This document shows positions 1-48,811 of a stretch of DNA of 48,811 nt, piece by piece. The translations under genes and the position numbers were made by a program. Every line of letters starts with the position of its first letter. Positions within the stretch are counted from its first letter, which is position 1. Source of the stretch: Pirellulales bacterium (GTDB lineage Bacteria > Planctomycetota > Planctomycetia > Pirellulales > JAEUIK01); contig JAIESQ010000064.1 in assembly GCA_019745975.1 (NCBI GenBank), positions 1 through 48,811 on the forward strand, read 5' to 3'. Under the pieces are notes generated by a model, which saw nothing but the letters and a program-made list of their open reading frames with translations, made no database searches and was not told where the DNA came from.

Positions 1-24
1 CTGCACCTTCTCCTGAACTTTCAT
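1..24 (-). CDS. Start of a leftward gene cut by the window edge
   Basis: An ATG on the minus strand (24 to 22) is preceded by AAAGGAATTCCTC, a good ribosome binding site at normal spacing, and eight codons (MKVQEKVQ) stay open to the window edge. Only the start is visible, so nothing can be said about function. It points the same way as the zinc-finger gene at 156-734 and may follow it in an operon of the integrated element. The call rests on the ribosome binding site alone. Confidence 0.35.
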
Positions 25-155
25 GAGGAATTCCTTTCACTCAGTGTGCTTCGAAACACAACGCAAGTGTTTGGAGTTCCTCTTTTATCTATTCCTCCCA
101 GGATCGCGCAAGGCTATTTAGTCGTCGCCTGGCGACGTCCGTGGCGGCGCACGAA

Positions 156-734
156 CTAGAGTTGATTGGCGGTGCTTTCGTCGGCTAGGCAGATGTCGCC
201 GTCATCGTCAGCGAGAATTGATGCCAAGCCGTCCGTCTCCAGCAAGGACACAACCGAACCTGCCATCTCGGCAGCCAGCTCTTCGTCGCTCAACTCGGAT
301 ACGTCGCGTTGAGGCTCGGGCTCTGTGATTTGCAGCCCCTGCGCGATCAGCAAGAAGCTGCGTAACACCAGCGGGCTGCCCGGTCGCTCAGCGGCTGCCC
401 TCTTTAGCTCGTGGGCCCACTCGTCGACGAACCTGTTGAGGCCACCGAAGCGGGCGAGCACTGCCCGGCACCAGGCAAGGCCACGTTGGCGTCCGGCAGA
501 CCGACGGTTCATGGTCGCAGCGAACCCCCGCAAGTCACGACCTCGACGCGCAGCCCGAAGCTCGCGCATCCGCTGGTTGTGGCAGGCCCGACACGTGCCT
601 TGCCTATCTTCGCGCCCGCGATAGCGCCGTCGGTAGTCCTCGATCGGGCGCCGCAGGCCGCAGGCGGAACAGAGTTTGGCGGGCTGGGCGGTCGTCGGAT
701 CGCGGGAATCGGGAGCGTTGGACACTGGGGTCAC
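156..734 (-). CDS. Small zinc-finger protein of the integrated element
   Basis: This 192-residue basic protein has two CxxC pairs near its N-terminus (C22/C25 and C48/C51, 22 residues apart) in a CSACGLRRP...CRACHNQRM context. This resembles the zinc-binding module that precedes phage endonuclease VII-like and HNH proteins. No nuclease motif is visible after it. The middle is arginine-rich and helical and the C-terminal 50 residues are acidic. The start is GTG at 734 without a clear ribosome binding site, and GTG at 725 is an alternative. It diverges from the gene at 996, leaving about 260 bases for regulation. Its position near a recombinase and excisionase-like genes suggests a nucleic-acid-binding role in the mobile element. 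The function is unknown. Confidence 0.6.
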   Translation of the reverse strand: MTPVSNAPDSRDPTTAQPAKLCSACGLRRPIEDYRRRYRGREDRQGTCRACHNQRMRELRAARRGRDLRGFAATMNRRSAGRQRGLAWCRAVLARFGGLNRFVDEWAHELKRAAAERPGSPLVLRSFLLIAQGLQITEPEPQRDVSELSDEELAAEMAGSVVSLLETDGLASILADDDGDICLADESTANQL

Positions 735-995
735 GGTGTTCGGAGCGAGCGGTTGGTGGAGTCGAAAACTAAATATCAGGGCGTATCCATGACATGCCTA
801 AGTGACTGTCACCAAAGATTATACGGCGGCCAGTCCAGACGGTGTACCACAGCCGCGCGCCACGCTCGTCAATGTGCTAATTCTAGAGCGCTCGATTGCC
901 CTTATCCCTTCAATGGCGATAGCGTTGGGGTCGTTACCTGGCCCTGTCAGTCACGTCGGGGCCGACTCTGACAGCCTCACCTAAGGAGCCAAGTA

Positions 996-1913
996 ATGTC
1001 GAGTGTGACTCGAATTGCGTCCGACGAGCAACCCAAAGAGCTTGACCGGCAAGCGGAAGCTTCATCCGGCAGGACTGAGGATAATCACGGGTACCCGCTA
1101 GTCCGCCGACAGTCTTCCCAGCACGCTATTCGGGTATGCGAAACGATTGACAAGGCGGCGCCCCCAAAGCTCTTGATGCAAAAATCAAGCGCCGACGGTC
1201 GGTGTGAGCCGACGTCCGAGATCGCGCCAGCACTGACCGAGTGGCTAGCTCTGACTCGCCCGGTCGAAGAAGCATGCTTCTGTGACAGTTGGCCGCCGAC
1301 TGGATGGGAAAGTGACGCATATCCGATCGACGAATCCCCCGATGCAATGTCGCAATGGTTTGATCTGCAATGTCAGGCAGCGCCTCATTTTGCCAACGTC
1401 CGCGGGTGGAGTCCCGAGGCCCAACTTGAAGCAGTGGAGTCCGTGCTACGCGATGCACGTCGACTCGCCAGGTACCTACAAGCCCACGGGCGCGCTAATC
1501 CCATGCCGATCCGTCAACGGGAGGCATCCATCCTGGAACGCATCGAAGAACTTGAGGAGATGCGAGCATGGTGCTTGAAAGGGAGCTGCCTGCCTGGACC
1601 GACCAGCCAGCCAGTTGACGTTTCGGCGCTTGCCCCGCCGGCGACTGTCGCGCCGACCGCCAGCGATAAGGCGACCCCGCCAGCGCGCAGGCGGCGCTCC
1701 GCATGGAGTCGCGACCATGCGTGGCAAAGGCAGTTTGCGAGTCTCAAGACCTACGGGGCGGTTCGCGATTGGTGGAACGGACTGACCGACGAAGAACGCG
1801 CGCGGCACGCGCCGTATCAGGCCAAGATCAACCCGGGCAAAGCGGGTTGGAGCATCGTACAGAAGGGCATCAAAAAAGCCGGCCGCGAGCCTGATTCCGA
1901 GTCGGAACAGTAA
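996..1913 (+). CDS. Hypothetical protein of the integrated element
   Basis: The 305-residue product starts at an ATG with AAGGAG seven bases upstream, the best ribosome binding site in this part of the window. I do not recognise a family. The N-terminal 100 residues look disordered and polar. Residues 105-205 are rich in Trp and Glu and mostly helical. A basic linker (PARRRRSAW) leads to a C-terminal segment of about 70 residues with regular Trp spacing (WSRDHAWQRQF, VRDWWNGL, GWSIVQKGIKKA), which may be a small helical DNA- or protein-binding domain. It precedes the excisionase-like genes on the same strand, with 110 bases between. It is probably an accessory gene of the mobile element. Confidence 0.6.
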   Translation: MSSVTRIASDEQPKELDRQAEASSGRTEDNHGYPLVRRQSSQHAIRVCETIDKAAPPKLLMQKSSADGRCEPTSEIAPALTEWLALTRPVEEACFCDSWPPTGWESDAYPIDESPDAMSQWFDLQCQAAPHFANVRGWSPEAQLEAVESVLRDARRLARYLQAHGRANPMPIRQREASILERIEELEEMRAWCLKGSCLPGPTSQPVDVSALAPPATVAPTASDKATPPARRRRSAWSRDHAWQRQFASLKTYGAVRDWWNGLTDEERARHAPYQAKINPGKAGWSIVQKGIKKAGREPDSESEQ

Positions 1914-2023
1914 AAGAATTCCGAATCGTTCCGCCCTTTTCCGCCATTTTTCACGCTTGCTCGTTCCGCCCATCGTGCGCCCATGATGCGACCTGAGTTG
2001 AGAATCTCACTCGGGAGCATCCA

Positions 2024-2233
2024 ATGTCGCAACGATTCACCACCCGTGAAGTCGCCGAAATACTCGGCGTCGAAACCTGGCGCGTGCGGCGCCTGTTTGA
2101 GTCTGGCGTGCTGCAAGAGCCCACGCGCTTTGCGGGGAAGCGCGCAATCCCCGCAGCGCTAATTCCGCGCATCGTCGATGCGCTTCGCTCACGTGGCTGG
2201 CTCGCGGAAAGCGAGGTGGCCCGTGCCGAATAG
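2024..2233 (+). CDS. MerR/excisionase-like HTH protein (first of two)
   Basis: This 69-residue protein is essentially one winged helix-turn-helix: FTTREVAEILGVETWRVRRL forms the HTH and the following LQEPTRF...RAIPAALIPRIVDAL segment the wing and final helix. Proteins of this size and shape in mobile elements act as excisionases (recombination directionality factors) or small repressors. GGGAG lies seven bases before the ATG. The end of the gene overlaps the GTG start of the next HTH gene, so the two are probably translated together. The HTH assignment is firm; whether it controls excision or transcription is inference from the recombinase at 3698. Confidence 0.7.
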   Translation: MSQRFTTREVAEILGVETWRVRRLFESGVLQEPTRFAGKRAIPAALIPRIVDALRSRGWLAESEVARAE

Positions 2234-2504
2234 CGTACTGCCCTTATCGGCGGCGAATGGCCAGCCCGAGCGGCTGTCTGATTCGCCGGCGATGCTGCTG
2301 ACCGCTGCCGAATTGGCCCGCGAGCTGCGGACCTCAACGCGCTCAATCTGGCGGATGGAATCGGCGGGCAAACTGCCGGCGCCGATCCGCTGGGGCCGTG
2401 CCCCACGCTGGCCCCGCGAGACGATCTTGCGATGGCTCGCGGCCGGCTGTCCCGATCGCCGCGAGTTTGAGCGACTGACCGTAGCGAGCGCAACCAGAAA
2501 GTGA
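2223..2504 (+). CDS. AlpA/excisionase-like HTH protein (second of two)
   Basis: The likely start is the GTG at 2223, inside the last codons of the upstream HTH gene, with GAGGTGG just before it. This gives 93 residues. An upstream in-frame ATG at 2178 would overlap the previous gene more. Residues 26-80 carry a clear HTH_17/AlpA-type fold: LLTAAELARELRTSTRSIWR is the recognition unit, followed by the wing KLPAPIRWGRAPRWPRETI and a closing helix LRWLAAGC. AlpA-like proteins regulate integrase genes or promote excision. Two adjacent, differently built HTH proteins suggest one Xis-like and one repressor-like partner for the recombinase downstream; which is which cannot be told from sequence. Confidence 0.7.
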   Translation: MPNSVLPLSAANGQPERLSDSPAMLLTAAELARELRTSTRSIWRMESAGKLPAPIRWGRAPRWPRETILRWLAAGCPDRREFERLTVASATRK

Positions 2505-2514
2505 CCTCACCTGT

Positions 2515-2583
2515 GGGGCGCGGCTGGTTGCCTTCGTGAGGCTTGTCACCTGAACGAACGCGGTTCGATTCCGCGGCGCTCCA
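2515..2583 (+). other. tRNA-like structure, probably degenerate
   Basis: A 69-base stretch folds like a tRNA. GGGGCGC (2515-2521) can pair with GCGCTCC (2576-2582) as an acceptor stem with one G-U pair and A2583 as discriminator. A perfect five-pair T-arm, CGCGG/CCGCG with loop TTCGATT, lies at 2559-2575. The anticodon arm is weak (one mismatch) with loop CTTGTCA, which would read as anticodon UGU, and a five-base variable loop follows. The D-arm is too short and U8 is missing, so I doubt a functional tRNA. It may be a tRNA remnant or a structured RNA of the element. Confidence 0.35.
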
Positions 2584-2647
2584 GCGCATAAGAACGCCCG
2601 ACGGTGGGCCGCCGGGCGCGCCTGCGAGAGGCTTGTCACCTAACGCA
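2533..2647 (+). repeat. Two hairpins sharing the loop AGG-CTTGTCA-CCT
   Basis: GAGGCTTGTCACCT occurs at 2538-2551 and again, exactly 90 bases later, at 2628-2641. Each copy sits at the top of a hairpin whose lower stem differs but still pairs: TTCGT/ACGAA around the first and TGCG/CGCA around the second. Conserved tip with covarying base stem indicates selection on RNA or single-stranded DNA structure rather than chance duplication. The second copy lies just upstream of the likely primase start at 2660. The first coincides with the anticodon-like arm of the tRNA-like structure. Confidence 0.5.
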
Positions 2648-2659
2648 AAGATAGCTGCG

Positions 2660-3201
2660 ATGGCCTTGGAGAGCAACGCCGGCCCGGCCGGCATCTTGCC
2701 GCATCATCTTAGCGAACTTCGCGCGAGCGGCTTGAGCGACGCGACGATTCGCAAAGCCGGCATCCGCAGCGAAGCCAATTACGCGGCGCTGGCCGCAGCG
2801 CTCGGCTGGCGCAGTCTGCCCAAGCGCATGGCCCCGGCGCTATTGTTTCCCTACACGGCGGCCGACGGCAGCAACGGATACACGCGGGCGAAATTCGATC
2901 ATCCGCGCACGGTCGGCGGCAAGCTGGTCAAGTACGAGTCCGCACGCAGAGCCCGGTGGCGTTGTTCGTGCGCGAACGCTGCCATGTAGGGCCGGCTTAC
3001 GTGGCCCGTATCAGCGACTTGTACAACGCGTGGTGCGAGTGGTGTCGGGACAACGGGCGACGCGAACCCGGCACCCTACCTATGTTCGGTAAGGACCTGC
3101 GGGCGGCCCTGCCTGCGTTGAGGAGCCGGCAGCCACGCTCGGGGGACGATCGGATTCGTGTCTATGAGGGGATCGGTTTGGCGACGGTTGACGCGTTCTG
3201 A
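2660..3201 (+). pseudogene. Primase-helicase remnant with internal deletion
   Basis: Two pieces in different frames fit the ends of a phage/plasmid primase. Piece one (2660 to about 2950) reads LPHHLSELRASGLSDATIRKAGI and then LLFPYTAADGSNGYTRAKFDHPR and KLVKYES, as in the N-terminal DUF3854/TOPRIM region of element primases. Piece two (about 2950-3201, shifted frame) reads ALFVRERCHV, then ARISDLYNAWCEWCRDNGRREP and the LPMFGKDLRAALPAL...RVYEGIGL pattern typical of the extreme C-terminus of P4/D5-type primase-helicases. The TOPRIM core and helicase motifs that should lie between, well over 1 kb, are missing. The junction lies near 2940-2955. A TTG at 2543 could extend the first piece upstream. 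The element therefore probably cannot prime its own replication. Confidence 0.65.
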
Positions 3202-3259
3202 CCTTACGCGTGACCGAGCCTGGCACGCGTTGGAACGCGTGCATAACCATTGTACGCGT
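3191..3259. repeat. Cluster of five ACGCGT hexamers
   Basis: ACGCGT occurs at 3191, 3206, 3225, 3235 and 3254, with start-to-start spacings of 15, 19, 10 and 19 bases. The first copy overlaps the last codons of the primase remnant. A palindromic hexamer repeated this densely beside a primase gene is what an iteron-type origin or an arm-binding site for a recombinase or excisionase would look like. Which of these it is cannot be decided from sequence. Confidence 0.4.
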
Positions 3260-3697
3260 AGCGCGCGAGACAACTGAAGTGTTGAATGAGCGCAATCAAG
3301 AGTAGCGAAAACAATGGGGTGGCTCGCGTGCCATCGCGTTCCGCGCTGCCGACGACGACCCCAGCCAAGCGACAATGCAACGAAATTCGACACCTAAAAA
3401 AAGGGCCGATGCGGCGCTCGCTCGCCGGAGCCAAGCTCGCGCTGTCCGAACGTTGGTTCGAGCCGTGCGCCGATGTCGATCCGGCAGCACAGAACGGCGC
3501 GTGCCGCGTTGCGGAATGCGCGGATGGGTTCCGAGTCGAGGCGAGCAAGCGGCCCGCAAATCGACGCCACGGCGATTGACTGACAGAAAGCGACAGAAAG
3601 CGACTTGCGCGCTTGGCTGGCGCACGTTAGTATCCGATGAATCGTTTGCCGGCGGCCGAACGGGTCGCGGGCGAATTGCAGAAAGGAGACCGAGTCG
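3202..3697. other. Intergenic region upstream of the integrase
   Basis: Apart from the ACGCGT cluster at its left end I see no convincing gene. Open frames at 3286-3579 (plus) and 3204-3548 (minus) lack ribosome binding sites and recognisable motifs. The right end carries AGAAAGGAGACCGAGTCG, which supplies the integrase ribosome binding site. Confidence 0.5.
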
Positions 3698-5557
3698 ATG
3701 CCCTCGCTATTCAAACCCGCGATCACCAAGACCGATCCGAAGACCGGCCGCAAGATTCGCAGCAAGGCGAGCAAGTGGTACGGCAAGTACCGGGATGAAA
3801 ACAACGAAGAAAAGCGCGTCCCCCTTTGCACTGACAAAGAGGCGGCCCGCGCTATGCTCCGCGATATCGTTCGGCGTTCCGAACGGCTGGGTGCAGGCTT
3901 GATCGACCCGACCGAGTTGCATCAACGCCGGCCGCTGACAGAACACCTCGCTGAATTCGAGGCCGACTTGACGGCCCGGCAGAATACCGCGAAGCACGTG
4001 CGCATGACCGTTCGGCACGTGCGGTTCATCATCGAACACGCCAACGCCGATCGGATGGCCCACCTGACGGGCGATGCCGTGTCGGCGGCCATCGGCAGCT
4101 TACGGGAAGCGGGAAAGGGCTTGCGCACGTGCAATGCGCATTTGCGATCAGTTAAATCGTTCACTCGTTGGCTATCACGCAACCGGCGACTGCCTGACGA
4201 TCCGCTCGCCGGTATGTCGGCTTTCAATGAAGCGACCGACCGCCGGCACGTGCGCCGCGAGTTGACCCCAGACGAAATCGAATGGCTATTGCGAGTCACG
4301 GATGGGCATACGCGTCCGGAGCATAATCTGCCCGGCACGGATCGGGCGATGGCGTATCGGCTCGCGCTAGGGACCGGCTTGCGAGCCCGCGAGCTGCGCA
4401 GCCTGACGCCGGAATCCTTCGCCCTCGACAGCGACCCGCCAACCGTGACCCTCGATGCGGCCTATTCCAAGCATCGCAAGCAAGACACGCTCCCGTTGCG
4501 GGCTGATCTAGTGGCCCACCTGCGAACCTGGCTGCGGGGTCGCGAGGTGGGAGTGCCAATGCTCGCCGGCTTGGCCGGCGACACGGCGCGCATGCTGCGT
4601 AGCGACCTGGCTGCCGCTCGCAAGGCGTGGATTGCTGCTGCTAAGACCGATGCCGACCGCGCGGCACGCGAGAAAACCGACTTTCTCAAGTACGAAAACG
4701 CGGTCGGTGAGAAAGCCGACTTTCACGCGACGCGGGTGAGCTACATTTCGGCGCTGGTCAACGGCGGCGCTTCGCTCAAGAGTGCGATGACGCTGGCCCG
4801 GCATAGCACGGCCCGGCTGACGGTTGATCGGTATGCGAAGGCCCGCTTGCATGATCTGACGGCGGCCTTGGAGTCTCTGCCGAAGCAAGGGCCAACTGAA
4901 AAATCTAACACGGTTACTGCCCTTCAAGCGACGGGGACCGACGGGCCAAGCGACCTCAATCCGGCAAGCCGGAGCGACAATCGGCGTGAAGCGGTCGCGG
5001 TTAAGTTTGTACCCCGGCTTGTACCTCCTAGCGACTTTTCGGGGCGTGAGGCGTCGCCGGCTGGCACTGAGGGGACGGCGCAACGTGCCAGTGACGACCC
5101 TGCGCAAGACAAAGCCGCGTCGGTAGTTGACGCGGCCCAGAGAGCGCGACGGGAATTCGCCGCGAGTCGTCAGAAAAGAGGCGCCGGTGGGAGTCGAACC
5201 CACGATGGCGGATTTGCAATCCGCTGCCTTAGCCTCTTGGCTACGGCGCCGAATGAGCCAGAATCGGCCGTCTCAATCCCCGCCAACAGGCCGCGGGACG
5301 AAATCCCCTCTCGGAAAGACAAGCAAAACCGGTTGTTCGTTCGCGACCGCGCGGGCGCTTACGGCGATCCAGCGCTCGGCCTGGCCCACCCCTCGATCCG
5401 TAAGGTTACGGAAAATCGCGCGGTTGGGTCAAGGGGCGTGTTTCGCGCAAAGGCTGCCGTTGGGGCAACTTGGTGCGATCGTGCCACTGGCGACACGCGG
5501 ACACTCTATCTTCGGCAACAGACACCCTTCGACAACATGTTCGTACCACGAAACTGA
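3698..5557 (+). CDS. Tyrosine recombinase (integrase) whose frame runs through tRNA-Cys
   Basis: Residues 75-185 form the SAM-like core-binding domain and residues 190-390 the catalytic domain. Visible catalytic residues are R229 (GTGLRARELRSL), a Lys in the SKHRKQDTLPL hairpin (K258 or K261), H343 and R346 (DFHATRVSYI), H369 (LARHS) and nucleophile Y379 (LTVDRYAKA). This is a complete set. The N-terminal 50 residues (WYGKYRDENNEEKRVPL) are an AP2-like arm-binding strand region. The start ATG has AAAGGAG nine bases upstream. After about residue 395 the protein is low-complexity. Residues 495-518 (GAGGSRTHDGGFAIRC...) are the antisense translation of the tRNA-Cys gene, and the frame stays open another 100 codons. 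It presumably integrates the element to its left into this tRNA gene. The true C-terminus after integration is uncertain. Confidence 0.9.
   Translation: MPSLFKPAITKTDPKTGRKIRSKASKWYGKYRDENNEEKRVPLCTDKEAARAMLRDIVRRSERLGAGLIDPTELHQRRPLTEHLAEFEADLTARQNTAKHVRMTVRHVRFIIEHANADRMAHLTGDAVSAAIGSLREAGKGLRTCNAHLRSVKSFTRWLSRNRRLPDDPLAGMSAFNEATDRRHVRRELTPDEIEWLLRVTDGHTRPEHNLPGTDRAMAYRLALGTGLRARELRSLTPESFALDSDPPTVTLDAAYSKHRKQDTLPLRADLVAHLRTWLRGREVGVPMLAGLAGDTARMLRSDLAAARKAWIAAAKTDADRAAREKTDFLKYENAVGEKADFHATRVSYISALVNGGASLKSAMTLARHSTARLTVDRYAKARLHDLTAALESLPKQGPTEKSNTVTALQATGTDGPSDLNPASRSDNRREAVAVKFVPRLVPPSDFSGREASPAGTEGTAQRASDDPAQDKAASVVDAAQRARREFAASRQKRGAGGSRTHDGGFAIRCLSLLATAPNEPESAVSIPANRPRDEIPSRKDKQNRLFVRDRAGAYGDPALGLAHPSIRKVTENRAVGSRGVFRAKAAVGATWCDRATGDTRTLYLRQQTPFDNMFVPRN
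5179..5250 (-). tRNA. tRNA-Cys (GCA), probable attachment site
   Basis: On the minus strand a 72-base cloverleaf begins GGCGCCG at 5250 and ends CGGCGCC plus discriminator T at 5179, giving a perfect seven-pair acceptor stem. The anticodon arm GCGGA-TTGCAAA-TCCGC presents GCA for cysteine, and the T-arm TGGGTTCGACTCCCA is canonical. U73 is the usual cysteine identity base. CCA is not encoded. The tRNA 3' end faces the integrase and the mobile element, the normal layout for integration into the 3' half of a tRNA gene. Confidence 0.95.
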
Positions 5558-5740
5558 TCCGTTTTGCGCGGCTGTGCTCACCGCGGCGCGATTGCCGGCT
5601 AAGAGCAACGTTTCGTGCTGGCAAGCTGCGACTGAAGTGACAGCAGCCGGCAATTCGATGCACTCGGCAGAGATCAACCGCGCAGGTGGCTAGGAAAGTC
5701 GCCGGCGCGCTCGCATACCAGCGAAACGGAGTTCGCACTG

Positions 5741-6085
5741 ATGAACCTCTTGAATCGCCTGCAGAATCTGCTGCTGTTTGGTCGCGGCCCGCGTCTGGCG
5801 AAGTTGGCCACGCTGATCGCGCGGCAGATCATGCCCGAGGTGTGGCCGCTTGTCGCGGGGCGCGTGCCGGAAATGTCGCCGGCCGAAGCGCGTGGTTACC
5901 TTCGCGCCCGCTCGGCCGAACTGATGCGAACGCGGATCGAAATGGAGCGTCGGTTCGACCGATCGCTGGCGCCGCGCGATGCGGCCAGTTTGCTTACCGG
6001 CGTGAGCAACGAATTGTTGGCGCTCATCGAGCAGCGCCGCCAGCAGGCGGTGCAGCAGCGGGGCGGGCTCAAGCGCGCGGCGTAA
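5741..6085 (+). CDS. Hypothetical 114-residue protein
   Basis: The ATG has GGAG at suitable distance in the preceding ACGGAGTTCGC stretch. The protein is helical and basic, starts with an amphipathic LLNRLQNLLLF segment, and contains MSPAEARGYLRARSAELMRTRIEMERRF, which looks like a long surface helix. There are no cysteines and no predicted signal peptide. I do not recognise a family. It lies alone between the tRNA-Cys gene and the convergent cytochrome protein, with a stop only 15 bases from that gene's end. Codon use is like that of its chromosomal neighbours, so it is likely a real core-genome gene of unknown role. Confidence 0.6.
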   Translation: MNLLNRLQNLLLFGRGPRLAKLATLIARQIMPEVWPLVAGRVPEMSPAEARGYLRARSAELMRTRIEMERRFDRSLAPRDAASLLTGVSNELLALIEQRRQQAVQQRGGLKRAA

Positions 6086-6100
6086 TCGCGCAATGGGACG

Positions 6101-9100
6101 CTAGCGCGCCGTCGCGGGCGCCTCGCCTGCCAGCGAACGCAGATAGGCGTCGAGATCTGCCAATTGCTGGTCGCTCAGGCCGGCCAGCAGCCCGGTCGGC
6201 ATCAACGATTGTTCACTAGCGCGCTGGCTGGCCAGTTCATCGCCGGTGATGCGCACCGTCGTATCGGGGCCGGTTTGCAAGAGCGTGCCGTCGGGCGATT
6301 CGTAGACGATCAAGCCGGTGAAGACGCGGCCGTCGCGGGTGGAGATGATCGTTGTGCGGTAGAGAGGCGCCACGTCGCGGCTGGGATCGACGATCGCCGC
6401 GAACAAATCGTCGCGGCTGAAGCGCGCCGCCGCGCCTGCCAGATCTGGGCCGAGCCGGTCGTTGCCGCGCCGTTCGTTGCCGCGATGACAGCGATGGCAA
6501 TTCTGCCGCTCGAAGATGGCGCGGCCTGCTTCCACGTTGCCTGCCGACCAGTTGATCGCCGCCAATCGAGCGCGCCAGGCGGCCAGGTCGATCGCAGTCG
6601 ATTGCTCCAGCGCGGCGGACTCGGCGGGGTGCTCTGCGCGGAACCAGTCGAACAGGGGTTCGTAAAGTTGGTCGAGTTCGGCGGCATCGATACCTTGTTC
6701 ATCAATTGCGAACGTGCGGCCGGCCGCGAGCTCGACCAGTGCGACGAGCCTGGCGCGGGCGTCGCGGCCTGCCCGAGGCGTTTCGCGATCGCCGGGTTTC
6801 GACCTGCTGCCAGGCGCGAGCGCCAGTTGCTGGTCGTCGCGAATCGTGCGATCGAGCGCGCGGAGTGCGGCGGCGATTTCTGCTGGTTCAAGTTTCGGCA
6901 AACTCCCGAGCGCGGCGGCCGCCTGGCGAACAACGCCAAGTTCGAACGAATCGAGGGCGGCCACGAAGCGCTCCCTGTCAACCGCCTGAGGATTGCGGGC
7001 TAGCACCGACGCGATCGCGTCACGGACGTTGGGATCGTCGGCGCGAGCGCGCAACGCGGGAAACAGCTCGTCGTTGGGCAAGCAGGCGAGCGCTTGCACC
7101 AACTCGGCGGTCCACGTGTTTGGTTCGTCGGCGTCAATTTCAGTGTTGTCGGATTCTTCGCCGGCTCGCTTGGTGGCAACCGCCGCGAGCAAACGGCGCG
7201 CGGCGGCCGGGCGATCCGTCTCGGGCATGGCCAGCACGAACATCGCGTGCTCGGGCAGGCCGAATGCCGGCGCAGCGCCCACGGCGCGGGCAAGGCTTGG
7301 ATCGCGTCGGCACAGTTCGCCAAAAGCCTCGGTCACGCGCAGTGGCCAGGTGCGGCTGACAAACTCGCCCCGCGCGGCCAGCTTGCCATGAAGTCCGACA
7401 AGCGCTGCTGCCGTGGCGTTCGTTACTTCTGGCGTGCGCGGTCCGCCGATTCTCGACAAGGCGAACAGGTAGTGCAGATCGTCCTGAGGAACGCTAGCGT
7501 TTGTTAGTTTCGCAGTCACGCGCTCCAGCACGCCGGGCACGTCGGCAGCGAGCATCGCCAGCACGCGGACAAGCTCGCGATCGAGCTCGGCGTCGTCGCT
7601 GGGCAAGAGCGGCGTCAGGCGCTTGGCAAGCATCTCGCGGTCCGCCGCCGGGAGATTCTCCGGTTTGCGGGCGACGTAGCCGACCATGCCGCGATCAGGC
7701 GGGCTTTCGATATCGACGTCGCCCAGGGCGAGCATAATCAAGCGCAGCGCTTCGAGACGCAGGTCGACGATCTTGCAATCGCTGGCAACGGAAGCCACAT
7801 ACGATACTCCAGTCGAACTGCCGCTCAGATCGAGCATGCTGTCTCCGACGCGCATCCCAAGGTGTGCAAGCCGCTTGCGGACGTAGTAGGGATCGGTCGG
7901 GTCGAGTGATCGAGCCAACGCACGTTCGTTTGTGCTGCGGATGTCCATTTGGACACCTCGCTGCTGTGCGATGATAGCGGCCCGAGCGTAACGGTCCGTC
8001 GAAGTCAGCGATTGCAACGTCGAGCCGACGATCAAGTCTCGGCGCATGCCGGCTTCGATTGCGGATCGCAAAACCAGCGGATCACCGTCGTTCACCAGGG
8101 TCGTGACGAGCTCCGCGTGGACTCGGTAGTCGTGAATTGTCGTTAACGTCCATGCCAGCCTGGCACGCACTTCTGGATCGCGCGTTTTGGCTGCGATTCG
8201 CGCAGCGGGCACCGATGGCGCTTGCCACAACTCAGTAACGACTTCGATTGCCCGCACACGATCGGCGACGGGCAGCGACTCGTCGAGAATCGCCGCTTCA
8301 ATCGCTGGTTGCCCAAGTTCTTGCGCTGCGGGAACCCACTGCGCCCGCGACCAGGCACTCAGCGGTTGATCTGCTCGCAATACCGAAAGTAGCTGGGCAT
8401 GTGCATCACCTCCTGCCGCGTCGCGCGCGCCGGGCTGCTCGTCGTTCCCCGCGTAGTAAACTCGGTACACGCTCCCCTGCGTGCGGCGGCCGCCAGTGGC
8501 GACGAACAGATCGCCGCGCGGGCCAATCTCCAAGTCGACCGGCGCTAAGCCACTCGAGCCTCGCGACTGCATGAACACCTCGGGTTGGCTCGTGAAGGTG
8601 CTGCCCGCTGGCGTGAGCGGCAAGAAGTACACGCGGCCAAAGGTCCATTCGGCGCCGAACAGTCCGCCGTGGTAGCGCTCCGGAAAGGCGCGATGCCGGC
8701 AACAGACGATGCCGGTCGGCGAGCCGCGCCCCAGCTCCGCGGCGCGCGGCACGTTGTCGGCCCACGACGCCGGTCGGCTCCAACTGGCCACGTGCCCTCC
8801 GGAGAGCCAGCCGTGCTCGCGGCCGATCGCCACGTCGAACAAGCGCGTCGGGGCGTACCAGGGCAAGTGATGATCGCGCTCGCCATCGCTATCGACCGTG
8901 AACATCTGCCCGCTGGGTGAAAACGCGATGTCGTACGGATTGCGAAAACCATGGGCGAGGACTTGTGTTTGCCGGCCATCGCGCGAGACGCGCAGGATGG
9001 CGCCCGAGCGCGGCTGCCGCACCGGTGAATGCTCGGCGGTGACGTGCAACGCGCTCACGCCGGCGTCGTTACCACAGACAACGTCGAACCAGCCGTCGGG

Positions 9101-9613
9101 GCCCAGCAGAATCGCGTGTGCACCGTGCTCACCTCCGCGCAGCCTGGCCCACGCCTCGGGCGGGGCGTCGGCGTGGCCATTGCCGTCGGCGTCTCGCAGT
9201 CGGCCGAGCATGCCGTCGCCGGTGAAGAGCAAGTCGTGGCCATCGAAGCAGAGCCCCTGCGCGCCCGAAGCCGGTAGCGAAGAGAATAGTTCCGCGCGAT
9301 CCGCCTGGCCATCGCCATCGTCGTCGAAGAGCGTTTTGACGTAGCCTGGCCCCGCGACGACGACGCGGCCCTTTGCGTCGAGGGTCATGGAATATATGTC
9401 GTGCGCCAGGTCGTCGCCCGCGTAGAGTGTGATGCGAAATCCCGCAGGCAAGTCGAAGTCGGTCGAGACGTCGGGCGGATTTGTGGCGGAAGCGGGAAGA
9501 TCTTCGGCTCCCGCACGTGCTGGCGAACCGTGGCACCAGGCGAGAATCGCCAAGGTGGCCGACAACAGAGCCGCAGGGCGCCAGCCGATCAATTGTGGCG
9601 ATGAGCCCGACAT
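6101..9613 (-). CDS. Secreted propeller/HEAT/cytochrome c protein (PVC type)
   Basis: This 1170-residue protein has a signal peptide (residues 1-35) and a glucose/sorbosone-dehydrogenase-like beta-propeller at about 50-390, with DGDGQADRAE-type calcium motifs and the GFRNPYDIAFSPSG signature. A helical-repeat (HEAT-like) region covers about 430-950. A C-terminal cytochrome c domain starts at about 1020, with heme-binding C1039-H-R-C-H1043 and the expected GPDLAGAAARFSRDDLFAAIVDPS continuation. Planctomycetes and Verrucomicrobia carry many such proteins, annotated as membrane-bound dehydrogenase or heme-binding proteins. They probably oxidise a sugar-derived substrate in the periplasm and pass electrons through the heme; substrate unknown. 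The start is ATG at 9613, in TGAGTGATG, so it abuts the stop of the upstream HEAT gene; GTG at 9616 is an alternative. Confidence 0.9.
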   Translation of the reverse strand: MSGSSPQLIGWRPAALLSATLAILAWCHGSPARAGAEDLPASATNPPDVSTDFDLPAGFRITLYAGDDLAHDIYSMTLDAKGRVVVAGPGYVKTLFDDDGDGQADRAELFSSLPASGAQGLCFDGHDLLFTGDGMLGRLRDADGNGHADAPPEAWARLRGGEHGAHAILLGPDGWFDVVCGNDAGVSALHVTAEHSPVRQPRSGAILRVSRDGRQTQVLAHGFRNPYDIAFSPSGQMFTVDSDGERDHHLPWYAPTRLFDVAIGREHGWLSGGHVASWSRPASWADNVPRAAELGRGSPTGIVCCRHRAFPERYHGGLFGAEWTFGRVYFLPLTPAGSTFTSQPEVFMQSRGSSGLAPVDLEIGPRGDLFVATGGRRTQGSVYRVYYAGNDEQPGARDAAGGDAHAQLLSVLRADQPLSAWSRAQWVPAAQELGQPAIEAAILDESLPVADRVRAIEVVTELWQAPSVPAARIAAKTRDPEVRARLAWTLTTIHDYRVHAELVTTLVNDGDPLVLRSAIEAGMRRDLIVGSTLQSLTSTDRYARAAIIAQQRGVQMDIRSTNERALARSLDPTDPYYVRKRLAHLGMRVGDSMLDLSGSSTGVSYVASVASDCKIVDLRLEALRLIMLALGDVDIESPPDRGMVGYVARKPENLPAADREMLAKRLTPLLPSDDAELDRELVRVLAMLAADVPGVLERVTAKLTNASVPQDDLHYLFALSRIGGPRTPEVTNATAAALVGLHGKLAARGEFVSRTWPLRVTEAFGELCRRDPSLARAVGAAPAFGLPEHAMFVLAMPETDRPAAARRLLAAVATKRAGEESDNTEIDADEPNTWTAELVQALACLPNDELFPALRARADDPNVRDAIASVLARNPQAVDRERFVAALDSFELGVVRQAAAALGSLPKLEPAEIAAALRALDRTIRDDQQLALAPGSRSKPGDRETPRAGRDARARLVALVELAAGRTFAIDEQGIDAAELDQLYEPLFDWFRAEHPAESAALEQSTAIDLAAWRARLAAINWSAGNVEAGRAIFERQNCHRCHRGNERRGNDRLGPDLAGAAARFSRDDLFAAIVDPSRDVAPLYRTTIISTRDGRVFTGLIVYESPDGTLLQTGPDTTVRITGDELASQRASEQSLMPTGLLAGLSDQQLADLDAYLRSLAGEAPATAR

Positions 9614-9616
9614 CAC

Positions 9617-10903
9617 TCAGCGGCTCGGCGCTTTCGGCGCGGGCACGGCGGGTGCCGCCGGTGCCGGCGCCGCCTCCGCGGCCGGGCCCACTTCAGCCGG
9701 CGCGGCATCCTTCGGTTGTGCGGCGAGCCACTCATTCCACTTCTTGAAGGCCGCCGCGCGCTTGGCCGGCGTGCCAAAGCCCGTCGTCATGGGCTGAAAA
9801 ACCATTTGGGGGTTCTTCTGCAAATGCTCGAAGCCATAAGTGGCGAAATCCTGGCCGGTGATGTGGACCGCCACGGCCAGCGCCACGTCGCGCAATTCGG
9901 TGCGCACTTCCTTATTGTTGATGCTCAGCGACCCGAGCAGGTTCTCGTCGGCCAGAAACGGCGCGACGGCGGTCAGATCGGCCCGGCCGCCAAATTTGGC
10001 GATCAACAATAGCGCGTATTGGGCGATGTGGGGTTGCACCCCGCCGTCGCGCAGCATCGCCAGGGCCGGCGCGAGCCCTTCGCGCAGGTCGAATTGCAGC
10101 GCCAGCATGAAGTTCTGATAGGCATTCGGCGAACCCGATGGCTTGGCGATCCAGGCGCCGATCAGTTTGCGGATCGGCGCGGCCAGTGCGGCGTCACGCA
10201 TGGCGCCCTGCACCGATTGCTGGTAGCTGAACGTATGCAGGTAGGAAATCATCTGGTCGCTGACGGTGACATCGGGATGGGTGGCGACAAAGAACAAGGC
10301 TGCCACACTGCCCAGCGAAATCTGGCCGCGCTGGGCCTGGTTGCCACCGTAGGCCCGTTGCTGCAGTTGCTCGCAGCGCGCCTGCATCAGCGGCGACACC
10401 TGATCGGGAGCGGCCGCCTGGGCCTCGAGCAAATCGGCCTCGGCACGCTGCATCTCAACGAACAATTCGCGCGTGGTGGCGTCGCTGCCAACGAGCTGAC
10501 GGTAACGATCCCATCCTGGCAGGTCGTGGTCTTCGCGCCCATCGCGATCAGCGGCGAACGCTTCGATCCGCGACTTCAGATCGAGATCGAGCACGATCGC
10601 CAGCACCCGTCGGCAACGCATGCGCACCTCGGGATCGTCGACCTGCAGGCCTGCCAAGAGGGCGGCTTTGGCCGGCAGGCCGATGCGCGCCAACCGCAGT
10701 GTGGCCCGCTGGCGAACCTCGAAAGAATCGTCGCCAAGCTGGCGGACCAGCTCGACCGCTTCGCGGGCGGCCTGGTGGCGATCGTGCTTGGCATCGGCCG
10801 CCGATAGGAATGACCCTAGGAGCGCCACTACGACAACAGCGATCGCGGGGAGCAAGCGGTGTCCAGTGCGGAACGTGAACGTTCCGAGCAAGCGAAGGAC
10901 CAT
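9617..10903 (-). CDS. Secreted HEAT-repeat-like protein
   Basis: I chose the ATG at 10903 because it follows GAGG at about ten bases and gives a signal peptide (HRLLPAIAVVVVALLGSFLSAADA). An in-frame ATG at 11062 would add 53 residues before it. The mature part has a short HEAT-like unit (ELVRQLGDDSFEVRQRATLRLARIG and then a second repeat with DDPEVRMRCRRVLAIVL), a helical middle with further armadillo-like spacing, and an Ala/Pro-rich tail of about 40 residues that looks disordered. Its stop touches the start of the large cytochrome protein, so the two are translated as a unit and may form a periplasmic complex. The HEAT-like N-terminus is visible; the partner role is inference. Confidence 0.75.
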   Translation of the reverse strand: MVLRLLGTFTFRTGHRLLPAIAVVVVALLGSFLSAADAKHDRHQAAREAVELVRQLGDDSFEVRQRATLRLARIGLPAKAALLAGLQVDDPEVRMRCRRVLAIVLDLDLKSRIEAFAADRDGREDHDLPGWDRYRQLVGSDATTRELFVEMQRAEADLLEAQAAAPDQVSPLMQARCEQLQQRAYGGNQAQRGQISLGSVAALFFVATHPDVTVSDQMISYLHTFSYQQSVQGAMRDAALAAPIRKLIGAWIAKPSGSPNAYQNFMLALQFDLREGLAPALAMLRDGGVQPHIAQYALLLIAKFGGRADLTAVAPFLADENLLGSLSINNKEVRTELRDVALAVAVHITGQDFATYGFEHLQKNPQMVFQPMTTGFGTPAKRAAAFKKWNEWLAAQPKDAAPAEVGPAAEAAPAPAAPAVPAPKAPSR

Positions 10904-11125
10904 GCCGGGATACCTCGGGGTTTGGCGGGCTAGCGTGCCGTGCGCGAGCACAACCAATCTCGATTGTAAGCGCCGCTTCCAACTGGCGTCTAGCAACTCT
11001 TGATCCACGAAATCACTCGCCAGGCGCAGCAGCAAGCAGCGCGGGGCCGCTAGAATCGCCACATGCGGCAGCGGTTGCCAGCAGCCTGGGTCGTTTCCAT
11101 CACACGCTCGTCAAGGTGAAAGCGC

Positions 11126-11887
11126 TTGCTTGCCCTGGAACAATCGAAGACCCCGGCGATCGCCGTTCGCGGCCTGGCTAAGACTTTTGGCGCCGGCGAA
11201 ACTCGCGTTGAAGCCCTGCGCGGCATCGATCTCGAAGTCCCCCGCGGACAGTTCGTCGCGGTAATGGGCCCGTCGGGTTCAGGCAAGAGCACGCTGTTGC
11301 ACTTGATCGGCGGACTCGACCGCCCAACCACCGGCAGCGTGCAAATTGGGGGCAACGACTGCGACAACCTTGATGACGATGCTCTGGCGCTCGTACGGCG
11401 GCGACAGATCGGCTTCGTCTTTCAGACCTTCAATCTACTCGACGTGCTCACGGCGCTGGAGAACGTCGCCTTGCCCCTGGTGATTGATGGCGCGACTCAA
11501 GCGGCAGCCAACGAACGTGCCCTGGCGGCCATGCACGCCGTCGGCATCGAGCACCGCGCCAGCCATCGGCCGACGGAACTCTCGGGGGGCGAACAACAAC
11601 GTGTGGCTGTCGCCCGCGCGCTCGTGACCGAGCCGTTGGTGCTCTTGGCCGACGAGCCGACAGGCAATCTCGACACGGCCCACGGCGATCAGGTAATGCA
11701 GCTTTTGCGACAACTGGTCGACGAGCGCGGGCAGACAATCTTCATGGTCACCCACGATCCGAGCCATGCGGTCGCGGCCGATCGCTTGATTCTGCTGCGC
11801 GACGGGATGATGGTCGACGAGCGGCAGCTTGCGCGCGATGGCGAGGCACGCCGCGCCTTGCTTGCGCAGGGAGTCGCCCCGCGATGA
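11126..11887 (+). CDS. ABC transporter ATPase, LolD/MacB type
   Basis: The 253-residue nucleotide-binding protein has Walker [10 protein letters not shown] at about 50, the Q-loop in FVFQTFNLL, signature [16 protein letters not shown], Walker [13 protein letters not shown] and the switch His in VTHD. The form DEPTGNLD with [13 protein letters not shown] is characteristic of the MacB/LolD/FtsE subgroup, which powers mechanotransmission permeases rather than substrate channels. The start is TTG at 11126 with AAGGTGA at proper spacing. The stop overlaps the ATG of the permease by four bases (ATGA). The pair likely exports or extracts lipids, lipoproteins or peptides at the cytoplasmic membrane; no periplasmic adaptor gene is next to it. 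Confidence 0.92.
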
Positions 11888-14406
11888 GGCTCACGCGCTA
11901 CTCCCTGCGCGAATTGCGGTTGCGCCCCGGACGCACGCTCCTCACGCTGCTGGGTATCGCTTTCGGCGTGGCGGCCGTGTTGGCCATCGCGCTGGTGATC
12001 GACACCACGCGCCGCGCCTATCGCGAAATGCACGAAACGATTGCGGGCCGCGCGGCGCTCGAGGTCGTAGCCGAAGGGCTCGGCGGCTTTCGTCCGACGA
12101 TGCTCGATGCACTGCGCCAAGTGGACGGCGTGCAAAGGGTCGTGCCAGTCGTGCAAGCGCACACTGCGCTGGCGAGCCCCAAAGGAGTTGTCGGCCTGGT
12201 ACTGATGGGAATCGACCCGCAGCAAGACGGCGCGTCGCGGCACTATGCGTTTCGCGCGGGGCGCCAGGTGGTCGCCGACGACGAAGTGGTGCTCGAAGCC
12301 GGCTTCGCCCGAGTTTACGGACTTGAGTTGGGCAAGCCAGTGCGGTTTCTTACGCCGTCGGGCACGGCGACACTGACGCTCGTCGGCTTGCTCGCCCCCG
12401 AAGGGCCAGCGGGGATCGTCGGCGGGCATATCGCCTTTGTGCCAATCGAAACGGCGCAGCGCCTGTTGAATATCGCTGGCCAGGTAAACAGCATCGAACT
12501 GGTTTTGCGCGATGGAACGATGCCAAGCGCAGTCGCCCAGGCCGTGCGCGGCGCGCTGTCGCCGGGATTGCTCGTGCAAGAGCCGGCGACGAGGGGCAGC
12601 CTCTCAGCCCATAGCATGCTCAGCACCGAGCAGGCGCTGGCCGCGATGAGCGCCGTGTCGCTGGTGGCCGGGGCCTTCGTGATTCTCAATACCTTTTTGA
12701 TGAGCTTAGGCGAACGGCAGCGGCAACTGGCGATCCTGCGCGCACTGGGTGCCACGCGGCGGCAAGTCACTCGCATGCTGATTGGCGAAGCCGCCGTGTT
12801 GGGAATCGCCGGCGCGGCGCTCGGCATCGTCCTGGGAATGCTGGCATCGCTAGGCATGACACGCGCGATGGAGCAACTACAAGGCACCCCGCTGCCGACG
12901 CTGCGCTTCGTGCCGGGGCCCCTTCTGCTGGCTGCCTTGATCGGTCCGGGCATGGCCGTGGCCGCGACCTACGTGCCGGCATGGTTGGCCGCGCGGCGCA
13001 ATCTGCTGACCGGATTGTTCGAAGAACTGCGCGGGGCCGAACCCGCGCTGCGTCGTTGGCCAAGCGTGTTGGGGCTGGCGATCATCGTCGCCGATAGCGC
13101 GCTGCTCGTGCCGATCCTCAACCGCTGGCTACCGGCAGCCACCATCACCGCGTTGTTGCCGATCTGCATGGCCGGCTTTCTCGTGGGGGCAATGCTCGTC
13201 ATGCCGTTGGTGACCGGCCCGCTGCTGGCGATCGTCGCCCCGCTGGCGCGGCCGATCCTCGGGGTCGAAGGGCAATTGGCCCTCGGGCAACTACGCTGCC
13301 GGCCGACGCGCACGTCGCTGACCGTCGGCGTGCTGTTCATCGCCTTGGTGGTGACGATCGCAATGGGGACGTCGCTTTTGAACAACATCCGCGACATCGG
13401 CCGCTGGACCGAGCGCACGATCACCGCCGACTTCATGGTGCGTAGCGTCATCCCCGACACCGGTGTCGTGGCCGGGGCCGCCCTGCCCGAGCGTCTGGCC
13501 GAGCGACTGGTGGCCCTCGAGGGAGTGCGGCGGATCGACAAGCTGAACTTCGTGGCGGCGCGCGTCGCCGGCGAACACGTGCTCCTGCTGGCCCGCTCGC
13601 ACGATCCCGAGCGGCCGCTGGCGTTCGACCTGGTCGAAGGCAACGCCGACATGCTGCGTGATCAACTGGCCCGCGGCGAAGCGGTCGTCGGCACCATGAT
13701 GGCACAGCGGATGAAGCTCGCACCGGGGAGCAGCTTCAAGCTCGACACGCGCGATGGGCCACTGGCGATCAAAGTAGCAGCCGTGATCAGCGAGTACACG
13801 GTCGGCGGCATGGCGTTTTACATGGAGCGCGATGCCGCGCGGCGGCTGCTAAACTTCCGCGGCGTCGACGTCTTCATGGTCGCCGCCCGCGATGGCCAGC
13901 AGGCGGCGGCCGAGCAACGGCTCCAGCAGTTCTGTCACGATGAACAGCTCCTCTTGCAATCGCAGGCCGATTTCCAAGCCTGGATCAATCGCATGATGGC
14001 CGGCGTGCTGGCCTCGATGTGGCTGTTAATGGCGCTGGTGTTCGTGGTCGCCAGCCTGGGAGTCGTCAACACACTGACGATGAACGCCCTGGAGCGAACG
14101 CGTGACTTCGGCGTGCTGCGGGCGATCGGCATGCTGCGCCGCCAGGTACGCAAGATGGTGCTCGGCCAGGCAATCACCCTGGCCGCGGTGAGCGTGCTGC
14201 CGGGCGTGGCGGTCGGCTGCGGACTGGCGTGGCTGATGAACGTAAGCACCAAGGCAATCCTGGGTCGACAGGTTCCGTTTGCGATCGACGTGCCCTTCGT
14301 GATCGGTTGCGCGGCGGCGGCCGTGTTGGTGTCGCTGCTGGCGGCCGCGCTGCCGGCGCGGCGGATGGCGCGGCTGCCGCTGGTGCAGGCGCTGAAGTAT
14401 GAGTAA
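11884..14406 (+). CDS. FtsX/MacB-like ABC permease (duplicated)
   Basis: The 840-residue permease starts in the ATGA overlap with its ATPase. Residue 20-45 is a first membrane helix (TLLTLLGIAFGVAAVLAIALVI), followed by a large periplasmic MacB_PCD-type domain to about 245, then three helices including an LRALGATRRQVTRMLIGEA coupling motif. A second copy of the layout follows: a helix near 475-500, a second periplasmic domain, and a final FtsX block with VVNTLTMNALERTRDFGVLRAIGMLRRQVRKM. Two FtsX units in one chain are typical of the lipoprotein-release/YbbP branch. The substrate is unknown. The duplication means one polypeptide could supply both halves of the transporter. Confidence 0.9.
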   Translation: MRLTRYSLRELRLRPGRTLLTLLGIAFGVAAVLAIALVIDTTRRAYREMHETIAGRAALEVVAEGLGGFRPTMLDALRQVDGVQRVVPVVQAHTALASPKGVVGLVLMGIDPQQDGASRHYAFRAGRQVVADDEVVLEAGFARVYGLELGKPVRFLTPSGTATLTLVGLLAPEGPAGIVGGHIAFVPIETAQRLLNIAGQVNSIELVLRDGTMPSAVAQAVRGALSPGLLVQEPATRGSLSAHSMLSTEQALAAMSAVSLVAGAFVILNTFLMSLGERQRQLAILRALGATRRQVTRMLIGEAAVLGIAGAALGIVLGMLASLGMTRAMEQLQGTPLPTLRFVPGPLLLAALIGPGMAVAATYVPAWLAARRNLLTGLFEELRGAEPALRRWPSVLGLAIIVADSALLVPILNRWLPAATITALLPICMAGFLVGAMLVMPLVTGPLLAIVAPLARPILGVEGQLALGQLRCRPTRTSLTVGVLFIALVVTIAMGTSLLNNIRDIGRWTERTITADFMVRSVIPDTGVVAGAALPERLAERLVALEGVRRIDKLNFVAARVAGEHVLLLARSHDPERPLAFDLVEGNADMLRDQLARGEAVVGTMMAQRMKLAPGSSFKLDTRDGPLAIKVAAVISEYTVGGMAFYMERDAARRLLNFRGVDVFMVAARDGQQAAAEQRLQQFCHDEQLLLQSQADFQAWINRMMAGVLASMWLLMALVFVVASLGVVNTLTMNALERTRDFGVLRAIGMLRRQVRKMVLGQAITLAAVSVLPGVAVGCGLAWLMNVSTKAILGRQVPFAIDVPFVIGCAAAAVLVSLLAAALPARRMARLPLVQALKYE

Positions 14407-14436
14407 TTGGGGCGCCACGCATCTTCAGAACAAGAA

Positions 14437-14470
14437 TGTCCGGGAATCTGCGTCCGGGTGTTTTGATATT
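14437..14470 (+). repeat. Copy of the TGTCCGGGAAT/TGCGTCCGGG repeat
   Basis: TGTCCGGGAATCTGCGTCCGGG followed by TGTTTTGATATT lies just after the permease gene. Nearly the same string begins at 41643, and its reverse complement appears at 21981-22020, so this is an interspersed intergenic repeat family. Confidence 0.6.
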
Positions 14471-14543
14471 TCTCTCCTACTCGACCGCCTTGGCGCGAGA
14501 CTCGTCACAATCACGTTCAGCCGCACCAGCGGCTGCCACCGCG

Positions 14544-15959
14544 CTACATGTTTGTGCGGTCATCCTCGTGCTCCGTCCCCAGCAGTGAATCGAGCGCGGT
14601 TGCCAGTTCGCGATCGTACCCTGAGTGCTGCGTGTAGACCCGGCAGATTCGCGAGCTGAGCGGAATCTGTCGCAAGAGCTCGCTGTCCATCAGGGCGCGA
14701 GTGACACCACTCGCCGAATCGTAGAGAAAGTTCTGCCCCGCCGCCGGCCCGCGCGTCCCAGGGCGATGGACGTGCCGAGCCAGGTCGATCCGCAGCGGCA
14801 TGTCGCGCAGCTCGCGCGGCAGGCGATCGCGCAACGCCTGCTCCACAAACCGCTGACTGCTGAAAATGCTCCCTTGCTCCGTTTCACCCACCGCGAAGAA
14901 GCGCGTCCGTTCGCAGGCCATGCGCCAGGGAAGCTCGCGCGCCAACAGCCGCTGCCAGCGCAACCCCAGCTCGCGCTTGGTCGCGTCGTCGCTCGTCGGC
15001 CAGCGGGCGACGTCGACCAGCAACGACCACTCGGTGAATTGCCGGTACTCTTCCAGGCGCTCGAGCGGATTGCCAGGAAATACATAGGCCTTGCTATCGG
15101 CGAACAACTCGGCCAATGCCAGATCGATCGCTCGCACGGTGCGGTGAAAGTAGACTGCGCGAAAAAGCTGCGCCCGCACCCCCACGAAGTTCGCCAAGGC
15201 CGCGATCCCGCGAGCGTGCAACGTGAGCCCCGCGGGGCTGAAAAAGCTGTAGTGCAACAGCCGCTCGAGATCGAAGGCACGCGTGTTGTAGCCCGACATG
15301 TACGCGTCGCGGAGCACGAAATCCATGTTGTCGATCGTATACAGCCCGCTGAACAAGCTGCGCAAGAATCGCAACCAGGTGGGCGCTGCATTCGCATTGC
15401 CTGGTGCCGAGTCGGCCGCCGTGGGACGCGTGATCAGGTAGGCGACATGCTCGGGGCTGAGCGTTTCGTGCGCCGCCAACTGGCTGTTGGGATTGCGGCG
15501 CAAGCGGCGGATGATGTCCCCCAGTTGGCTCTTGATGATCGCCGAGCCCAGCGTTTCGTGCGTGAGTCCAAAATCGGCCAGGTAGTGCTCGTCGAAAAAG
15601 TGGCCGAACGGCCCGTGGCCGACGTCGTGCAACAGGCCGGCCACGCGCAACAACGATTCGACATAGCCTCGGCTGGGAACATCCGCGCACACATCGGCCA
15701 GGCTGTCATGGAGCGCCGCGGCCGCTCGGCTCCCCAGGTGCATCACCCCCAGCACATGCTGAAAGCGCGTGTGCTCCGCCGTGGGGAAGACCCACCAGGC
15801 GGTTTGCAGTTGATGAATCTGACGCAACCGCTGCACCCAAGGGTGATCGATCAGGTGTTCCTCGGCAGATTCCGAGGATGGCAGGCCATGGGCTGAGGTG
15901 AAGGCGATGTACCCATGCAGCGGGTCGTGGCACAAGCTCTCGTGGTCAAACTGCTTCAT
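14544..15959 (-). CDS. HD-domain phosphohydrolase (dGTPase-like)
   Basis: The likely start is the ATG at 15959 (MKQFDHESLCHDPLHGYI), with the ATG at 15968 an alternative. The open frame continues to 16388 but that part has no protein-like composition. The HD-superfamily metal residues are visible as H in HTRFQHVLGV, H111-D112 in LLHDVGHGPFGH, and a later D in NMDFVLRDAYMSGY. The order PLHGYI, WVQRLRQIHQLQ, FPTAEHTRFQH and VGHGPFGHFFDEH matches the SamHD1/YwfO-type dNTP triphosphohydrolase family. It probably hydrolyses dNTPs or another phosphorylated metabolite in the cytoplasm. The C-terminal 150 residues are more variable. No neighbour indicates a pathway; it is divergent from the secreted protein at 16555. 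Confidence 0.85.
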   Translation of the reverse strand: MKQFDHESLCHDPLHGYIAFTSAHGLPSSESAEEHLIDHPWVQRLRQIHQLQTAWWVFPTAEHTRFQHVLGVMHLGSRAAAALHDSLADVCADVPSRGYVESLLRVAGLLHDVGHGPFGHFFDEHYLADFGLTHETLGSAIIKSQLGDIIRRLRRNPNSQLAAHETLSPEHVAYLITRPTAADSAPGNANAAPTWLRFLRSLFSGLYTIDNMDFVLRDAYMSGYNTRAFDLERLLHYSFFSPAGLTLHARGIAALANFVGVRAQLFRAVYFHRTVRAIDLALAELFADSKAYVFPGNPLERLEEYRQFTEWSLLVDVARWPTSDDATKRELGLRWQRLLARELPWRMACERTRFFAVGETEQGSIFSSQRFVEQALRDRLPRELRDMPLRIDLARHVHRPGTRGPAAGQNFLYDSASGVTRALMDSELLRQIPLSSRICRVYTQHSGYDRELATALDSLLGTEHEDDRTNM

Positions 15960-16554
15960 GCCCTGCATTATCGGCGGTCTCGCCAAGGCGCGCAAGATGC
16001 TCGCGAAGGCCCATCCGCCACGCCGGACGGGCACCGCCAAAGGCCAGGGGGAGTCGGAACTCGCGCCCCTTGGCGCGAAGATTGCTCCACATGGGGGAGC
16101 GGCAAGAACGGCCGGACTTCGAGCGCCGGTCCCCGCAGCCGGGCGGGTTGCGAAACCCTCGGGCGTTTGTAACAAATGCTGTGGCTTTGCGGCTTTAGTA
16201 GAGTACGAGTGGGCACCAGGGCGTTGAAAACCCCATGGGGGCCGACAAGCGGTTTTTCGACAGAAATTGTTGACATTGCACGACTTGTCGCGCGTTGTAT
16301 GAATTTTCTGTTTGCTCACTGGCGACTGCTGCCCACGCGACCTTCGGCTGGTAAAACGTAGTAACTGCGTAAGATTGATAATTTGCATGGCCCCCAGACG
16401 CCGGGGGTCGAACCCTTAAACTTTTCGGCAAATGACGGACGAGATAGTCGATGCCGGTTGGAGCGGTTGTGCTGTCGCGGCACAACGTTGCGCGGCATTG
16501 GCGCGCCGGCGGCGTCGCAGGGGAAGTCGTGTCCTGTTACTGAGGAGAGACCGA
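15960..16554. other. Intergenic region between divergent genes
   Basis: About 590 bases separate the HD hydrolase and the secreted protein. A possible promoter lies at 16270-16300. A hairpin, CCCCC (16391-16395) against GGGGG (16403-16407), stands upstream of the plus-strand gene. The rest shows no gene; the base composition becomes AT-richer around 16250-16430, as expected of a control region. Confidence 0.5.
16270..16300 (+). promoter_or_regulatory. Possible sigma-70 type promoter
   Basis: TTGACA at 16270-16275 is a perfect -35 box, and TTGTAT at 16295-16300 is a partial -10 box. The spacer is 19 bases, longer than ideal. It would give a leader of about 250 bases for the gene at 16555. The evidence is sequence match only. 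Confidence 0.25.
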
Positions 16555-18495
16555 GTGCACCGCTCGCTGCCCGTCATCGCTTACACCTGGCTTTGGATCG
16601 GACTCGCTGCAAGCTCGGCGTCAGCCGCCCCCTTGGCCGAGACGCTCCTGCCGAACACGACCCGCGGCGTCGTCTCCATTACGAATTTCGAAGAAGTCTC
16701 CGCGCGGTTCGACCAAACGCTGCTCGGGCAACTGCTGGCCGATCCCGTAATGGAGCCGTTTGTCGAAGACCTGCGGCAACAACTGCGCGACAAATTCAAC
16801 GAGACCTACAACCGCCTCGGCCTGACCTGGGACGAGCTCAAGAACGTGCCGGCTCGCGAAGTCTCGATGGGCATCATTCAGGCGAAAGCGGCACAGCCCG
16901 CCGTCGTGCTGATTGTCGATGTCACCGGCCACGAACCACAAGCGCAACAACTCTTGGCCGACATCGGCAAGCGTTTTGCCGCGCAGCGCGCCAAGACGGC
17001 GCGAGCCAACGTCGGCGGAGCCCCCTTGCTCATCTACGAGCTGCCGCCACCCAAGGGCGAACGTCAGCCGCAGCGCACCGCCTTGTGGTTGAAAGATAAC
17101 TTGTTGATTGCCGGCGACCAGTCGCAGGCCGTTGAAGGTGTCATTAAACGCATCGGCGCGAAGCCGGCTGCCGACTGCCTGGCCGCCCTGCCCGCGTTCC
17201 GCGCGGTCATGGATCGTTGCACCGCCGAAGCGGGCCCCGACGCACCGCATGTGCGTTGGTGGATCGATCCCTTCGGTTTGGCCACGGCGACGCGGGCGCG
17301 CCGCCCGGCCGACGACGCTGCGATGCGCAACGCCGAGCGGCAGAAGAACGCGCTGAAGGTCGGCTTCGGAGCGTTGCAGGGCGCTGGCGGCTTCGTGCAA
17401 GTGGCGACCGAACGCTACGACTTCCTGCTGCGCACCGCGATCTACGCTCCCAAGCCGTGGCAGAAATCGATGAACATGCTCGCCTTCCCGAACGCGGCCC
17501 CGGTGCCGCCGCCGGCCTGGGTGCCGCGCGACGTAGGGACATACGTCTCGGCCACCGTCGACGTCAAAACGGCCGAGGCCAATTTCGAGCCGCTCTTCGA
17601 CAGCATGTTCGGCGAAGGAGACGAGGGAGTTTGGACCGAAGTCAAGGAAAGCTTGCGCGACGATCCTAACGGCCCGCGCATCGACCTCGAAAAGGACCTG
17701 GTCGGCCACCTCGGGCAGCGGGTCACGGCCATCATCGACTATCACATGCCGGTCACACCCGCCAGCGAGCGGGTTTGCATGGCGATCGACACCTCGAACG
17801 AGCGCGTCGTGGCCGACACGATCCGCCGCTCGATGGAGACCGATCCGAATGTCAAGCGTCGCAACATCGGCGGCTTCGACGTGTGGGAACTGGTCGAAGA
17901 ACAGCTCGACGTGCCGCAAGTTGAAATCGACGGCGAACCTGCCGCCCGCATCGGCGGCGACGGACCCGCGCCCGGCGAGGAAGGTTCGGATCGGCTGCTA
18001 CCCCGCTCGGCGATCGTCGTGGCGCACGGGCACTTGTTCATCGCTTCGCACACCGATTTCCTCGAGCTCGTGTTGTCGCAGCGCACGCCCAGCGACACGC
18101 TGGCCGCTTCGCCCGACTTCCGGCTCATCGACGAAGAGATGAAGCGGCTCGGCGCCTCGCAGAATAGTTTCCGCGGTTACATTCGCACCAACCGCTCGCT
18201 GCGCTTGAGCTACGAGATGACCCGCGTCAATCGCATGCCCGAAACCAAGAGCATGGTGGGCGATCTGATGAACTCGCTCTTGGGTGCTCAAGAAGGCATG
18301 CTCCGCAATCCTGAGTTCGACGGCCGGAAACTGCCCGAATTCGAGAAAGTCGAGCACTACTTCGGCCCGGCCGGCATGTTCGTGACGACCGAGGACAATG
18401 GCTGGTACGCCGTCACGTTCGCCGTGAACAAGCAGGTGCTGACGGCGCGCGACCCGAAGATTGGCACGCGGCCCGGCGCGGTTCGCGTGCGATAA
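16555..18495 (+). CDS. Secreted protein of unknown function
   Basis: I chose the GTG at 16555 because GAGGAGA lies seven to thirteen bases upstream and the product then starts with a clean signal peptide (VIAYTWLWIGLAASSASA, cleaved before APLAETLLP). The frame is open back to 16432. The mature protein of about 620 residues begins LLPNTTRGVVSITNFEEVSARFDQT. It has no catalytic motif that I recognise, few cysteines and many charged residues. The opening resembles a family of long secreted planctomycete proteins that describe themselves only by a conserved 'scaffold' N-terminus. It is probably periplasmic, and no operon partner is visible. The palindromic element at 18566 follows it. Confidence 0.75.
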   Translation: MHRSLPVIAYTWLWIGLAASSASAAPLAETLLPNTTRGVVSITNFEEVSARFDQTLLGQLLADPVMEPFVEDLRQQLRDKFNETYNRLGLTWDELKNVPAREVSMGIIQAKAAQPAVVLIVDVTGHEPQAQQLLADIGKRFAAQRAKTARANVGGAPLLIYELPPPKGERQPQRTALWLKDNLLIAGDQSQAVEGVIKRIGAKPAADCLAALPAFRAVMDRCTAEAGPDAPHVRWWIDPFGLATATRARRPADDAAMRNAERQKNALKVGFGALQGAGGFVQVATERYDFLLRTAIYAPKPWQKSMNMLAFPNAAPVPPPAWVPRDVGTYVSATVDVKTAEANFEPLFDSMFGEGDEGVWTEVKESLRDDPNGPRIDLEKDLVGHLGQRVTAIIDYHMPVTPASERVCMAIDTSNERVVADTIRRSMETDPNVKRRNIGGFDVWELVEEQLDVPQVEIDGEPAARIGGDGPAPGEEGSDRLLPRSAIVVAHGHLFIASHTDFLELVLSQRTPSDTLAASPDFRLIDEEMKRLGASQNSFRGYIRTNRSLRLSYEMTRVNRMPETKSMVGDLMNSLLGAQEGMLRNPEFDGRKLPEFEKVEHYFGPAGMFVTTEDNGWYAVTFAVNKQVLTARDPKIGTRPGAVRVR

Positions 18496-18565
18496 CCTCG
18501 ATCACCTCGCGACCAGGCGAATACCCTTGTCGCGCGGAGGCGCGGAGCTCGCAAAGTCAAGCAGC

Positions 18566-18700
18566 CTAGAAGCAGTTTCAAACCTGGTTTGGGTGCCACT
18601 GCTGGCTTGCCCAGCAGTGAATTGCTGGACACGGCACTGCTAGGCGAGCTAGCAGTGGCACCCGACGTCGGTTCAATGCTGGTTTTGAAACTGCTTCTAG
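18566..18700. repeat. Paired-hairpin palindromic element (BIME/MITE-like)
   Basis: A 135-base element is bounded by inverted arms CTAGAAGCAGTTTCAAACC (18566-18584) and its near-perfect complement (18681-18700, one extra base). Inside are two hairpins in opposite orientation: CACTGCTGG-CTTGC-CCAGCAGTG (18597-18619) and CACTGCTAG-GCGAG-CTAGCAGTG (18635-18657), each flanked outside by GGGTGC or its complement. The stems differ at one pair but both are fully paired, so structure is preserved. There is no coding capacity. It is likely a non-autonomous mobile or REP-type element. Confidence 0.75.
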
Positions 18701-18772
18701 CAAAGATTGGTGACGAAAACGTCTCCGCGCACTCCGCGTCTCAGCGCGAGTAGTTCGCAGAGATAGGTCTGT

Positions 18773-19873
18773 ATGGTTGAACCGCTCGATCTCGGCCGCC
18801 TTAAGGTCTTTCCACTCGCCCAGCGGCACCACCTTACGCGCGTCGCCGAGATCCTGCTCGATCCCGACGCCGAGCCCAAGCCCTGCACGCCGGCTAACGC
18901 GGCGCTCATCGAGCGCTGTGCGCGCGACGTGAGCGCCGCCCGCCAGCGCGGGGCCGCAGTCATGTTGATCTACGGCGCGCACCTGCTGCGCAACGGCGCG
19001 GCACAAATCCTCGAGCGGATGCTGGCCGCCGGCCAGCTCACGCATCTGGCCACCAACGGCGCCGGCACGATCCACGATTGGGAATATGCCTGGTTCGGCG
19101 CCTCGACCGAAAGCGTCGAGATGAACGTGGCCACCGGCACGTTTGGCACCTGGGACGAAACGGCCACGAATATCCACCGCGCCATCATGGCCGGCGCCCT
19201 CGACGGCCTGGGTTACGGTCGGGCGCTGGGGCGATTGATTCACAAAGATGGCGTCACGCTCCCCAAAGTCGACGAACTGGCCGCCGCCATTGCCGCCGAG
19301 CCAGAACATCCTCTGACGTCAGCCCGGGCCGATCTGCTCTGGGCGATGCGCTCGCAAGGTTGGCCCGCCGGCCACACGCGCATCGAGCATCGCTGGAAGC
19401 ACGCTTCGATCATCGCGCAGGCCTATCGTCACGGCGTGCCGCTGACGGTGCACCCTGGCATCGGCTACGACATCATTTCGAATCACTCCGTGTTCAGTGG
19501 CTCGGCCATCGGCCGCGCCGCCGAGTGGGATTTCAAGCTCTTTGGTGGCTCGGTCGCGCAACTAGAAGGCGGGGTGGTCCTGTCAGTCGGCTCGGCCATC
19601 ATGGGGCCGCAAGTCTTCGAAAAAAGCGTGAGCTGCGTCAACAATCTGCGCTTGCAGGATGGTCTCCCCGTGCTGACCAACCTCACGATCTACGTGGTCG
19701 ACCTGCAGGACGGCGGCGGTTGGGACTGGACCCAGGGGGAACCTCCCAAGACCAACCCCGCCTACTACCTGCGCTTCTGCAAGAGCTACTCGCGGATGGG
19801 CGGGGCGATGCACTATCTGCAGTGCGACAACGCCACGTTCATCCATCGGCTCTATCGCGCGTTGGCCAGCTAA
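18773..19873 (+). CDS. Conserved protein of unknown function, possible deoxyhypusine-synthase-like fold
   Basis: The ATG at 18773 follows GAGATAGGT at good spacing. The 366-residue cytoplasmic protein has strongly patterned, glycine-rich segments: MLIYGAHLLRNGAAQIL, HLATNGAGTIHDWEYAWFGAS, PLTVHPGIGYDIISNH, AAEWDFKLFGGSV, GGVVLSVGSAIMGPQVFEKSVS and a C-terminal YYLRFCKSYSRMGGAM. The alternation of strands ending in Gly/Asn/His with helices suggests a Rossmann-like fold. I see a faint likeness to deoxyhypusine-synthase-type proteins (ATNGA...HD), too weak to assign a reaction. It precedes the PLP enzyme at 20027 on the same strand, separated by a 150-base gap with a palindromic repeat. The two may act on one substrate. 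Confidence 0.75.
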   Translation: MVEPLDLGRLKVFPLAQRHHLTRVAEILLDPDAEPKPCTPANAALIERCARDVSAARQRGAAVMLIYGAHLLRNGAAQILERMLAAGQLTHLATNGAGTIHDWEYAWFGASTESVEMNVATGTFGTWDETATNIHRAIMAGALDGLGYGRALGRLIHKDGVTLPKVDELAAAIAAEPEHPLTSARADLLWAMRSQGWPAGHTRIEHRWKHASIIAQAYRHGVPLTVHPGIGYDIISNHSVFSGSAIGRAAEWDFKLFGGSVAQLEGGVVLSVGSAIMGPQVFEKSVSCVNNLRLQDGLPVLTNLTIYVVDLQDGGGWDWTQGEPPKTNPAYYLRFCKSYSRMGGAMHYLQCDNATFIHRLYRALAS

Positions 19874-19889
19874 GGTCGACTGAAGAAAC

Positions 19890-19953
19890 TGTAGCCGGCC
19901 TCTGCGAGGCCGGTGATTTGCCGTGAATTCCGGGGTCGCAGACCCCGGCTACA
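19890..19953. repeat. TGTAGCCGG paired-hairpin repeat
   Basis: Two eight-pair hairpins in opposite orientation, CCGGCCTC-TGC-GAGGCCGG (19895-19913) and CCGGGGTC-GCA-GACCCCGG (19930-19948), are enclosed by TGTAG (19890) and CTACA (ending 19953). The loops TGC and GCA are complements of each other, as expected for two inverted copies of one unit. It is a second REP-like family, different from the one at 18566. Confidence 0.65.
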
Positions 19954-20026
19954 AGATTCTCTAGCGGCAACCTAGGCAGCTCCGCGCCACCTGTCATGCG
20001 TCCGGCCACGAGCTACGATAGGGCGC

Positions 20027-21412
20027 ATGCCAGAACCGCATGAAGTCGCCAACCGCCCCGCGCCCGACCGTTCCGAGGGGGACATCAACCAAAGCGATCG
20101 CCGCGCCCAGTGGCAGGCCCGCGCGCTCGACGCCGAGACGCGCGCGCTGCTCGCCGAAGACGCCCGCTGGTTCCTCCACCAGTCCCTCTCGACCCCTTGC
20201 TTGAACGCGCTGGCCGGCGCCCAGGGCGCGTCGATCGAAGATCTGCAGGGCCGCGCGTATCTCGACTTTCATGGCAACAACGTCCATCAGGTCGGCTTCG
20301 GCAATCCGGCGGTGATTGCCGCCATTAAAGCCCAGCTCGACGAGCTGTCGTTTTGCACGCGGCGCTACACGAATCACCGCGCCGTGGAGCTCGCGCGCAA
20401 GCTCGCCGAGCTCGCGCCCGGCGACTTGAACAAAGTCCTCTTTTGTCCCAGCGGCACCGCCGCCATCGGCATGGCGCTCAAGCTGGCCCGTGTGGCGACC
20501 GGGCGCTACAAAACGATCTCGATGTGGGACTCGTTCCATGGCGCGTCGCTCGACGCCATTTCGATCGGTGGCGAAGAGGTCTTCCGCGGCGGCAGCGGGC
20601 CGCTGTTGCCGGGCGCCGAGCACGTGCCCCCACCTGGCGAATATCGCTGCCTGTGGGACTGCGCGCTCCGCGGCGGCTGCGATCTGAAATGCGCCGAGTA
20701 CGTCGAATACGTGCTGGCGCGCGAAGGTGACGTGGCCGCGGTAATCGCCGAGCCGGTGCGTTCGACGCCGTACATTCCCACGCCCGAGTACTGGCAGCGC
20801 ATCCGCCGCGCCTGCGATCGGCACGGGGCGCTGTTGATCTTCGACGAAATCCCCTCGTCGTTGGGGCGCACCGGAAAGATGTTCACCTGCGAACACTTCG
20901 GTGTCGTCCCCGACATGCTGGTGCTGGGCAAAGGGCTCGGCGGCGGCATCATGCCGCTGGCGGCGCTCGTCGCCCGAGAGCATCTGGACGTGGCCGCCAA
21001 TCGGGCGCTTGGCCACTACACGCATGAGAAGAGCCCTGTCGCCTGCGCGGCGGCTTTGGCAACGCTCCACTTTATCGAAGAGCATTGCCTCGTCGAGCAT
21101 GCTGCCGAGCTTGGCCGCTGGACGCTCGAACGGCTGCGCGAGCTGGCCGCGCGCCACCCGCTCGTCGGCGACGTGCGCGGGCTGGGGCTGCTGTTGGGCA
21201 TCGAACTGGTCGAAGATCGGCAGTCGCGGCGGCCGGCGGTCGACGCGGCCGAACGCGTGCTCTATCGCGCCCTCGATCGCGGCTTGAATTTCAAGCTGAC
21301 AATGGGGAGCATCATCAGCTTGACGCCGGCGCTCTCGATCACGCGCGACGAAATGCAACGCGCTCTGGCTATTTTGGATGATTGCCTGGCCGCGGAAACC
21401 TCCCAGACTTAG
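20027..21412 (+). CDS. Class-III PLP-dependent aminotransferase-fold enzyme
   Basis: The 461-residue protein shows the class-III fold: YLDFHGNNVHQVGFGNP, LFCPSGTAAIGMALKLAR for phosphate binding, SFHGASLDA, D273 in LLIFDEIPSSLGRTGKMF (pairs with the PLP ring nitrogen) and Schiff-base K302 in LGKGLGGGIMP. GHYTHEKSPVACAAALAT follows. Its overall pattern is close to that of the branch containing (R)-1-hydroxy-2-aminoethylphosphonate ammonia-lyase and related 'aspartate aminotransferase family' lyases, so it may eliminate rather than transaminate. An insertion at 208-222 (C208, C212, C218, C222; CX3CX5CX3C) could bind a metal. The start is ATG at 20027 with AGGGCG just before it. No phosphonate genes are nearby, so the substrate remains open. 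Confidence 0.85.
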   Translation: MPEPHEVANRPAPDRSEGDINQSDRRAQWQARALDAETRALLAEDARWFLHQSLSTPCLNALAGAQGASIEDLQGRAYLDFHGNNVHQVGFGNPAVIAAIKAQLDELSFCTRRYTNHRAVELARKLAELAPGDLNKVLFCPSGTAAIGMALKLARVATGRYKTISMWDSFHGASLDAISIGGEEVFRGGSGPLLPGAEHVPPPGEYRCLWDCALRGGCDLKCAEYVEYVLAREGDVAAVIAEPVRSTPYIPTPEYWQRIRRACDRHGALLIFDEIPSSLGRTGKMFTCEHFGVVPDMLVLGKGLGGGIMPLAALVAREHLDVAANRALGHYTHEKSPVACAAALATLHFIEEHCLVEHAAELGRWTLERLRELAARHPLVGDVRGLGLLLGIELVEDRQSRRPAVDAAERVLYRALDRGLNFKLTMGSIISLTPALSITRDEMQRALAILDDCLAAETSQT

Positions 21413-21790
21413 CGAAGATTTCAGCCCATCATGGGATAACCGCTCGGATGCCAGGGGGCCCCCTGCCACCGCCCAGCCCCGCGTGCAATCGCGGACGCCT
21501 GGAACTACCGTCCCTTGGCGACCTTTGCGCCCTTCGCGGTAAGCATCCTCGGCAGCCCGTCGGCCAAACGCCGCGGAGGTGGCCATTTTCTGGCCCTTGA
21601 CAAATGGACATAACTATGTACAGTAATAGGCGCTATGCTTGAGACCCGAGACTTGAGAAGGAATACGCGCGGGTGCCATGCCCACGCTCATCGTGGGCAT
21701 GCTCGCGAGCGAGCCCCGAACACTGAACACTGTGGAGAGCCGCGTCCGCCCTGCGCGCGTGTCGCAACCAGCAATCAAAAATCGTATTGA

Positions 21791-21857
21791 ACCGCGGAGG
21801 CCGCGGAGTAACCGCAGAGGCGTTACTCTCTCCGCGATCCTCCGCGAACTCTGCGGT
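21791..21857. repeat. CCGCGGAGG/CCGCAGAG inverted repeat
   Basis: Nested inverted repeats: CGCGGAGG (21793-21800) pairs with CCTCCGCG (21839-21846), and ACCGCAGAG (21811-21819) with CTCTGCGGT (21849-21857). The pairs interlock rather than nest fully. GCAGAGG-rich palindromes of this kind recur between genes in many planctomycete and other environmental genomes. Similar shorter strings (GCGCGGAGGCGCGGAG) stand near 18535. Confidence 0.5.
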
Positions 21858-21862
21858 GAAGA

Positions 21863-22020
21863 ATCTTGGACGCAAAATTCCCGTTGGACGCAAGCTGGAC
21901 GCACGTGCCCGACGATTTGCGTCCAAAAATAACTCGTGCCGGAGAGAGGACTTAACCCCTTGTAACAGCATCTTTGGACGGTTTGGACGCAAATTCCCGG
22001 CCAATTTTATTCTTGGGGGG
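21863..22020 (-). repeat. TTTGCGTCC repeat block, inverted copy
   Basis: Read on the minus strand, the block begins CCCCCCAAGAATAAAATTGG, then CCGGGAATTTGCGTCC, and continues with further GCGTCCA units. The locus at 41628-41670 reads CCCCCAGAAAAAGATTGTCC and then GGGAATTTGCGTCC, so the two are related. At least five GCGTCC/GGACGC units occur here. Confidence 0.5.
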
Positions 22021-22076
22021 CTGAACGACGGTATCTGGCAGCTACTCCCTGACACCTGAGATGTCCCCACCGGCGC

Positions 22077-22841
22077 CTAGCCAGGCGTCAACTCGACGGC
22101 CAGGGACTGACCTTGGCGAAGCCGCTGTTCGTACTTTGCTTCCTGCCGGCGATCGATGGCGGTGACGAGCAGGATTGCCAGGATCGCGGCGATCGCTCTC
22201 AGGGCCTCAGCCGACAGCGAAGTCCAAGCTGCCGTCACGGCTTGCTCGACGGATTGTTGCGGCAAGCGACGCGAGATGGCGACCAACAGAAATGACATCA
22301 GCCAGAGCGCCCACCACGACTTAATCAGCCAAGTGAGCGGCGCGTTCCGCCACCGAGTGTCCGCATCGCCTGCGAATGTGGGGTCACTCGCTCTCCAAAT
22401 CTCGCAGGCGAACAAATAAGGACGACCGAGATTCAGCAGCGGGATAAACCAACACACGACGGCGCCTGCTGGAGTGAACGACAGGTCCGCGGCCCCCAAC
22501 GCCGGCAAATTACGATAGGCGCGATGAAACCAGAATAGAAATGACGTCGCGGTACAGACAAGAAGAGCAGTCCTCAACTGATTGAGCTGCCCGTGCGCTT
22601 GAACTAGTTCATTTCTGTTCTCACCCAGGAGATCGTCCAGCACGGTGGTCATCAACAAGAGCAGATAGACCCCGAACAGCGACATCGCGATTCCGCAGAG
22701 GATCGTGTAGCTGCCGAGGAGGATGCGAGTAATTAGCGACAGCACGTGGCCCGAGACAAACGGCACGACGTTGGCGTCCGCCACTGCAGGTGAGCTTTGA
22801 CCAAGCTCTGATTCCGGGCTTTCGTACGGATTGGTCGACAT
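22077..22841 (-). CDS. DUF4328 membrane protein
   Basis: The 254-residue protein starts MSTNPYESPESELG, a common planctomycete membrane-protein N-terminus. Hydrophobic helices occur at about 30-65, 95-115, 135-160 (AGAVVCWFIPLLNLGRPYLFACEIWRAS, the hallmark of DUF4328), 175-200 and 215-240. The FWFHRAYRNLPALG...FTPAGAVVCWFIPLLNL order matches DUF4328 membrane proteins, whose function is unknown. The start ATG lies at 22841; upstream CACGCGGCATGCC shows no strong ribosome binding site. Base composition is somewhat lower in GC than its neighbours. It diverges from the amidohydrolase at 23022. Confidence 0.8.
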   Translation of the reverse strand: MSTNPYESPESELGQSSPAVADANVVPFVSGHVLSLITRILLGSYTILCGIAMSLFGVYLLLLMTTVLDDLLGENRNELVQAHGQLNQLRTALLVCTATSFLFWFHRAYRNLPALGAADLSFTPAGAVVCWFIPLLNLGRPYLFACEIWRASDPTFAGDADTRWRNAPLTWLIKSWWALWLMSFLLVAISRRLPQQSVEQAVTAAWTSLSAEALRAIAAILAILLVTAIDRRQEAKYEQRLRQGQSLAVELTPG

Positions 22842-23021
22842 GGCATGCCGCGTGGCAGGAGATGCAAAGCGCGAAGTTGCTATTAGCGTGGTGGCCAGAA
22901 TATCCCGTCGCTGTCGTCAATTCCAGCGATGGAAACTGACCGAACGCGCCCGTATAACACGGCGTATCTTGGCTCGCGTGCTTCCCTTGAATCTGGCCAC
23001 CGCCCGCTGAGGATCGTCGCC

Positions 23022-24419
23022 ATGCTTTGGACCCGTCGGGACTACCAAATGTCGTATGCCATTTCGGCCGCAATGGCGATCGCGTTGCTCGGCGCGTCGC
23101 TTACCTCGGCCGCCGACATCAAGCGCACCGAGCTCTATCAACGAATGAAGACGGCGCTCGATGCCGTGCCGGCCATCGACACGCACGATCATTTGCGCCC
23201 CTTCGGCGAGTTGCCCAACAAGGACGAGACCGACGCTGGTTTGCAAATGACCTTGCACAGCGTCTTTCAAGGGAGCTACTACCCGTGGATCAACAAGCTC
23301 AGCCCTTGGCCGGCCGGCAAGGGCTTCGATGCCTGGTGGAAAGTCGCCCAACACGATTTCGACAACGCTCGGGCGACGAGCTTTTATCGCTACTTGTTGC
23401 CGGCGTTTCGCGATCTGTATGGCGTCGATTTCGACACGATCACGCCCGAGCAGGCCAAGGAGCTCAACGATCGTATCGCGGCCAACTACCAGGACGATCG
23501 CTGGCTGATTGACGTAATCACGCGGCGGGCCAATATCGAATTGATGTTCATCGATCCCTATTGGGCGCGGCTGAAGTTCGAGCGGGCCTACCAGTTCTCG
23601 GTGCCGGTTCTCAACGTCACGCTGATCATCCAAGGGAGCCACGCCGAGCGTTTCGATAACGTGCTCGACAGTCCGTATGTGTTCGCCGAGCGTGAGAAGC
23701 TGCCGGTCGCCACGCTCGACGACTACCTGGCGGTGATCGACCGCATCTTCCAGCGCGCGGTCGAAGCGGACACGGCGTGCTTGAAGTCGACGTTGGCGTA
23801 CCAGCGCACCTTGGAATTCAAGAACGTGCCCAAGGAGCGGGCGGCCGCGGCGTTCGGCAAGAAGCCCGACGACGTGACGCGCGAGGAGCAGCGCGATTTC
23901 GAGGACTTCATGCACTGGCGCATCAGCGAGCTGAGCGCGAAGTACGATTTGCCCTTCCAGATTCACACAGGCCAGGCCCGCATCCAGGGCAGTAACCCGA
24001 TGCTGCTCGTCGACCAGATCGAAGCCAACCCCAAGACGAAGTACATTTTGTTTCACGGCGGCTTTCCCTGGGTCGGCGAAACCGGCGTGATTGCCATGCG
24101 CTATAAGAACGTGTGGATCGACTCGGTCTGGCTGCCGCTGTTGAGCTACACGATGGGCAAGCGGGCGTATCAAGAATGGCTGGAAGCCGTGCCGTCGAAC
24201 CGCATCATGTGGGGGGCCGACACCGTGCAGGCCGAAGGGATTTACGCCGCGACGGAGTTCACGCGGCAATGCCTGACCGAGGCGCTGGCCGAGAAAGTCG
24301 ACCGCGGCGAGCTACTCGAAGAGCACGCGCTGCGGATCGGCCGGCAGGTGCTGCGCGACAACGCCCTGGAGTTGTTTCCCAAGCTGCGTCGGCAACTTGT
24401 GGCGCACCGATCTGGCTGA
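23022..24419 (+). CDS. Secreted amidohydrolase-superfamily enzyme
   Basis: I chose the ATG at 23022, preceded by TGAGGATC, because it gives a signal peptide (SYAISAAMAIALLGASLTSAADI); an ATG at 23049 would give a shorter one, and the frame is open back to 22929. Mature residues begin KRTELYQRMKTALDAVPAIDTHDHL, where HDH is the first metal-ligand pair of amidohydrolases. Later motifs are QIHTGQARI (third His), LFHGGFPWVGE (fourth His), and WGADTVQAEG with the catalytic Asp. The layout is that of the Amidohydro_2/uronate-isomerase-like branch. It probably hydrolyses or isomerises a small metabolite in the periplasm. It is followed 45 bases later by an SDR oxidoreductase and may form a two-gene catabolic operon with it. 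Confidence 0.85.
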   Translation: MLWTRRDYQMSYAISAAMAIALLGASLTSAADIKRTELYQRMKTALDAVPAIDTHDHLRPFGELPNKDETDAGLQMTLHSVFQGSYYPWINKLSPWPAGKGFDAWWKVAQHDFDNARATSFYRYLLPAFRDLYGVDFDTITPEQAKELNDRIAANYQDDRWLIDVITRRANIELMFIDPYWARLKFERAYQFSVPVLNVTLIIQGSHAERFDNVLDSPYVFAEREKLPVATLDDYLAVIDRIFQRAVEADTACLKSTLAYQRTLEFKNVPKERAAAAFGKKPDDVTREEQRDFEDFMHWRISELSAKYDLPFQIHTGQARIQGSNPMLLVDQIEANPKTKYILFHGGFPWVGETGVIAMRYKNVWIDSVWLPLLSYTMGKRAYQEWLEAVPSNRIMWGADTVQAEGIYAATEFTRQCLTEALAEKVDRGELLEEHALRIGRQVLRDNALELFPKLRRQLVAHRSG

Positions 24420-24464
24420 CGCCGCCGCGAAGTAGTCTCAACTAGCGCTCGAATCGAGAAATTC

Positions 24465-25274
24465 ATGTCAACAGCCGCGACTTCCAATAGCAACACTTCC
24501 GCGCGGCAGCGCTTCGCCGGCAAGGTGGCGATCATCACCGGCGGAGGGCAAGGGATCGGCCGCGCCACGTGCGAGGCATTTGCCGCAGAAGGGGCGGCCG
24601 TCGTCATTGCGGAGCGCAATGCGCAAACGGCCGCCGAAGTCGCCCGCGCCATTGCAGCAGCGGGAGGGCAAGCCTTGGCGTTGCCGACCGATGTGGCCGA
24701 CGAGCGATCGATCGAGCGGATGGTGGCGGCCGCCATCGAAAAGCTTGGCCGCATCGACGTGCTCGTGAACAACGCCGCCGTGTTCATCCTCCGCGGAATC
24801 GAAGCGACGGTCGAGGAATGGCAGCAGATTCTGGCCGTGAACGTCATCGGCCCGGCACTGTGCGCCAAACACGTGGTGCCGCACATGAAAAAGCAGGGAG
24901 CCGGCGCGATCGTGAACTTAGGTTCGATCTCGAGTTTCATCGCGCAGCCCGAGTTCGTGACTTACAACGCCACCAAAGGGGCAATCGCGCAGATGACGCG
25001 TTGCATGGCGCTCGACTTGGCGGCGCACCACATTCGCGTGAACGCCGTTTGCCCCGGCACGATTTGGACGGCCATCGTCGAGCAGCGCGCGGCCGAGCGT
25101 GGGCTTGATCGCGCGGCCGCCGACAAGCATCCCGAGTTTGGCGCGTCGCACATGATCGAACGCTGCGCCGACCCGGTGGAGATCGCCCGGGCGATTCTGT
25201 TCCTGGCTTCCGACGACGCTTCGTTTGTGACGGCCGAGTGCCTGATGGTCGACGGCGGCTACGTTGCGCGCTAA
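24465..25274 (+). CDS. SDR-family oxidoreductase
   Basis: The 269-residue protein has the classical short-chain dehydrogenase features: TGGGQGIGRA for dinucleotide binding, VIAERNAQ after strand two (a Glu instead of a basic residue, favouring NAD), LVNNAAV, catalytic Ser in LGSISSF, and Y-x3-K in YNATKGA. NAVCPGTIWTAIVE and the C-terminal ASFVTAECLMVDGGYVAR complete the family. The substrate is unknown. It starts 45 bases after the amidohydrolase on the same strand, so the two may act in one pathway, for example on a cyclic polyol or sugar acid. That link is inference. Confidence 0.92.
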   Translation: MSTAATSNSNTSARQRFAGKVAIITGGGQGIGRATCEAFAAEGAAVVIAERNAQTAAEVARAIAAAGGQALALPTDVADERSIERMVAAAIEKLGRIDVLVNNAAVFILRGIEATVEEWQQILAVNVIGPALCAKHVVPHMKKQGAGAIVNLGSISSFIAQPEFVTYNATKGAIAQMTRCMALDLAAHHIRVNAVCPGTIWTAIVEQRAAERGLDRAAADKHPEFGASHMIERCADPVEIARAILFLASDDASFVTAECLMVDGGYVAR

Positions 25275-25340
25275 ATAGTCGAACGATTCGCCGCTGACGC
25301 GCCACGCGCGCTCGAGCGGCGGCCGATACGAACGAGCGAT

Positions 25341-25559
25341 TTACAGAATAGGGCAAGGCTCGGGCGACGCGCAGGCCGGTTCGGGATTCGCTTGCGAGAA
25401 CTCCTGGATGGCCCGCATTACCTCTTCGCGATGGATCGGCACTTCGCGAGGGCCTTCGAACCCGAGGCGCACGCGATCCCCGCGGATCGAAACCACCGTA
25501 AGGACGATATCCTCACCGATGCAAATCCGCTCCCCTTCCTTGCGGCTTAAAACAAGCAT
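25341..25559 (-). CDS. csrA: Translational regulator CsrA
   Basis: The 72-residue protein begins MLVLSRKEGERICIGEDIVLTVV, the CsrA/RsmA N-terminal strand that binds GGA-containing RNA hairpins. It continues with VRLGFEGPREVPIHREEV, including the conserved R of the IHREE motif. GGAGGA lies at good spacing upstream. The C-terminal 20 residues are a Pro/Glu/Cys-rich tail not present in enterobacterial CsrA. It binds mRNA leaders to control translation. It follows the BON-domain gene by 56 bases on the same strand. No flagellar gene or FliW is adjacent in this window. Confidence 0.95.
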   Translation of the reverse strand: MLVLSRKEGERICIGEDIVLTVVSIRGDRVRLGFEGPREVPIHREEVMRAIQEFSQANPEPACASPEPCPIL

Positions 25560-25615
25560 GGGTCAGTCCTCCGTGTACTACTTCCCGAATGCCCCATTCG
25601 CGCAAGCTGCGAAAC

Positions 25616-25939
25616 CTATCGCGCTTGACTATGTTCCGCTACGACTTCCAGGCGATTCGATACTTCCTCGACTCCCACGATCCGAACGACCGTGGCTTGC
25701 GCCAACTGCTTCAGGTAATAGCTGGCAACTCGACCGTGAAGCACGAGCACGCCCTCGTGAAAGCCGCAGGTCAAAGCGCGCAGCGCGGCATAAGGGCTGG
25801 ACCTCAGCCGCCGCCGCGCCTCGACCAGGCACGGAACTTTGTCGGCCGCCTTGCCTTGTTCCAGGCCGGGCCTCGCCGCAATGCAGTGCGGCCCGGAGGG
25901 CAGGTCGGCGGGAGTTTGCCTGGATGATTCCGAATGCAT
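25616..25939 (-). CDS. Small BON-domain protein
   Basis: The 107-residue protein starts at the ATG at 25939, preceded by GGAGACAGG; the TTG at 25942 is an alternative. Residues about 40-105 are a BON domain: ARRRLRSSPYAALRALTCGFHEGVLVLHGRVASYYLKQLAQ and then VVRIVGVEEVSNRLEV show the alpha-beta-beta-alpha-beta order and the conserved glycine in LHGRV. BON domains bind membranes or phospholipids. There is no signal peptide, so it is likely cytoplasmic. It is upstream of csrA on the same strand with 56 bases between, a pairing that suggests co-transcription. Confidence 0.8.
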   Translation of the reverse strand: MHSESSRQTPADLPSGPHCIAARPGLEQGKAADKVPCLVEARRRLRSSPYAALRALTCGFHEGVLVLHGRVASYYLKQLAQATVVRIVGVEEVSNRLEVVAEHSQAR

Positions 25940-26398
25940 CAACCTGTCTCCGGGTCAATCAGCAGCTAGGGCCTGATGGTTTCCAGCCGACAACGGACAT
26001 GTGTCAGCTTTATCAGGACTTTCCTGTCTTAACGGCATCGATTACGTGTAGGGGGCTCATCAGATGGAGCACATCGCGTGCCGAGCGGCTTGGTTTCTCC
26101 GGGGCGCTACTGCCAACGTACCCGCGCTCGCATGCACGCATGTTCTCGCCTTGGCCGCATACGGGTTCAACACGGTTGGGTGAAGTTCTTGAGGTGCCGG
26201 GCCTTGCACACGTGCTGTCAGGCCAAATCGCTGCTCTTGCGGTTACCGCAAACGGCTCACGAGCAAATCGCCACGGCCAGGATGCCAGCATCGCAGGTGA
26301 TGTGCGCGTGTGCCAAAATGGCACGAGCCGGGGCGCAGCGTCAGCCAGAATCGCCCACCGCACGCCGCTACTTCGGGTGGCTGCCAGCAATCGGGGCG
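25940..26398. other. Intergenic region without a recognised feature
   Basis: About 460 bases lie between the end of the phosphorylase and the start of the BON/csrA unit. A long minus-strand frame at 26013-26513 overlaps the phosphorylase and has no ribosome binding site or motif. A short palindrome TGCCAAAATGGCA lies near 26311. The promoter for BON/csrA should be here, but I cannot point to it. Confidence 0.45.
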
Positions 26399-27223
26399 TC
26401 AGAGTTCCGCAGCCAGCACGCCGCGCACGATCGCCCGCAATCGGGGTTCGGCCGTCGCCGCCACGGAGAGAATTTCTTCGATGTTGGCTGGCTTCAAGGC
26501 GTCGGGCAGACAAATATCGGTGACGATCGACAATCCCAGCACGCGCAACCCGGCATGCACCGCCACGATCACCTCGGGCACGGTCGACATGCCCACGACA
26601 TCGGCGCCGATCAAGCGCAAGAAGCGATACTCGGCGCGGGTTTCGAGATTCGGCCCCAGCACGGCGACATACACACCGCGGTGGGCGACAAAGTTCTCCC
26701 GCCGCGCGATCTCAAGCACCCGATCGCTGAGCCCCGGATCGTACGGCCGGCACATATCAGGGAATCGCGGGCCGAGGCGATCGTCATTGGGCCCCACAAG
26801 CGGATTGGAGCTGAGCAAGTTGATATGATCATCGATGACGACGATGTCGCCAGCCGCATAGTTGGGATTCATGCCGCCGCAGGCGTTCGAGACGATCAAC
26901 AGTTCCGCGCCGAGCGCCGCCATCACCCGCACCGGGAAGGTAATCTCGGCCAGCGAATAACCTTCGTAGGCGTGGACGCGCCCTTCCATCGCCAGCACTT
27001 GTTGACCGCACAACTCTCCGCAGACGAGCCGACCCGTATGACTGATCGAGGTGGTTTTGGGAAAATGCGGCACCTGCTCGTATGGGATCGCGACCGCCGT
27101 TTGGATCTCGGCCGCCAGCCCCCCCAGTCCGGTGCCGAGAATAATCCCCGCCCACGGCCGCTGGGGCCACTGACGGCGGATGCTATCGGCGGCTTCTTCC
27201 ACGCGCTCGGCGAGACCTTGCAT
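26399..27223 (-). CDS. punA: Purine-nucleoside phosphorylase (trimeric class)
   Basis: The 274-residue enzyme starts best at the ATG at 27223, preceded by GGAAAG; the open frame begins at 27277. Family motifs are AGIILGTGLGGL (phosphate loop), SHTGRLVCGEL, VLAMEGRVHAYEGYS, LIVSNACGGMNPNYAAGDIVVIDDHINL, and PNLETRAEYRFLRLIGADVVGMSTVPEVIVA, where the Glu and Met contact the base and ribose. It cleaves purine nucleosides with phosphate to the free base and ribose-1-phosphate in purine salvage. SN-A-C-G and the E in LETRAE indicate the low-molecular-mass, trimeric class. It stands alone. Confidence 0.93.
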   Translation of the reverse strand: MQGLAERVEEAADSIRRQWPQRPWAGIILGTGLGGLAAEIQTAVAIPYEQVPHFPKTTSISHTGRLVCGELCGQQVLAMEGRVHAYEGYSLAEITFPVRVMAALGAELLIVSNACGGMNPNYAAGDIVVIDDHINLLSSNPLVGPNDDRLGPRFPDMCRPYDPGLSDRVLEIARRENFVAHRGVYVAVLGPNLETRAEYRFLRLIGADVVGMSTVPEVIVAVHAGLRVLGLSIVTDICLPDALKPANIEEILSVAATAEPRLRAIVRGVLAAEL

Positions 27224-27339
27224 CAGGCGGACTTTCCATCGAAGTTGACAAGCGCGACTAGGGCGCCTGGTTGGCAAACAGTGCCGGGCAGTCTAGCCGC
27301 GCTGCGATAACCGTACAACGTACTTGCGAGGACGAGGCC

Positions 27340-28479
27340 ATGGGCGGATCGTGGAAAATCGGCACAGTGGCCGGCATCGGCATCTTCGTGCATTGGACCT
27401 TCGCGATCTTGATTGCCTGGGTATTGCTCGATGGCTTTTCGCGTGGCGGCAACCTGGCCGCCGGCGTCAGCTCCGTAATCTTCGTGATCGCCGTCTTCGG
27501 CTGCATCGTGTTGCACGAGCTGGGACACGCGCTGACCGCGCGGCGGTTTGGGATTCGCACGCTCGATATTACGATTCTGCCGATCGGCGGATTGGCACGC
27601 CTCGAACGCATGCCGGAGGACCCTAAGCAGGAGCTCCTGGTGGCACTAGCTGGTCCGGCTGTCAACCTGGTGATTGCGGTGGTACTGGGAGGTTTGCTTC
27701 TGGTCGTTGGCTTGGGCTCGTCGCTCTGGTCCGGAGATTTCGTCACGATGCCGCTTCTGGCCCAGCTCGTCGCGGTCAATCTCGCCTTGCTGGTGTTCAA
27801 CTTGATTCCGGCATTTCCCATGGACGGTGGCCGCGTGTTACGCGCGCTGCTGGCCACGCGATTCAATTACAACCAGGCAACGCAGATCGCGGCGCGCGTT
27901 GGTCAGGCGCTGGCAGTCGGCTTCGGCTTTGCCGGCCTGATGAGCGGCCATTTTATGCTGCTCTTCATCGCGCTCTTCGTCTATCTAGGCGCACAAGCCG
28001 AGGCGCAGCAGGTCGAAACGCGGTTTTCCATTCGTGGCGTGCCGGTGCGCACGGTGGTCATTGGCGAGAGCCGCGCGCTGGCTCCCACCGATACACTCAC
28101 GCACGCGGCCAGCGAGTTACTGGCGACGTCGCAAATCGATTTTCCTGTCGCCGAAGGGGGCCGCGTCGTGGGCCTGTTGACGCGGCACGACTTGATCCGC
28201 GCCCTGGCGGCCGGCCGGCGCGAGGACGCGGTCGCCAACGTCATGCGCCGCGATTTGCCCGTGGTCGAAGACGACTCACCACTCGAAGACACGTTTCGGC
28301 GGATGCAAGAATTGGGCACCAGCACACTCCCCGTAGTCCATCACGGCCAATTGGCCGGCATCGTGACGCTGGAAAACATTGGTGAGTTCATGATGCTCCG
28401 CTCGGCACTCGACGAGGCGCAGAAGGACGCGGCGGCGCCGGCCCGTGCAGGCAATGGTATGGCGCAAGGGAAGAGCTAG
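27340..28479 (+). CDS. Site-2 protease (M50) with CBS domain pair
   Basis: The ATG at 27340 follows GAGGACGAGG and gives a 379-residue protein; the frame is open back to 27271. H59-E60-x2-H63 in VLHELGHALTARRFG is the zinc-binding motif, and D162 in NLIPAFPMDGGRVLRAL is the third ligand, as in the SpoIVFB branch. There are about six membrane helices in the first 230 residues. Residues about 240-365 form two CBS domains (GESRALAPTDTLTHAASEL and VVEDDSPLEDTFRRMQELG), which sense adenosyl ligands. It cuts a membrane substrate, likely an anti-sigma factor or similar regulator, under control by a nucleotide. The substrate is not identifiable here. Confidence 0.92.
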   Translation: MGGSWKIGTVAGIGIFVHWTFAILIAWVLLDGFSRGGNLAAGVSSVIFVIAVFGCIVLHELGHALTARRFGIRTLDITILPIGGLARLERMPEDPKQELLVALAGPAVNLVIAVVLGGLLLVVGLGSSLWSGDFVTMPLLAQLVAVNLALLVFNLIPAFPMDGGRVLRALLATRFNYNQATQIAARVGQALAVGFGFAGLMSGHFMLLFIALFVYLGAQAEAQQVETRFSIRGVPVRTVVIGESRALAPTDTLTHAASELLATSQIDFPVAEGGRVVGLLTRHDLIRALAAGRREDAVANVMRRDLPVVEDDSPLEDTFRRMQELGTSTLPVVHHGQLAGIVTLENIGEFMMLRSALDEAQKDAAAPARAGNGMAQGKS

Positions 28480-28646
28480 CGGGAGTTTTGCGGGTGAGCT
28501 TTTGTTGCCGATCGCCGGTCAGATTTGCCATTGCCCGCCGCGCAGTGTTATAAACGCCTAATTGTCGTTCAGGTTGCGCCGGCTTGATCGCGGAGTTTGC
28601 CGGCTCCTCGGATCGCGATTCGCCTCGTCACAGAGGGAGATTTCCT

Positions 28647-30461
28647 ATGCACCGCTTTGGGTGGACCGTCGTTGCGGTAGTGCTGGCTCTCTTGGCGAAC
28701 CGCACGGTCGCGGCGGCAGACGCCAAAAGCGATACGCAAGTCGAAATCGGCAGTAGCATCGCCGACTTCGCCTTCAAGGACATTCGCTATCTGCCGCGGA
28801 CTCTGGCCGACTTCGGAGACAAGCAGGCGTATGTCATTGTGTTCACCAACATCGACTGTCCGCTGGTGAAGCGCTACCTGCCGCGGCTGGCCGAGCTGGA
28901 TCGCGAATATCGCGAGCGCGGCGTGCAGTTCTTGGCAGTCAATGCGGCGGCCGGCGACTCGATCCTCGAGATCGCCTACCAGGCGGTAAAGGCCGACGCC
29001 GAGTTCCCCTTTGCCAAGGATTTCAATGGCGAAGTCGTGCGAGCGCTGGGGGTCGAACGCACGCCGGAAGTGTGCGTGCTCGATGGCCAGCGCCGCTTGT
29101 GCTACCGCGGGCGCATCAACGGGCTATACCGGCTCGGCGGCGTGTTCGAGGGGCGCGTTCGCGAGGATCTCAAGCTGGCGCTCGACGATTTGCTCGCCGG
29201 CCGCGAAGTACAGGTCGCTGAAACGCCGGTCGACGGCTGCCTGATCACGCTCCCTAGCGAACCACAACCCTCGTCAGAGGTCACCTACGCGTCGCACGTG
29301 GCCGGCCTGATGAAGAAGCACTGCCAGGAATGCCATCAGCCGAACACCACGGCTCCTTTCGCGCTGTTGTCGTACGATGACGTCAAGAACAACGGCGAGA
29401 TGATTGCCGAAGTGGTGCGCGAGCAGCGCATGCCCCCTTGCTACGCTAGCGACGAGCAAGCCGAAATCGTCAACCGCAAAGAGATGACCCCCGAGGAGCG
29501 CGACCAGGTGATCGCCTGGGTGCGCGGCGGCATGCCGCTAGGCGATCCGTCCAAACTGCCCGAGCCGATCAAGGCGCGCGAGGGAGAATGGGAGATCGGC
29601 ACGCCGGACTTGATTGTCGAAGCGCCGAAGCCTGTCAAAATCCCGGCCGACGGCATCGTCGAATACAAGTACCTGCTGTTGCCGCACGTTTTCAAGCAAG
29701 ACACCTGGGTGCAGAAAATCGAGATTCTGCCGGGCAATCACGCCGTCGTGCATCATGCGAACCTGGCGGCGGTCAATCCGCTGGGTAAGTTCAGCCGCGA
29801 TGCGTTCATCACCGGTTATGTTCCCGGCGGCACGGCGATGATGCTCGACCCGAACATGGCTTACCTAATCCCCAAGGGATCGGTGCTGGCGCTGCAGATT
29901 CACTACGTCACGGTGGGCGAAGCCACGACCGACAAGATTCGTGTCGGTTTGTGCTTCCCCAAGGAGCCGGTCTACACGCAAGTCAAGCATTTCCAGGTGC
30001 ATGACGGCTCGTTCGTGATTCCGCCTGGTGCGCCGCACCATCGGTCGGTGGCTTCGCTGACCCTGAAGAACGATTCGACCGGGCTGGGGATGTTCAGCCA
30101 CATGCACGTGCGCGGCAAGGACATGGTGTTCAACGCCATCTATCCCGATGGTCGCAACGAAGTCCTGTTGGCGATCCCCAATTACAACTTCGACTGGCAG
30201 ATGAACTACCGCTGGGCGCCGCGGAGCAAGAAGTTCCCGGCCGGCACCAAGATTCAGGTCGTGGCCCATTTCGACAACTCAAAGTTCAACCCCTACAACC
30301 CGGACGCCACCAAGGAGGTGCGCGAAGGTCAACAGACCTACGAAGAAATGATGTACGGCTTTTTCTTCTACACCGACGACACCCAGAAGCTAAACATCGA
30401 GGTTGATCCGCAGACGGGCGTGGAAATCAAGAAGGCCGAGACGGCCCAGGCGGGCGGTTAG
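28647..30461 (+). CDS. Redoxin, cytochrome-like motif and copper monooxygenase-like fusion
   Basis: The ATG at 28647 has AGGGAGA upstream and starts a signal peptide (TVVAVVLALLANRTVAAAD). Three parts follow in 604 residues. Part one, about 30-190, is a thioredoxin-like redoxin with a single Cys in FTNIDCPLVKRY and a cis-Pro region at ERTPEVCVL. Part two, about 210-290, contains C226-Q-E-C-H230, a heme c-type motif in HVAGLMKKHCQECHQPNT. Part three, about 320-590, resembles the type-II copper ascorbate-dependent monooxygenase fold: H369-H370 in VVHHANL, LQIHYV, and H485-M-H487 in FSHMHVRGKDM. It is secreted and probably links thiol chemistry, electron transfer and a copper site. The substrate is unknown. 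Confidence 0.85.
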   Translation: MHRFGWTVVAVVLALLANRTVAAADAKSDTQVEIGSSIADFAFKDIRYLPRTLADFGDKQAYVIVFTNIDCPLVKRYLPRLAELDREYRERGVQFLAVNAAAGDSILEIAYQAVKADAEFPFAKDFNGEVVRALGVERTPEVCVLDGQRRLCYRGRINGLYRLGGVFEGRVREDLKLALDDLLAGREVQVAETPVDGCLITLPSEPQPSSEVTYASHVAGLMKKHCQECHQPNTTAPFALLSYDDVKNNGEMIAEVVREQRMPPCYASDEQAEIVNRKEMTPEERDQVIAWVRGGMPLGDPSKLPEPIKAREGEWEIGTPDLIVEAPKPVKIPADGIVEYKYLLLPHVFKQDTWVQKIEILPGNHAVVHHANLAAVNPLGKFSRDAFITGYVPGGTAMMLDPNMAYLIPKGSVLALQIHYVTVGEATTDKIRVGLCFPKEPVYTQVKHFQVHDGSFVIPPGAPHHRSVASLTLKNDSTGLGMFSHMHVRGKDMVFNAIYPDGRNEVLLAIPNYNFDWQMNYRWAPRSKKFPAGTKIQVVAHFDNSKFNPYNPDATKEVREGQQTYEEMMYGFFFYTDDTQKLNIEVDPQTGVEIKKAETAQAGG

Positions 30462-30729
30462 CCTTCCTTCATCGAACGCGATTGAATTGCTATCGCGCGG
30501 GGGAGGCGCCGCCGTGCGACACACCTGCGACGCAAGACAGCGCCGCTTCGTTGACTGGCAGATTCTTCGCAGGTGCGTCGCGGTCTTAGCATGCTTCGAT
30601 ATTGGCCGTCCGACTTGCCGATTTGTAATCGAATTGGGTTATCGGGACGCGGCCGATTTACCGTATTCTCAGAGGCAGACGTTCACAGGCGGGGCGTGAA
30701 GCTCTGACACCAAGTCTTTGCGATCGGCC

Positions 30730-31182
30730 ATGAGCCCTCCCGCGATGTCACGCAGTGTGCCAATTCTGATCGTGGCCTGCCTGGCTCTATGCCAGGCGCC
30801 CAATCGCCTATTGGCGAGCCATGAGCATGCTCACGGTAGGGGCGATTGTAGCAGGCTCTCTATCGCCACGACTATCGAAGATCGCGCGAAGCCGGCGGCG
30901 CGTCGTATGAGTAGCGGCACGAGTTGCGCTTGCGTCTGCCACAGCGCGGGCCGGCCGCCAAGGTACTCGATCGCCTGCCACGACGCTTCGGCGAGTGTCG
31001 CCCTCGACGCAGCGCGCGAATTGCAGGAGGAAGAAAACGACGATCTGCCGCGCGGAAGCGGCATCGTCGCTCGCACGGCACCTAAAATTGCGGCGTCTTC
31101 GGCGACGCTGCTGGTTCACCAGGACCTGCGCGTGGCCTGGACGCGACCCGTACGTATTCTTTTCGAGTGTTGGCGCAACTAG
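30730..31182 (+). CDS. Small secreted Cys/His-rich protein (tentative)
   Basis: A frame of 150 residues starts at the ATG at 30730 (or 30745) and has a plausible signal peptide, VPILIVACLALCQAPNRLLASHEHAHG. After it come HEHAHG and a CACVCHSAG motif that could bind a metal or heme, then a charged region. There is no good ribosome binding site and no family that I know. It follows the copper-type protein by 270 bases on the same strand. Composition fits coding DNA but the length is short, so I hold it as possible. Confidence 0.45.
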   Translation: MSPPAMSRSVPILIVACLALCQAPNRLLASHEHAHGRGDCSRLSIATTIEDRAKPAARRMSSGTSCACVCHSAGRPPRYSIACHDASASVALDAARELQEEENDDLPRGSGIVARTAPKIAASSATLLVHQDLRVAWTRPVRILFECWRN

Positions 31183-31277
31183 CCCAACGAAGCGCCGCGC
31201 TTTGGCTCTAGCGAGGCCGTGTCGTTGGGTTTCGTTTCGCTTGGTCATACAGCACTCATCGTTACAAGGTATGCGTC

Positions 31278-32042
31278 ATGAATTCTTTCGCGCTACTCGG
31301 TCGCATCAGCGAGGTTTTGGATCACGTGAATCACTTTTGGGAGACGCATCCCCTTCCCGCGCCGTCGGGCGCCGCCGTAGCGGACGCCGTGCCGCCCTCG
31401 GTCGTCGCTATCGATCGCGAAGTGGGGACGCCCGACGAAGAGATCTCACGCGAGGTGGGATCGCGGCTCGACTGGCCGGTCTACGACCACGAGCTCTTGG
31501 AGATCGTAGCGCGTCGGGCGAACTGGCCACTATATGCGATCGAGGAGCTGGACGAGCGGCACGTGCCCTGGTTACAAGAGTCGTTTGAAACGTTTTGGGC
31601 GTTTCCAGGAGTGCGTGAAGCTGAGTTCGTACGTCAGCTCGTGCACACGATTGTCGAGCTGGGTAGCCGTGGCCAGTGCGTGATTGTTGGCCGCGCCGCG
31701 TCGTACATTCTCCCCACTGAAGGCGCCCTGCGCGTGCGGCTCGTGGCTGCGCGTCAAGATCGTGTGGCGACGGTCGCGCGGCGGCTGCAGGTTTCGACTA
31801 GTGAGGCGGCGCGTCGGATCAGGGTTCTAGAGCGCGCGCGTAGCGACTTCCTGCGCAGTCATTTTCGGTCGGCGGCGACTGGCATTGGAGATAGTGCCCT
31901 GGTTCTCAATACGTCGCACCTGAGCGTGAGAGAATGCTCGGACTTGATCGTCGAGGCATTGCGGAGGCGCCGCGCTTCCTCCGACACGCTATGCGGCACA
32001 ACGAACGCGACGGAACGTTCGGCGATTCGTCTGCTCGCGTGA
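31278..32042 (+). CDS. Cytidylate-kinase-like family protein with altered P-loop
   Basis: The ATG follows AAGGTATGCGTC, a modest ribosome binding site. Residues 42-240 match the cytidylate-kinase-2 family: VVAIDREVGTPDEEISREVGSRLDWPVYDHELLEIVA, then CVIVGRAASYILP, VRLVAARQDRVATVARRL and AARRIRVLERARSDFLRSHF. The family normally has a glycine-rich loop (ISREYGSGGREIA) after the first strand; here it reads DREVGTPDEEIS, with the glycines gone. Nucleotide binding may thus be lost or changed. An N-terminal extension of 40 residues has no clear fold. It stands alone and converges on the ATPase gene at 32140. Confidence 0.8.
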   Translation: MNSFALLGRISEVLDHVNHFWETHPLPAPSGAAVADAVPPSVVAIDREVGTPDEEISREVGSRLDWPVYDHELLEIVARRANWPLYAIEELDERHVPWLQESFETFWAFPGVREAEFVRQLVHTIVELGSRGQCVIVGRAASYILPTEGALRVRLVAARQDRVATVARRLQVSTSEAARRIRVLERARSDFLRSHFRSAATGIGDSALVLNTSHLSVRECSDLIVEALRRRRASSDTLCGTTNATERSAIRLLA

Positions 32043-32139
32043 GTCGTGGGCGACGCGCCATTGCAACGCTGTCGGACACTGGCGGCGCACGCCGCGGGAG
32101 TTTGGGGGTGGCTCCACCAGGCTTCCCGCGGCTGCCAGT

Positions 32140-35100
32140 TTATCGCGACGGTTTCGATTCCGATCCTTCGGTTTTCCGCGGTGAACCGTTGCCACCCTGG
32201 CTCGCGGCTACCCGCTCCTTCAGGGCCAACCCCACGGCCGACAACCACTCCAGTTCGGGCGGAGCGTAAGGGCGGAACTTCTCCAAGCCACCCTCCTCCT
32301 CGCGGTGCAAAAGAGCCCGCCGCTTCCCTAGCTGGCTAGCGGCCGGCGTGTCGATCAGCAGGCTCGAATCGGCCGCGCTCATCTGCAATAGCACGCGCAA
32401 GGCGAACTGCTTCAACATCCCGCGGTCGAGCATGCGATTGAAGTTCGTCAGCGTGTCGCACCAGACGAGCACATGGATGCCCAGGGCAGGTCCGTCGCGC
32501 AAGAGATCGGCGAACTGGCGGTCGGGCTTGGGCCCCTCGCTGTCGCCGCGGCGCGAGAAGCTGAATTCCTCCTCCTGCCGGCGCAGCTCACGCAGCCGTG
32601 GCAGATCGTAAACCACGAAAACGAGCAGCGGCGCATCCCCGGAGGTTGTCCGGCGCCGCTCGAGTTCGGCGTGCAACCCGGCGACAATCGCCGGCCCATC
32701 GGCCGCGGCGGCAATCTGCGCTTCGTGCGGCAACGCAGCGGCGAGCGCTCGCAGCGCGGCGTGTTGCGGGCCGTCGACCGGTCCGCCGTCGAGCACGACG
32801 AACTTCACGCCAGGCGAGTCATTTCCTTGACCGGTTGGTGCTAGCTGCGCCGCCAGGCTTACGATCGCCGCGCTCAACATGCCGGCTGCCGCCTCGTCAT
32901 TCTGGCCGACATACAGCACGTTGGCGGCGTCGCGTCGCGCCAGCGTGACGGTCGTGGCGTCAGCGATCGCCAACGGCTCGCCTAACCACGCCCGCGGTTG
33001 TCGGGGCGCCGCGGACCAGGCAGTCGCCGTTACCAATTCGTAGAGTGCTTCGTTACGCTCGAGTTCGGCCGGCTGCATCCCTTCGAAGACGATCTGCGGG
33101 TGGCGTGGCACCATCGCCGGACGTTCTGCGGCCAGCCGCTGCACGGCTTCGAGAAACACCTCGCGGCGATCGTCGGGCAGCCACACGACCTGGAACGGAT
33201 GGTTCCCTTCGACCAGGCCGTTGGCATCGTTGTAGATCGCCTCGCCGGGGCGCGAAAGCAGCCGGGCGGCGGTGTTGTCTTCGCTCAGAATTAGGTGCGC
33301 GTCGGTTTCGCTGCACTGCAAGGCGATGCGCACGGCCATCTGTCCGAGCGTGCTGCGCGCCAGCGAATAAGCGCCGCCCAAAGTTTGAGAACCAAGATGG
33401 ACGTGAATGCCGAAGGCGCGGCCTTGCCGCACGAGACGATCCAGCAAGAGCGACGCTTCTTGGGCGAGCCGATCGTCGGCGACGAAAAACTCCTGAAACT
33501 CGTCGACGATGAACAGGATGCGCGGCAGTTGATGCCCGGCGTCGCGGAAGCCCGCGATATCCTGCACGCCGGCAGCACGAAACCGCTCGCCGCGATCGTG
33601 CATTTCGGCATCGAGCCGCTGCATCACGCTGAGACCGAATTCGCGCTCGCTTTCGATGGCCACGACCCGGGCGTGCGCAAGCGCGTGCGTGACGTACGTC
33701 TTGAACTCGACCCCCTTCTTGAAGTCGATCAAATAAAGTTCGAGCTCCTCGGGGCTGTAGCGCAACGCGGCATTGACAATCAAAGCGTGCAGCAAGGTCG
33801 ATTTGCCCGAACCCGTCTTGCCGGCGATCAGCACGTGCTGGGCGATTCCTTGACCGAGCTTGAGGTGCTGCAACCGCGTGGCGCCGACGCGCCCCAGCGG
33901 AATATCGATTCCGCGGCGGCTGTCGGCGGTCCAATAGCGGTCGGCTGGCGGCGCGATTGCCTCGAACGGCACCTCGACTCGTTTGGCTCCCACGGCCGCC
34001 TGACCAACGGCGTGCAGGACGCGCTTTTGCCAATCGGCGGACGGAGGTGGATCGACGACCAGCGGCAAGTGTTTGAAGTCGGGCTCGAGCCACGCCAATC
34101 GGTCGCTCGTGGCCGTGAACACCGTGCCATACTGCGCCAGATCATTGGGACCGATGCCGGCGGGGCGCGGCAACCGTGCATCGGCCGAGAGCAGCGTATA
34201 GACACCGCAACGCGGGCCAGTCGCCACGATGCTCAGGAGCCGTCGCACGGCGATTTCCGAGAACCCGGCCCGAAAATTCGCCACCACGAGCACGCGGAAC
34301 GGTTCGGCGATTTCGCCCGCCTGCGCGTTGTAGGCTTCAATCGTCGCGTATTCGCTGCGCAGGTACTTCTGGATGACCGTTTCCATGTGTTCGGTCAGAT
34401 CGGCCAGTCGTTGCTCGATCTGGTGCGATTCGGTCCAGATGCGGTGCGTCACCAAAGCCTCGTCGAAGTCGGCCAGGTGCATAAAGGCGGCGAAGTTCTG
34501 CCCCAGACCGGCCGGATCGATGATCGTAAACCGCACTTTTCCCGGCGGAACCGTCGTCAACATCCGCAGCATGAGCACTTGCAACAACTCGACGGCCCGT
34601 TGCCGCCCTGCATCTTGTGCTTTGATGTAGACTGAGCCGATCTGCGGAAAGCCGTACAGCGCCGGTAGCGCAAACTCGAGCGACTGGGCGGCTTCGCCTC
34701 CTTCGCTGGGCGTGGTGTCGGCGACGGTCGCTTCTCCCAGGAACGGCCGCACGTCGAACGTCAGTCGTCCGAAGCGCAACGCACCAGCATCAAGCTGCGG
34801 CGGGTGCCAGTCGAGCCAGGCGCGCGAATTCCACTCGGGGCAGCGGCGTTCGACCTCGCGGCGAATGGCGGCAATCTCGGCACGAGCTGTGGCCAGCCCC
34901 TGCTGCCAGGCCGCTACAGCCGCGGCGCGCATCGTGTTGAACTTGTGATCGCCAGCGGCCAGCGTTTGCTCGGCGTTCGCCCTGGTGTTGGCCGTTTCCT
35001 CGTCACAGCGGCGGCGCGCGTCGAAGTGCCGCTGCGCATGGCGATCGGCCGCGCGGCGCTGATCGGCATCGTGCCGGCGCGACAGATTCTTGAGCTGTTC

Positions 35101-36141
35101 GTCGACCGAGGCTACGAGCCTTGGCAGTTCAGCTTCGCGGCGCCGCTGGCACTCGACTACCGCCGGGCCGTGCTTCTCGATCGCGGCGCGCAGGTCGGCC
35201 TCACGCTTGTCGCGGATGTCGCCGCGGTGTCGCTTGTTCGCGGCCAGCGACCGCGCCAGGCAGTGCTGACACCAGTCGGTCGCGTCGCGCGCCGCGCCAA
35301 TCAACGGACGAACGATCTGCGCTACTTGTCGGCGTGCGAGCCGCTTCAGCCAGACGGTCAGCCCGACCCCGATGACAAGCGCCGCGCTGGCGGTGATCGC
35401 CAGCCAAGGCACGAGCGACCAACGGCACAGCCACCCGACCGGCGCGGCCAACAGCACGGCGGGCCCCAGGAACAGCCACACGAGCCCCGCGCCCGACGTC
35501 AATTTCGGCACGCCGAGCTCTTTGAGCTCCGCCAATCGCGCGGCGAGCACTGTGCATGTGTCATCGAGCGCGGTGGTGGGATCGGCGTCGGCGGTGGGCT
35601 TGTCAATCTGCGACTCGCGAGCCGTCGCTGCTTCCTCGGCGACGTTCGCCTGACCATAGCGATCAAGTACGCCAATCGCTTCCTGCTCGGCGGCCTGAAT
35701 CGCCTGCAAGCGGCTTTGCAATTGGAGTTGCGTCTCGGCAAGTTGTTGCTTGAGGCGCTTGCGCGCTCCTTCATAAACGGTCTGAGCCAGCCAGCGGGCT
35801 TCGTCGAACGTATGCTTGGCCTGTTTCTCAGCGGTATCGAGCTTGGTCGTTAATCGCTCGATGGCAGCGTGGCCTTCTTCACTGGCGGTTGCGCGCTGGG
35901 CCTCGAACGTGCTGACAATCGACGTTTGCGCTGCCTTGAAGTCTTCGTCGGCGACCGCGATTTCAGCGGCATAGTGCGCCTCGCTATCGGCTAGCGCGGC
36001 ATCACGCTTGGTTTGCGCGGCTTCGCGCGCAGCGCGGAGCGCGGCGGTCAACGATGTCTCGCTCTTGGCGCGCTCCTGAGCTAGCCGCGCCAGCTCGCGC
36101 AGAACCGTTCGCTGGCGATCGACGAGGTTCGGAGAGCTCAT
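32140..36141 (-). CDS. FtsK/EccC-like membrane-anchored ATPase of a type VII-like system
   Basis: I chose the ATG at 36141 (MSSPNLVDRQ); an ATG at 36198 is in frame. The 1333-residue protein has a coiled coil at about 10-190, two membrane helices at 219-238 and 243-265, a second coiled coil at about 285-430, then three FtsK/SpoIIIE-like ATPase modules. The first (about 465-740) has no Walker A. The second has GKTGSGKS at 774-781, followed by ALRYSPEELELYLIDFKKGVEF, Walker B ILFIVDEFQEFF near 873 and HVHLGSQTL. The third (about 1080-1300) reads NVLYVGQNDEAAAGML in place of a P-loop. Three modules with membrane anchor parallel EccC/EssC of type VII secretion, though the intact module is in the middle. 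It closes the WXG100-like gene set. Confidence 0.88.
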   Translation of the reverse strand: MSSPNLVDRQRTVLRELARLAQERAKSETSLTAALRAAREAAQTKRDAALADSEAHYAAEIAVADEDFKAAQTSIVSTFEAQRATASEEGHAAIERLTTKLDTAEKQAKHTFDEARWLAQTVYEGARKRLKQQLAETQLQLQSRLQAIQAAEQEAIGVLDRYGQANVAEEAATARESQIDKPTADADPTTALDDTCTVLAARLAELKELGVPKLTSGAGLVWLFLGPAVLLAAPVGWLCRWSLVPWLAITASAALVIGVGLTVWLKRLARRQVAQIVRPLIGAARDATDWCQHCLARSLAANKRHRGDIRDKREADLRAAIEKHGPAVVECQRRREAELPRLVASVDEQLKNLSRRHDADQRRAADRHAQRHFDARRRCDEETANTRANAEQTLAAGDHKFNTMRAAAVAAWQQGLATARAEIAAIRREVERRCPEWNSRAWLDWHPPQLDAGALRFGRLTFDVRPFLGEATVADTTPSEGGEAAQSLEFALPALYGFPQIGSVYIKAQDAGRQRAVELLQVLMLRMLTTVPPGKVRFTIIDPAGLGQNFAAFMHLADFDEALVTHRIWTESHQIEQRLADLTEHMETVIQKYLRSEYATIEAYNAQAGEIAEPFRVLVVANFRAGFSEIAVRRLLSIVATGPRCGVYTLLSADARLPRPAGIGPNDLAQYGTVFTATSDRLAWLEPDFKHLPLVVDPPPSADWQKRVLHAVGQAAVGAKRVEVPFEAIAPPADRYWTADSRRGIDIPLGRVGATRLQHLKLGQGIAQHVLIAGKTGSGKSTLLHALIVNAALRYSPEELELYLIDFKKGVEFKTYVTHALAHARVVAIESEREFGLSVMQRLDAEMHDRGERFRAAGVQDIAGFRDAGHQLPRILFIVDEFQEFFVADDRLAQEASLLLDRLVRQGRAFGIHVHLGSQTLGGAYSLARSTLGQMAVRIALQCSETDAHLILSEDNTAARLLSRPGEAIYNDANGLVEGNHPFQVVWLPDDRREVFLEAVQRLAAERPAMVPRHPQIVFEGMQPAELERNEALYELVTATAWSAAPRQPRAWLGEPLAIADATTVTLARRDAANVLYVGQNDEAAAGMLSAAIVSLAAQLAPTGQGNDSPGVKFVVLDGGPVDGPQHAALRALAAALPHEAQIAAAADGPAIVAGLHAELERRRTTSGDAPLLVFVVYDLPRLRELRRQEEEFSFSRRGDSEGPKPDRQFADLLRDGPALGIHVLVWCDTLTNFNRMLDRGMLKQFALRVLLQMSAADSSLLIDTPAASQLGKRRALLHREEEGGLEKFRPYAPPELEWLSAVGLALKERVAASQGGNGSPRKTEGSESKPSR

Positions 36142-36287
36142 CCCAGGGCAATATCCTGATCCTAAACAACTGCCAAAGTCGCCGCGTGCTGCCGACAAAA
36201 CGAGTCTACCTCATGCGCCCGATCCACGCGAAACGGGTGATAACGCTCGCAGTTCATACCCGCTGCGCTCCACGACATACGAGCCAG

Positions 36288-36515
36288 TCAATCGCGCTCG
36301 CGGCAGTCCTGTTCGGCCCGGGTGAGCACTTCGGCCAACTGATCGATTGCCCGCAGCGCACCGGCAATCTTGGGCTCGAGCGGCTCGAGGTGATCGCGCT
36401 CGAAATCCAAACCGACCGGGTCACGCCAACTGGCTTGTACTTCATCCCACGCCAGCCGCAGCTTCTGCGCGGCATGCCGCAGTTTCGCTTTGCCATCGTA
36501 CAGGCTGCTCGTCAT
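36288..36515 (-). CDS. Second WXG100-like small helical protein
   Basis: The 75-residue protein starts in an ATGA overlap with the stop of the upstream coiled-coil gene, so it is translationally coupled. It is a helix-turn-helix hairpin: KAKLRHAAQKLRLAWDEVQASW, a W30-R31-D32 turn, then FERDHLEPLEPKIAGALRAIDQLAEVL. The W-x-D turn and length match the neighbour at 37173, where the turn is W43-R44-D45. WXG100 proteins of type VII secretion have W-x-G at the same place. It has no signal peptide. I read it as a second ESX-like substrate or structural subunit; the family assignment is by pattern only. Confidence 0.7.
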   Translation of the reverse strand: MTSSLYDGKAKLRHAAQKLRLAWDEVQASWRDPVGLDFERDHLEPLEPKIAGALRAIDQLAEVLTRAEQDCRERD

Positions 36516-37162
36516 CGTCGCGGATTCTCGCCTTCGTGCGTGGCATCGTCTGCGGTCTCTTCCTTGTGCGGCTCGGCCGGGATGGCCGCCGATACCTCTC
36601 CAGAGTGCCCGGCTGACACCCCTGTCGACTCGCGCGCACTCCCCTCGCGCGGCGCTGCGGCAGTCTTCAATTCGGGCGGGGCCAGTTGGGTGTACTCAAT
36701 GAGCAGCGCCACGATGCGGTCCAACCTGGTGACGGCTTTGGGTAAATCGGTCGCGAGCGCGCCTGCCAGCGGCTCGGCGTGAGCCTGAAAGTCCAGAATC
36801 GCCTCTTCGACGATAGCAGCCCAACGTCTAACGGCGGCCAGTTTCTCCTCGGCTTCCTCCAGGCGGCGCTTCGCCTGTTCCACGAGTTTCTTCTCCTGAT
36901 GACAGCTCGGCGTGCGATGCGGATCGATCGTGGCGGCCAGACAGCGATGTAGATCGCTCTTGGCCTCGGCCAACCGTTCGTCGCGGACACGAATTTGATG
37001 CTGCCAATACTTGAATTGATCGTGCCCCAACCAATTCAAGAACCGCTCGGCGTCGGACCGCACCGTCGCCAGTCCCTGGCTGGCCTGGTCGGTGAAAATG
37101 GATAACGCCGCTCGGAACTGTTCAAGCGCTTCGATCGATTGAACGCGGGCCGTGCGACTCAT
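36512..37162 (-). CDS. Coiled-coil protein of the type VII-like locus
   Basis: The ATG at 37162 lies 10 bases after the stop of the WXG100-like gene; the frame is open further upstream to 37294 but that would overlap it. The 216-residue product is helical: residues 8-60 (SIEALEQFRAALSIFTDQASQ), a long coiled coil at about 50-125 with HQEKKLVEQAKRRLEEAEEKLAAV, a second helical bundle to about 165 (PKAVTRLDRIVALLIEYTQLAPPE), and an acidic Pro/Thr/Ser-rich disordered tail of 50 residues. I do not recognise a family. Its place between the two WXG100-like genes and its fold suggest a chaperone, adaptor or large ESX-like substrate. Confidence 0.7.
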   Translation of the reverse strand: MSRTARVQSIEALEQFRAALSIFTDQASQGLATVRSDAERFLNWLGHDQFKYWQHQIRVRDERLAEAKSDLHRCLAATIDPHRTPSCHQEKKLVEQAKRRLEEAEEKLAAVRRWAAIVEEAILDFQAHAEPLAGALATDLPKAVTRLDRIVALLIEYTQLAPPELKTAAAPREGSARESTGVSAGHSGEVSAAIPAEPHKEETADDATHEGENPRR

Positions 37163-37172
37163 GATCTTTGGC

Positions 37173-37445
37173 TCATCGCTGCCGGAGGTACTCGTCGATG
37201 CGATCGGCCTTACGCAGCAGGAAGGGTACGTGCTCTTCGACCGCTTCGACAAAGCCGGCGATCGAGCGCATGGTGCGTTCGAACTCCTCGCCAAATCGCT
37301 GGTGCTCCTTGTCGCGCCACGTCTCGCCTAGCGATTGAAATTGCCCGTGCAGCATCTGCATCTGGGCCTGTAGCTCGCTGTTGAAACGCTTCAGGTTGTT
37401 GGCAAACCGGCGGAGCTCTTCGGGGTCGACAATGGCCTGTGACAT
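37173..37445 (-). CDS. WXG100-like protein, first gene of the type VII-like locus
   Basis: The 90-residue protein begins MSQAIVDPEELRRFANNLKRF with AGGTGA just before the ATG. It forms a helical hairpin: helix one to residue 40 (FNSELQAQMQMLHGQFQSLG), a turn E-T-W43-R-D45, and helix two HQRFGEEFERTMRSIAGFVEAVEEH, with a C-terminal LLRKADRIDEYLRQR helix. Length about 100, Trp at residue 43, absence of signal peptide and absence of Cys match WXG100 proteins exported by type VII systems; Asp replaces the Gly of W-x-G. It is the first of four closely spaced genes ending with an FtsK/EccC-like ATPase. Confidence 0.82.
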   Translation of the reverse strand: MSQAIVDPEELRRFANNLKRFNSELQAQMQMLHGQFQSLGETWRDKEHQRFGEEFERTMRSIAGFVEAVEEHVPFLLRKADRIDEYLRQR

Positions 37446-37562
37446 GCGTCACCTGTGGAGTGAGAAGCGAATTGCGTACCTTCATACTATCTCGCAACGG
37501 TGGCAAAGGTGCGTTCGCTGCGGTCGTATCGCCGCGGGTCTTACCCTCATTAGCCTGTCGCC

Positions 37563-38099
37563 CTAGCGCTTTGCCGCGCGAGATACAAAGTACAGCCCTG
37601 TGTAGACCGTGGACGCAATCACTTTGCCGGCGGCCGCCTGCTCGGCGAGCCAGGTGTCGACGTCGCCCCAAGGAATCTCATGCACGATGATCTGTTCGTG
37701 GTGATCTCCGCCTCCCGCTCCGACGCGGCGCAATCCATGCGCGAAAAACAACGTCACCGTCTCGCTGGTGAGTCCGGCTGACGTCGAAAAGGTACCCACC
37801 ATTTCTAGTCGCTCGGCGGTATAGCCCGTCTCCTCGATCAACTCGCGTTGGGCCGCTCTGGCCAATGGCTCGCCGACGTCCTCCGGAAGGTCGCCCACCA
37901 ATCCGGCCGGAAGCTCAATCGCCGCGCAACCCAACGGAATGCGGTGTTGTTCGACGAAGAGCACCCGTCCGTCGGCGGTTACTGCCACGATCATTACGGC
38001 ACCAGAGGCGACGGTCCGCTCGGCGTACTCCCAGTGCCCGCGACTGACGAGCCGCAGGTGCTTCCCCTCGGCGATGGAGACCGGCAAGTCGTTCGTCAT
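37563..38099 (-). CDS. Nudix hydrolase
   Basis: Starting at the ATG at 38099 (MTNDLPVSIAEGKH), the 178-residue enzyme shows the ADP-ribose pyrophosphatase layout: VASGAVMIVAVTADGRVLFVEQHRIPLG, then AAIELPAGLVGD and a Nudix box E-PLARAAQ-RELIEETGY. The catalytic REx2EE part is intact, but the first segment between Gly and Glu is two residues longer than in the canonical box. ELPAGL and the later TSETVTLFFA are typical of the NudF/ADPRase branch. It hydrolyses a nucleoside diphosphate linked to another group. It lies upstream of the WXG100-like gene on the same strand with 118 bases between, so a link is possible but weak. Confidence 0.88.
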   Translation of the reverse strand: MTNDLPVSIAEGKHLRLVSRGHWEYAERTVASGAVMIVAVTADGRVLFVEQHRIPLGCAAIELPAGLVGDLPEDVGEPLARAAQRELIEETGYTAERLEMVGTFSTSAGLTSETVTLFFAHGLRRVGAGGGDHHEQIIVHEIPWGDVDTWLAEQAAAGKVIASTVYTGLYFVSRAAKR

Positions 38100-38312
38100 G
38101 CATTTGGCTCGGATGATCAACCGTAAGTGACGGCTATATCTTTGCTTAGCGATCGCTCCGACGCGCAGGCGATTCGCACAAGCCAGCGTAGCGATGTGTC
38201 GGCACGGCACCCGTCATTCTCGTAAATGTAACACCGCCGGCCAGTTAACGCCTAACCACCCTAGGAGCGCCGAGCATTTCAGGTACCACCACCCTGCCCG
38301 GAGGGACACCGC

Positions 38313-41300
38313 GTGATCTCCCCTGCCCGAGCCATCGACGACCTGTTCGATAACGACGCCGAGACTACTTCTACCCGTCCTTCAAACCGCCTGACCAACC
38401 CCGCCGCCGGCCCCGAACCCGCAGCAGCCGAACTGCCGGTGGTCTTGCAACTCTTAGCCGACGAGCCCCGCGCCTACCTTGCCGCACGGCTCACGCGCCG
38501 CAGTTTCAAAACAAGCGAAACGCTGGCCAGCGTTGGACAACCGTGTCAGGCGATGTGGTTTGTCGCCCGCGGATTGGTCGATGTCCAGTTTGCCTCGGAG
38601 ATGGTGCACGCGTTGGGCATGCCGGGCCCGATCCTGCGTGCCGGAGACAGCTACGGCAGCCATGCATTCGAGCCGTCGGCGACACACAGCGTGACGCTCA
38701 CGGCGATGTCCGACGTTGAAGTTTGGGAACTCTCTGCTGACGATCTCCGCGCGGCCTGCGCGGCTCACGCGTCTTGCCTCAACTGGTACGAGAACATTCT
38801 CAGTCGGCGAATGGTAGCCGGCTTGTTTGTGCGGCTGGTTCAATTGAATCCTGCCGCCGCCGGGCAACTGGCGCAGCTCGCCGATCGACTGGTGGCGGTC
38901 GACGTTGCCGCAGGTCAAGTCATTCAGCGCATCGGCGAGCCAGTCGACGTCTTGCGAATTCTCGAAACCGGCGCACTCGTGGCGATTCCGAACGCCGGCG
39001 CACAGCACCTGGGACGCGGCGCCACCGAGTTGGGCCCTGGCAGCGTAATCTCGGCGGCAAGTTTTTGCCTCCGCGCCGCGGCCGCTGTCGACATCACGGC
39101 CATGATGAATTGCCGGGTGTACGAACTATCGAACGACGCCGCGTCGAACGACGACCTCGCATTTCTCCGTGCCGCTCTCGGCCAGTTGATTTCCCTGGGG
39201 CTCGACGTGCAGCCCGCCGGTTCGGCCGGTACCGAAATTGATCGCTCCTGTGTCGCCTACGATGGCAATGGCACGCACGTCGAGCTTGGCGAGGCGACGC
39301 AGCCCGCCTGGTGGCGCCGGCTCCCGCAGCGGCGGCAACGCGAGGAGATGGACTGCGGAGCCGCCTGTTTGCGGATGATCCACTCTTTCTACGGACACGA
39401 AATCGGCGACCGCGAAGCCCGCCAACTGGCTCGCGTCTCGCGTTATGGCACGTCGCTGGCCGACTTGAGCGAAGCTGCCGAGCGGCTGGGCTACCTGCCG
39501 GTCGGGGTCGAAGTGCCCGAAGCCGATGCGCTGTCGAACGTACAGCTCCCCGCGATCGCCCATGTCGATAAGAACCACTTTGTCGTGGTGTGGCGCGTCT
39601 CGTCGCGGCACGTGGAAGTCGGCGACCCAGCGATCGGCCGCACGAAGCTGCCGCGAGCGGCATTCGTCGAGCGTTTCGGTGGATTCCTGCTCTTGGTGCG
39701 CCCCACCGATACCACCGGCAAGACGCCGGCCGCGAAGGAAGTCACGCAGCAAGCCACTGGGGCGACCAGTACCTGGCGCAAGCTGTGGCCCTTTGCCCGG
39801 CCGCATCTGGGCACGTTCGGTTATGTGCTCTTGGCTTCCGCCTTGTTGCAACTGTTCGGGCTGGCTGGGCCGATGCTCACGCAGGTGATTATCGATCGCG
39901 TGATCGGCCACGGCGAAACGCGGCTGCTCCCGATCGCGTTCGGCGCGCTGTTGCTAACAACCGTGTTCGGCGCGATTGTCGGATACGCCCGCAGCCAGCT
40001 CATGCTGCACGCCTCGCTGGCCATGCAGCGCACATTGATGGAAACGGTCTATCAACGGATGCTGTCGCTGGCCCATTCGTTCTTCTCGCGGTTCACAACC
40101 GGCGATCTGGTGCGGCGCTTCGGCGAAGTCGACGAAGTGCGGCAGTTCTTTACGAGTCACGCCATCTCGTCGCTCGTCGACGTGCTGATGGTCGCGACCT
40201 ATGCCGTGGCTTTGGTCTGGATGCAGCCGGCCATGGCGGGCCTGTTCATCGGCATCCTGCTCGTTGGCCTGGTCGTTTCGCTGCTGGTCGCCCGACCGGT
40301 GCGCAGCCACACCAAATTGCACGTGCAGAAGTTTGGCCGCGTGAACACCCACGTAATCGACTCGTTCCGAGGCATCGATCCGGTGAAAGCCATGAGCCTC
40401 GAACGGCCGTTCCGCCGCTGGTTCGGCGATCTGCTGCGACCGTCGATCGAGTTCGGCCGCCGGGCCGCGACCTGGTCGCTCGCTTCGGCGACCTTGATTC
40501 AACTGCTCGATGGCATCAACTCCGGCGTGCTGCTGTATCGCGGCACCTCGCGGGTGCTCGAGGGCGCGATGACGATTGGCCAGTTGATGGCCTTCTTGAT
40601 GCTCAGCCGGCAACTGTCGGCACCCGTGCTGCGGCTGCTCGAACAATGGGACGAGTTCCAGCGCACCGTGGTGAGCCTCGAACGGGTCGGCGACCTGCTC
40701 GAGGAAACCTCCGAACGCGACCATCAAGAAAGCCGTGGCGCGATGCTCAAGCTGCCCAATCCGCGCGGCGCCATTCGCCTGGAAAACCTCTGCTTCGCTT
40801 ACGCGCGTGACCCCAAAGACTCGAACCGCCGCGTGATCGACACCATGAGCCTCGAGATCAAGCCGGGCGAAGTCGTGGGGATCGTCGGCCGCTCGGGCTG
40901 CGGCAAAAGCACGCTGGCTCGATTGCTGTTGCGATTCGAGGAGCCAACCAGCGGCCGCATCCTGCTCGACGGCATTCACCTTCGCGATCTCGATCCCGAA
41001 GCCTTGCGGCAGCAGGTCGGACTGGTCACGCAAGACGCCGTGCTCTATAGCGGCACGATCCGCGACAACATTCTCTGCGGCCGGCAAGACGTCAGCGAAG
41101 AAGACATGGTCCGCGCGGCCCAAGCGGCCGGCGCCTACGACTTCATCAGCGAGCTGCCCTACGGCTTCGAAACCCGCATCGGCGATCAAGGCATGAAGCT
41201 CTCCGGCGGGCAGAGCCAGCGGGTGGTGATCGCCCGGGCGCTGTGCGCCGATCCGCGGATCCTGATCTTCGACGAGGCGACGGCCGCCCTCGACCCGCTC

Positions 41301-41519
41301 TTGGAACGCGACATTCACGAAGGGCTACGCGAAGTCATCAAAGGGCGCACCACGCTGATCATCGCCCACCGGCTGCACACGCTGCGGCGGGCCGACCGGA
41401 TCGTGGTGATGGACCGCGGCCGGCTGGTCGAACAGGGAACGCACACCGAGCTGATGGCCCAGCAGGGTCTGTACTACCAGATGTACACGGCCTCGCCCGA
41501 CTGGCAGGGACAGGAGTAG
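38313..41519 (+). CDS. Cyclic-nucleotide-binding/C39 peptidase/ABC exporter fusion
   Basis: GTG at 38313 has GGAGGG upstream. The 1068-residue protein has two cNMP-binding-like beta-roll domains at about 60-165 and 190-295 (GQPCQAMWFVARGLVDVQF, then AGQVIQRIGEPVDVLRILETGALV). A C39 peptidase follows at about 335-475 with C348 in EMDCGAACLRMI, H422 in KNHFVVVWRV and D438 in VGDPAIG. Next come a six-helix ABC membrane domain (about 495-770) and an ATPase with Walker A GRSGCGKS 859-866, signature LSGGQ 963-967 and Walker B ILIFDEATAALD. This is the architecture of peptidase-containing exporters for double-glycine leader peptides. No precursor peptide or HlyD-like adaptor is visible next to it. 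The cNMP-like domains suggest gating by a ligand. Confidence 0.92.
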   Translation: MISPARAIDDLFDNDAETTSTRPSNRLTNPAAGPEPAAAELPVVLQLLADEPRAYLAARLTRRSFKTSETLASVGQPCQAMWFVARGLVDVQFASEMVHALGMPGPILRAGDSYGSHAFEPSATHSVTLTAMSDVEVWELSADDLRAACAAHASCLNWYENILSRRMVAGLFVRLVQLNPAAAGQLAQLADRLVAVDVAAGQVIQRIGEPVDVLRILETGALVAIPNAGAQHLGRGATELGPGSVISAASFCLRAAAAVDITAMMNCRVYELSNDAASNDDLAFLRAALGQLISLGLDVQPAGSAGTEIDRSCVAYDGNGTHVELGEATQPAWWRRLPQRRQREEMDCGAACLRMIHSFYGHEIGDREARQLARVSRYGTSLADLSEAAERLGYLPVGVEVPEADALSNVQLPAIAHVDKNHFVVVWRVSSRHVEVGDPAIGRTKLPRAAFVERFGGFLLLVRPTDTTGKTPAAKEVTQQATGATSTWRKLWPFARPHLGTFGYVLLASALLQLFGLAGPMLTQVIIDRVIGHGETRLLPIAFGALLLTTVFGAIVGYARSQLMLHASLAMQRTLMETVYQRMLSLAHSFFSRFTTGDLVRRFGEVDEVRQFFTSHAISSLVDVLMVATYAVALVWMQPAMAGLFIGILLVGLVVSLLVARPVRSHTKLHVQKFGRVNTHVIDSFRGIDPVKAMSLERPFRRWFGDLLRPSIEFGRRAATWSLASATLIQLLDGINSGVLLYRGTSRVLEGAMTIGQLMAFLMLSRQLSAPVLRLLEQWDEFQRTVVSLERVGDLLEETSERDHQESRGAMLKLPNPRGAIRLENLCFAYARDPKDSNRRVIDTMSLEIKPGEVVGIVGRSGCGKSTLARLLLRFEEPTSGRILLDGIHLRDLDPEALRQQVGLVTQDAVLYSGTIRDNILCGRQDVSEEDMVRAAQAAGAYDFISELPYGFETRIGDQGMKLSGGQSQRVVIARALCADPRILIFDEATAALDPLLERDIHEGLREVIKGRTTLIIAHRLHTLRRADRIVVMDRGRLVEQGTHTELMAQQGLYYQMYTASPDWQGQE

Positions 41520-42833
41520 AGCGAGCGACCTGGGTAACAGGGGAGCGAGTGGGTGGGCGCGACTCTTCCGGTTCTCCTGCTCTTGGCCGCAGGCCGCGGC
41601 GATAGGCTTGCCTCCCCAGTTGGGGGTCCCCCAGAAAAAGATTGTCCGGGAATTTGCGTCCGGGTGCGTCCGGGTGTGTTGATATTGGACCGTAAATCGA
41701 ATAGTTGGCACAACTTGGGGCGAGTGTAACACCGGGCATTTTGCGTCCGGGTGATCGTCCGGTTTGCGTCCGGGTATTTTGATATTGGACCCGAACTCAA
41801 ATAGCGGGCACAACTTGGGGCGAATGTAACACCGCGTAGTTTGCGTCCGGGTGTCTTGGTATTGGACCCGAGTTCGATTGGAGTACACAACGAGCCGCCC
41901 GATCCCTAGCGGGGATATTAACAGTCGCATCTTGAACCTCGCGCCAAGGCGCGCTGGCGCCAAGAGCCAAAGTTGCCTGTCCGCCGATTTCGCAGAGGAC
42001 GCAGATTCGCCAGCGGCAAAGACAACGCATCTCATCCGTGGAATCCGAGATATCCGTGGTCGAATGTTTGGAAGTGTGCGCGCACGGCGGACGCAGCTCT
42101 CCGAAGCCGACTTTGACAAACGATTCGTTGAATCGCGAAGTCCCTGGACAAGATGCGCGGCGGGTTAGCATCTCAAGAGCGCGCAGGCTGGCGCGCCAGG
42201 TGGCTCCTGGAGTGGCTCGTGTTCAGTTTTCGGTGGTCAGTGTTCAGGGGAACGCGGGGCGCGCAGCAGCGCCGGGCGGCTTTCCGCAGGTGTGCCGTCA
42301 CTGGAGCAATGAACGACCCCTACGGGGTCGCGGCTCAGGTCGGATCGTGTACCGAGGCCTGACGGCGCCTGACGGCCTCGGCTGATAGAACCGGCCCTTC
42401 AGGCCGGAGATCATTTGTGCGACTCACGCACGGCGGTCGGAGAACATCTCGCCGCGGCGCGGCTTGATGGTTCGATTGCGACTCGGTTCCGTGGGTTGCA
42501 ACCACGACTAAGCGCTCTGGCCGCTGGCGCGGCTCCGATGCAGCGTCCGCCGGCGTGGACGCTTGCGCCCGCACGTCGTTGGTCACGGGCACCGGCGGCG
42601 AGTTCTCCCGCCGGCGGGCCGGCTCGGCTAGCCAGGCCATAGGTGCCCTCCACGCCTGGTTACACGTGTCCCCCGCAGATTTAGGCCCTGTCAGTGAAGT
42701 TCATTCGTCGTGGTGCACGCGGCACCATGCCGGCCAGGGACGTACAGCGCACCGCAATTCAAACGGGGAGCTCAGCTTTGGAATTGATCCCCGTCCGGTT
42801 CAGTTCTTTCCAAGTCGAGTCCCGAATTGGCGA
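41520..42833. other. Gene-free, repeat-rich region
   Basis: This 1.3 kb has no gene that I can support. It contains the TTGCGTCCGGG tandem block (41643-41890), a TGTTCAGTTTTCGGTGGTCA-type string at 42220-42250, the hairpins CGACCCC-TAC-GGGGTCG (42315 region) and CCGGCC-CTTCA-GGCCGG (42390-42410), and a GC-rich stretch to 42660. It separates two convergent genes and has the look of accumulated mobile and palindromic elements. Confidence 0.6.
41643..41890. repeat. TTGCGTCCGGG repeat with an exact 100-base period
   Basis: TTGCGTCCGGG occurs at 41654, 41741, 41764 and 41841. GATATTGGAC occurs at 41681 and 41781, and CACAACTTGGGGCGA at 41709 and 41809, each exactly 100 bases apart; GTAACACCG follows both. 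A third, partial unit ends near 41890. About 2.4 tandem copies of a unit are present, with the 41643 copy matching the one at 14437. Confidence 0.7.
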
Positions 42834-44660
42834 TTAACGCGTCCAAGTAGATCCTGGCCATCGGATTACCTTGCCCTTGGCTTCGAACTCTCCGCCACCC
42901 CACGTGTGAATCTTGCCACCAATGACTTGACCTTCAGAGACGTTCCCTCCCTCGTTCGTCACAATTGCGAATACGGTATCTCCCCGTATCTCAAGCCGAA
43001 CTGAGCATGACTGAGCTGGATCGCTGTTATTCTTCCAATCGACACCGTCCAATGGGGGGCCGGTTCTCTCCCAATAGCTTGCAGGCCAATGTATCCTGCT
43101 GCCCTCGGCGAACCCCGCGCCCCAGGAAGCTTCAATTATCCACGGCACATCAGAGTCCTGCGTCTTGGCAAGAATTCCAGGAGCCGTTGTCGCCGAAGCC
43201 TCGTTCAATAGGGCAAGGCGTTGCCCGCGGGTCGTCGCATCGGGAACAACCAAACAACGTAAACTCGGATTGGCGTTATTCGTATAAACGCCCGCAATAT
43301 CATTTGGCCAATTCGTAGCCTCGAGTTGTTGCGCGAGATCGCCTTCCGGCGGAGCGGGGATAGGAGTGGGCGACAACGGCCGCGGTATGATTTCAGGAAT
43401 CCTAGTTCTCAACGTTAGGCTTCCGCCCTCATGAATCACTTCGAGCCAATTCGGTACATTGCTGCTCCCCGAAAACGTTGCGGTGAGTCCATCAAAACCC
43501 GCACTACATGCGTGCCATTGCCCCGAAGTTAGCCCTACGAATGAACGTCCCTGGTTCCAGGCCAAATCAAGTTCCTCGCGCCTCCAGGAATTCTTTTTGA
43601 CGTTCTTCTTTAGCACGTACCCGAACGAGAAGTCGATTTCTCCGGCATTGTCAAAGAGCGGTCCGCCGGCATCTGTGAAGATTTCTACTGTGCCCATGCC
43701 CGCTTCCGCTTGCTGGGTCGGAATACGCCAGTCCACCTCGTCGCCTTTGCCGTCACCAGTGTGTCCATGGACCTCGAGGCAAACGGACTCCGGGGTCAAT
43801 TTCCACCCTCGCCCATTGAACGCCTCGCCCGGATATATCTTCCAAGTGCTGGGTACGTCATTGCCACTTTGATGGATTGGGTTGGATCGCCAATGCCTTG
43901 TCAGCGTAATCTCTTGAGGATCCGAGCGAAATAAAACGATGCGCCCCGGAACCTGTGGCAACTGGACGAATGCGATCGTGTATGTCGCCTCGTTCGGCTT
44001 TCGCACTGTCCCCGCCACCAACGTACAGGAGGCGACGCCCGTTTTCGGATCCTGAATGGCGATCAACGAGCCGGGGGTCAATTCGAATACTAGCTTCTTG
44101 TTTGTCTGCCTCTTGCCTTCAACGGCTACGTCACCTACTTGAATGCGGGCGAGGCATTCGTTCGGAAAACTCCCAAATACGTGCAATACGATTTGACCTT
44201 CGCCTGAGTTGACGTACGTCTTCGGCTGATAATCAGAGACAAATATCCTTTGAGGCAGCCCTGCCGCCAGCGGTGCGACTGCACTTTCTAGCTCCTTAGC
44301 GATCTGTTCCAGGTCCTTGACTGTTTTCCCCGCGACTGTCGCGGCCTCGGCAATGCCCGAACGTACCGTCTTATCTACCTTGTCGAGTGCCTGATCTAAT
44401 GAATCGCTCAAAGCGTTTCTAAGCGACGTGACAGCAAGGAGCGCTTGGATCCCCGCCGTAATTGCAACATGGTTCCCTGCTGCTTCGGCTTGTTTGATCC
44501 CTTGCTCAATCGCGCTCTTGATTTGGTCTAGTGCAACACCAACCGTGACCGGATCGGCGAGTTGTGCTTTGCATGTAGCCGCATGGTTCAAAAGCGATGC
44601 AAAGGCGAACGCCGTTGTGACGCTTCCAATGACCAATCTGTGCAGTGTGCAATTGTGCAT
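42834..44660 (-). CDS. Secreted protein of unknown function, lower GC
   Basis: The ATG at 44660 follows GGAGAGA and gives a signal peptide (MHNCTLHRLVIGSVTTAFAFASLLNHAATCKA); the frame is open to 44783. The 608-residue protein has a helical region at 40-160 (DPVTVGVALDQIKSAIEQGIKQAEAAG and a coiled stretch TVKDLEQIAKELESAV), then a beta-rich region beginning GLPQRIFVSDYQPKTYVN with an IPT/TIG-like look. A Pro-rich linker (PRPLSPTPIPAPPEGD) separates a C-terminal domain of about 130 residues. No catalytic motif is recognised. Base composition is visibly lower in GC than that of flanking genes, which suggests more recent acquisition. Function unknown. Confidence 0.75.
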   Translation of the reverse strand: MHNCTLHRLVIGSVTTAFAFASLLNHAATCKAQLADPVTVGVALDQIKSAIEQGIKQAEAAGNHVAITAGIQALLAVTSLRNALSDSLDQALDKVDKTVRSGIAEAATVAGKTVKDLEQIAKELESAVAPLAAGLPQRIFVSDYQPKTYVNSGEGQIVLHVFGSFPNECLARIQVGDVAVEGKRQTNKKLVFELTPGSLIAIQDPKTGVASCTLVAGTVRKPNEATYTIAFVQLPQVPGRIVLFRSDPQEITLTRHWRSNPIHQSGNDVPSTWKIYPGEAFNGRGWKLTPESVCLEVHGHTGDGKGDEVDWRIPTQQAEAGMGTVEIFTDAGGPLFDNAGEIDFSFGYVLKKNVKKNSWRREELDLAWNQGRSFVGLTSGQWHACSAGFDGLTATFSGSSNVPNWLEVIHEGGSLTLRTRIPEIIPRPLSPTPIPAPPEGDLAQQLEATNWPNDIAGVYTNNANPSLRCLVVPDATTRGQRLALLNEASATTAPGILAKTQDSDVPWIIEASWGAGFAEGSRIHWPASYWERTGPPLDGVDWKNNSDPAQSCSVRLEIRGDTVFAIVTNEGGNVSEGQVIGGKIHTWGGGEFEAKGKVIRWPGSTWTR

Positions 44661-45112
44661 CTCGCGTCTCTCCAAGATGAATTGAGGAGCGTTGATCCAA
44701 CGAAGGACAAGAGGGAAAAGCTGGTATTGGCCGGGGGCCGAGCGAACGCAAATCCGACCTGCACTCATTACCAAAATGCCCATTCGGCATTTAGTTACGC
44801 TGAGGTTCCCCAGCCAGCTAGGCTCTTATTCATTAGACGGAAACTGTGGACCAAACCGGACATCGCTTAGCACGATTTAGTGTGATGCGATCTAAACCCA
44901 AGCCCGAAGGGACAATATGTCGAGTCCTGACACCCTGAGGGAGAAAACGTAGAGTGGGAGAATTGGTTGCGCAGGCGAACACTAGCTCGATCCAAGGCAT
45001 GCCACGCATGCGTGGGACATTGCACCCGCTGCGCCAGAAGTTGTTTTTGCCAAACTGCTTATGTGGTTGGCGTGGTTGCGCGTCGACCCAACAATGCTGG
45101 GCTGACGCTCCG
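44661..45112. other. Intergenic region, no gene recognised
   Basis: About 450 bases lie between the kinase gene's end and the start of the secreted protein, both on the minus strand. AT-rich stretches near 44780-44960 fit a promoter for the gene at 44660, but I cannot define boxes. The short string ACCCAACAATGCTGGG at 45087-45102 is a hairpin just beyond the kinase stop and may help end transcription, though it has no T-run. Confidence 0.45.
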
Positions 45113-48100
45113 CTACCGCTGCCGGTGCGTGGGCGCGCGCCACAGGCGGATCGCGCCGTCGTTGAAGCCCGCCGCCAAAACCTCGCCATTGGGCGAGAAG
45201 GCCAGCGACTGCGGCGGACCACTTGGCGCGTTGAGTCGCAGCTTGAGCTCGCTGGTCGCCGTGTCCCACAGCTTGATCGTGGCCTGTTCGTCGACCCCTT
45301 GTACCTGTTGACCGAACGCCGCCGCCAGCGACTTGCCGTCAGGCGAGTAGGCGACCGCCCACACGGTGCCATCCTGCCCGGTGATCTGCCGTAGCGGCGC
45401 AGCGCCGCGCAGGTCGGCCAGCCAGAGCGAGCCGTCGTGCGTGCCAAAGGCCAGCGTGCCGCCGTCGGGCGAAAACGTCAGGCAGACGACATTGAAGAGC
45501 GTGCCGGTGTTGATGACGCGAAGCTGCGCGCCGGTGACGACATTCCAGACGAGCACCAGGCGATCGGTCCCGCCGGTGGCTAGCGTCTGGCCATCGGGAC
45601 TAAAGGCCAGGCAGCGGACAAGCCGGCGATTGCCAGGCAATTGATGCCGAACTTGTTTCGTGCGGATGTCCCACACACGCAAGTCGGTCGGTTCGCCCGG
45701 CCACAGCGTTTGCGCTTCCCCCCCGCCGGCGGCCAACAAGTTGCCGTCGGGCGAGAAGGCTAGGGCGTGGATCGGTTCGCGCTGCGTGAGCGACTCGGCG
45801 CGCAAGCGTTGCTGCTCGAGATCCCAGAAGCCAATCCGCTGCTTATCGAGCGAGCAAGCAAACGTCCGCCCATCGCGCGCCAGCGCACTAGCGATCGCCC
45901 AAGAGCTGATTTTTTCGTGGGTCTCGACGAGGGTGCCGTCGCCGACATTCCAGAGCCGCAGGTCGCCGTCGCGCCCCAGCGACACCAAACGCGAACCGTC
46001 GGGCACGAACGACAGCGACGAGACGCCTTGCCCATGCTTGGGCGCGAGCGCATCGCGCGCTGGCGGCGCCGATTGCCAGATGCGCACGCGGCCGTCGTAG
46101 TCGCCCGACACGAGCAGCTTGTCGCCGGGGAGGTAGCCAAGCGAGTACGTCAGGCTGGTATGGCCGGGCCACGACTCGACGACTTGTTGCGAAGCGACGT
46201 CCCACGAGAAGAGCGAGCCGCGGTCGCTCACGGCGGCCAGTCGCTGGCCATCAGTCGAAAAGACCGGGCTAAAGACATCTCCCGCAGGGCAAGCCAGCCG
46301 CTGCCGAATCTCGTGCGTCGGCGGATGCCAGAGGGCGAGGCTGCCATGCGCGTCGCGTAGCGCCAACAGGTCGGCTCGCGGCGAGTACGACAGAAAATCA
46401 CACGGCCGCGTCGTGGAGACGCGCGCCTCGCACGTGCCCGAGTCGAGATTCCACCATTGCATTTCGCCCTGGTTCCAGTTGGCCGCGCCGCCCGAGCCGG
46501 TGGCCAGATGGGTGCCGTCGGCATTCCAGGCGACGCAGTAGCAGTAGGCGGGTCCGTCGCTGGCCGCGGAGCGCACATCGAGCGTTTGCCGGGCAGGGCG
46601 ACTGAACTTCGCGGTCGCGCTGGCGCCGGCCGTGGCGGGCACGATGTCCCAGACTTGCGCGCTGCCGTCGAGCAGCGCTGCGGCCAGTCGGCTGCCATCG
46701 CGCGAAAAAGCCACGCCGCGCACGGCATCGGGCAGATTCACAATGGCGTCGGTGCAATCGCCGGATTGAACGTCCCAGAGGCGAATCGACTTATCATGGC
46801 TGCTCGAGACCAGCAGGCGGCCGTCGGGAGAAAAATCCAGGCCGGTCACCGTCGTGGAGTGGCCGCGATACACGAGCATGACTTCGGGCGTCGCGGGATC
46901 GAAGGCCTGAATGATTCCGCTGCCGCCGCCCACAGCGATGAGCTTGCCGTCGGGCGAGACTGCTAATGCGTGAATTCGAGTGCCGGTGTCGATTTCGTCG
47001 CGCAGTCCGCGATGGCATACTTCCCACCAGTAGAACCACTCGAAGCTGCGTCGATCTTCGCTTCCCAGGGCCGGCCGGTGCTGGTCGAGCAGCGCGACGG
47101 CGCGACGATAGTCGGCAGCCTCGCAGGCATCCTGCACGTTGTTCATGTGTGCCACGTAGAGGTACTGGTCGGCGCGCGCCCGCGCTTGCGACTCGCGTCG
47201 GACCAGGCTGGCCTGTTGCAGGGCAATGCTCGGGCCGACGATGGCCAAGATCGCCAAGGCGAGGCCCGCATTGGCCAATAGCGGATGGCGGCGGTACCAG
47301 CGCGCAAGCCGGCGCAGCGGGCCGGCGGGGCGCGCCGCGATCGGCTCGCGACGGCGAAAGTGCTCCAGATCCGTAGCCAGATCGGCCGCGCTGGCGTAGC
47401 GCGCGGTTGGCTGTTTCTCCAAGCACTTCAGGCAGATCGTTTCCAAATCCCGCGGAACCAGACTGTTCAGCGAGCGGGGACTCGGCGGATCGTTGTGCAG
47501 CACCTTGTCGACGACCAGCCGCGGGCTGCCACGAAAGGGAAGCTCACCCGTGAGCATTTCGAATAACACCACGCCCAGCGAATAGAGATCGCTGCGCGCG
47601 TCGGCTTCGTGCGATTGGCCGCGCGCTTGCTCGGGCGACATATAAGCCGGAGTGCCGACGAGTTGCCCGTCGACAGTCATGGTGACTTCGCCGGCGTCGC
47701 GCTTGGCCAGGCCGAAGTCGGTCAGGTGGGGCTCGCCGCGGGCATCGAGCAGGATGTTGGCGGGCTTCAAATCGCGGTGGACGATCCCCATGCCGTGCGC
47801 GTAGTCCAACGCGCGGGCGATCTTCTGGCATTGGTCGACGGCCTCGGCCACGGTCATCCGCTGCCGCATCCGTTTGGCGAGCGACTGGCCTTCGATCAGG
47901 TCGCTCACCAGGTAGAGCGTCGACCCATCTCGACCGACTTCGTGCAAGCTCACGATGTGCGGATGGCGCAATTGGGCCGTGGCCCGCGCTTCGCGGAGGA
48001 ACAGTTCGACTTCGGCGGCCGAGAGCTCGCCGCGACGGGGGATTTTGAGCGCCACCTGGCGCTGGAGCTGCGTATCGAGCGCGCGCCAGACGGCGCCGAA

Positions 48101-48439
48101 GCCCCCTTCGCCGATGCGCTCCAGCAGTTCGAAGCGCCCCAGGCAGGCGCCGACGGCCACGGCCGACGACTCGGCCCCGATCAAGCTGAACGAGCTGCCG
48201 CAATCGTGACAGACGATTTGCGACCAGGGAGTGTCGTCGGCGACGGCCACCGCGCGTTGGCAATGGGGACAGCGGACCTGCAGCGGAGACGACGAGCCAT
48301 CGTCGGACCGCGACTGGTCGTCGCCGGGCGGCGCGGCGTCGGGGGCGTTCTCCTCGGCGCGTCGACGGGCGGCGGCAATCAGACGCTTGGCGCGCTGGGC
48401 AATGTCTTCAACAGGACCACGCTGAGGTGAGAGCGGCAT
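45113..48439 (-). CDS. Ser/Thr protein kinase with zinc ribbon and WD40 repeats
   Basis: The 1108-residue protein starts 9 bases after the stop of the ECF sigma gene. Residues 57-80 form a zinc-ribbon-like knuckle (C57xxC60, C77xxC80). The kinase domain spans about 103-370: glycine loop GEGGFGAVW, K132 in VALKIP, H221-R-D223 in IVHRDLKPANIL, D241-F-G in LTDFGLAK, GTPAYMSPEQARG and DLYSLGVVLFEML, all intact Hanks-type motifs. A membrane helix (LALAILAIVGPSIAL) lies near 395-420. From about 470 to the end are WD40 repeats, many in the form ALAFSPDGNLLAAG...VWDIRT. It likely senses through the repeat propeller and phosphorylates cytoplasmic targets. Gene order suggests it acts with the upstream sigma factor. 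Confidence 0.95.
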   Translation of the reverse strand: MPLSPQRGPVEDIAQRAKRLIAAARRRAEENAPDAAPPGDDQSRSDDGSSSPLQVRCPHCQRAVAVADDTPWSQIVCHDCGSSFSLIGAESSAVAVGACLGRFELLERIGEGGFGAVWRALDTQLQRQVALKIPRRGELSAAEVELFLREARATAQLRHPHIVSLHEVGRDGSTLYLVSDLIEGQSLAKRMRQRMTVAEAVDQCQKIARALDYAHGMGIVHRDLKPANILLDARGEPHLTDFGLAKRDAGEVTMTVDGQLVGTPAYMSPEQARGQSHEADARSDLYSLGVVLFEMLTGELPFRGSPRLVVDKVLHNDPPSPRSLNSLVPRDLETICLKCLEKQPTARYASAADLATDLEHFRRREPIAARPAGPLRRLARWYRRHPLLANAGLALAILAIVGPSIALQQASLVRRESQARARADQYLYVAHMNNVQDACEAADYRRAVALLDQHRPALGSEDRRSFEWFYWWEVCHRGLRDEIDTGTRIHALAVSPDGKLIAVGGGSGIIQAFDPATPEVMLVYRGHSTTVTGLDFSPDGRLLVSSSHDKSIRLWDVQSGDCTDAIVNLPDAVRGVAFSRDGSRLAAALLDGSAQVWDIVPATAGASATAKFSRPARQTLDVRSAASDGPAYCYCVAWNADGTHLATGSGGAANWNQGEMQWWNLDSGTCEARVSTTRPCDFLSYSPRADLLALRDAHGSLALWHPPTHEIRQRLACPAGDVFSPVFSTDGQRLAAVSDRGSLFSWDVASQQVVESWPGHTSLTYSLGYLPGDKLLVSGDYDGRVRIWQSAPPARDALAPKHGQGVSSLSFVPDGSRLVSLGRDGDLRLWNVGDGTLVETHEKISSWAIASALARDGRTFACSLDKQRIGFWDLEQQRLRAESLTQREPIHALAFSPDGNLLAAGGGEAQTLWPGEPTDLRVWDIRTKQVRHQLPGNRRLVRCLAFSPDGQTLATGGTDRLVLVWNVVTGAQLRVINTGTLFNVVCLTFSPDGGTLAFGTHDGSLWLADLRGAAPLRQITGQDGTVWAVAYSPDGKSLAAAFGQQVQGVDEQATIKLWDTATSELKLRLNAPSGPPQSLAFSPNGEVLAAGFNDGAIRLWRAPTHRQR

Positions 48440-48448
48440 TCGCTGCGC

Positions 48449-48811
48449 CTACTTGTAGGCGAACCACCGTGCGGAACGTCCCAGGGCGTCGCGTAGCGAT
48501 GATTTCGCCCGATGGAGCAAACCGCGCACGGCGCCAGGCGTCCGCTGCATGGCGGCCGCTGTCGACTCGATACTCTGCTGCTGGATGTAACGATGCATGA
48601 TCACGGCGCGTTGATCGTTGGGCAGGCCGGCCAGGCCAACGTGAATGGCGCGAATCGCCTCGTCGCGCGCCACGCATTGGCTGGGGGTGCCACCGTGGTC
48701 GGAAAGCAAGGCGACGAGATCGGCCACCGAACTCTCGCCGGCCGTGGTGGGTCGGGCGACCTGATGTCGGTCGCCCCCGCGCTTCTTGCGCCGCAGATGC
48801 CGCAGAGTATC
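48449..48811 (-). CDS. ECF sigma factor, 5' end missing
   Basis: The frame is open from its stop at 48449 to the right edge, so the N-terminal part lies outside the window. The first visible residues read DTLRHLRRKKRGGDRHQVA, typical of the end of region 2 of ECF sigma factors. The last 60 residues hold region 4: GLPNDQRAVIMHRYIQQQSIESTAAAMQRTPGAVRGLLHRAKSSLRDALG, with the HTH in IESTAAAMQRTPGAVRGLLHRA. It directs RNA polymerase to its own promoters. The kinase gene begins 9 bases after its stop, so the pair is probably one operon, the usual layout for kinase-controlled sigma factors in planctomycetes. Confidence 0.85.
   Translation of the reverse strand, partial: DTLRHLRRKKRGGDRHQVARPTTAGESSVADLVALLSDHGGTPSQCVARDEAIRAIHVGLAGLPNDQRAVIMHRYIQQQSIESTAAAMQRTPGAVRGLLHRAKSSLRDALGRSARWFAYK

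Follow-up and report, generated by a model that had tools for sequence, protein, structure and literature searches.

The four-gene locus

The window, the whole stretch of 48,811 nucleotides of Pirellulales DNA that was analysed, carries four closely packed minus-strand genes between positions 32140 and 37445. As an earlier note on this DNA had claimed, they encode a WXG100-like protein (g1), a coiled-coil protein (g2), a small hairpin protein (g3) and a large ATPase:

32140..36141, minus strand: ATPase, 1333 aa from ATG, with three FtsK-type modules (Pfam/NCBIfam, Walker A pattern, Kyte-Doolittle, Foldseek)
36288..36515, minus strand: g3, 75-aa small helical protein with W30-R-D32 (invariant W and D, profile matches)
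36512..37162, minus strand: g2, 216-aa predicted long helical hairpin, helices 7-77 and 88-159, with a disordered tail (AlphaFold2)
37173..37445, minus strand: g1, 90-aa WXG100-family hairpin protein with invariant W43-R44-D45 (PF06013 and relatives)

The g2 start codon is ATG, and g3 overlaps g2 by 4 nt; the ATPase frame is open further upstream, to a TTG at 36198. A promoter and terminator scan was uninformative. The five flanking genes tested include no known part of a type VII secretion system (T7SS; EccB/D/E, mycosin, EsaA/EssA/EssB, YukD/EsaB), in agreement with the claim that no such partner is recognisable nearby.

The g1 protein matches the Pfam WXG100 family (PF06013) at an E-value of 7.9e-11 (42.5 bits, cut-off 27.3), and thereby passes the profile check that the earlier note had proposed for it. 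By Pfam, a WXG100-family protein is thus encoded with the ATPase, as in T7SS, whereas the NCBIfam model TIGR03930 gives 35.3 bits, below its cut-off of 44.85. The W-R-D motif is invariant in 60 of 60 g1 proteins, and all 33 aligned relatives match WXG100 at E-values up to 1. The C-terminal export signal of T7SS (YxxxD/E or HxxxD/ExxhxxxH) is not a feature of g1: YxxxD/E occurs near the end of none of the 60 g1 proteins, and HxxxD/ExxhxxxH in 17 of them. No additional WXG100 substrate was found in the window's own genome, and 111 of the 112 WXG100-positive genomes of the phylum have a single match, so there is no pool of WXG100 substrates. In ten loci lacking g1 beside g2, no replacement for g1 was found.

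The same profile check gave a more divided answer for g3, as Pfam WXG100 matches only 8 of 41 members (best E 0.0013). A g3 profile in turn recovers 12 of 60 g1 proteins at E<1e-3, and from these profile matches g3 is probably a distant relative of g1 and WXG100. The motifs reported earlier, W43-R-D45 in the 90-residue protein and W30-R-D32 in the 75-residue protein, are both as described; each is a W-x-D rather than a W-x-G. Among g3 relatives the W and D are invariant (76/76), with R as the middle residue in only 9.

The long hairpin g2 is harder to place. Foldseek gave no match at E<=0.001, and VIA-align returned only generic long helices, with a best Z of 11.2, a level that the tool's notes call common for long helices. 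LXG, EspB and PPE proteins are not among the structural matches, an absence that excludes none of them. Kinship with WXG100 is not claimed, because single-family profiles reached only E 0.0023 (g2 against g1); iterated profiles merged all three small families. No effector or toxin domain was found on the window's g2, and its tail is predicted to be disordered. It therefore lacks the layout of a polymorphic toxin, in which a conserved carrier bears a variable C-terminal toxin and an immunity gene goes with it. All but one of the planctomycete g2 proteins seen have a tail lacking any sign of a domain, and so the planctomycete machine looks toxin-free.

The ATPase bears out its earlier description as a 1333-residue protein with two membrane helices and three FtsK-like modules. 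A Kyte-Doolittle plot shows two hydrophobic segments, around residues 220-236 and 247-263 (positions converted from a 1352-aa frame), and only the middle of the three modules has a Walker A pattern. The pattern is likewise confined to the middle module in the 27 ATPases of the new family examined, with the exceptions in module count that only two modules were detected in L088, L101 and L144 and that L141 is split. Planctomycete ATPases mostly have the membrane hairpin.

Comparison with EccC/EssC models, another of the checks proposed, came out partly in favour of the earlier suggestion. The T7SS ATPases are the best-scoring NCBIfam models (EccCa 6.6e-29, EssC 4e-27, FtsK 2.8e-7), but the scores are far below the curated cut-offs (101 bits against 509 for EccCa, 94 against 778 for EssC). 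The FtsK equivalog score, 28.6 bits against a cut-off of 1566, does not identify an FtsK DNA translocase. The best match in a PDB sequence search is 4nh0 (E 4.2e-30), named T. curvata EccC in the Foldseek listing, and the first eight Foldseek rows are EccC/EssC chains (3.7e-31 to 2.7e-17), with FtsK next at 7.8e-16. By VIA-align, in contrast, FtsK motors are the closest fit to the active module (Z 31.0, 278 residues, 2.5 A), ahead of EssC/EccC two-module fits (Z 28.7 and 27.8). In a module tree built without L141, any first module or 12 of the 17 planctomycete third modules, the FtsK-type rows form a clade of their own (100/99) without the new modules. The new middle modules also lie outside the EccC plus Wss group, in a tree without Bacillota EssC. 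The ATPase is thus not a member of EccC/EssC by curated model or by clade, and the grouping with DNA translocases that the earlier note had named as a refutation did not appear in the tree. A plain FtsK translocase was set aside on clade, profiles and co-inheritance, even though the fold of the active module fits FtsK best.

Co-inheritance and linkage in the phylum

The ATPase, WXG100 and g2 were surveyed in the same 393 genomes of the window's phylum, with 115, 112 and 116 positives, respectively. ATPase and WXG100 occur together in 111 of the 115 ATPase-positive genomes (Fisher 4e-92), and g2 is found in all 115 (Fisher 1.8e-100). The small hairpin g3 is present in 72 of the 73 ATPase-positive genomes in which it was tested, against 0 of 20 ATPase-negative ones. 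Only one of the 278 ATPase-negative genomes (G387) has WXG100 and g2. Cultured species with the ATPase include Singulisphaera acidiphila, Limnoglobus roseus and Tautonia sociabilis.

The genes need not be neighbours. ATPase and WXG100 are separated by over 10 kb, or sit on separate contigs, in 32 of 111 genomes, and in two (G174 and G391) all four genes are away from one another. The 110 ATPase-bearing loci reduce to 98 distinct ones; the upstream DNA reaches 2.2 kb or more in 52 of these and falls short of it in 46. Among those 52, the DNA before the ATPase holds g1 in 32, g2 in 42, g3 in 42 and all three in 31. The four genes are therefore co-inherited across the phylum even when scattered on the chromosome; the keeping together of all four, which the earlier note had proposed to survey, holds within the genome, but not always on the chromosome.

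No further conserved neighbour of the set appeared in the 98 loci, many of which have short flanks. Clusters taken, from place and strand, as overlapping frames of the four genes were left out of this count, and the widest remaining family occurs in only 13 of 98 loci (46 with less than 2.2 kb upstream) and looks generic. Where g1 and the ATPase gene are unlinked, 20 loci of each share no new family among the neighbours listed.

Relatives and known systems

The earlier note had proposed a distinct planctomycete branch of type VII-like export. The evidence supports a type VII-like set that is neither T7SSa nor T7SSb: g1 is a WXG100 protein, the four genes are co-inherited and the tree places the active module in neither the FtsK clade nor the EccC group. 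"Planctomycete" proved too narrow: relatives occur in Chloroflexota and on four plasmids, of Deinococcus, Rhodococcus, Caballeronia and Helicobacter, several of whose matches are given in bits rather than E-values because the searched sets are very small. One plasmid copy adjoins transposase genes. In Chloroflexota relatives of the ATPase the membrane hairpin is kept, missing or replaced by WD40 repeats, and hence it is not essential to the core. CARF, vWA, PP2C and kinase genes lie alongside the Caballeronia set, and TerD genes near the Rhodococcus set. In the Caballeronia set the gene after that of the protein at the g2 place encodes a 113-aa product.

Unassigned C-terminal regions occur on some Chloroflexota and Rhodococcus g2 proteins. 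From motifs, the Chloroflexota tails may be ParB-like in L110 and L139 and PDDEXK-like in L098; in Pfam, L139 matched only ParB_N (E 0.1), and L098, L110, L136 and L106 matched nothing. The Helicobacter sp. plasmid (L196) carries, in order, a g1 homologue (56 bits), a 340-aa protein with nuclease domains (PF14414 1.1e-11 and PF12639 9.8e-9, both over cut-off), an SMI1/KNR4 gene of the SUKH immunity type (PF09346 1.6e-6, over cut-off), a 77-aa protein and an ATPase homologue (179 bits, 823 aa). Equivalence to g2 and g3 here rests on order and neighbours, because neither profile finds those proteins (-3.3 bits for g2, 4.1 bits for g3). By its predicted domains, a nuclease with a SUKH-type immunity gene at the g2 position is a toxin-export layout.

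Among viral contigs, 86 pattern matches were obtained with two short patterns only, and none was confirmed. A phage collection gave 182 matching records. The best of them (H61, E 3e-50, 46% of the query) is a 10.4-kb contig, unverified, that encodes a homologue of 1424 aa (242 bits) and has no clear g1 or g2.

Parts of this set have been described before. Zhang et al. (2012, PMC3482391) reported solo WXG domains that go with a distinct YueA-like ATPase, in which the middle one of three HerA/FtsK domains is alone active, and footnote 6 of their Table 1 names planctomycetes and other groups and speaks of "mobile versions of T7SS". The ATPase layout, the WXG protein and the planctomycetes agree with our set; the planctomycete sets are often unlinked, and the passages concerned are silent on g2 and g3, on the membrane hairpin and on copy number and co-inheritance.

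A 2024 paper on CoCoNuT systems (PMC11090510) describes a soluble cousin that is encoded in restriction operons along with two WXG100 proteins and a nuclease bearing a coiled coil; its authors consider a mechanism unlike EssC likely because membrane helices are lacking, and still expect secretion. That ATPase too has three modules, the centre alone predicted active, and an N-terminal coiled coil, and it goes with a coiled-coil protein and two WXG100-type proteins, one without WxG. The window matches this composition, with g1 clear, g3 probable and g2 predicted. It does not share the CoCoNuT form, which has no membrane helices, a nuclease on the coiled-coil protein and a place inside a restriction operon; the planctomycete set has a hydrophobic hairpin, is nuclease-free and stands alone.

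A Helicobacter "WXG100 secretion system" cluster (PMC4978471) resembles L196 in its WXG100, FtsK/SpoIIIE and HNH/EndoVII-type nuclease genes. L196 differs in its short ATPase (823 aa) and in having the nuclease protein and SMI1/KNR4 gene at the g2 place, and its 77-aa gene corresponds to g3 in position alone. T7SSa (EccC), T7SSb (EssC) and T7SSc-j, described only from Bacillota and Actinomycetota in the passages concerned (PMC11217815), share a WXG100 protein, a membrane-anchored tandem FtsK-type ATPase and small helical partners. The planctomycete set differs from them in its single active module, its W-x-D motifs, its scores below NCBIfam cut-offs and the absence of any known T7SS membrane part or YukD from the tested flanks. 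A Wss-type Chloroflexota locus (L143) resembles the new set in its small WXG100-like genes and the FtsK modules of a giant protein; by eye, another of its proteins looks YukD-like. The FtsK modules of L143 fall with EccC modules 1 and 2 rather than with the new family, and the genome that contains this locus (G461) also holds a copy of the new set. The set is not wholly new, since solo WXG with this ATPase, and a soluble cousin, are already in print; strict co-inheritance, a toxin-free membrane-anchored form and anchor swapping are new as far as the literature was searched.

A proposed mechanism and its alternatives

Computation gave the composition of the set, the family of g1, the predicted shapes of g2 and the ATPase, the co-inheritance and the toxin/immunity layout of a relative; from here we infer complex formation, a hexamer, export, outer-membrane passage and the purpose of the set. 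We put at about even chances the reading that the set is related to the type VII (EccC/EssC) export machine, in a compact form anchored in the membrane. In this picture the ATPase would presumably be a hexamer at the inner membrane, its two helices serving as the anchor; one of its rings would be a working motor and the other two degenerate. The small hairpins g1 and g3 would bind the long hairpin g2, in the way that LXG carriers are bound by WXG100/Lap partners, and hand it to the ATPase, which would move g2 across the inner membrane or use it as both gate and cargo. Relatives may have a C-terminal effector region on g2 or on the protein that takes its position, and the nuclease/immunity pair at that position in one relative makes export plausible. 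The other reading in the earlier note, a non-secretory ATPase with small helical partners, may nevertheless be the right one. The planctomycete machine would be a toxin-free looking, mostly single-copy chromosomal set. Perhaps, and we hold this more tentatively, it is a once mobile toxin-delivering WXG/EssC-like set turned housekeeping machine, with four mostly single-copy parts, toxin-free and kept by selection rather than linkage, its small WXG proteins fixed parts and not exported substrates.

Counted against the reading as an export machine are the lack of known T7SS parts among the five flanking genes tested, the Helicobacter link by order and neighbours, the lone WXG100 protein per genome, the missing YxxxD/E, the sub-cut-off models, the FtsK-like fold fit, middle modules outside the EccC plus Wss group, the variable membrane hairpin, the toxin-free g2 of the window and the lack of any known outer-membrane part for the set. 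Rather unlikely, in our judgement, is an intracellular conflict or defence machine, in which motor and hairpin adaptors would work inside the cell and g2 effector domains would attack nucleic acid when a sensor (WD40, TerD-like, CARF) is triggered, the immunity gene acting as antitoxin. The soluble or WD40-bearing ATPases of Chloroflexota, the genes beside the Caballeronia and Rhodococcus sets, the FtsK-like fit of the active module and the CoCoNuT cousin in restriction operons (PMC11090510) all speak for it. Against it, planctomycete ATPases mostly have a membrane hairpin, g2 in planctomycetes has no effector domain, the 98 loci, many of them with short flanks, show no conserved defence genes next to the set, and SUKH-type immunity genes typically go with exported toxins (PMC3482391).

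A cargo-free structural or regulatory membrane complex, for example in envelope or chromosome handling, with g1-g3 as fixed subunits and no export, would account for a single-copy, strictly co-inherited and often unlinked set with no substrate family. Its presence in only 115 of 393 genomes means that it is not essential for the phylum, and some relatives have the toxin/immunity layout, so that we regard this alternative as improbable. Least credible of all is a mobile version of T7SS moving as a cassette, the term used in the footnote of Zhang et al. (PMC3482391): plasmid copies exist, one beside transposase genes, but the planctomycete genes are often apart, as in the 32 of 111 genomes and in G174 and G391. 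The type VII-like export machine remains our preferred reading.

Most descriptions of type VII export come from Gram-positive bacteria and mycobacteria, and the window belongs to a two-membrane phylum. Found in 115 of the 393 genomes sampled, and co-inherited though scattered, a minimal relative of only four parts amounts to a natural experiment on a type VII-like machine. By that experiment the indispensable parts would be a motor, two small hairpins and one long hairpin, with membrane anchor, toxin and immunity as add-ons. It also ties together separate published notes on solo WXG proteins, the CoCoNuT extension and the Helicobacter WXG100 cluster.

The four-gene locus and its proteins

Four genes, g1, g2, g3 and an ATPase gene, lie packed together on the minus strand at 32140-37445, as claimed in an earlier note on this DNA, with 10 nt between g1 and g2 and 146 nt between g3 and the ATPase gene.

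37173-37445, minus strand: g1, 90 aa, first in transcription order
36512-37162, minus strand: g2, 216 aa, second
36288-36515, minus strand: g3, 75 aa, third, overlapping g2 by 4 nt
32140-36141, minus strand: ATPase, 1333 aa, last

Nothing stands out among the flanking genes: one side has a NUDIX gene and an ABC transporter that includes a C39 peptidase domain, the other has genes for a cytidylate-kinase-like protein, a redoxin-domain protein and an M50/CBS protein. The transporter (38313-41519, plus strand, 1068 aa, with cyclic-nucleotide-binding and C39 peptidase domains) is upstream of the set on the opposite strand, past the NUDIX gene. Two copies of a 100-base unit with 85% matches form a tandem array at 41657-41853, and a partial third copy of 53 bases reaches 41891.

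The 90-residue g1 protein, with its W43-R-D45 turn, had been called WXG100-like, and the Pfam profile agrees: it is a WXG100 protein in Pfam (E 7.9e-11, above cut-off), and falls below the stricter NCBIfam cut-off. All 33 aligned relatives match WXG100 with E values no higher than 1, the lowest being 1e-12. W43-R44-D45 is invariant in 60/60 relatives, and the C-terminus, EYLRQR, is almost invariant, with Y86 present in all 60. The export motif YxxxD/E occurs in 0/60 g1 proteins, and the HxxxD/ExxhxxxH pattern in 17 of them. For g3, the proposed second hairpin with W30-R-D32 holds in part; W30 and D32 are invariant (76/76), but the residue between them is free in relatives. With E<1e-3 as threshold, a single-family g3 profile recovers 12/60 g1 proteins; hhalign gives E 6.9e-5 at a probability of just 63%, and the Pfam family touched by most g3 members is WXG100 (8/41, best E 0.0013). 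Judged from these comparisons, g3 is probably a distant WXG100 relative. No family match was found for g2. AlphaFold2 predicts helices at 7-77 and 88-159 with high confidence and a disordered tail, and fold searches returned generic long helices and nothing else.

The ATPase contains three FtsK-type modules and two hydrophobic segments, in agreement with the modules and membrane helices described before. Among 27 ATPases of the new family (the ATPase found with g1-g3, and its relatives), three with just two modules detected and one with a split middle module, the Walker A pattern is confined to the middle module. In 90 relatives no shorter than 1250 aa, hydrophobic segments were counted over residues 1-700 by a simple scan: 60 relatives have two, 17 have three, 11 have one, and 2, both from Chloroflexota, have none; a closer look at 12 ATPases revealed two (L038 and L039) with hardly any hydrophobic segment.

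By sequence, the ATPase is nearest to the ATPases of type VII secretion (T7SS), as the earlier note supposed, but all NCBIfam matches (EccCa 6.6e-29, EssC 4e-27, FtsK 2.8e-7) are far under curated cut-offs. The evidence from structure comparison is mixed: Foldseek places eight EccC/EssC chain rows first (3.7e-31 to 2.7e-17) and then FtsK (7.8e-16), whereas VIA-align of the active module places the FtsK motor first (Z 31.0, 278 residues, 2.5 A), with two-module EssC and EccC fits behind it (Z 28.7 over 491 residues and 27.8 over 498). In a tree of 64 modules, drawn without any Bacillota EssC, the third modules make up a single clade (100/99), as do the FtsK-type rows (100/99). The first and second EccC modules cluster with modules of a Chloroflexota Wss ATPase (90/92), and EccC third modules lie by themselves. 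The middle, Walker A-bearing modules of the new family fall outside the third-module, FtsK-type and EccC groups. They are not recovered as one clade, since those of L138, L139 and L144 branch off on their own, with two changes required for the label. Considering the profiles, structure fits and module tree together, the ATPase has an EccC/EssC-like build on a branch of its own, and its motor module is no closer to EccC than to FtsK.

Co-inheritance and linkage

The same 393 genomes of the window's phylum, evenly drawn and at least 90% complete, were searched three times, giving the ATPase in 115, WXG100 in 112 and g2 in 116. ATPase and WXG100 occur together in 111 genomes and both are missing from 277; four have the ATPase without a WXG100 match (G316, G424, G428 and G450) and one has WXG100 without the ATPase (G387), an association with Fisher p 4e-92, ignoring relatedness of the genomes. 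The g2 gene accompanies the ATPase in 115/115 genomes and is found in one further, again G387 (p 1.8e-100, with the same disregard of relatedness). Positives and negatives are mixed inside families f1, f15 and f21. G387 carries g3 as well, so that the missing ATPase may be due to a gap in its assembly. All four genomes of the opposite kind have g2 and g3, and g1 is diverged or lost in them. Among the 73 ATPase-positive genomes (from the 115) in which g3 was sought, all but G442 have it (72/73), compared to 0/20 ATPase-negative genomes tested. A single WXG100 match was obtained in 111/112 positives; in G300, a second match falls at its g3 gene. As a control, the same WXG100 search over 14 known genomes touched just Bacillus subtilis. 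A few genomes have two copies, and G430 has two ATPases, two g2, two g3 and one WXG100.

The ATPase and WXG100 genes are within 10 kb in 79 of the 111 genomes, farther apart on one contig in 10, and on different contigs in 22, some possibly through assembly breaks. Six single-contig genomes have them at least 0.47 Mb apart (G114, G174, G203, G268, G391 and G435), and G174 and G391 have each of the four genes at a place of its own. Since so many genomes have the two far apart, linkage is not the reason for co-inheritance. The expectation that the four genes are conserved together in planctomycetes is thus correct for the genome, but on the chromosome they are often unlinked.

In ten loci, g1 is absent beside g2, g3 and the ATPase (L043, L061, L064, L070, L072, L080, L083, L096, L097 and L103); of the two Singulisphaera acidiphila loci, L035 includes g1 and L061 lacks it. 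Five loci, including L067, L071 and L084, have a GNAT acetyltransferase gene (by eye) just before an ATPase without adjoining g1-g3.

Relatives in other phyla and on plasmids

The earlier suggestion of a planctomycete branch proved too narrow, with relatives in Chloroflexota and on plasmids of Deinococcus, Helicobacter, Caballeronia and Rhodococcus. In Chloroflexota, the ATPase occurs in 9/400 genomes, and the gene order is g1-g2-g3-ATPase (L098, L136), ATPase-g1-g2-g3 (L138) or g3-ATPase-g1-g2 (L140). An N-terminal hydrophobic hairpin is present in the ATPases of L136, L140 and L141 and absent from those of L135, L138 and L139. WD40 repeats can be seen by eye in the N-terminal part at L098, at L142, which shares a contig with L111, and at L134, which is truncated by the end of its contig. 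At L110 (5779-9838), two separate genes, each with an ATPase-like N-terminal coil, one hydrophobic segment and WD40 (Pfam), precede a short ATPase, as if the ATPase anchor part had turned into separate proteins. The g2 proteins of L098, L110, L136 and L139 carry an extra C-terminal region, in which Pfam finds nothing beyond ParB_N at E 0.1; planctomycete g2 tails are 4 to 128 residues long, except in L106 (210) and one truncated row. One Chloroflexota genome with a copy of the new set also has a Wss-type locus (L143, G461:C22), with a YukD-like protein (by eye), a 2945-aa protein of six to seven FtsK modules, and small WXG100-like genes, one of them supported by a profile.

Beside its 947-aa ATPase, the Deinococcus plasmid (L144) has a gene of 142 aa whose product ends in a hydrophobic stretch, a pair of small genes weakly WXG100 in Pfam (21.6 and 23.3 bits, under cut-off), and proteins that score weakly against the g2 (12.5 bits) and g3 (20.6 bits) profiles. 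Matches on the next three plasmids are given in bits because the searched sets were tiny (14 and 26 proteins). In Helicobacter sp. NHP19-012 (L196), the order is a g1 homologue (56 bits), a 340-aa protein with C-terminal nuclease domains above Pfam cut-offs, an SMI1/KNR4 protein, a 77-aa protein and the ATPase (179 bits). In Caballeronia (L193), it is g1 (87 bits), 436 aa (weak to the g2 profile, 10.6 bits), 113 aa, 76 aa and the ATPase (282 bits), followed by CARF, vWA, PP2C and kinase genes; the first of these (7503-9296), directly after the ATPase, is of CARF-PDDEXK type (PADLOC E 9e-271). Rhodococcus (L194) has an ATPase (346 bits), g2-like (17.8) and g3-like (10.0) proteins and g1 (36 bits), with a TerD gene nearby; the N-terminal part of its ATPase (3709-7677) resembles, by eye, the TerD protein. 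The g3 profile missed the proteins at the g3 place on these plasmids, and the g2 profile missed the one at the g2 place in Helicobacter, so that these are equated by position only. An ATPase homologue (242 bits) also occurs on a gut contig that bears a phage label, where no clear g1 or g2 is present.

Possible functions: export or intracellular conflict

The closest cousins of the set are already in print. A table footnote of Zhang et al. 2012 (PMC3482391) records solo WXG domains in planctomycetes and other groups, together with a distinct YueA-like ATPase whose three HerA/FtsK domains include one active one, in the middle, and calls such sets mobile versions of T7SS. In the CoCoNuT operons described in PMC11090510, the relative comes with a coiled-coil nuclease, a DNA-mimic-like protein and a pair of WXG100-type proteins; that paper expects secretion, though through a mechanism that differs, and for a secretion system standing alone it refers to Anantharaman et al. 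2012. PMC4978471 names a 'WXG100 secretion system' in Helicobacter, Gram-negative WXG100/FtsK sets are described as unconfirmed in PMC10765036 (citing Sutcliffe 2011 among others), and T7SSa-j are described from Bacillota and Actinomycetota in PMC11217815. In the non-subscription literature searched, no paper turned up on FtsK, WXG100 and WD40 together, nor did the co-inheritance, the membrane-anchored toxin-free form or the WD40 exchange.

How might such a set work? The Helicobacter plasmid has the arrangement of a type VII toxin export set: a WXG100 gene, a carrier with a nuclease, an immunity gene, a gene for a small hairpin protein and an EssC-like ATPase. In this arrangement, g2 would be the carrier, with g1 and g3 as its partners, and we infer export by the set; no toxin is present on the planctomycete g2 proteins seen. 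The strongest competing explanation is a conflict machine acting inside the cell, because motors without the membrane hairpin, and motors with WD40 repeats, occur and soluble cousins are found in restriction operons; we consider this rather unlikely for the window's set. The locus itself is real, conserved and more coherent than the earlier note could see. With about even confidence, we take it to be a toxin-free, membrane-anchored member of the family that would move or gate a g1-g2-g3 bundle at the inner membrane.
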